A DNA stretch of 32,874 bases from Adlercreutzia sp. ZJ473. GTDB lineage: Bacteria > Actinomycetota > Coriobacteriia > Coriobacteriales > Eggerthellaceae. The notes under the pieces were generated by a model, which worked only from the letters and a program-made list of their open reading frames with translations, was not told the origin of the DNA and made no database searches. This document shows, piece by piece, positions 1 to 32,874 of this stretch; positions within the stretch are counted from its first letter, which is position 1; each line of letters opens with the position of its first letter. Made by a program: the position numbers and the translations under genes. Where the stretch lies: NCBI RefSeq assembly GCF_013185065.1, contig NZ_JAAVTO010000029.1, positions 1 to 32,874 on the forward strand, in the 5' to 3' direction.

Positions 1-315
1 CTCTGCGCGATCGCAGTACTCTATCCAGAAGAGCTTGACCGGGAGCTTCCGGTTCTTCTTCTTGCGCTCGACGAGCGGCGCCATGTCCTGCTGCAAGTAT
101 GCATCGTTGGGCTCCCGCTCCTCCTTCGGGAAGAACAGCTCGTCGATGGCGTCGGCATCCATGGAGCTGACAGCGTCGAAGGTCAGGCGGTGCTCCCTGA
201 TCGCCCTGGCCCCGGCCGACACGTCGCGCTTGCTGACGTGCAGCGCGGCGGCGATGTCGGACTGGCTCGCCCCTCCCTTGGCGAGCATCATGAGGATCTT
301 CTTGTTCTTTGACAT
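1..315 (-). CDS. istA: IS21-like transposase IstA, N-terminal part (partial)
   Basis: The first 105 codons of a transposase gene run leftward off the window. The ATG at 315-313 opens a frame starting MSKNKKILMMLAKGGASQSD. Residues about 10-40 form a helix-turn-helix of the type found at the N-terminus of IstA, where it binds the terminal repeats. Following residues are charged and include a lysine/arginine cluster (ERKKKNRK) near residue 85. The DDE catalytic core and the partner ATPase IstB would lie outside the window. Four GGTACC repeats just upstream support the IS21 assignment. The family call rests on the N-terminal 105 residues and the repeats only. Confidence 0.65.
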   Translation of the reverse strand, partial: MSKNKKILMMLAKGGASQSDIAAALHVSKRDVSAGARAIREHRLTFDAVSSMDADAIDELFFPKEEREPNDAYLQQDMAPLVERKKKNRKLPVKLFWIEYCDRAE

Positions 316-388
316 AGGCATCGAGCCCCTTTCCGTCAGGGCATCCCGAATTGGATGCTCGTCACGGAATTCTATGCTCGACAAATGC

Positions 389-461
389 GGTACCGGGTGT
401 GTTTATGCGCGGTACCAGTTCAGTTGATCGGCGGTACCAAGGTTTGTTGATTGCTGGTACC
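389..461. repeat. Four GGTACC-centred IS-end repeats, 22-23 bp period
   Basis: Copies are centred on GGTACC at 389-394, 411-416, 433-438 and 456-461. Three copies are preceded by GC (GCGGTACC) and the flanking bases between copies are partly conserved (T/G-rich). The helically phased spacing of about two turns fits cooperative binding of transposase to the IS terminus. Confidence 0.7.
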
Positions 462-512
462 AATCAGGTTTACTAGCCAGCGAGGGAGCGCGTCGTCTTC
501 CCGCCTTCGACG

Positions 513-2063
513 CTACACGTCCAGACCCACGTCGCCCCTCGCCCGGCGCGGCACGCCCTCCCGAGGACGTAGCGCAGCCTCGATGTTCCTGCGCGCGGTC
601 ACGAACTCGCGGAGCTGGTATCGGGCCTCGCAGAAGCTCTCGTAGCGCTCGTTGCGAAGGGCCTGCAGCGCTTCCTTGCGCGACTTCAGATCATCCATGC
701 TCGGAACCTCGCCGCCGGGAAACAAGCCCTTCAGCTCCCTTTGCGCCCTCATGAACGCGTCGAGCTCCCTGCGGTGCGCGGAGTAGAACCTCTGCTTGTC
801 GGTGCACCTTCGGTACTGGTCCACGACACGCTTGTTGCCGAAGTACGCGCCACGCGCCCTGATCGCGCGATTGACCGAGCTGAGCTCGGCGTCAACGTCT
901 GCAAGCGCCTTGCGCGCAGCGTCGCGTACGTCCTGCGCGAAATCGCAGGAGCGATTCAAGTCCTCGAGGGAGCTGATTCCGCTCTCTTGGACGAAGGCGA
1001 TCGTCTTGGCCAAGCGCCGAACGTTCGACACGCGCACCTTGCGCGCATACGCCGGAGACCGCATGGCCTTCTGAGCTGCCTCCAGCTCGACCAGCAGGCC
1101 GAGCCGCTCGCGCGTCTCGCCATGCTCGATCCTCGATTGAATGGCCTCGGCGATCACGGGCCACTCGTAGTCCAGGCCGAGCTGACGCCCTTTGATCTGA
1201 CGTGCGTCATCCGGGTGCTTGTAGTAGATCCTCCCGTTGCTCAGCACGCATCCAAGCCCGTACTTCTCGTCCAGGATCCCTGCGAAGGTGCCGAAGTCCA
1301 CGGCTGTCGCGGTCGCGTCGCGCACGGCCTTTCGGACGTAGGCCTTGCGCGTGAGCACGCCGTCGGGCTTTCGCGAAAGATCACCGGTATCCTTCGCGGC
1401 AGACGCGACCCGCTTCGCCGACAGGTGGCGCCCAGACCAGTACTCCCTCTCCGTCACGCGATCGGCCTTCGCAGGAGACAGGAGGTCGACCTGGTGGAGG
1501 CCGCGTCGCTGGCACATGTCCATGACGGCCTGCTTGAGCTCGGCGATGAACTTGTCGCTGGCCTGGTGCTTGCAGCCAGCCCTCCAAAGCCAGCTCTTGC
1601 CCTGCATCCAGCCGCGCTCCGGCTCGTCTTTGATGCGCAGGGAGTTGAGGACGATGTGCGTGTGGATGTTGCCGGACCCCTCCGAGCCGTCCGGGTGGGT
1701 GAAGACGACGCACTGGTGCCCGCCGAACCACTCCTTCGCCAGCGCCAGCGACATGGCCTGCGCCTCTTGCGGGGTCAGGCCGACCTCGACGTCGCGCGGG
1801 TCGTAGGAGATGATGTAGTGGTGGGCCTTGATCTCGTCCTTGCCCTGGTTCTTCCCGTGCTGCCTGTTGGAGATCCTGCACTCGGCGGCGAACGAGAGCG
1901 GCTCGCAGTTTACGCCGTCCATGTAGAACTCCTCGCGGAGGATCGGGTTGCCCTCATCGTCCCTGACCGCCCTGCCGGTCACCTCGTCATGTTGGAAGAC
2001 GAGGTAGTCGATCGCGCCCTGGTAGTTTCCCGAGTGGTTCGCGAGGTGCTTAACGACGGCCAT
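513..2063 (-). CDS. MobP-type relaxase (mobilisation protein)
   Basis: This relaxase of about 516 residues would nick the origin of transfer of a mobilisable or conjugative element and pilot the strand into the recipient. The HUH-type metal site is visible as HH at residues 81-82 followed by HTHIVLN at 134-140. Candidate nucleophilic tyrosines lie near residues 14 and 20. The C-terminal 200 residues are rich in Arg, Glu and Ala and probably helical. I chose the ATG at 2063 because GGAGG lies eight bases upstream; an in-frame start at 2081 has no such support. The gene overlaps the end of the mobC-like gene by 14 bp, so the two are probably translationally coupled. An IS21-like element sits about 50 bp beyond its stop codon, but the frame looks intact. 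Confidence 0.85.
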   Translation of the reverse strand: MAVVKHLANHSGNYQGAIDYLVFQHDEVTGRAVRDDEGNPILREEFYMDGVNCEPLSFAAECRISNRQHGKNQGKDEIKAHHYIISYDPRDVEVGLTPQEAQAMSLALAKEWFGGHQCVVFTHPDGSEGSGNIHTHIVLNSLRIKDEPERGWMQGKSWLWRAGCKHQASDKFIAELKQAVMDMCQRRGLHQVDLLSPAKADRVTEREYWSGRHLSAKRVASAAKDTGDLSRKPDGVLTRKAYVRKAVRDATATAVDFGTFAGILDEKYGLGCVLSNGRIYYKHPDDARQIKGRQLGLDYEWPVIAEAIQSRIEHGETRERLGLLVELEAAQKAMRSPAYARKVRVSNVRRLAKTIAFVQESGISSLEDLNRSCDFAQDVRDAARKALADVDAELSSVNRAIRARGAYFGNKRVVDQYRRCTDKQRFYSAHRRELDAFMRAQRELKGLFPGGEVPSMDDLKSRKEALQALRNERYESFCEARYQLREFVTARRNIEAALRPREGVPRRARGDVGLDV

Positions 2064-2430
2064 TCGGAACGCCTCCGGCAACCCTCGACAGCTCCGAGCA
2101 GAGCCCGTGGATCTCAGTCAGCTGCCTGCGCAGGCGCAGCTCGAGGTCGTCGTCTATCCGCTTGCGCGAATTGCACAGGTGAACCGCTTGGTTGAGGTTG
2201 TTGCCGACGCGGGAGAGCTCCCGCAGGACCGGCACCACCTGCGAGGCGTCCAGGACGATCTCGTGCTTGACGACGACGCTTCGGCCGTCGATGACCTGGC
2301 GGACGTACCCGCCCACGCTGACGCCCTGCCTCCGCGCCTCGCCAACGAGCGCCTGGTACTGCGACTCGGTCAGCGAGACGTTGACCGTGCGGGTTTTCCG
2401 CAACTCGGGGTCCTTCGGTTTTCGAGCCAA
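2050..2430 (-). CDS. mobC: MobC-like relaxosome accessory protein (ribbon-helix-helix)
   Basis: This protein of about 126 residues probably binds oriT DNA and helps the downstream relaxase. Residues about 14-47 (RTVNVSLTESQYQALV and following) look like a ribbon-helix-helix fold. The segment VLRELSRVGNNLNQAVHLCN is the hallmark of MobC proteins. I chose the TTG at 2430-2428: AAGGAGG lies a few bases upstream and the encoded LARKPKDPELRK is a typical basic N-terminus. The longer open frame to 2571 has no ribosome binding site and runs through non-coding-looking sequence. It overlaps the relaxase start, as is usual for mobC-relaxase pairs. Confidence 0.8.
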   Translation of the reverse strand: MARKPKDPELRKTRTVNVSLTESQYQALVGEARRQGVSVGGYVRQVIDGRSVVVKHEIVLDASQVVPVLRELSRVGNNLNQAVHLCNSRKRIDDDLELRLRRQLTEIHGLCSELSRVAGGVPNGRR

Positions 2431-2730
2431 ATCAGCCTCCTTCGAATGGCAATTTACATTGCCTGAAGGACAGCCTCGCTCAGATTTGGAACGTTTTTCT
2501 TCTCCTGGGCGCGTATCGCGACCAACTCTTCTGGAGGTGTCAGGATCCCTCCTGACGAGATCTTCCTGCAAATGAAAAGCACCCCGGAGGGTGCTTGAAA
2601 TTCATTAATTGGCAGGAAGAAGAATCTCGCTCCACACTCAAACTTTCCTGAAACGTACGGCTGCACAGACGAGCCCAGAAACAAAGCGTGTTAGGTAGCT
2701 GACTTCTCTTCTGCGGGGCTGCACTTAGGA
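2431..2730. other. Intergenic region: possible oriT side and operon terminator
   Basis: About 300 bp separate mobC from ugd and no convincing gene is present. It holds an inverted repeat TCAGGA-TCCC-TCCTGA (2540-2555) and the ugd terminator (2578-2595). Because oriT usually lies just upstream of mobC, the part at about 2440-2560 is the likeliest place for it, but I recognise no nic-site consensus. Confidence 0.35.
2574..2595 (-). terminator. Rho-independent terminator of the polysaccharide operon
   Basis: On the minus strand AGCACCC-TCCG-GGGTGCT forms a perfect 7-bp stem (2578-2595) followed directly by TTTTCATTT. It lies about 135 bp after the ugd stop codon and is oriented to end leftward transcripts, so it most likely ends the whole polysaccharide operon before the mobilisation genes. 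Confidence 0.75.
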
Positions 2731-3957
2731 TCAGTCCCTCCGGAACAGATCTCGGGTGTAGACCTTGGCCTCCACGTCGCCGAGCTCGGGGCTCCAGCGG
2801 TTGGCGACGATCAAATCGCAGCGCCGCTTGAACGTCCCCAAGTCGTGGGTGACCTCACTGCCGAAGAGCTCGGGAGCGTCAAGCATCGGCTCATACACCA
2901 CAACAGGAATACCCTTAGCCTTAACGCGCTTCATGATGCCCTGGATGGAACTAGCACGGAAATTATCAGAGCCTGATTTCATGGTGAGGCGATAGATACC
3001 CACTACCGGTTTTTCAACTCCTGCATAGACTAGCTTCCATACCTGGTCTACCACCTCTTCGGCAATATAGTCTTTACGGGTACGGTTGGCCTCTACTATG
3101 GCCTCAATCAAGTTTTGAGGAACATCCTTGTAGTTAGCAAGTAATTGCTTGGTGTCTTTAGGTAGGCAATATCCTCCATAGCCAAAAGAAGGGTTGTTGT
3201 AATGGCTTCCAATGCGAGGGTCATAGCCTACCCCTTCAATGATTTGACTGGCATCAAGACCTCGCACACTGGCATAGGTATCAAGTTCGTTGAAATAAGA
3301 TACGCGAAGAGCAAGGTAGGTATTGGCAAAGAGCTTTACCGCCTCAGCTTCAGTTGCTCGCATGATAAGAGTGGGAATACTATCGCGTGAATCTTGTGCC
3401 CCTTCAGCTAAGAGTGACACGAACTTGGTTGCTGCTGTTTCAAGCTCACCAATGTAGGAACTCTCAGAAGGAACACCAACGATAATGCGAGAAGGGTGCA
3501 AGTTGTCGTAGAGCGCATGGCCTTCTCGCAAAAACTCAGGACTAAAAAGAAAACGAGCAGATGGATAGCGCTCGCACAAAGACTTGGTATAACCAACAGG
3601 TACCGTGGACTTTATAACCATAACCGCTGTTGGATTTACTTTGAGTACTAGCTCTATGACTTGTTCGACATAGCGAGTATCAAAGAAGTTACGTTCTGTG
3701 TCATAGTTGGTAGGTGTTGCTATGACGACTATCTCAGATTCCCTATAGGCTTGCTCCCCATCCAAGGTAGGATGCAAATCAAGATCTTTGTTAGCCAGGA
3801 AGTCTTCAATCTCAGCATCGGCGATGGGGCTTTGTTTGTTCCGTAATAGTTCAATTTTTTCAGGTACTACATCTACCGCATAAACAAAGTTGTTCTGTGA
3901 CAGTAATACTGCCAAAGAAAGACCGACATAACCCGTTCCCGCTACAGCGATTTTCAT
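2731..3957 (-). CDS. ugd: UDP-glucose 6-dehydrogenase
   Basis: Oxidises UDP-glucose twice with NAD+ to give UDP-glucuronate, a precursor for acidic surface polysaccharides. The 408-residue length suits the short bacterial form. The N-terminal Rossmann motif GTGYVG is at residues 7-12. The catalytic cysteine sits in GGYCLPKDT around residue 260, just after the NNPSFGYGG substrate loop. The ATG at 3957 is preceded by AGGAAAAGAACTT. It is the last gene of the minus-strand operon, about 115 bp after rmlC and just before a strong terminator. An 18-bp leader element upstream is repeated in front of rmlB. The coding sequence is clearly less GC-rich than the chromosomal genes further right, suggesting acquisition with the locus. 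Confidence 0.93.
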
Positions 3958-3970
3958 AAGTTCTTTTCCT

Positions 3971-3988
3971 TCTCTTCAGTTTTCAAAG
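3971..3988 (-). repeat. 18-bp leader repeat, copy 1 (upstream of ugd)
   Basis: On the minus strand CTTTGAAAACTGAAGAGA lies just before the ugd ribosome binding site. An identical 18-mer is found at 5719-5736, before rmlB. The two copies are the only leader sequence shared between genes of this operon that I found. Confidence 0.7.
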
Positions 3989-4073
3989 TGCAAATAAAAG
4001 CCACCTTGTTTTGGCACTCCTTTCAACGACCTAGAGAATTACCTCTGAAATATGAACACCAAAAAAGCTGTTT

Positions 4074-4676
4074 TCAGAATAATGAGTCTTTTATACTGGC
4101 TAGAAGCGGATGCCTCTCATCCTTCTCACTCAGCACTACCTTGGCAAGATCGAAGACATCGTCCCCCTGCATGGCAGGCCATTTGATCCCTATAGCAGGA
4201 TCGTTCCACATAAGACCACCCTCGTCATTGGGATGATAGACGTCATCGCACTTGTAGCAGAACTCTGCAGTGTCTGAGAGAACCAAGAATCCATGAGCAA
4301 AGCCGCGAGGAATAAAGAATTGACGTCTGTTTTCGGAGGAGAGGTTCACACCCTCCCATTTGCCATAGGTAAGGCTGTCCCGTCTCAGGTCAACCGCAAC
4401 ATCAAAGACCTCACCAGAGACAACGCGTACCAACTTTGCTTGAGGATGGTTGATTTGAAAGTGAAGACCACGAAGAACGCCTTTAGTAGAGCTTGATTGG
4501 TTATCCTGTACGAAGTCACAGGTGATACCGCCTGCCTCAAAATCAGGCTTCTTGTAAGTTTCCATGAAGCAGCCACGCTCGTCCCCATAGGATTTAACGT
4601 CTACTATGATTACTCCCTCAATAGAGGTTTCAGTAAAGGTAAAATTACCGTTTGTAATTTGGTTTCCTTGCGCCAT
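4074..4676 (-). CDS. rfbC: dTDP-4-dehydrorhamnose 3,5-epimerase
   Basis: Third step of dTDP-L-rhamnose synthesis: epimerises carbons 3 and 5 of dTDP-4-keto-6-deoxyglucose. At 200 residues it has the normal single-cupin length. Family signatures are visible: the stretch RGLHFQINHPQAKLVRV (about residues 69-85) with the catalytic histidine, the DLRRDS segment, and FIPRGFAHGFLVLSD, which contributes to the cupin core. The ATG at 4676 follows GGGGGTAAGAATC, only 12 bp after the rmlB stop codon, so the two are co-transcribed. With rmlA, rmlB and rmlD it completes the rhamnose pathway. Confidence 0.95.
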   Translation of the reverse strand: MAQGNQITNGNFTFTETSIEGVIIVDVKSYGDERGCFMETYKKPDFEAGGITCDFVQDNQSSSTKGVLRGLHFQINHPQAKLVRVVSGEVFDVAVDLRRDSLTYGKWEGVNLSSENRRQFFIPRGFAHGFLVLSDTAEFCYKCDDVYHPNDEGGLMWNDPAIGIKWPAMQGDDVFDLAKVVLSEKDERHPLLASIKDSLF

Positions 4677-4688
4677 GATTCTTACCCC

Positions 4689-5736
<1,048 letters not shown>

Positions 5737-5774
5737 GACCACAGTGATTCATATAAGGAAAAGTGTTTGGAACG

Positions 5775-6677
5775 TTATCCTTCTAGTTCAGGTAGATGTT
5801 GTAAGTAGCTATCCAGTGCTTCTTGCCAGGGACGCATTTCGTTGCCGACCGTATCTGTTAAGCGCTGGTTTTTAAGAGCACTATAGTGGGGTCTGTTGGC
5901 AGATTCAGGATTAGCTTGTTTGTATTGCATACTGCTAACAGGAACTACGTTGCAGGATAGATTTGACTTTTCCATAATGCGGGCAGCAAGCTCAGCCCAC
6001 GAGCAGGTGCCTTCATTGGTTACGTGATAGATTCCGTAAGCATCAGTTAATGCAATCTTTAAGATCTCATAGGCTAGATCATTAGCTGAAGTAGGATTAC
6101 CCAACTGATCATTTACTACCGTTACTTCATCTAAACGCCTGCCAAGGCTACGCATGGTCTTGACGAAATTCTTGCCAACGTATCCATAGAGCCAGGCACT
6201 ACGGCAAATAAAAGTCCTTGGATTAGCAGCAAGCGCAAACTGCTCTCCTGCAAGCTTGGTTCTACCATAGGCAGATATAGGACCTGTTACATCGGTCTCT
6301 ACACGTTCGCCTGGAGTGTCTCCTGGAAAGACATAGTCGGTAGAGACATGGACAAACTTAGCTCCTTGTATAGCGCAGTTCTTAGCAAGGTTCTTAGGAC
6401 CGAGTGCATTTACCTTGTAGGCTGTTTTTTCATCAGTCTCACAACCGTCGACATCAGTAATAGCTGCGCAGTTGATAACTAAATCATAAGCATGGGTATC
6501 CATCCATTGGCTTACTGCAATAGGATCTGAGATATCAAGCTCGTCGCAATCAACGTAGTCGGCCATTGCGCCCAGATAGTTGACAGGAATAGGACCAACT
6601 TCTGCCTTCATGGTACTGAGGCAGCGTTTGAGTTCGTTGCCAAGCTGACCACGAGAACCTGTAATAAGAATTCTCAT
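5775..6677 (-). CDS. rfbD: dTDP-4-dehydrorhamnose reductase
   Basis: Last step of dTDP-L-rhamnose synthesis: reduces dTDP-4-keto-L-rhamnose. The 300-residue length is normal. MRILITGSRGQLGNEL is the nucleotide-binding start, VNCAAITDVDGCETD the conserved block around residues 68-82, HVSTDYVFPGD the segment before the active site, and YGRTKLAGE carries the catalytic tyrosine and lysine. AAGGA lies six bases before the ATG at 6677. The gene is separated by only 13 bp from rmlA upstream and shares its lower GC content. Confidence 0.95.
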   Translation of the reverse strand: MRILITGSRGQLGNELKRCLSTMKAEVGPIPVNYLGAMADYVDCDELDISDPIAVSQWMDTHAYDLVINCAAITDVDGCETDEKTAYKVNALGPKNLAKNCAIQGAKFVHVSTDYVFPGDTPGERVETDVTGPISAYGRTKLAGEQFALAANPRTFICRSAWLYGYVGKNFVKTMRSLGRRLDEVTVVNDQLGNPTSANDLAYEILKIALTDAYGIYHVTNEGTCSWAELAARIMEKSNLSCNVVPVSSMQYKQANPESANRPHYSALKNQRLTDTVGNEMRPWQEALDSYLQHLPELEG

Positions 6678-6690
6678 AAGTAGTCCTTCT

Positions 6691-7602
6691 TTAACTTACC
6701 TGGTTGCGATTTACCCCAGGCACGATTTGCCCTTCAGAGACTTTCCGTAAATGCCTGCCATAGACTGATTTGCCGTATTGAGAAGCTGCCTCTATAAGCT
6801 CATCTTTTGAGATCCAGCCATTCTCAAAAGCAATCTCTTCAGGAACACTAACAGGCAAGTCTTGACTACGTTCAACTGAACGCACGAACTCACCTGCCTC
6901 GAACAATGACTCCATGGTACCAGTGTCTAACCAAGCAAAACCACGACCTAAAGTGACAACGTTCAAGGACCCATCTCCCAAATACATTTGATTTAAGGTG
7001 GTGATCTCCAACTCACCACGTGCACTTGGTTTAACTAGTTTTGCCATCTCGCACACTCTGGAGTCATAGAAGTAAAGCCCCGTTACGGCATAGTTTGATT
7101 TAGGATGCTCTGGCTTCTCTTCAATAGATACTGCATTGAAGTCTTTATCAAACTCAACAACCCCGAAGCGTTCTGGGTCATCAACATGATATCCAAAAAC
7201 AGTAGCTCCCCCTTGTGCTTCGGCCCGCTCTACTGCTGCACGAAGACGTTTCTTTAATCCATTACCAAAAAAGATATTGTCACCTAAAACAAGTGCGCAA
7301 GGCTCACCCGAGATGAACTCTTCTCCAATGAGAAAAGCTTGAGCAAGACCGTCAGGTGAAGGTTGTTCAGCATAAGAAAAGCTCACACCAAAACGTGAAC
7401 CATCACCTAAAAGTCGTTTAAAGTTAGGAAGATCAGTAGGAGTAGAGATAACTAAAATTTCTCTAATGCCTGCCAACATCAGAACTGATAGCGGATAGTA
7501 GATCATCGGCTTGTCGTAGATCGGCAAAAGCTGTTTGCTCGTTACACTGGTGAGTGGATATAAACGACTACCACTGCCACCCGCAAGAACAATGCCTTTC
7601 AT
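6691..7602 (-). CDS. rfbA: Glucose-1-phosphate thymidylyltransferase
   Basis: First step of dTDP-L-rhamnose synthesis: joins glucose-1-phosphate and dTTP. The signature [11 protein letters not shown] follows MKGIVLA at the N-terminus, and [17 protein letters not shown] and LGDNIFFG are classic RmlA blocks. I chose the ATG at 7602 (303 residues): it overlaps the wzx stop codon as ATGA, a translational-coupling arrangement, and AGAGGTGG lies at a suitable distance. The in-frame GTG at 7614 is less likely. It is normal in length for the family. Confidence 0.95.
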
Positions 7603-9020
7603 AGTTGTTTCCACCTCTCAATAGCGCTAACACAGATTGACAAAATCAAAGATCTTCTATTTGTATCTACAAGAATCCACGCACAATAAGCCGCGAGGAA
7701 AACAACAAATCCAGCTAAACAGTCCAGTGCTAAAGAGCAGAGAAGAAAGATCATCGAGACAAGAAGATTACCGATAAAACTCTTGATATACTTTTGGTTC
7801 AGCTTATGAGCAAAATACCGTTCTGATATTGCACTTCTGCAAACAATAGCCAACACTCCACCCAGCACCACCGCAAAAGGGGAACCAATTACTAAAGACC
7901 CCAATAAAGAAAAACCCGCGCTCAAACCACAAGCGAACACATTAACTCCAAGAAGCCTTGTCTCTTCTCTTAGAACCTTAAAATACGTCGTTGAGAGAAT
8001 TGACATACGCCCATCAAACACGCATAACGGCAACAAAACCGGAAGAATTAGCATAGACTCCGAATAATCCGGTAGCCACCATGAAACGACAATGAATATA
8101 GGGAAATAAAGAAAAAATGTTAGAGGAAGCAATACGTCCAATCCTTGCTGCAACCTCTGATATATAGCCGATATGTTTTTCTCTTGTCTTAGAGCCGGAA
8201 ACAAGACCATAGACACCTGATTAATGAAAGATAGAGAAAATGTCGAAAGAGAGATAGCTAACGAATATATACTGAAGGTTTCTATACCCCAAGTACCTTC
8301 AATAGTAAACTGCGCTATTCCTAGGATTAGGCTGCTAGCTAAATTCGCTAACATCAACTTACACCCAGCTTTTACATCTGCTACAGATCTTTTGATGCAG
8401 GTTTTTAATGTAGGCATTCTTTTTGTAGCAAGAAAATCGCGAAAATTGAATAGATTAAAAACAAAAGCAATAATCTGAGACAAGATATAAAAGACAACAA
8501 AGGCCTTGAAAGAGTCTGCCTTAAATAGAACAAGAATAACAATACTTAAAAAGAATGCACTACGATTTATCACTATAGAATACGAGTATAGCCTCGTTTC
8601 ATCCATTGCTTGAAATATATATCCCATAAAATTGGCAAGATTATTAACCACGAGCAAGATTGCTACTGAGCAAAGAACAAACACTCTCTCTGTGTCTTCG
8701 ATAAAAACAAATGACGTAAAAGCAATAATGATACCCAAACACATTTGCGTTGCAGATTCAAGGAGAAATTGCCCTTTGGCCTCCCTTTTGTCTACCTCGC
8801 TTCTTGGAGTGCCGCCTAAGCGCAAATACACGCCATCATTAAATCCGAAATGACCAAAGCCAACATAACTTGCGTACAGAAGAAATAGTTGCCAATATCC
8901 ATAGTCAGCAACTCCTAGTATTTTTGGCATCAGGAAAGACACTGATGCCATTACTAGAAAGGAAATACCCTGAGAGAACAGAGCGATAGCAACGTTTTTG
9001 GTAATACGGTTTAAGGACAT
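7599..9020 (-). CDS. wzx: Wzx-type polysaccharide flippase
   Basis: A 473-residue integral membrane protein with about 12 to 14 hydrophobic segments, of the oligosaccharide flippase/MATE-like superfamily. It would move the undecaprenyl-pyrophosphate-linked repeat unit across the membrane. The N-terminus ([20 protein letters not shown]) and the following [21 protein letters not shown] match the usual beginning of Wzx proteins, where [10 protein letters not shown] is conserved. It starts 2 bp after the wzy stop codon and ends in an ATGA overlap with rmlA. The coding region is AT-rich. Substrate cannot be read from the sequence. Confidence 0.85.
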
Positions 9021-9022
9021 AG

Positions 9023-10291
9023 CTAAAAGCTCTGTAATTGATTCCTAGCTAAGAACTTGCACACTACTGCAATAATCAAAAAGGCAGCGATATAGGTTCC
9101 GTATATCCAAGGCGAAATAATAAAGGAATAGAGATAGAAATACAGAATCGCGGAGTATGCAACCTCAACTATTGGACTCGTTTCTCTTCCTCGATATATC
9201 AATTGACACAGTGCACCCTCTACAAAACCCAAAATCAACATAAAGAGAAGTCCTCCACAAAACCCATAATCAAGAATGAGTCCGCGAAAGGCACTGAAAA
9301 CATTGCCGTGCCCAGATGCAAGAACCGTATAAACTCCACCTATACGAGACACAAATCCTAGTTGAACAAAAGGGGCCATAAACGTATTGAGACCAAATTC
9401 ATAATTTGAAACAGAATACTTAGAGGCCCAATAATCAAAATTCCAAACTTCTCCGAATAAGTATACTGAATACTTATCAAGCGCTGCCTGAACAGCCCAT
9501 GAATCAAAAGAGCCAAATCTCAGTAAAAAAGTAAGATAGAATAGGAATAATAGAGCAATGGCAACGATTGCGCCTAGAATGAATCTTCTTGCAGTCACCT
9601 CAGGAAGACGTTTGTGAATTGAAAAATACCTGGCAAAATAAAAGCAAATCCACAGCATCGCAGACCCAATAAAGCCCGCTTTGCCGCTCGTTGTTAGCAT
9701 AAGCAAAGTTATGGGAATTAAAGTACATAAGCACAGTGCTCGTTCTGATCTTTTTTGCGTATGGTTAAATAAATACCCACCTATCCCGGCTGCAGCATAA
9801 ACAAAGCAGACCAGTATTTGAGACGCTATCCCAGATGACTTTGTTCCCAAATAGCGTTCTGCGCTAATAGAAGAGGTCATATCAAGAGTAGATGAAACGC
9901 TCGCAAAAGACGAGAATGAAATACCATACGTTGATGCCTGTATAAGAAAGTAGGCCAATCCAAGCGAAATAAATGATACCAATACCATTATTTCGTCTAT
10001 TTTCAAACCAAGTCTCTTGTTGGCTCCTAGCCCAATAGCAGCATTTTGACAGCAACCTTGCTTAAAGAATGCTTGCTTTCCGATGAGATATCCCAATAAC
10101 GTACATACCAGCATGCCAAAAAGCCATAGAGGACCCACCATGTTCCATGGCAAATCTTCAGCTGCAAAAGAACCAACTATACTGACCATCCAAACAAAAC
10201 AAAAAATATTAATTGGTTGTAGCCAAGTTCCAGTTATACGCCTTGCTATAAAACACAGCAGGCCCAATAAGAAAGTGACAAGAATCAGCAT
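9023..10291 (-). CDS. wzy: Wzy-like polysaccharide polymerase
   Basis: A 422-residue protein with roughly 10 to 12 membrane segments and a larger extracellular loop in the second half (around WAVQAALDKYSVYLFGEVWNFD). This topology, and its place between a glycosyltransferase and the flippase, is that of an O-antigen/capsule polymerase, which joins repeat units outside the membrane. Wzy proteins are poorly conserved in sequence, so the call is from topology and context. The ATG at 10291 overlaps the end of the upstream glycosyltransferase by 7 bp. AT-rich. Confidence 0.75.
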   Translation of the reverse strand: MLILVTFLLGLLCFIARRITGTWLQPINIFCFVWMVSIVGSFAAEDLPWNMVGPLWLFGMLVCTLLGYLIGKQAFFKQGCCQNAAIGLGANKRLGLKIDEIMVLVSFISLGLAYFLIQASTYGISFSSFASVSSTLDMTSSISAERYLGTKSSGIASQILVCFVYAAAGIGGYLFNHTQKRSERALCLCTLIPITLLMLTTSGKAGFIGSAMLWICFYFARYFSIHKRLPEVTARRFILGAIVAIALLFLFYLTFLLRFGSFDSWAVQAALDKYSVYLFGEVWNFDYWASKYSVSNYEFGLNTFMAPFVQLGFVSRIGGVYTVLASGHGNVFSAFRGLILDYGFCGGLLFMLILGFVEGALCQLIYRGRETSPIVEVAYSAILYFYLYSFIISPWIYGTYIAAFLIIAVVCKFLARNQLQSF

Positions 10292-11100
10292 GAATTCTCG
10301 CCCTTTAGAATTTTTTCATAAACATAAATATTGGAGTCTTTAAGCTGAGTGTTAATATCATCTAAGAATTTCATTGATCCATCTTGTTTATGGACAACCC
10401 GAATCGATGGACAATATAAGACTCGAACGCCATTTTTAGCTGAATTCCAGGCTAGAAGACCTTCTTCCGCAAATAAAAAAATGCCTTCATCGAAAACAGG
10501 ATATAGCGCTTCTATTGCAGACAACGAAAAAACGATGAAGCTACCATGAGGCTGATAGACTGTTTTATTCTCCCTGTGACAACCTAAAGCAAACAATTCT
10601 CGAATTATCTTATTTGCACAAACCCCTAAACACAGCAACAATCTGCTTTCGTTTTTAAAGCCTAGATAGATTAGGCGTTCGGCCAACTTGCTTCTCTTAG
10701 CAATCATTGGGTTTTGTCTTTTTCCAGATAACGTTCTTATATCTGGTGCAAGAATACTTTTTTCCAAAGGATTAAACCCATTCAAAGAGAATTCTTCAAT
10801 CACCGTATCTGGATTTGACACAACAAGCCATTGAAAAGCATACTCTGAAACAGCATGGGTTATTCCGACATTGTTCCCATAGCCGTATCCCCTATTTTCA
10901 ACGCTTAAGAAATCAGCTCCATACTGATTTGCTAAACGCTGGAACTCATTTTCGGACACATCGTCATAGTAGCTATTCACGATTACGATATGGAATGTAT
11001 AGTTATGGATTTTTTGAACAGTAGATTCAAGAAATGTCTCTAGATCTTTTGTGTTTCGATAAGTTAGCACTATAAAGACAACGTCATAGGACTCGGGCAA
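10285..11100 (-). CDS. Family 2 glycosyltransferase
   Basis: A 271-residue cytoplasmic glycosyltransferase that would add one sugar to the lipid-linked repeat unit. The N-terminus (DVVFIVLTYRNTKDLETFLES) is a GT-A nucleotide-binding strand-helix start, followed by GYGYGNNVGI and VVSNPDTVI. The latter is the D-x-D/N-P-D type metal site seen in rhamnosyltransferase-like GT2 enzymes. LFAEEGLLAW in the second half corresponds to the catalytic acid region (usually F..ED.DL). The start is a TTG at 11100, six bases after the epimerase stop codon, with a weak ribosome binding site. Given the rml genes, rhamnose transfer is possible but unproven. Confidence 0.8.
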   Translation of the reverse strand: MPESYDVVFIVLTYRNTKDLETFLESTVQKIHNYTFHIVIVNSYYDDVSENEFQRLANQYGADFLSVENRGYGYGNNVGITHAVSEYAFQWLVVSNPDTVIEEFSLNGFNPLEKSILAPDIRTLSGKRQNPMIAKRSKLAERLIYLGFKNESRLLLCLGVCANKIIRELFALGCHRENKTVYQPHGSFIVFSLSAIEALYPVFDEGIFLFAEEGLLAWNSAKNGVRVLYCPSIRVVHKQDGSMKFLDDINTQLKDSNIYVYEKILKGENSC

Positions 11101-11106
11101 AATACA

Positions 11107-11943
11107 TCACAACCGATCATTCATTATTGAGTCAATCACCGTAGAGTCACCAAATATTTCTGGTGAATCGTACGGTCTATCCGGAAAAGCATCAAAGTCT
11201 ATGTCTAATTCGTATCCTTTTGATTCAATGTAGTCAGATACATATTCCCCCAAGGCAACAGAAGTGCCGCTACAGACATTAATTATCCCCGTATACTTTT
11301 CCTGTCCAACAATTGCAACAATTTGACGAGCTGCTTCCGTAATAGAAAGAAAGTCATATTTGTTCTTTCCTGAATTTAAAGGAAAAGAGCAATCCCCCCT
11401 TTTTGCCGCTTGGTCTATTTTTGCAAATATAGACTGAGCTCTACTATTATCACCAACAAGATAATAGCCTCTCAGCCAAAATAACCGTGTCTGAGAATTC
11501 TGGCATATAATCTCCGCCAGCTCACGCAAGGCATTCTTTGAGACACCATAAAAAGACATGGGATTGCATGGTGTAGCGCTGTCAACTTTTCCCTCCCAAT
11601 AACCAATCTCATGCATGGAGCCCATAACTGCAATCTTTTTAACGTTTCTATCAACAGCTCGACGTAGTAGATCAACATGTAGGGGCAAATCTTCTATATG
11701 CGAAAAATGGGAGTGATTGAACCCGTTACGCCATGCGAGGTGAATCAAAACATCAGACACCTCTAAAAGATCATCTATTTCACCAAAAACATCACGAGCA
11801 AAAAAACTAGCTTTCGGATCTAAATCCTCTTTGGACCTATCGACAGCAATAACTCGATAATCCGCGCGTATCAGCTCGTCCACAACATGACGACCAATAT
11901 AGCCATTTGCCCCCGTTACTAAAACTACTTCGCCTTTGCTCAT
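11107..11943 (-). CDS. NAD-dependent epimerase/dehydratase family protein
   Basis: A 278-residue extended short-chain dehydrogenase. VLVTGANGYIGRHVVDEL is the NAD(P)-binding motif at about residues 7-24, and YGVSK near residue 133 supplies the catalytic tyrosine and lysine. It would modify a nucleotide sugar (epimerisation, dehydration or 4-keto reduction) for the repeat unit; the exact reaction cannot be told. It is somewhat shorter than UDP-glucose 4-epimerase, and an EIGYWEGKVDSATPCNP loop precedes the active site. Eight base pairs separate it from the upstream GT11 gene and six from the downstream GT2. Confidence 0.8.
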   Translation of the reverse strand: MSKGEVVLVTGANGYIGRHVVDELIRADYRVIAVDRSKEDLDPKASFFARDVFGEIDDLLEVSDVLIHLAWRNGFNHSHFSHIEDLPLHVDLLRRAVDRNVKKIAVMGSMHEIGYWEGKVDSATPCNPMSFYGVSKNALRELAEIICQNSQTRLFWLRGYYLVGDNSRAQSIFAKIDQAAKRGDCSFPLNSGKNKYDFLSITEAARQIVAIVGQEKYTGIINVCSGTSVALGEYVSDYIESKGYELDIDFDAFPDRPYDSPEIFGDSTVIDSIMNDRL

Positions 11944-11951
11944 AGATGCTC

Positions 11952-12860
11952 CTACAATAAATAGTTAGCGTTTATAGAATAAACATCAGGAATGCCCTTG
12001 GAGTTTCGTCTCCACCGCTTTGGTGCAACGATTATTTTTTGAGGGTAAGCACTTAGATATGCGCCCCACCATGAAAAAGTGCTATTTGCTATAACAAATT
12101 GCTTACAAGAGTAAAGCGCTCTCAACGACTCATGAGCGTTCAGACCCTCTACATACACGACTTCGAAAGGAAAAACAAAGGACTGTCTTACATGATCCAG
12201 ATCATCTGAAAAAACAAAAAATTTTGCGTTGTCAACTAAAGTGTTAACCAGACGCATTCCGCGATAGTAGTATTCAGGATCACATACATCTAAGTTTGTT
12301 CCTTTATAACCATGACCGCAACGAATGCTGACTCCAACAGGGTTCTCGCAAGAGCATATCGCTCTAAGGTATTCAGATTCGAGGGATTTGATCGGCAACG
12401 ATACCCTAAACTCCTCTCGTATCTGCTTTTCGACGGACTCGAAATGAGTAGCGCCCTGAAAATACCCGTAAACATATCTGATCTCTCTATCAGAAACGGG
12501 TGGCTTATAGTAATAGGCGTCGAAATTGAAATAAAAGCCTTGATTTGCAAACCAATCAAATACTCTTTCGCCAATACAGTCAGTATTATTTGCAGTTCTG
12601 ATGATTTTTTGCAATCCTCTATAGAGCTTCTGTGCCATCCGTGCCCTTCGATATTCTCGTTTCTCAAGTGGAAAATCGTTTATCATTCGGGTTTCAGGGA
12701 TAGAAAGGCCATCTAATCCATAATCTCGTATTCCATAAGACTCAAAAGAACCTAGATCAAATACAATATCGTCATCATTGAGCAACTTGGAAAGACTCAG
12801 GGCATACGCATACTGGAACATTTGGTTTCCCAAGCCACCTATTAAACGCACAACAATCAT
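11952..12860 (-). CDS. Family 11 glycosyltransferase (alpha-1,2-fucosyltransferase-like)
   Basis: A 302-residue protein of the GT11 family, which usually transfers L-fucose in alpha-1,2 linkage. The N-terminal motif GGLGNQMFQYAYALSL (residues 8-23) and the C-terminal NSTFSWWGAYLS are strongly conserved family blocks. The central motif that normally reads V-H-x-R-R-G-D-Y is here VSIRCGHGY, so the second arginine and the aspartate are replaced. Activity or donor may therefore differ. No GDP-fucose synthesis genes are present in the window. The start overlaps the acyltransferase stop codon as ATGA. Confidence 0.82.
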   Translation of the reverse strand: MIVVRLIGGLGNQMFQYAYALSLSKLLNDDDIVFDLGSFESYGIRDYGLDGLSIPETRMINDFPLEKREYRRARMAQKLYRGLQKIIRTANNTDCIGERVFDWFANQGFYFNFDAYYYKPPVSDREIRYVYGYFQGATHFESVEKQIREEFRVSLPIKSLESEYLRAICSCENPVGVSIRCGHGYKGTNLDVCDPEYYYRGMRLVNTLVDNAKFFVFSDDLDHVRQSFVFPFEVVYVEGLNAHESLRALYSCKQFVIANSTFSWWGAYLSAYPQKIIVAPKRWRRNSKGIPDVYSINANYLL

Positions 12861-13447
12861 TTATCGATATGCCTTATCCATTGATTGCTGGCGGAGTCCC
12901 ATCTCTTTATTACACGCACAGGATTGCCAACCGCGATAGAACAGGGGGGGATATCTTTATTCACTACAGAGCCCGCTCCTATAATGGAGTTATATCCTAT
13001 TCTTACCCCAGGAAGTACAACAACGTTTTCGCCTATCCAACAGTTATCTTCAATAGCAACAGGAGCAGTAATTAAAGGCTGCTGCGAGTATCCCTCATCG
13101 CAGCAATACATGCCATGATTCTCTGTCGTAATCAAGATATACGAAGCTGCAAGAACGTTATTACCTATACAGCAATCATCTGCCACTAGAAATCTACAAT
13201 CATCACCAAACATGGTATTGTCTCCGATAGTTAAACTGGGAGACAAAGATTCCCCACCATGCCTGTCATAGCAGTAAAGTCTGCATCTTTTTCCCAGCGA
13301 TATATTTTTCCCGAATGCAACATACTTAGGCCTGCGGCAACTAAAATCTTTACCGATCACCAAACCTGACCCATGCTGAATCGCAATCGTACTTGGAACG
13401 TGTCGCAGTGATGAAACAAGTGCTTTAATCACCCTTTTTATATCCAT
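12857..13447 (-). CDS. Hexapeptide-repeat acyltransferase (O-acetyltransferase-like)
   Basis: A left-handed beta-helix acyltransferase of about 196 residues, probably acetylating a sugar of the repeat unit. Imperfect hexapeptide repeats run through IGDNTMFGDDCRFLVADDCCIGNNV (split over residues 75-100) and again IEDNCWIGENVVVLPGVRIG, IGAGSVVNKDIPPCSIAVGNP, the last being the standard C-terminal signature of the CysE/LacA/NodL group. The likely catalytic histidine is in ITTENHGMY. I chose the ATG at 13447, which follows GAGAGAG; an upstream TTG at 13453 is possible. It overlaps the GT11 start. Confidence 0.87.
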   Translation of the reverse strand: MDIKRVIKALVSSLRHVPSTIAIQHGSGLVIGKDFSCRRPKYVAFGKNISLGKRCRLYCYDRHGGESLSPSLTIGDNTMFGDDCRFLVADDCCIGNNVLAASYILITTENHGMYCCDEGYSQQPLITAPVAIEDNCWIGENVVVLPGVRIGYNSIIGAGSVVNKDIPPCSIAVGNPVRVIKRWDSASNQWIRHIDK

Positions 13448-13483
13448 GTACAACTCTCTCCATACATATCCAATTTACAATCA

Positions 13484-14251
13484 TCACCTTTTAAAAGTCT
13501 TGATGATTGCCCAAGAAAGAATCGCCAAGGTACTCTTCAAAAACCCTATCGATTCAACATCGTGATATAGCCTCCACTGATAAGCTAATAGCTTTCTTTT
13601 ATCTGCGGACAAAGAATTCCGCCTCATCCTATAGCGAGCCAGTACCTCTGGCATCCCATATGCTTTGTGGCCATCTCGGCTTATGCGCAACCACAAAGCA
13701 AAATCATTACGCTTTTTTATATCTGGCGCATAGTACTTCCCAATGGAATTGCAATCATAAATAACCGTACTATTTCCTATTGGATTGCCGCTAAAAAGAA
13801 TTTGGTTGTAACCTGCTACTTTATATGGCATAGCCACAGAAATAAGTTTGGAAAAATCTTCATTTCGCTTTTCGTACGCAGTGCACGAAAAAACCGCCCC
13901 CCGTAAACGCATGAATTCTATTTGCGTTTCCAGTTTGTTAGGCATCCAGTAATCATCACTATCAATAAAGGCAATATATCTACCTCTTGAATTTTGTATG
14001 CAAAGATTTCTCGAGGCCGCAACACCCAAGTTATCAACATTTTGAAAGAGTCGTATTCTTGAATCCTTGAGACATAACTCCTTAATCGCCGCCACAGATC
14101 CATCCGTAGAGCAATCATCGCAAATTAGCAACTCAAGGTTTCCGTATGTCTGGGCGAGAACAGAATCGATAGCAGCGCGAATGTAACGCTCACAGTTAAA
14201 TGAGGGCATTATCACTGAAACAAGATCGTTGCTTGAAGCGTCTACTAACAA
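13484..14251 (-). CDS. Family 2 glycosyltransferase
   Basis: A 255-residue GT-A enzyme. SVIMPSFNCERYIRAAIDSV is the canonical GT2 start, LICDDCSTDGS the first aspartate block and YIAFIDSDDYWMPNKLE the DxD metal-binding motif, around residues 90-107. The C-terminal region is basic and ends with KTFKR, consistent with membrane association. The start is the TTG at 14251, immediately after the TAG of the priming transferase, with AAGGAG eight bases upstream. It probably adds the second sugar after the priming transferase; donor and linkage are unknown. Confidence 0.88.
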   Translation of the reverse strand: MLVDASSNDLVSVIMPSFNCERYIRAAIDSVLAQTYGNLELLICDDCSTDGSVAAIKELCLKDSRIRLFQNVDNLGVAASRNLCIQNSRGRYIAFIDSDDYWMPNKLETQIEFMRLRGAVFSCTAYEKRNEDFSKLISVAMPYKVAGYNQILFSGNPIGNSTVIYDCNSIGKYYAPDIKKRNDFALWLRISRDGHKAYGMPEVLARYRMRRNSLSADKRKLLAYQWRLYHDVESIGFLKSTLAILSWAIIKTFKR

Positions 14252-15127
14252 CTACCGTGCTCCTTCGTGAGTAAACAAAACTCGGATTGTTTTGCAGATA
14301 AGTTCCCAATCCAGAGCAAAGCTGCAATCTTTAATGTATTTCAAATCGAAAACGATCTTCTCTTCAGGTAAAAGGTCGTAGCCGCCATTTACCTGGGCCA
14401 GACCCGTGATGCCGGGCTTAACCATCATGCGCTGGGAGAAGCCGTGGATGTACTTCTCGAACTCCCCGTAGAACACCGCACGCTCGGGACGAGGGCCTAT
14501 GAGCGAGAGGTCCCCCTTCACGACCGACCAGAACTGGGGCAGCTCGTCAAGCCGGTTTGCCCTGATCTTCTTTCCTATGGGAGTGACGCGAGGGTCGTCT
14601 CCTTCGGCCCACTGCGCGCCGCGCTCCTCGGCGTCGACGTACATGCTGCGGAACTTGACGATGGTGATGGGCCTGCCGCCCAGACCCAGACGCTCCTGTT
14701 TGTAGAAGACGGGACCGGGAGAGTCCTTCTTGATCTTGTAGGCGATGACGGCCATGGGAATCGCGCACACGACGAGCGCGCAGGAGCAGCTCGCTATATC
14801 GAAGACGCGCTTCGCGAAGCGGTACAGGTAGCGCTTGGGCAGCTCGTCCGGGTCGATCTTCTCGAGCTCGACCACGCGCGTGGTGTCGACGAGCTTGGCG
14901 ACCGTTTCTGCAACGGCGGGGTCAACTTCGTCGTTGTAGTTGGCGTGGGGCAGGACGTCTCCCGCATGCCGCCGCTCTGCAGTGTCGGAGCAGACAACCG
15001 CACCACCCTCAATAGCTAAATCAGCTTGGTCATCGAACCTGTCGGCAAAAGCCGGGGATGCGATCTCGAAGCTGACGATCGCAGGCCGCCTGGCCGAGGC
15101 GGAGTTCCTTTCGTCAACGACCGTCAT
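14252..15127 (-). CDS. Undecaprenyl-phosphate sugar phosphotransferase (priming enzyme)
   Basis: A 291-residue polyprenyl-phosphate hexose-1-phosphate transferase (bacterial sugar transferase family, WcaJ/PglC type) that starts repeat-unit assembly. After a variable N-terminal region of about 110 residues comes KRVFDIASCSCALVVCAIPM (the re-entrant membrane helix), then SPGPVFYKQERLG, the catalytic block VKFRSMYVDAE, and NRLDELPQFWSVVKGDLSLIGPRP (residues read in parts), all typical. The upstream gene ends in an ATGA overlap with this start. The central part is GC-rich like the host chromosome while the last 40 to 50 codons are AT-richer, so a composition breakpoint lies inside the gene near 14400. 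Confidence 0.93.
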   Translation of the reverse strand: MTVVDERNSASARRPAIVSFEIASPAFADRFDDQADLAIEGGAVVCSDTAERRHAGDVLPHANYNDEVDPAVAETVAKLVDTTRVVELEKIDPDELPKRYLYRFAKRVFDIASCSCALVVCAIPMAVIAYKIKKDSPGPVFYKQERLGLGGRPITIVKFRSMYVDAEERGAQWAEGDDPRVTPIGKKIRANRLDELPQFWSVVKGDLSLIGPRPERAVFYGEFEKYIHGFSQRMMVKPGITGLAQVNGGYDLLPEEKIVFDLKYIKDCSFALDWELICKTIRVLFTHEGAR

Positions 15128-15621
15128 GCAAGCGCCGCAGCTGACGCGGCGGGCAAAACAGACCCGCGTCCCTTTCTACCAAATGCGCATTTGGATTTTC
15201 TCGGAACCAGCTTGTATCCGTTGTCTAGCTGGGCTTTCAGGGTGTTCAGCAAGCAACTTCCGAAGTTGTGCCTAATTATGACTTGTTCGACGCGCTCCTG
15301 CGCGTAGATCGCGGGACCCGGGGACTCCGACTTTATCCTGAGCGCCACCGCCGCCATGGGGAGCGCGAGGACGACGAGCGCCAGCCCGCACGCGCACACG
15401 TCGAACGCGCGCTTCACGGCGCGGTACCCCAGGCCGCCCGCGACATGCGGCTCCTCGAGCACGACCACGTCATCGCCCGGCAGGAGCCTCCCCAGCACGT
15501 CGGCGGGGATGCCCCCCTCGCGCAGGCCCGGCTCGTGCCTGCCGGCCGCGTCGGCCGCAGCCGCGGCCCTGCGCTCCTCGGGCGTGACGCAGGCCTCATC
15601 GACTTGCAGGGCGTAGCTCAT
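15124..15621 (-). pseudogene. Truncated/chimeric sugar transferase
   Basis: The first 105 residues match the start of a second priming sugar transferase: a variable N-terminus, then VKRAFDVCACGLALVVLALPM, the re-entrant helix, and SPGPAIYAQERV. After QERV the family sequence stops and about 55 unrelated residues follow (EQVIIRHNFGSCLLNTLK and onward) to the stop codon. The catalytic FRSM and DELPQ blocks are absent, so it cannot be an active transferase. The foreign tail is AT-rich at about 15180-15285. The frame ends in an ATGA overlap with the intact transferase, so translation through it may still matter for coupling. I infer a deletion or recombination that fused a 5' sugar-transferase fragment to the tail of another gene. 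The ATG at 15621 has no clear ribosome binding site. Confidence 0.7.
15254..15268. repeat. 15-bp perfect palindrome at the chimeric-gene junction
   Basis: CAACTTC-C-GAAGTTG lies about 20 bp from the point where sugar-transferase homology ends. Its core CTTCCGAA recurs inverted near 15804-15811 and directly at 17139-17146, on both sides of the recombinase gene. Confidence 0.45.
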
Positions 15622-15992
15622 GCGCGGGCCCCCGCGCCCTGCCGGGCATGTCGGATCTGCTGGGTCAATTGACCTAGCAGATCATCCGGACGCGAGGCGC
15701 GAGGCGCGCCCGAGATGACTCGATGTCCCGAATCAGGGACAGAAACGCACTCGCAGGCCGCGCCACCCGCGCCATCGGCCCCCGACTTCCTGAAATCGGC
15801 CTTTTCGGAAGTTCGCGAAGCTCGCCGGCTGCCCAGCTGCCTGACTGCCCAGCCGGCGCTCGCTTGCCTGACTGACCGTCTCGTCTATTCCGGCGCCTTC
15901 TCTTCTTGCATGCTGCAGATTCGCTTCGAGGCTTCTAGGATTGCATCGTATCGAAGAAGTCATGCAACGAGATCAACAGCGAGGTGTTCTCA
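15622..15992. other. Upstream region of the polysaccharide operon and recombinase
   Basis: This 371-bp stretch lies between divergent genes and has no convincing coding region. It contains a GCGCGGG/CCCGCGC hairpin (15624-15639 approx.), the 30-bp near-palindrome at 15654-15683, a TGTCCC/GGGACA inverted repeat (about 15723-15740), an imperfect hairpin built from CTTCC/GGAAG (15786-15811), and two copies of TGCCTGACTG 27-28 bp apart (about 15838-15875). The leftward operon promoter should lie here, but I see no clear -35/-10 pair. Confidence 0.4.
15654..15683. promoter_or_regulatory. 30-bp near-perfect palindrome (operator or recombination site)
   Basis: Half-sites GATCTGCTGGGTCAA and TTGACCTAGCAGATC are inverted copies of each other with a single mismatch and no spacer. 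It lies 33 bp upstream of the first minus-strand start codon and about 310 bp from the recombinase start. A dimeric regulator site or a recombinase site would both fit; the sequence alone does not decide. Confidence 0.55.
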
Positions 15993-17012
15993 ATGAAGGC
16001 AGATATCGAGAAACGAGCGGGGAAGGCGAGCTCCGCCAGAAGAGGTGGCATGTCAGAGAAAGGCAGGGCGTCCGCCGAGGAGGAAGGCGGCGCGTCGAAA
16101 GAGGGCAGGGCGCTTGCAGAAGGAGAGGGTGGGACACCTGTCAAGGAAGCAGACAGCGTGCTGGAGATGGACGGCGCATCCGCCGCCCAAGCAAACAGCG
16201 CCCCCATCAACATGGGCAGCTACGAGCGCTTCCTCCGGGATCAGGGCTTGGCGCCGGGCACGGTGCGCCTTTACGTCAGGGTGGCGTCGGACTACCTGAG
16301 GGAGTTCGGCAGCCCCAGCCGCGAGGGCGCGAGCCGCTATCGCGACGAGCTTGTCGGCAGGTGCAAGCCGGCTACGGTCAACCTGCGGGTGAACGCCCTG
16401 AATCGCTTCCTCGCGTACGAGGGCATGCCCGAGTGCAGGGTCGGCTGCGTGCAGGTCCAGCGGCGCAGCTACCTCGAGGGCGTGATCAGCGCGGGGGAGT
16501 GCCAGCGGCTCGGGCGCATGCTGCTCGAGCACGGTCACATGACGTACTACTTTGCGGTGAGGGTCTTGGCCTCGACCGGCCTTCGGGTGAGCGAGCTGCT
16601 GGAGCTGACCGCCCGGGACGTGCGCGCCGGCCACCTCGACGTGGTGTCCAAGGGCGGCAAGGCCAGGCGGGTGTTCATCCCGTCCTCGCTCTGCGCCGAG
16701 CTGGGGCGGTGGCTCGCGGAGGAGGGCCGTGTGGAGGGCTGCGTCTTTCTCAACGCGCGGGGAGAGCGCATCACCGCGCGCGGCCTGTCGGGCCAGCTCA
16801 AGGTGCTCGCGGAGCGCTACGGCATCGACCCTTCGGTGGTGTACCCGCACTCGTTTCGACACCTGTTCGCGCGCAGCTTCCTCGACGCGCGGGAGGACAT
16901 CGCCCTCCTGGCCGACCTCATGGGACACTCGTCCATCGAGACGACGCGCATCTACCTGCGCCGCACCGCCTCCGAGCAACGCGCGGTGGTGGAGGAGGTG
17001 GTCACGTGGTGA
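15993..17012 (+). CDS. Tyrosine recombinase (XerC/XerD-like integrase)
   Basis: A 339-residue site-specific recombinase. The full catalytic set is visible: R198 in STGLRVSELLEL, lysine in SKGGKARR (about 220-223), H286-x-x-R289 in HSFRHLFAR, H312 in LMGHSS and the nucleophile Y321 in TRIYLRRT. A SAM-like core-binding domain (MGSYERFLRDQGLAPGTVRL onward) precedes it. Unusually, the first 73 residues form a charged, low-complexity extension rich in Lys, Glu, Ala and Gly; the true start could be the ATG near 16212. I chose the ATG at 15993 because GAGGTG lies six bases upstream. Position beside a mosaic priming-transferase region suggests it acts on the polysaccharide locus. It may equally be an integrase remnant or a Xer paralogue. 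Confidence 0.88.
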   Translation: MKADIEKRAGKASSARRGGMSEKGRASAEEEGGASKEGRALAEGEGGTPVKEADSVLEMDGASAAQANSAPINMGSYERFLRDQGLAPGTVRLYVRVASDYLREFGSPSREGASRYRDELVGRCKPATVNLRVNALNRFLAYEGMPECRVGCVQVQRRSYLEGVISAGECQRLGRMLLEHGHMTYYFAVRVLASTGLRVSELLELTARDVRAGHLDVVSKGGKARRVFIPSSLCAELGRWLAEEGRVEGCVFLNARGERITARGLSGQLKVLAERYGIDPSVVYPHSFRHLFARSFLDAREDIALLADLMGHSSIETTRIYLRRTASEQRAVVEEVVTW

Positions 17013-17020
17013 GCGCGCGA

Positions 17021-17054
17021 TCCGCGGCGCGAGCTACGAGTCCGCGGCGCGAGC
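17021..17054. repeat. Two tandem 14-bp repeats, 20-bp period
   Basis: TCCGCGGCGCGAGC occurs at 17021-17034 and 17041-17054, just after the recombinase stop codon and before the Fic promoter region. Function unknown. Confidence 0.55.
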
Positions 17055-17167
17055 CTGCGACGCTTCCCGCGCCAGGTCGCCTCAGCGCCGCGGCAGCGGA
17101 GGCGGGCGTCGCGTCATGCGCCGGGGCTGATGGCAAATCTTCCGAAGTCGCAAGCGAGCCATAAACA

Positions 17168-17219
17168 TTTCTCCCAAAAGCATATAGAATTGGGATATAA
17201 ATGACGAGCTTGGGAGAAA
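17168..17219 (+). promoter_or_regulatory. Inverted repeat and promoter region of the fic gene
   Basis: Perfect 10-bp arms TTTCTCCCAA (17168-17177) and TTGGGAGAAA (17210-17219) flank a 32-nt centre that contains a third TTGGGA half-site (17190-17195) and a possible -10, TATAAA (17196-17201). The right arm overlaps the ribosome binding region of fic. The arrangement fits autorepression by the winged-helix part of the Fic protein, which I infer. Confidence 0.6.
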
Positions 17220-17223
17220 AGGC

Positions 17224-18327
17224 ATGAGGGAATTCAGCTACGATAGCCTGAAAACGCGCACTTGGAGCAACGAGATCATCTCCTACGTGGCTCAGATTCA
17301 TGAGTATCGGGGCAGACAGGAGCTGCTTCTTCGGCAGAAGCCCGTCGCACTCGGCAGGCTCATCGAGATCGCAAGGATCCAGAGCACGGAAGGATCCAAC
17401 GGCATCGAGGGCATTCGAACCACCGCGCCGCGCCTGCGCCAGCTGGTTGCAGACAAGACCACTCCGCGGAACCGCGATGAGCGGGAGATCCTCGGATATC
17501 GCAACGTTCTGGACCTGGTGCATGAAAGCTATGAGTACATCCCCGTGCGGCCTAGCTACATACTGCAGCTCCACCGTGACCTGCTTCGCTTCACCGGCTT
17601 CTCGTTCGGTGGAAGATTCAAGTCTGCCCCCAACGAGATCGACGTCGTGCTTGGCGGCGGAGAGCGTGCCGCCCTGTTTGTTCCGCTTGCGCCTCATGAG
17701 GTGCCGGATGCCATGGAGGGCCTTTGCGATGCGTACGATCTCGCATTGCGCGAGGGGGTAGTGGATCCGCTCATCTTGATTCCGTGCTTCGTGCTGGACT
17801 TTCTCTGCATCCATCCCTTTGAAGACGGCAATGGTAGGATGAGCAGGCTTCTCACGTTGCTGCTCCTGTATCGAGCGGGCTATACGGTTGGGCGCTATGT
17901 CAGCATCGAGAAGGCCATAGCGAACACCAAGGAGGCATACTACGACGCTTTGGCGGCGGCGGATGCGGGCTGGCATGAGGGCGAAAACGACCCGAAGCCG
18001 TTCATAGAGTATATGCTGGGCGTGGTCCTCTCGTGCTATCGGGACTTGGAGGAGAGGGTCTCTGTGGTCGAGGCCGTAGGCGCGAGGAGCACCTCCTACG
18101 ATGTTGTGCTGCGCTATGCGCAGGGCGTAATAGGCACGTTCTCGAAGCGCGATGCGTTGGAGGCATGCCCAACCTTGGGGAGCTCCTCGGTGGAGTCCGC
18201 GCTTAAGAGGCTGGTTGATGAGGGCGTGCTGGTCAGACTCGGATCTGGCAGGAGCACGCGCTATGTGAGGAGCGATGTCGTGAAGGAGGAGGTCGGGGGC
18301 CTTGCTCACCTCGCTCGCGGTGTATAA
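17224..18327 (+). CDS. Fic-domain protein with C-terminal winged helix
   Basis: A 367-residue Fic protein. Fic domains transfer AMP (or another phosphate-containing group) from a nucleotide to a hydroxyl of a target. The active site HPFEDGNGRMSR (H197, R205, R208) is complete. The inhibitory helix motif (S/T)xxxE(G/N) is present as SNGIEG at residues 58-63, making this a class II, self-inhibited Fic. The substrate-binding flap region is around ERAALFVPLAP. The last 80 residues (GTFSKRDALEACPTLGSSSVESALKRLVDEG, read in parts) look like a winged helix-turn-helix, so it may bind DNA. GGGAGAAAAGGC precedes the ATG. The promoter carries an inverted repeat. No antitoxin-like small gene adjoins it. 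Confidence 0.92.
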   Translation: MREFSYDSLKTRTWSNEIISYVAQIHEYRGRQELLLRQKPVALGRLIEIARIQSTEGSNGIEGIRTTAPRLRQLVADKTTPRNRDEREILGYRNVLDLVHESYEYIPVRPSYILQLHRDLLRFTGFSFGGRFKSAPNEIDVVLGGGERAALFVPLAPHEVPDAMEGLCDAYDLALREGVVDPLILIPCFVLDFLCIHPFEDGNGRMSRLLTLLLLYRAGYTVGRYVSIEKAIANTKEAYYDALAAADAGWHEGENDPKPFIEYMLGVVLSCYRDLEERVSVVEAVGARSTSYDVVLRYAQGVIGTFSKRDALEACPTLGSSSVESALKRLVDEGVLVRLGSGRSTRYVRSDVVKEEVGGLAHLARGV

Positions 18328-18328
18328 T
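18302..18328 (+). promoter_or_regulatory. Candidate promoter for the parB-like gene
   Basis: A perfect -10 hexamer TATAAT lies at 18323-18328, overlapping the fic stop codon. TTGCTC at 18302-18307 (15-bp spacer) is a weak -35 candidate. The transcript would have a leader of about 145 nt before the parB-like start. Confidence 0.5.
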
Positions 18329-18480
18329 GCGCCCGGTAAGTTGGCTTTCGGGGTGAGCTGCGGGACTGAGGCTTGAGGCTTGGAGCCTAGAACGGTCTTG
18401 GGGCCCGGAAGCTGTATTTTGCGGTCTGGGGCCGAAGCGGGCCCTTGGGACTGGCGTCCAAGATGAAGGGGAGGATGCTT

Positions 18481-19362
18481 GTGGCGGTGAGCAAGCGCAA
18501 TGACACGAACTCGACGCGGTTCGCGCCGGGGTCGGGCTTCACGGTCGAGGAGCGCAAGGTCGACGTCACCCAGCTGAGGGCGCACCCCTCCAACTCCTAT
18601 TCCATGGACCCCGAGGCCATCGAGTCGCTCGCCGAGAACATCAAGGCGGTCGGGCTCATCCAGCCGCTCTACGTGCGCGAGGTCGAGGACGGCGGGCTGC
18701 AGATCCTCTCGGGCCACCGTCGCACCCGCGCGCTGCGCAAGCTCGCCGACGAGGACGACTCCTTCCGCATGGTCGACGCGCGCGTGGCCCGGGGCCTCTC
18801 AGACGCCGAGGCGCTTCTGATCCTGCACTCGGCCAACATCTTCCGCCCCGTCTCCAAAGACGAGCGCATCCGCCAGTCCGAGCAGCTCAAGGCCGAGGTG
18901 GCCGAGCTGCGCGCCGACCATCCCGAATGGCACGCCGTGCCCACCGACGACATCATCGCCGGCATGCTCGGCATGACCGCGAGCACCTACAAGCGCCAGA
19001 CGCGCATCGCCAAGAAGCTCGTCCCCGAGCTCTACGAGCCCTATGAGCGCGGCGAGCTCGGCTCCATGACGGCGCTCGAGCTCGTCAAGCAGGAGCCGGG
19101 CTACCAGCGTGAGTTCGCGCGCGTGCTCAAGGAGAAGAAGCCGCGCGACAAGCGCGAGGCGGCGGTGGTGTTCGAGGAGTTCAGCGCCACGGTGGCCGAC
19201 CTCATGGGCGAGCTCGACCGCGACGTCGCGCGCGTGGAGGCGACCCTGTTCAAGCTGCGCGACACGATGCGCCGCCGCGGCCAGCCCACCTACGTCGACC
19301 TCGAGCGCCTTGCGTCCGTGCGCGACAAGATCAGCGACATCCTCGAGGCGCGCGACGCGTAG
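18481..19362 (+). CDS. Stand-alone ParB/RepB/Spo0J-family protein
   Basis: A 293-residue protein with a ParB N-terminal domain: the VDVTQLRAHPSNSYSM start, SLAENIKAVGLIQPLYVRE and the CTP/nucleotide-binding-like ILSGHRRTRALRKL (typically G.RR.RA). A helix-turn-helix follows at TDDIIAGMLGMTASTYKRQ. The C-terminal 100 residues are charged and helical. I chose the GTG at 18481 because AGGGGAGG lies six bases upstream; upstream in-frame starts lack this. No parA or parS-like site is seen nearby, so a role in segregation is doubtful and a role as a DNA-binding regulator or in a mobile element is possible. GC-rich, like the following chromosomal genes. Confidence 0.82.
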   Translation: MAVSKRNDTNSTRFAPGSGFTVEERKVDVTQLRAHPSNSYSMDPEAIESLAENIKAVGLIQPLYVREVEDGGLQILSGHRRTRALRKLADEDDSFRMVDARVARGLSDAEALLILHSANIFRPVSKDERIRQSEQLKAEVAELRADHPEWHAVPTDDIIAGMLGMTASTYKRQTRIAKKLVPELYEPYERGELGSMTALELVKQEPGYQREFARVLKEKKPRDKREAAVVFEEFSATVADLMGELDRDVARVEATLFKLRDTMRRRGQPTYVDLERLASVRDKISDILEARDA

Positions 19363-19368
19363 GGCTTC

Positions 19369-19377
19369 TGGTAGAAT
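19369..19377 (+). promoter_or_regulatory. Extended -10 promoter of helD
   Basis: TG-G-TAGAAT at 19369-19377 is an extended -10 element with no recognisable -35. It begins 7 bp after the parB-like stop codon and lies about 65 bp before the preferred helD start. Confidence 0.5.
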
Positions 19378-19442
19378 CTCACCACTTGCTGGGCGAAGGC
19401 GTGGGAGGCAACGTGGCAGAAGAAGTGCGCGGAGGTATTGGG

Positions 19443-21842
19443 GTGACGGGGGATTGCGAACGGGAGCGCGCGGGCGCGCCCGGCTCCGGCAGCGCTGAGC
19501 TGGCCGAGCCCGCTTCTGGCGCCCCCGACCCCGACTTCGATGGCGCCCCCGGCGCCTCCGATCCCGTGTTCGCCGCCGAGCAGGCGCACCTCACGTCCAC
19601 CTATGACGCGCTGGTACGCATGGCGCGTGAGCTGGTGGCCAAGATGGAGCGCACGGGGGAGCAGGCGGCGGCCGACAAGCTCTCCATGTCCGAGGAGCTC
19701 GCGCCCAACTTCGCCACCTACGCCGACGCCATGGAGACCTACGCCGACTTCGCGGCCATGAACCGCGTGATCGACGCGTACAACGTCTCGCAGAACCTCG
19801 ACGCCGAGCGTCTCTCGAGCATCCGCCTGCTGCTGCGCCAGCCGTACTTCGCGAAGGTCGAGCTGCAGTACAAGCCGGGCGCCGCGCCGCGTGCGTTCTA
19901 CCTGGGCGCGGCCGGGATCTCGGACGACAACTGCCGGCGCATGGTGGTCGACTGGCGCTCGCCCGTGGCTGAGGTGTACTACAATCAGGACAACGGGCCC
20001 ACGTCCTACGTGGCCAACGGGCGCACCATCAACGTGGACCTCAAGCTGCGCCGCCAGTTCGACATCGCGGGCAGCCGCCTGAACGCCTACTTCGACACCA
20101 CGGTGGCCATTCAGGACGCGCTGCTCCTCGCGTCGCTCTCGCAGCAGCGCAGCGCGCAGATGAAGGCCATCACGGCCACCATCCAGCGCGAGCAGAACCA
20201 GGTGGTGCGCCACGCCGACGTTCCCGCGCTGCTGGTGGGCGGCATCGCCGGCAGCGGCAAGACCAGCGTGCTCATGCAGCGCATCGCGTATCTGTTCTAC
20301 CAGAACCGCGAGACGCTCGACGCGCGCGAGGTGTTCCTCGTCACGCCGAACGCGCTGTTCCGCCGCTACATCGAGAACGTGCTGCCCGACCTGGGGGAGC
20401 GCAACCCCGAGATCCTCACGTGGGACGAGTTCGCCGCCTCGCTCCTGCCGCCCGACCGCGGCACCGCGAGGACGCCCGTGCCGCCCGAGCTGTTCGACCG
20501 CATCGACGCGGCGCTGGAGGGCTTCGCGTTCGAGCCCGACGACTTCCGCGACGTGAGGGACGGCGGCGTGCGGTTCCTCACGGCGGCGCAGATCCGCCAG
20601 GTGTTCGACAAGTTCTCGAAGGCGACCGCCGGCCCGCACCAGGTGACGCTCGTGCGCGAGGAGCTGGTGCGGCGCGTGGAGGGCAGGCTGGCGCAGATGG
20701 CGGCGCGCGAGGAAGCGCAGGACGAGGTCGCGGCCCTGCCGCTTGACGAACAGCTGCGCCTGTTCGGCGAGGTGGTCGACCCGCAGGACGAGCGCGAGGC
20801 CGCGTCCTTCGCGCTGCGCTTTTTGCGCGAGCGCCACGCGGGCGTGCTCGCGGCCGTGGAGAACGACGAGTGGCTGCGCGTCGACCGCATCGGCATGCGC
20901 CTGCTGGGGACGACCGACCTCGCGCCCGCGACCTGGCTCTACCTCAAGATCGCGCTCACGGGCCTGGGGAACGCGCAGGCGAAGTACGTGATGGTCGACG
21001 AGGTGCAGGACTACACGGTGGCCCAGCTCCGGGTGCTCGCGCGCTACTTCCGCCGCGCGCACTTCCTGCTCCTCGGCGACGAGAACCAGGCGATCGCGGA
21101 GGGGACGGCGACGTTCGACGAGGTGCGGAAGGTGTTCGCGCAGGCGGCGGCGCGCGCGGGTAGCGGTTCGGTAGCGGGGACGGTCGCAGGCTGCGGCAAC
21201 GTGTCGGCCGGCGTGGCCACCTGCCAGCTCATGACGAGCTACCGCTCGACGCCTGAGATCACCGCGCTGTTCGCAGGGCTGCTCCCCGAGGGCGACCGCG
21301 TGCGCGTGGCCTCGGTGCAGCGCGAGGACGCGGCGCCCGAGGTCGTCACGTGCGCGGACGAGGCCGCATGGGAGGAGGCGCTCGCGCGGGCGGTCGCGCA
21401 GGCGGGCGCTGACGTGCGAGAGCACGGCGGCCTCGCAGCCATAATCGCGCCGCACAAGGGCGAGGCGAAGAAGCTGGCGAAGCTGCTCGGAGCGACCGCC
21501 GGGGGAGCTGCGAATGAGGCCCCGCAGGCGGAAGGTGCTGCCGATGACCCCGCGAGTGAGGCCCCGCAGGCGGACGGTCCCGCCCCCGCTGCCTCCGTCA
21601 CCCTCGTCGGCAAGGGCGACGCCCTTCCCGCGAGCGGCGTCATTCTCATCCCGCTGCAGCTGGCGAAGGGCCTCGAGTTCGACCACGTCATCATCCCCGA
21701 CGCAAGCGAGCGAGCCTTCCCCGCAGGCGGCGGCCGCCTTGCGCGGAACCGCCTCTACACCACCGTCTCGCGCGCCACGCGCCGCATCACGCTGCTGTCG
21801 AAGGGCGGCCTCACGAGCCTGCTGCCGCGCCTGCGCGCGTAG
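19443..21842 (+). CDS. helD: HelD-like superfamily 1 helicase (RNA polymerase recycling factor)
   Basis: An 799-residue UvrD/Rep-like ATPase of the HelD group, which releases stalled RNA polymerase from DNA in Gram-positive bacteria. HelD features include the N-terminal helical region, [13 protein letters not shown] near residue 170, [15 protein letters not shown], Walker [21 protein letters not shown] near residue 266, and Walker [18 protein letters not shown] near residue 517. [16 protein letters not shown] and [17 protein letters not shown] are the C-terminal helicase motifs. A GTG at 19443 has GGAGG seven bases upstream; a GTG at 19413 with GGGAGG four bases away is an alternative. An Ala/Pro-rich linker with a duplicated EAPQA(E/D)G unit interrupts the second half (about 21510-21590). 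Confidence 0.9.
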
Positions 21843-21930
21843 CTCGCGCGCGCCGTCCCTTCGCCTCCTTCCTCGCGCCCTGCGAAAAAGCGCCCTTGAA
21901 CAGCGGGGTGCTGTCGGCGGGGCCGTTCCG

Positions 21931-21939
21931 TGGTAGACT
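21931..21939 (+). promoter_or_regulatory. Extended -10 promoter of leuS
   Basis: TG-G-TAGACT at 21931-21939 lies about 44 bp before the leuS GTG. No -35 match is seen. The short leader leaves no room for a T-box. Confidence 0.45.
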
Positions 21940-21982
21940 GTTCCCACTTTGTCTCCAACGCCAAGAACGTCAGAGGAATCGA

Positions 21983-24556
21983 GTGTCGTTTATGAAACTT
22001 TACAACCCGCATGAGATTGAGCCGCGGCTTCAGGCTGCCTGGGAGGCGGCGGGGCTCAACGCCGTCCAGGAGGACGCGAGCAAGCCCAAGAAGTACGTCC
22101 TCGAGATGTTCCCGTACCCCTCGGGCGACATCCACATGGGGCACGTGAGCAACTACACCTACGGCGACGTCATCGCGCGCTACTCCAAGATGCGCGGCTT
22201 CGACGTGCTGCACCCCATGGGCTGGGACGCGTTCGGCCTGCCGGCCGAGAACGCCGCCATCAAGCACAAGAGCCACCCCGCGAAGTGGACGTACGCCAAC
22301 ATCGAGACGCAGAAGGCGTCGTTCAAGCGCATGGGCTTCTCCTACGACTGGGACCGCACCGTGGTGGCGTGCGACCCCGAGTACTACCGCTGGGGCCAGT
22401 GGATCTTCCTGCAGTTCTGGAAGCGCGGGCTGGTGGAGCGCCGCAACTCGCCGGTGAACTGGTGCCCGAGCTGCGCCACGGTGCTCGCGAACGAGCAGGT
22501 CACCGAGGGCCGCTGCTGGCGCTGCGACTCCGAGGTGGAGAAGCGCGACCTCACCCAGTGGTACTTCAAGATCACCGACTACGCCCAGGAGCTGCTCGAC
22601 GACCTCGACCAGCTCGACGGCTGGCCGGAGCGCGTGAAGCAGCAGCAGGCGAACTGGATCGGCCGCTCGGAGGGCGCCGAGGTCGACTTCACGCTGTGCG
22701 ACGCGGGCGGCAACCCCACCGACGAGACCATCACCGTGTTCACCACGCGCGCCGACACGCTGTTCGGCTGCAGCTTCTTCGTGCTCGCGCCCGAGTACAA
22801 GGGCCTGCATGACCTGGTGGTCGGCACGGAGCACGAGCAGCCCGTCATGGAGCTCGTGGAGGCTGCGGCGAAGGTGAGCGCCGTGGAGCGCGCCCAGGGC
22901 GACCGCGAGAAGCACGGGGTGTTCACAGGCCGCTACGTGGTGAACCCCGTGAACGGCGAGAAGGTGCCCGTGTGGGTGGCCGACTACGTGGTGGCCGACT
23001 ACGGCACCGGCGCGGTCATGGCCGTCCCCTGCGGCGACCAGCGCGACTTCGAGTTCGCCCGCAAGTACGACCTGCCCATCATCCCCATCATCCTGGGTGA
23101 GGACGACCCGCTGTATCCCCAGCTCAAAGACGAGCAGAACCGCGCGGTCACCACGGTCGACTGGGAGTGCGCCTACGCGGCCGAGGGCATCCTCGTGCAG
23201 TCCGGCCCCTACACGGGCCTGGTGGGCGGCAAGCACTCGCCGGCCGAGGAGGCCGTGGTCGCCGAGCTCGAGCGCCGCGGCGCGGGCCGTCGCAAGGTGG
23301 AGTTCCGCCTGCGCGACTGGCTCATCTCGCGCCAGCGCTACTGGGGCAACCCCATCCCGGCCATCCACTGCCCCAGCTGCGGCGTGGTGCCCGTTCCCGA
23401 AGAGGACCTGCCGGTGCGCCTGCCCGAGGACATCGACCTGGCCGCGGGCGAGACGCTCGCCACGCACGAGGGCTTCGCGGCCTGCACCTGCCCCGTCTGC
23501 GGCGGCGACGCGTGCCGCGAGACGGACACGATGGACACGTTCACGTGCTCGAGCTGGTACTACATGCGCTACACCGACCCGCACAACGAGAAGGAGCCGT
23601 TCGACCCGGCCAAGACCAACGCGTGGATGCCGGTCGACCAGTACATCGGCGGCATCGAGCACGCCATCCTCCATCTGCTCTACAGCCGCTTCTTCACGAA
23701 GGTGCTGCGCGACATGGGGATGCTCTCCTTCGACGAGCCCTTCACGAACCTGCTGTGCCAGGGCATGGTGCTCGACGCGAACGGCGAGGTCATGAGCAAG
23801 TCCAAGGGCAACGTGGTGTCGCCCGAGGAGATGATCGCCAGCTACGGCGCCGACGCCGTGCGCGCCACGGTGCTGTTCATGGGCCCGCCCGACAAGGAGA
23901 AGCTGTGGAACGAGGACGGCCTCGCGGGCATGTGCAAGTTCCTGAACCGCGCCTGGCGCACCGTGTGCGACCTCGTGGGCGAGGCGGGCGAGGACACCCT
24001 GTTCGGCGGCACCGAGGCTGACAAGGATGCCACGCACGCGGCCATGGACGAGCTGCGCCGCGAGCGCCACCGCGTGGTGGGCAAGGTCATCGAGGACTTC
24101 GAGCGCAACAACTTCAACACCGCCATCTCGGCGATCATGGAGCTCGTGAACGCCGCCTCCGCGTTCCTGCGCGCGGCCTCGCCCGAGCGCCGGCTGGGGT
24201 GCGCGAAGGCGGGCTCCTTCAGCCGCGAGGTGGCCGACGTGCTCGTGAAGCTCATGGCGCCCATCGCGCCGCACTGGGCCGAGGAGCTGTGGCAGACGGC
24301 GCTCGGGCACGCGGAGAGCTCCGTGCACTCCCAGGCGTGGCCCGAGTTCGACCCCGAGCAGGCCAAGGCCGACGAGGTGGAGCTTGCCGTGCAGGTGAAC
24401 GGCAAGGTGAAGGCCAAGATCACCGTGGCCGCCGACGCCGCCGAGGACGCGGTGAAGGCCGCCGCGCAAGAGGCCGTCTCGCGGGCGCTCGAGGGCAAGG
24501 ACCTCAAGAAGGTCGTCTACGTCCCCGGCCGCCTCGTGAACATCGTCGCGAAGTAG
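21983..24556 (+). CDS. leuS: Leucyl-tRNA synthetase
   Basis: Class I aminoacyl-tRNA synthetase charging tRNA-Leu. At 857 residues it has the normal bacterial LeuS length. [20 protein letters not shown] (residues 43-62) includes the HIGH motif. [13 protein letters not shown] follows. A zinc-knuckle-like WCPSC...CWRC is near residue 155-180, the editing domain has TTRADTLFG, and MSKSKGN (about 604-610) is the KMSKS loop. I chose the GTG at 21983, with AGAGG six bases upstream; the ATG three codons later is also possible. It is a single-gene transcription unit: own promoter upstream and a strong terminator downstream. Confidence 0.97.
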
Positions 24557-24606
24557 CCTGGGCCTTTCCGCTCCGCCCTTCGGTGTGTGAATACGCTTTG
24601 GAACTC

Positions 24607-24639
24607 CGCCGCCGCGCCGCGCTGGCGCGGCGGCGCTTT
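24607..24639 (+). terminator. Rho-independent terminator of leuS
   Basis: A perfect 12-bp stem, CGCCGCCGCGCC (24607-24618) and GGCGCGGCGGCG (24624-24635), with loop GCGCT, is followed by CTTTG. The T run is short but the stem is very stable. It lies 50 bp after the leuS stop codon. Confidence 0.7.
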
Positions 24640-24647
24640 GCTATGAT
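24639..24647 (+). promoter_or_regulatory. Extended -10 promoter of the sanA-like gene
   Basis: TG-C-TATGAT (24639-24647) directly abuts the leuS terminator. The leader to the next gene is about 155 nt and contains GC-rich repeats. Confidence 0.45.
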
Positions 24648-24711
24648 CGCACGCATGGCTTTCGATCAGCACATACTCGCAGGTAGGGCAGGCGCTTGGC
24701 ACGTCGGGCGC

Positions 24712-24806
24712 GTGGCGGCTGGCGCGCGGGACGCGGGCGCAACGCGTGTGGCGGCTGGCGCGTGCGATGCGAGCGCGCGACGTTCCCTCGTGCGGGACGC
24801 GGGCGC
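24712..24806. repeat. GC-rich interspersed short repeats upstream of the sanA-like gene
   Basis: GTGGCGGCTGGCGCG occurs at 24712-24726 and 24748-24762. GCGGGACGCGGGCGC occurs at 24726-24740 and 24792-24806. A degenerate further copy (GCGTGGCGTCTGGCGCG) lies inside the start of the gene near 24857. No function is evident. Confidence 0.55.
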
Positions 24807-24809
24807 GCG

Positions 24810-25490
24810 ATGAGCGCTCGGGGGAAACAGCGGAAGGAGCGCGGCCTTCTCGGGCGCGTGGCGTCTGGCGCGTTGAAGCTGGCGGCTGCGTGCGTCGTGG
24901 CGCTGGCGGCGCTGGTCGTGGTGGCGAACGTGTACACCGTGGCCAGCACGCGCGATGACGTGCACACCGTGTCGCAGCTCGCAGGCGCGCATGCCGACGC
25001 GGTGGTGGTGCTCGGCGCGTCGGTGTTCGCCGACGGGACGCCGTCTGACATCCTGGCCGACCGCCTCGAGGTGGCGTGCGACCTCTACGAGGCGGGTGCC
25101 GCCGACGTGGTCATCGTGAGCGGCGACAACCGCGACTCCCGCTACAACGAGTCCGACGCCATGAAGGACTACTGCGTCAAGCTGGGCGTTCCCGCCGACG
25201 ATGTCTACGTGGACCACGCGGGCTGCGACACCTACGCCTCGATGTACCGCGCGCACTTCACCTACGGCGCGCAGAGCGCGGTGGTGGTCACGCAGGCCTA
25301 CCACCTCTACCGCGCGCTCGCCATCGCGCAGGGCCTCGGCATGGACGCGCAGGGCGCGCCTGCCGACAAGGGCGCCTATGACAACCAGCTCAACTACAGC
25401 CTGCGCGAGGTGGGCGCGCGCACGAAGGACTTCGTCCAGACCCTCCTGAAGCTTCCCCCCGCCGACCCCGACCAGCCCATCACCCGCTAG
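24810..25490 (+). CDS. SanA/YdcF/ElyC-family (DUF218) membrane protein
   Basis: A 226-residue protein with one N-terminal membrane helix (about residues 18-40, LAAACVVALAALVVVANVY) after a basic start, then an extracytoplasmic DUF218 domain. Typical blocks are DAVVVLGASVFADGTPSDILADRL (read in parts), VIVSGDN, YNESDAMKDYCVKLGVP, DHAGCDTYASM and VVVTQAYHLYRAL. SanA and ElyC influence cell-envelope integrity and lipid-carrier homeostasis in enterobacteria; the biochemical activity is not settled. I chose the ATG at 24810 because upstream codons are low-complexity repeat sequence, although a clear ribosome binding site is lacking. Confidence 0.85.
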   Translation: MSARGKQRKERGLLGRVASGALKLAAACVVALAALVVVANVYTVASTRDDVHTVSQLAGAHADAVVVLGASVFADGTPSDILADRLEVACDLYEAGAADVVIVSGDNRDSRYNESDAMKDYCVKLGVPADDVYVDHAGCDTYASMYRAHFTYGAQSAVVVTQAYHLYRALAIAQGLGMDAQGAPADKGAYDNQLNYSLREVGARTKDFVQTLLKLPPADPDQPITR

Positions 25491-25665
25491 GGAGAGCGGC
25501 GGGGAGTGGCAGGGGGCAAGCTCGTTGCCTCCGACCCGCTGCCTCTGGTCCGCTGCGGGCGCAGCAACGAACGCTTGATCAAATAACACCAATGACGCAT
25601 TCGGCACCTTCGTTCTTGCGATACAATAGCTTGGATACTCAAACATATTGGAGGAGAAAGCTAAT

Positions 25666-26646
25666 ATGACACTTCTTGACCTTTTGAAGCTCATGAAGAG
25701 GCACTGGAAGCTTATGGTGGTCCTTCCAGTTGTATGCGCGATTGCGTGTGCGGGCGTTCTGCTCGTCATGCCGAAGACTTACTCGGCGACGGCGACCGTT
25801 TCCGTGTCGGCTGAGCCTGGCGGGATCGGTGGCGTAGCCGAAGGCGTTGCGAGCGAGGTCTCGGGACAGACGGGTCTTGAGGTGACGGCTAAGGCGAACA
25901 CCACTGCGAAGACGGTGGCCATCACCGCTGAGGGCGGCGATGGCTCGGCATGCGTGAATGCCGTGAACGACACGGCGGAGAAGACGAAGGCCAAGTCTGC
26001 GTCGCTATACGATAAGGTTGCGGTGCAGGTGGCGAAGGCAAGCTCCGCATCCGACATCTCCCCCAGCCTGCCCAAGTACGTGGCAGTTGCGATCTTGGCA
26101 GGTCTGTTCATCGCCATCTGCTTGATCGTGGTCATTGACATGTTCCGTGCCCCGGTGCATTCCGCTGAGGAAGCAGAGGAGGTGTCGGGCGCTCCTGCGC
26201 TCGGCTATGCGGGGTCCCCTGATGGCGGCAGGCGTCTGCTCGCCAACGTGAGCTTCGCGGCGGGTACTGACGCGCGTGTGGTGTGCATCGTCCCCGTCGG
26301 CTCAGCTGTCGATGCTGAGCGCGTGTGCGAGGAGCTTGCCATGGCCGCGGCTACGGCTCCTCAGCAGTCCGCAGTCAGGCCGCGCTTCAGACCGACGAAC
26401 CCTCTGTCGGCTGGCGTGGACGCGGCCTATGCGGCGCGCAATTCCGATGCGACGATCGTGGTCGTGCGCGAGTGGCTTGACAGTGCGCCTGATCTGGCTA
26501 GCACGGTACGCGAGCTCAAGCTTGCCGGCGTTGAGCCTGCGGGCTTGGCGCTCATCTCCGAGGGCAAGGGCGGTCGCAAGGCGAAGGCCGAGCGCAAAGC
26601 CGGACGTAAGGGGGGAGCTGGGCGCCACGCAGGTGCGGGTCGCTAG
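25666..26646 (+). CDS. Wzz-like chain-length protein with degenerate BY-kinase-like domain
   Basis: A 326-residue protein. Residues 1-160 look like a polysaccharide co-polymerase (Wzz/YveK type): a start MTLLDLLKLMKRHWKL, TM1 at 16-35, an extracellular part of only about 100 residues and TM2 at 138-159. Residues 203-300 resemble the Rossmann-like core of CpsD-type tyrosine kinases: a strand VVCIVPVGSAVDAERVCEEL where the P-loop should be, and later SDATIVVVREW...VRELKLAGVEPAGLALI. The glycine/lysine Walker A is absent and no tyrosine cluster is present; a basic Lys/Arg/Gly tail ends it. I infer a catalytically dead co-polymerase. GGAGGA lies ten bases before the ATG; TACAAT at 25622-25627 is a possible -10. 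Confidence 0.75.
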   Translation: MTLLDLLKLMKRHWKLMVVLPVVCAIACAGVLLVMPKTYSATATVSVSAEPGGIGGVAEGVASEVSGQTGLEVTAKANTTAKTVAITAEGGDGSACVNAVNDTAEKTKAKSASLYDKVAVQVAKASSASDISPSLPKYVAVAILAGLFIAICLIVVIDMFRAPVHSAEEAEEVSGAPALGYAGSPDGGRRLLANVSFAAGTDARVVCIVPVGSAVDAERVCEELAMAAATAPQQSAVRPRFRPTNPLSAGVDAAYAARNSDATIVVVREWLDSAPDLASTVRELKLAGVEPAGLALISEGKGGRKAKAERKAGRKGGAGRHAGAGR

Positions 26647-26676
26647 CTTCCGCGCAAGCCTCAAGGCATTGACGCA

Positions 26677-26707
26677 ATCGGGCTGCCGTCAGGCGGCCCG
26701 ATTTTTT
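26677..26707 (+). terminator. Rho-independent terminator of the wzz-like gene
   Basis: ATCGGGCTGCC-GTCA-GGCGGCCCGAT forms an 11-bp stem with one G-T pair (26677-26702), followed by five more T residues. The stop codon of the convergent VanZ-RDD gene (26706-26708) overlaps the T tract. Confidence 0.85.
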
Positions 26708-28061
26708 ATGGCCGATGGGGGCTACGGAAGGGCTCCGTCTGCTGGAGGTTGCGGGAAGGGCCTTGGCGCAGGGGCTGGTAGGGGGCTGTCGGGCTTGACG
26801 CCGGGTACGTCTGGCGCGGGGGCTGCCCGGGTCCTTGGCGCAGGTCCGGGGAGGCTGCCTTGCTGGGGAGGAGGCGCGTGCCCGACACCACCTCGTTGAG
26901 CATGGTGAGCCTGAGGCCGAAGAGCGAGCCGACGGCGCGCACCACGAGGCTCACGACCCACAGCCCGTACACCATCGCGATCATCTCCACGAGCGTCGCG
27001 CTGCCGACGCCCTCGATCTCGCTCGGCACGAGCGCGACGAACCAGAGGGGCGCGGACGCGAACAGCCCGAGCGTCCCGTAGCGGGCGAAGGGCGCGTACC
27101 AGGGCGCTTTCGAGCCGTCGGGGCGGACGATGCGCAGTCCCACGAGGGCGTGCCCGAGCGTGCGACCGCGCGTGACGGCGGGGATGACGCCGAAGGTGAC
27201 GCACGCCGCCGCCGACAGGACGAGCAGCGCACCCACGGGGTCGGCCTTCATGCCGAGGAGCATCTGGGCGAGGAAGCCCTTCGCCGCGGCGCGCGACGGG
27301 TCGACGGCGAGGGCCTTCGCCACCTGGAGCTCGCTCGGCTGCAGCACGAGCCAGGCGAGCAGGAAGAGCGCGGCGGTGACCAGCACGTCGACGGTGAACC
27401 CGGCAAGGCGCCGCGCCGCGCTCACGCGCGCGAGCCCCCGCTCGCGGGACTGGTCGTCCACCTCGTCCATGCCGGGCAGCGCCCAGCAGAAGGGGATCGC
27501 GAGCCAGAATCCCAGCATGGCGCCGGCGGTGTTCAGGACGAGGTCGTCCACGTCGAAGAGGCGGTACGGGTGCTCGTAGATGCCGAACAAGCCCGTGAGC
27601 TGGGACGTTTCGAAGAGCAAGGTGGTCGCGAACCCGATGAGCAGCACGTGGTACCAACGGCAGCGGAACAGGTACAGCAGAAACGCCCCCAGCGGCATGG
27701 TGAGCATGACGTTGAAGATCGCCTCGTACACGCAGGGGGTCTTGAGCGTGGCCGCCCACGTGGTGCGGTCGAGCAGGCTGAAGTCGGTTGACGCGCGGAT
27801 GCTTTGGATCAGGTAGAAGGGGTCGAGCTGCGGTGACTGCGTGCTGGGGTTGACGTACCCGCGGTCGGGCGGCAGCGGAAGCACCACCAGGTAGCAGGCG
27901 CACAGGCAGTAGAAGGCGAACGAGAAGACCACGAAGGTCTTCCAAACCGAGATGGAGCCGAACCGCCGGTACTGCCAGAGGGCGTAGGGAAGCGACAGGA
28001 GGAACGCTATCAGGGGAAACGTGAGCATCCCGAACTTGATGTCCGATATGTAGGAGTCCAT
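26706..28061 (-). CDS. VanZ-RDD fusion membrane protein
   Basis: A 451-residue membrane protein. The first half (about 1-205) is a VanZ-like domain with five or six helices and the typical PLGAFLLYLFR, FETSQLTGLFGIYEHPYRLFDVDD (read in parts) and LNTAGAMLGFWLA blocks. VanZ of enterococci gives low-level teicoplanin resistance, but most homologues have unknown roles. The second half (about 212-395) is an RDD domain, recognised by RLAGFTVDVLVTAALFLLA, TRGRTLGHALVGLRIVRPDG and later helices. The last 55 residues are a Pro/Gln/Arg-rich, probably disordered tail. AAGGA lies eight bases before the ATG. It is transcribed alone, convergent with the wzz-like gene. Confidence 0.88.
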   Translation of the reverse strand: MDSYISDIKFGMLTFPLIAFLLSLPYALWQYRRFGSISVWKTFVVFSFAFYCLCACYLVVLPLPPDRGYVNPSTQSPQLDPFYLIQSIRASTDFSLLDRTTWAATLKTPCVYEAIFNVMLTMPLGAFLLYLFRCRWYHVLLIGFATTLLFETSQLTGLFGIYEHPYRLFDVDDLVLNTAGAMLGFWLAIPFCWALPGMDEVDDQSRERGLARVSAARRLAGFTVDVLVTAALFLLAWLVLQPSELQVAKALAVDPSRAAAKGFLAQMLLGMKADPVGALLVLSAAACVTFGVIPAVTRGRTLGHALVGLRIVRPDGSKAPWYAPFARYGTLGLFASAPLWFVALVPSEIEGVGSATLVEMIAMVYGLWVVSLVVRAVGSLFGLRLTMLNEVVSGTRLLPSKAASPDLRQGPGQPPRQTYPASSPTAPYQPLRQGPSRNLQQTEPFRSPHRP

Positions 28062-28150
28062 GGGCGCAGTCCTTCGCGAAGGGTCTGTCTTCTCGTTGCT
28101 TTTGAGCCTCCTATTCTAGCGCATGGAGCCGAAACAGCGAAAATAGGGTA

Positions 28151-28179
28151 TTGACGAGTAATAGATTATGTCATATAGT
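28151..28179 (+). promoter_or_regulatory. Consensus-like sigma-70 promoter
   Basis: TTGACG (28151-28156), a 17-bp spacer and TATAGT (28174-28179) make the best -35/-10 match in the window. It sits in an AT-rich gap and points at a terminator hairpin only about 20 bp beyond the expected start site. Confidence 0.65.
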
Positions 28180-28185
28180 AAATAT

Positions 28186-28240
28186 AGTCTAAAACACAGG
28201 GAAGCAGCTCGGCCGTTGGCGCCGGGCTGCTTTTCGTTTG
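28186..28240 (+). ncRNA. Candidate short RNA or attenuated leader ending in a terminator
   Basis: Starting about seven bases after the promoter, the transcript would run into AGCAGCTCGGC (28203-28213)-CGTTGGC-GCCGGGCTGCT (28221-28231), an 11-bp stem with one G-T pair, followed by TTT CG TTT. This predicts an RNA of about 50 nt, or a leader that limits transcription of the small membrane protein gene at 28290. A second possible -10 (TATACT, 28253-28258) after the hairpin could start that gene independently. Confidence 0.4.
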
Positions 28241-28289
28241 CGGTTGTTGGCGTATACTGGCTATCCGAACGATCTCGAAAGGCTCTGTC

Positions 28290-28586
28290 ATGGCGAATGA
28301 AACTGACAACCAGATCCTCACGAACGACGAGAAGCGCGCCCGCCTTGCGGGCGGGCTGGGGAAGGGCGCGAAGACGTCCGCGGCGGCGGATGCGAAGGGC
28401 GCTTCGACGCCTGGCGCTGCTTCAGGCGCCCCGGCGCCCGGAGCCGCGCCCGTGCGCAGCATGTCGCAGCTCGCGAACGAGACGGTCGACCGCAAGCTGC
28501 TCGTGCGCGGCATCGCGCTGTGCGCCGTCGTGGTGATTGCGGCCGTTGTCCTCATCATGGCCCTCTCAGCCGGGGTGCAGTCCTAG
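28290..28586 (+). CDS. Small single-pass membrane protein, unknown function
   Basis: A 98-residue protein that I do not recognise. The first 55 residues are hydrophilic, with a Lys/Arg part (NDEKRARLAGGLGKGAK) and then an Ala/Pro/Gly-rich low-complexity stretch. MSQLANETVDRKLLVRG leads into one C-terminal membrane helix (about residues 74-94). This is the layout of a tail-anchored or N-in protein. GAAAGG lies seven bases before the ATG. It is preceded by a promoter-terminator pair and possibly by its own -10 at 28253-28258, and followed by C-rich non-coding sequence, so it seems to be a single-gene unit. Confidence 0.65.
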   Translation: MANETDNQILTNDEKRARLAGGLGKGAKTSAAADAKGASTPGAASGAPAPGAAPVRSMSQLANETVDRKLLVRGIALCAVVVIAAVVLIMALSAGVQS

Positions 28587-28895
28587 AGCTCGAGATGCGG
28601 CGGCGCGCGCTGCCTTCGGGTCGCCTGCTCCCGCCCTGCTCTCCATCCCGCCCTGCCCTCCATCCCGCCCTGCCCTCCGTCCCCGCTGTCGCTTCGCGCC
28701 CTGCCCTCCGCCGCCCGCTTCCGTCCCCGCTTCGCCCCCTGCTCGCCGACGCTGGGGCGCGCCTGGAAGCCGTCTGGGAGGCCCGCGCGCAGGCGCCTGG
28801 CGTTGGTGGTAAACTCGTCCTCACGCAACGATCCGGGGCGCGCAGCACGCGTCCGCTGGCTGCGCAGCACGCAAACCTTCGTCTAAGGGGAATCA
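28587..28895. other. C-rich intergenic region with tandem repeat and serA-like promoter
   Basis: About 310 bp without a convincing gene. It includes three 17-bp tandem units at 28636-28652, 28653-28669 and 28670-28686 (consensus CTGCCCTCCATCCCGCC, the last diverged), more CCCTGCCCTCC-like copies to about 28710, and an extended -10 TG-G-TAAACT at 28807-28815 that should serve the dehydrogenase gene. Confidence 0.55.
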
Positions 28896-29810
28896 ATGTA
28901 CAAGATTCATTGCCTGAACAACATCTCGTCCGAGGGCTTGGCCCTGCTCACCGACGACTACGAGATCACCGACAACGTCGAGGAGGCCGACGCCATCCTC
29001 GTGCGCTCCGCCAACATGCACGAGATGCCCATCCCGGCCAACCTCAAGGCCGTCGCGCGCGCGGGCGCGGGCGTGAACAACATCCCGCTCGAGGCCCTGG
29101 CCAAGGCCGGCATCCCCGTGTTCAACACGCCGGGCGCCAACGCCAACGCCGTGAAGGAGCTCGTGCTCGCGGGCATGCTGATCGCCGCGCGCGACATCGT
29201 GGGCGGCATCGAGTGGGTCAAGCAGAACGCGGACGACGAGAACGTGGGCAAGGCCGCCGAGAAGGCGAAGAAGGCGTTTGCGGGCGGCGAGATCGCGGGC
29301 AAGACCCTCGGCGTCATCGGCCTCGGCGCCATCGGCAAGCTGGTCGTCGGCGCTGCCGAGGCTCTCGGCATGAAGGTCGTGGGCTTTGACCCGTTCCTCG
29401 ACGCCGAGCGCGCCGCCGCCATCTCCGCGGACATGGCGTTCACCTCCGAGCTGGCCGAGCTGCTCGCGGCCAGCGACTACGTCACCATCCACGTGCCCGC
29501 CATGGACTCCACCAAGGGCATGATCGACGCCGACGCCATCGCGCAGATGAAGGACGGCGCGGTGTTCCTGAACTTCTCGCGCGACGTCCTCGTGGACGAC
29601 GCCGCCATGGCCGCGGCGCTCGAGTCCGGCAAGGTCGCGCGCTACGTCACCGACTTCGCGAACCCCGCCGTGGTGAAGATGGAGCGCGCCCTCGTGCTGC
29701 CCCACCTCGGCGCGTCGACCGCCGAGGCGGAGGACAACTGCGCGAAGATGGCCGTCACCGAGATCATGGACTACCTGGAGAACGGCAAGAAGACGCACTG
29801 CGTGAATTAG
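28896..29810 (+). CDS. Phosphoglycerate dehydrogenase-like protein without ACT domain
   Basis: A 304-residue D-2-hydroxyacid dehydrogenase of the SerA group, which oxidises 3-phosphoglycerate as the first step of serine synthesis. The start MYKIHCLNNIS, VARAGAGVNNIP and FNTPGANANAVKEL are typical. The NAD motif GVIGLGAIG is at 139-147, R229 in NFSRD and H270 in LPHLGAST match catalytic residues, and YVTDF carries an acidic residue at 253. Related anaerobe enzymes are about 385 residues and carry a C-terminal ACT-like domain; here the protein stops right after YLENGKKTHCVN, so the regulatory domain is missing. AAGGGG lies five bases before the ATG. No serC neighbour is seen. A perfect hairpin follows the stop codon. 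Confidence 0.85.
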   Translation: MYKIHCLNNISSEGLALLTDDYEITDNVEEADAILVRSANMHEMPIPANLKAVARAGAGVNNIPLEALAKAGIPVFNTPGANANAVKELVLAGMLIAARDIVGGIEWVKQNADDENVGKAAEKAKKAFAGGEIAGKTLGVIGLGAIGKLVVGAAEALGMKVVGFDPFLDAERAAAISADMAFTSELAELLAASDYVTIHVPAMDSTKGMIDADAIAQMKDGAVFLNFSRDVLVDDAAMAAALESGKVARYVTDFANPAVVKMERALVLPHLGASTAEAEDNCAKMAVTEIMDYLENGKKTHCVN

Positions 29811-29841
29811 GTTCCGTTCGCCCTGACGGGACGAACGGAAC
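29811..29841 (+). terminator. Strong hairpin directly after the serA-like stop codon
   Basis: GTTCCGTTCG (29811-29820) and CGAACGGAAC (29832-29841) pair perfectly, with a possible inner CCC/GGG extension. There is no T tract, so it may be a transcript-stabilising 3' hairpin rather than a true intrinsic terminator. Confidence 0.5.
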
Positions 29842-29925
29842 GCTCGACGCTGCGAAGGACCCTGGTACTCGCCCTGATCGGCTTAGCCGCTCAGGGCGCG
29901 CCCTCGCGGGCGCATAGTATGTCCT

Positions 29926-29956
29926 AAACAGGCCACTGGCCTGTTTACTGTTTTGC
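29926..29956 (+). terminator. Probable terminator in the serA/luxR convergent gap
   Basis: AAACAGGCC-ACT-GGCCTGTTT (29926-29946) is a perfect 9-bp stem followed by ACTGTTTTG on the plus strand. It probably ends the serA-like transcript about 115 bp after its stop codon. Confidence 0.55.
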
Positions 29957-30046
29957 ACACGGCGCGGCACGAAGGCCGCTTGGTGCAAAGGCGGGGCAAT
30001 TGCGGGCATCAGGGCCCTTCTCGCTGACGTTACGAACAACCTGTGA

Positions 30047-30081
30047 AAAAGGCGAAACAGCGGCAGGTGGGATCGCCTTTT
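30047..30081 (-). terminator. Probable terminator of the luxR-type gene
   Basis: On the minus strand AAAAGGCGA and TCGCCTTTT form a 9-bp stem around a 17-nt loop, with the T run extending to TTTTTC. It lies within 5 bp of the regulator's stop codon. Confidence 0.55.
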
Positions 30082-30084
30082 CCC

Positions 30085-31800
30085 TTATCGCCTCTTCGGC
30101 TCGAAGATGTCGCGCGCGCCCTTGGCGCCCTTGGCGCCCTTGGGCTTCGCGCCGCCTCCGCTGTCCCCGCGGCCCTCGCCCGCGGCGTCCTCGCCGGGGC
30201 GGTCCTCCACCATGTTGAGCAGCTCCTGCTGCGTGTGGATGTCGAGCTTGCGGTAGATGTGGTTGATGTGCGTCTTCGCCGTGCTCTTCGAGATGCAGAG
30301 CTTGTCCTGGATGAACGCCGCGTTGTGCCCCTTCGCGAGCAGGAACATGACCTCCGTCTCGCGCCGCGAGAGCAGGTAGCGGTCGGCGATCTCCTCGCAG
30401 CGTGCGTGGAAGCGCCCCTTGGCGCGCGCCCGCGCGTCGGCCTCGGCCTCCATCTCGGCCGTCACCTCGCCGTTCTCGTTGGGGGCGACGGGCTCCGGAT
30501 GCTCGAGCTCAGCCTGGAACGCGCTGTAGCCGGGCTCGATGACCACGCGGGTGGGGTCGATGATCGCGCGGATCTCGCGCTGGCGCGGCAAGAGCGCGTA
30601 GGCGAGGATCACCGTGAACATGAGGAAGAGCGCCCCGTCCGCCTTGCCGAGCAGAAACGCCAGGTTCTCCATGGCGGGCAGCTGCGCCGCCATGGTCCCG
30701 AGAAACGAGGTGAGCGTGAGCAGGCCGCGCCCCAGCCCGAACACGAAGATGGGGGAGAGGCGGAACTCCTGCGAGATGTCGGCGAAGAACACCCACATGA
30801 GGCATTCGAAGCAGATGTAGCTGCAGATCACGAGGAAGTTGGCCGGCAGCGTCACGTTGGAGTCCAGGTACGGCAGGAACATGATCGAGCCCGCGATGAC
30901 CGGGACGAGACAGCGGAAGATCATGTCCCAGTGCGACTCGCTCTTCGCGAGCGCGACCGTCCCGATGATGATCCCCACGCCCGCGCAGGCGGCCGCGCCC
31001 ACCACGAGCTGCGACGTGATGTCGTTGATCGGCAGGATCATGTCAACGCAGATGTAGCGCAGCACGCCGATGCTGAAGCCGAAGATGAACGTGGGGACGC
31101 CGAAGCGCGTCACGAACGCCATGCGGCGGACGGGCAGCGGGTGGAAGATGGGCATCTCCTGGCGGCGGTAGTAGGGGATGGGCGTGAGCTTCCACAGCAA
31201 GAGCGCGGCGAACACGGGCAGGATGCCGGTGAGGACGCCGGCGACGGGCGGCAGCACCCAGTGGATGAACACGAAGTACGCGGCGACGCCGATCACGATG
31301 GCCGCCGCCGTGTTGAGGATGATGGTGGTGAACTCGTAGCGCGAGAACGCCGTGCCCCACAGCGCGATCATCGAGCTCGCGCCCGAGCCCATGGCCACGC
31401 CCGCGATTCCCGCGACGACCGTGCCGGCCTCGCCGGCCATGCACGAGAGGTACATGAGGTAGGTGCCGCCCGTGACGAGCACCGTCGCCATGATGAGCGC
31501 GTTCTTCCCCACGTAGAACTTGAGGAGCAGCTGGTTGGAGAACGCGATCAGGAGCAGGGATATCGTGAAGGCGACCGAGAACACGTCGAACACGACGGTG
31601 GCCAGCTCGTGGGTGAGGTAGGGGAGCGCGGGGAAGCTCTCGGACGCGGCGAAGATGGCGTCCGGCCCGAACACGGCCAAGTAGAGCCACGCTTGGAACA
31701 ATCCGAAGCCTATGCACAGCGAGTTGAGGTCACCCGCTGAGTCTGATCCGTCGGCGCTGTGCGCGATGCTTATCGTAATGTGCGGAAAGCTTCCAGACAC
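30085..31800 (-). CDS. Membrane LuxR-type transcription regulator (12-helix sensor + HTH)
   Basis: A 571-residue one-component regulator. About twelve hydrophobic helices in a major-facilitator-like arrangement fill residues 25-390. A charged linker follows, then a LuxR/GerE helix-turn-helix: YLLSRRETEVMFLLAKGHNA and CISKSTAKTHINHIYRKLDI (about residues 475-525). A Gly/Lys/Ala-rich tail ends the protein. Such membrane LuxR proteins are greatly expanded in Eggerthella and relatives, commonly next to the reductase or dehydroxylase genes they control. The GTG at 31800 has GGAGGGG six bases upstream. It is divergent from the zinc-ribbon protein and molybdoenzyme genes, so these are the likely targets. 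The inducing ligand cannot be read from sequence. Confidence 0.92.
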   Translation of the reverse strand: MSGSFPHITISIAHSADGSDSAGDLNSLCIGFGLFQAWLYLAVFGPDAIFAASESFPALPYLTHELATVVFDVFSVAFTISLLLIAFSNQLLLKFYVGKNALIMATVLVTGGTYLMYLSCMAGEAGTVVAGIAGVAMGSGASSMIALWGTAFSRYEFTTIILNTAAAIVIGVAAYFVFIHWVLPPVAGVLTGILPVFAALLLWKLTPIPYYRRQEMPIFHPLPVRRMAFVTRFGVPTFIFGFSIGVLRYICVDMILPINDITSQLVVGAAACAGVGIIIGTVALAKSESHWDMIFRCLVPVIAGSIMFLPYLDSNVTLPANFLVICSYICFECLMWVFFADISQEFRLSPIFVFGLGRGLLTLTSFLGTMAAQLPAMENLAFLLGKADGALFLMFTVILAYALLPRQREIRAIIDPTRVVIEPGYSAFQAELEHPEPVAPNENGEVTAEMEAEADARARAKGRFHARCEEIADRYLLSRRETEVMFLLAKGHNAAFIQDKLCISKSTAKTHINHIYRKLDIHTQQELLNMVEDRPGEDAAGEGRGDSGGGAKPKGAKGAKGARDIFEPKRR

Positions 31801-31910
31801 TCAGTACCCCTCCGTCGTACGATGCGAGCAGCTTGCTTCAAAGTTAGAGCTTACTCCAATAATTTACCATCCCTATTGTTTGATAATGATACCTCATCTC
31901 CACGAAAAAA

Positions 31911-31932
31911 CTCATAATGCGAGCCGTATGAG
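31911..31932. promoter_or_regulatory. Candidate LuxR-type operator dyad
   Basis: CTCATA and TATGAG are perfectly inverted around a 10-bp centre, 22 bp in all, about 110 bp upstream of the regulator's GTG. Size and symmetry suit a dimeric LuxR-family site; assignment to this regulator is inferred. Confidence 0.35.
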
Positions 31933-32035
31933 CAAGCAAATTGGCGGTGACGGGCAGAAAGGGCCATCATGGCCCTGACCAGGCGCTGTCTGAATCGGGC
32001 TGAGGAAAATCAACCCTGAGGGTTGAGGTGAGAAA

Positions 32036-32158
32036 ATGAAAAACGACCCCATGGATCGAACCTCGTCCCGCCCACCTTACGTATATTTCCATTGTCAGTG
32101 CTTTGCGAGCGGAGTCCCTGCGAGGCGCCTGCAGCGGCATGTCATGTTCTTCAACTGA
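32036..32158 (+). CDS. Possible 40-residue small ORF
   Basis: An ATG at 32036 with GAGGTG about five bases upstream opens a 40-codon frame starting MKNDPMDRTSSRPPYVYF and ending at TGA 32156-32158. The peptide is basic with two cysteines (HCQC) and resembles nothing I recognise. It spans most of the inverted repeat at 32091-32162, so it may be fortuitous. Confidence 0.2.
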   Translation: MKNDPMDRTSSRPPYVYFHCQCFASGVPARRLQRHVMFFN

Positions 32159-32310
32159 CAATCGTTCTCGCATGCGGCACTTGACGCAAGGACCTATGGT
32201 CACTCGCGCGAGCCCTCGCGGCTTGCGCAGGACATAGACGGAAGGCTCGCGTGGCTCTGCACGAGAAGGGTGCGGGCTTGCGCGGGCGACATCGACAAGG
32301 AGGGTTCCTT

Positions 32311-32559
32311 ATGTGTTTTAGACCGGCAGACGCATCTGCAGGCGGCGGCCCGAACAAGTGCCCCGAGTGCGGCAAGCCCATCCAGTCCATGGGCGGCCTC
32401 GTCCTGAAGTCCTGCCCCTTCTGCAAGTGCGACTTCACCCCCTACCTCAACGGCGAGAAGGCCGTGCCCGGCGCGCCCGCGGCTCCTGGCGCTCCTGCGG
32501 CCCCCGGCGCCCCGAAGGCCCCCGGCGCCCCCGCGGCCCCGAAGGCCCCCGGCCAGTAG
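32311..32559 (+). CDS. Small 'MCFRP' zinc-ribbon protein with PGAPAA repeats
   Basis: An 82-residue protein. It starts MCFRPADASAG and contains a two-knuckle zinc ribbon, KCPECGKPIQ and SCPFCKCDF, at about residues 17-45. The rest is a low-complexity tail of (P/K)GAPAA units. AAGGAGGG lies six bases before the ATG. I recall similar short MCFRP zinc-ribbon proteins as conserved hypotheticals in anaerobic gut bacteria, often beside oxidoreductases, but no function is established to my knowledge. It is encoded about 235 bp upstream of a molybdopterin oxidoreductase and is divergent from the membrane LuxR regulator. A role as small redox or maturation partner is possible. Confidence 0.75.
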   Translation: MCFRPADASAGGGPNKCPECGKPIQSMGGLVLKSCPFCKCDFTPYLNGEKAVPGAPAAPGAPAAPGAPKAPGAPAAPKAPGQ

Positions 32560-32572
32560 GATCGGGAACCTC

Positions 32573-32735
32573 AGCCTGCCCCGGCCGGCCCGCCTCGAAG
32601 GAGAGAGCGAGGCGAGCGCCGAGGGCAGGCAACCCTGGCTTCAAGCACGGCGCCTCTTAACTAGGGATGGGAGGCGGCGGCCGAGGCGGAGAACCACCTC
32701 CGGCGCGGCATGCTTGCAGATAGCGTGTTCTACCA
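32573..32735 (+). promoter_or_regulatory. Structured leader upstream of the molybdoenzyme gene
   Basis: GCCTGCCC (from about 32575) pairs with GGGCAGGC (to about 32631), enclosing GCCTCG/CGAGGC as an inner stem. Further right GCGCCTC/GAGGCG(G)C and GGAG/CTCC stems are possible up to about 32705. The outer stem may act as a terminator-like or processing hairpin after the zinc-ribbon gene. The multi-stem layout before a molybdoenzyme gene is also reminiscent of a Moco-type riboswitch, but I cannot match a consensus. Confidence 0.35.
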
Positions 32736-32794
32736 CGGGACATGCGAAAAGTTTTCTACGGTAATGTTAGAAACGTGGAAGAAAGAAGGAAAGT

Positions 32795-32874
32795 ATGGCA
32801 TACGGTAAACAGTGGCAGACCGTAATGGAGGACGGCACCGTCGTCACCCGCTCCAACACCTGGTCCCCCCCGGG
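32795..32874 (+). CDS. Molybdopterin-dependent oxidoreductase, start only (partial)
   Basis: The first 26 codons of a gene that runs off the window. AAGGAAAGT precedes the ATG. The fragment MAYGKQWQTVMEDGTVVTRS followed by NTWSPPG matches the N-terminal pattern of the large catalytic subunits related to catechol dehydroxylases and pyrogallol transhydroxylase in Eggerthellaceae, where R(S/T)..WSPPGCH leads into the cofactor-binding region. Only the N-terminus is visible, so the substrate cannot be guessed. The divergent membrane LuxR regulator and the zinc-ribbon protein fit this kind of inducible reductase cluster. Confidence 0.6.
   Translation, partial: MAYGKQWQTVMEDGTVVTRSNTWSPP

Follow-up and report, generated by a model that had tools for sequence, protein, structure and literature searches.

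A polysaccharide operon in the genome of Adlercreutzia sp. ZJ473 opens with only the beginning of a priming sugar transferase gene, joined in frame to an unrelated sequence and immediately followed by a second, complete transferase gene, with a tyrosine recombinase gene reading away from it upstream. The question raised by this locus is how such a mosaic came to head an operon, and whether the neighbouring recombinase had any part in it. The window analysed here is a whole contig of 32,874 nt, referred to below as C39, from a draft genome of 2.63 Mb; C11, C50 and C64 are other contigs of the same genome.

A priming transferase gene in two parts

The chimeric open reading frame (ORF; positions 15124-15621, minus strand) comprises 110 transferase codons and, in the same frame, a foreign tail of 54 codons. 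Its match to the Pfam family Bac_transf is limited to positions 1-44 of 179, and codon 110, the R of QER, is the last with homology to intact transferases, confirming the earlier note's description of a sugar-transferase 5' fragment fused in frame to an unrelated tail. This resident 5' half (codons 1-110; 15292-15621, minus strand) has 95.2% nucleotide identity to an intact paralogue on C64, the alignment with which reaches window position 15288, four bases beyond codon 110. The four bases concerned (15288-15291, minus strand) are an overlap common to both junctions of the split gene, reading GTCG in the window and GACG in C64, in C11 and in Adlercreutzia sp. ZJ176, one of two congeneric Eggerthellaceae genomes that were searched.

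The remainder of the ORF (15124-15287, minus strand), which forms the left end of the island described below, has a GC content of about 50% in surroundings of 62-87%; hence it is AT-rich, as had been claimed, relative to its context, but not in absolute terms. Substitutions between this tail and that of ZJ176 are spread evenly over the codon positions (seven, five and five), unlike those in the flanking coding sequence, and because its changes ignore codon positions the tail is taken to be conserved at the level of DNA and not of protein. The same even distribution ruled out a selected protein domain. An RNA element was also rejected, as the tail folds with a z score of +1 and has no Rfam match above the gathering score. 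Among 138 genomes of the family, only ZJ176 contains a full-length match to the tail; a search of IMG/VR found none, and comparison of the region from the head to the second transferase gene with plasmids returned only partial matches to Rhodococcus transferases. The junction itself also recurs in ZJ176, with 89% identity over a 168 nt tail region, and in no other of the 138 genomes. Its identity in the two species argues that the mosaic is not a chance product. The stop codon of the chimera overlaps the start of the second transferase gene (GT2) as ATGA (15124-15127); this overlap, already reported in the earlier note, is real, and is found in ZJ176 too.

The missing 3' half of the resident gene, which the earlier note had overlooked, was found by searching the genome with GT2. 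A C-terminal transferase half lies at C11:41449-41886, beginning mid-gene after an AT-rich stretch and heading a second polysaccharide operon (operon B), which is without both the 5' half of its first gene and a leader. On the C64 reference, the window covers the gene to position 6193 and C11 covers it from 6196, the halves meeting with a 4 bp overlap, such that C64 positions 6193-6196 lie in both matches. As they meet on the same four bases, the two are the collinear halves of a single gene that was cut at one place. The C11 half is 97.3% identical to the intact paralogue, and with both halves 95-97% identical to that copy, the split would be either recent or maintained by conversion.

Upstream of the fragment is the resident leader of the split gene (15622-15812, minus strand), homologous to the loaP-transferase leader on C64 (80% over 191 nt) and folding with a z score of -3.5. 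It contains a palindrome (15654-15683; GATCTGCTGGGTCAA/TTGACCTAGCAGATC), the core of which, GGTCAATTGACC, is found shortly upstream of the transferase start in four heads (those of the window, C64 (L048), L046 and L047), with a variant base in one copy. This is possibly an operator or an RNA hairpin, and it recalls the Eggerthella palindrome mentioned below. A LuxR/GerE-type regulator is encoded at window positions 30085-31800. A scan of the leader returned no match to a simple promoter consensus. The loaP gene precedes the transferase in C64 and ZJ176, and since C39 has no loaP upstream, expression of the operon in the window may be weaker, or otherwise controlled.

A probable ICE-like island between the two halves

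Both C39 and C11 terminate in an insertion sequence, one end of which occupies window positions 1-479 (minus strand), whilst the other end starts C11. We take this to be an IS21-like element; it had no Pfam match. Its outer ends match one another (TGGCTAGTAAAC...GGTACC and TGAGTAATAAAC...GGTACC), and it is bordered by a 6 bp target duplication, CCTCGC on the minus strand, at window positions 480-485 and again at C11:128-133. Once the insertion sequence is removed, the flanks form a 13 bp terminator hairpin, the perfectly complementary 13-base arms of which are split between the contigs. The rebuilt join also matches an uninterrupted copy on C50 (69 nt at 84%), which is flanked by remnants of the relaxase and ArdC genes that border the join, likewise convergent and in the same order. 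From the opposite insertion sequence ends, the duplication, the rebuilt terminator and the intact C50 copy, we infer that the reverse complement of C39 continues into C11; with the contigs so joined, everything between the transferase halves would constitute one inserted island. On C64, an ISL3-like transposase gene recognised by eye (L048:2987-4324) lies inside a polysaccharide operon, apparently disrupting a glycosyltransferase; C11 ends, and contig C2 of ZJ176 begins, with related sequence.

The island is about 58 kb long, consisting of 14.8 kb on C39 and 41.3 kb on C11 (56.1 kb assembled) together with the insertion sequence. Its features of an integrative and conjugative element (ICE) are a MobA/VirD2-type relaxase (513-2081, minus strand; PF03432, E = 2.7e-13), the type IV secretion system (T4SS) components represented by a VirD4-type coupling protein (C11:8512-10293; PF02534) and a TraG/VirB4-type ATPase (C11:4353-6959; PF19044), and target junctions that are identifiable at both ends. 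Other island genes on C11 encode ArdC, a SpaA-type surface protein, AbiE-type proteins and three large serine recombinases, all three recombinase genes lying at 18-24 kb on the contig. Relatives of the relaxase were found at 40-49%, all without the T4SS of this island; the VirD4 protein has no match in the relatives, being found in this genome only, as is the right end of the island. Two inverted copies of a DUF6870 gene (C11:24012-24302 and 33111-33323; 98% identical over 213 bp) flank a 9 kb segment of the island containing the AbiE genes and a WD40 protein, which is possibly invertible.

The cargo is polysaccharide operon A (2731-14251, minus strand), mostly of 37-47% GC and including genes for glycosyltransferases (one of them of family 11), a hexapeptide acyltransferase, the rml rhamnose pathway and a UDP-sugar dehydrogenase. 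It is preceded by the island-borne GT2 (14252-15127, minus strand), an intact priming sugar transferase of the TIGR03025 family with a full-length match to PF02397 (Bac_transf positions 1-178 of 179). Near position 14357, the identity of GT2 to its ZJ176 counterpart drops from 86.4% to 58.1%, and from 76% to 29% at third positions, leaving a divergent 3' end (14252-14356, minus strand). This fall, a second breakpoint that had also escaped the earlier note, suggests that the cargo operon has been exchanged inside GT2 as well.

The ends of the island resemble each other in inverted orientation. The left terminal repeat (15265-15289, minus strand) and its partner, the last 24 bases before C11:41449, agree at 18 of 26 positions with at most one indel, a similarity reached by one in 4000 single shuffles and by none of 300 with an offset search, and weaker by a plain random-pair test (about 0.3-0.6%). 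Both ends share GACG with the target, the insertion falling at the QERDGR codons, and if joined they would form a 50 bp imperfect palindrome around this shared core. Such an imperfect palindrome around the core is expected of a serine-integrase attachment site. The serine recombinase genes, however, sit 17 kb away from the right junction, a weak point of this reading; the inserted island may be larger than the ICE and contain it.

The split, the collinearity of its halves, the content of the island, the similarity of its ends and the reappearance of the left junction in another species can all be read directly from the sequence. The best explanation for them, which we consider probable, is that the island is an ICE or ICE-derived element with capsule-type cargo, and that it integrated into the resident priming-transferase gene, placing operon A behind the resident leader. 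The element would have inserted at the GACG tetranucleotide within the QERDGR codons, probably in a site-specific reaction, with a serine recombinase as the putative catalyst. The resident leader and 5' half would then precede GT2 in the same orientation, as one ORF with its stop overlapping the GT2 start, and the leader is predicted to transcribe the chimera, GT2 and operon A, with translational coupling between them. Beyond the far end, operon B would be silent, as it has lost its leader and first half-gene; excision, should it occur, would restore it and thereby switch the surface polysaccharide.

Comparison with Adlercreutzia sp. ZJ176 and rival explanations

In its 5' part, junction, tail and ATGA overlap, the ZJ176 chimera agrees with that of the window, but it has loaP antiterminator genes upstream and a different operon downstream. 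Beyond the chimera region, no shared neighbourhood was found between the two over the 45 kb compared. In addition, ZJ176 lacks the 3' half, the right end of the island and any counterpart of the relaxase and VirD4, from which its island would appear to be reduced or different. The 5' part is 95% identical between the window and C64, and 93% identical between the ZJ176 chimera and the intact ZJ176 copy, but only 83-86% identical between species. Either separate insertions occurred at the same site in each species' own transferase, which would imply site-specificity, or there was possibly a single old insertion, the fragments then being homogenised by gene conversion with the intact copy. The unshared 45 kb neighbourhoods favour separate insertions. 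The divergence of GT2, with a third-position identity of 76% between species, is like that of the resident orthologues (75-80%), and is either neutral or favours a single insertion with conversion.

Across the rebuilt contig link, the halves of the resident transferase are collinear and face the same way, as an insertion would leave them. This is difficult to reconcile with an origin in which polysaccharide loci recombined, by chromosomal inversion or homologous exchange, so as to join the resident head to another operon and leave the 3' half elsewhere, as might be proposed by analogy with Eggerthella lenta. Such rearrangements have precedent in the same family, in which megabase inversions of capsular polysaccharide (CPS) loci are reported at a 16 bp repeat (PMC13174815). 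Our own searches of Eggerthella genomes place this repeat in the 5' portion of the CPS reading frame that comes first. Furthermore, two heads in this genome share around 555 bp at 87% identity, enough for homologous recombination, and an exchange of cargo is visible at the 3' end of GT2. However, the core of the Eggerthella repeat is absent from this genome, and the junctions share just 4 bp, with no long common sequence; we therefore regard an origin by inversion or exchange as unlikely.

Rather more improbable is that the locus is a decayed relic of an old illegitimate insertion, in which the fragment, the tail and operon B are non-functional and GT2 is expressed from a promoter of its own. 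The fragment does lack a catalytic domain, ZJ176 is without the right end and 3' half, and the scan of the leader for promoters was empty. Against this, the frame, tail and ATGA overlap have been kept in two species at 83-89% identity, the halves retain 95-97% identity to the intact copy, and the ICE genes examined in the island are still open reading frames.

The tyrosine recombinase gene (15984-17012, plus strand; PF00589, E = 1.9e-26) is complete and reads away from the operon, as the earlier note had it, with the R, K, HxxR, H and Y catalytic residues intact and the ORF beginning 363 bp from the start of the chimeric fragment; an ATG at 15993, with GAGG upstream, is the likelier start codon. 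No match to it was found in the named genomes. A tree of 13 members of the family places it with four others (support 1.000); three of these, the nearest to it whose surroundings could be read, stand between inverted type I restriction hsdS genes, the fourth being on a 3.2 kb contig without hsdS. The window contains no hsdS genes, those of its own genome being on C25 and C66. In type I restriction loci of the Eggerthellaceae (ZJ176 L050:3963-11700, L082 and L081), hsdS genes stand as inverted pairs on either side of a tyrosine recombinase gene; these loci are likely to be phase-variable hsdS systems. Phase variation of the chimera by this recombinase, for all its completeness, proximity and relatives in inverted hsdS cassettes, is very improbable, as the gene is outside the island, the window has no inverted-repeat pair around the chimera or promoter (the leader palindrome stands alone), the ZJ176 chimera has no adjoining recombinase and the relatives serve hsdS loci; the enzyme is probably a bystander. 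Inversion of a capsule promoter of the Bacteroides type, which the earlier note had cited as a precedent, is similarly contradicted by the lack of an inverted-repeat pair or promoter match in the window. By the terms of the earlier note, a uniform junction and a recombinase lying away from polysaccharide loci in relatives would speak against its proposal; that the junction is identical in both species compared, and that the recombinase relatives are away from polysaccharide loci, tells in part against it. What survives of the proposed exchange hot spot is that the priming-transferase region is a point of operon exchange; what finds no support is the tyrosine recombinase as its agent.

Implications and relation to known systems

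How sensitive gut bacteria are to phages, and how the immune system recognises them, is decided by their surface polysaccharides. If integration into the resident transferase is site-specific, a single step of conjugation would bring in a new polysaccharide and switch off the old one, the cargo landing downstream of a control region already in place. Such integration would complement the megabase inversions recently reported in Eggerthella, and would point to the first operon gene as a general site of exchange in the family. More tentatively, the island could represent a family of capsule-switching ICEs that target resident priming-transferase genes, bringing about reversible and transferable changes of polysaccharide in gut Actinomycetota; each would carry an interchangeable operon behind a constant attachment site and GT2, under the control of the resident leader, and excision would restore the resident operon. 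A limited literature search, which is weak evidence, found no report of a priming transferase gene as the insertion target of an ICE.

The window recombinase resembles the PsrA-type hsdS invertases (PMC7096588, PMC4948785) in grouping with recombinases of hsdS loci, but differs from them in having neither adjacent hsdS genes nor inverted repeats.

Reversible megabase inversions of capsule clusters in E. lenta, occurring at GATAAGCGCGGTTATG, were described in a 2026 preprint; they change the linkage of the clusters to loaP and are associated with phage resistance (PMC13174815). We located this repeat in Eggerthella genomes, where it is read in frame, as DKRGYV, within the 5' end of the gene that opens the CPS operon. 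At loci L113-L120 (e.g. L119:9244-10125 and L115:9029-10000), a short leader ORF next to loaP is fused via the repeat to a transferase or thymidylate-kinase-like gene, such that either of these genes would acquire a different N-terminal leader on inversion. Eggerthella heads without loaP have a palindrome, GGGGTCAnnnTGACCCC, upstream of the repeat. Neither this genome nor that of ZJ176 contains a match to the 14-base core of GATAAGCGCGGTTATG. The two systems are alike in belonging to the same family, in a recombination within the 5' portion of the operon's first gene that reassigns polysaccharide operons to another head, and in having heads linked to loaP. They differ in that the E. lenta rearrangement is an inversion at a 16 bp repeat with no recombinase found nearby, whereas the event proposed here is an ICE-like insertion with 4 bp shared; the collinear halves and the absence of the Eggerthella core argue for insertion rather than inversion.

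Some ICEs use large serine recombinases with a very short crossover core. The island is like these in its relaxase, coupling protein, serine recombinases, imperfect inverted symmetry of the ends and short core, and unlike them in that its putative integrase genes sit well inside the right end. Delivery of a capsule operon by a mobile island is also known from the ICE-like SPI-7, which bears the Vi capsule operon and sits in a tRNA gene. The target of the present island, by contrast, appears to be the first gene of a resident polysaccharide operon, the leader of which ends up before the cargo.
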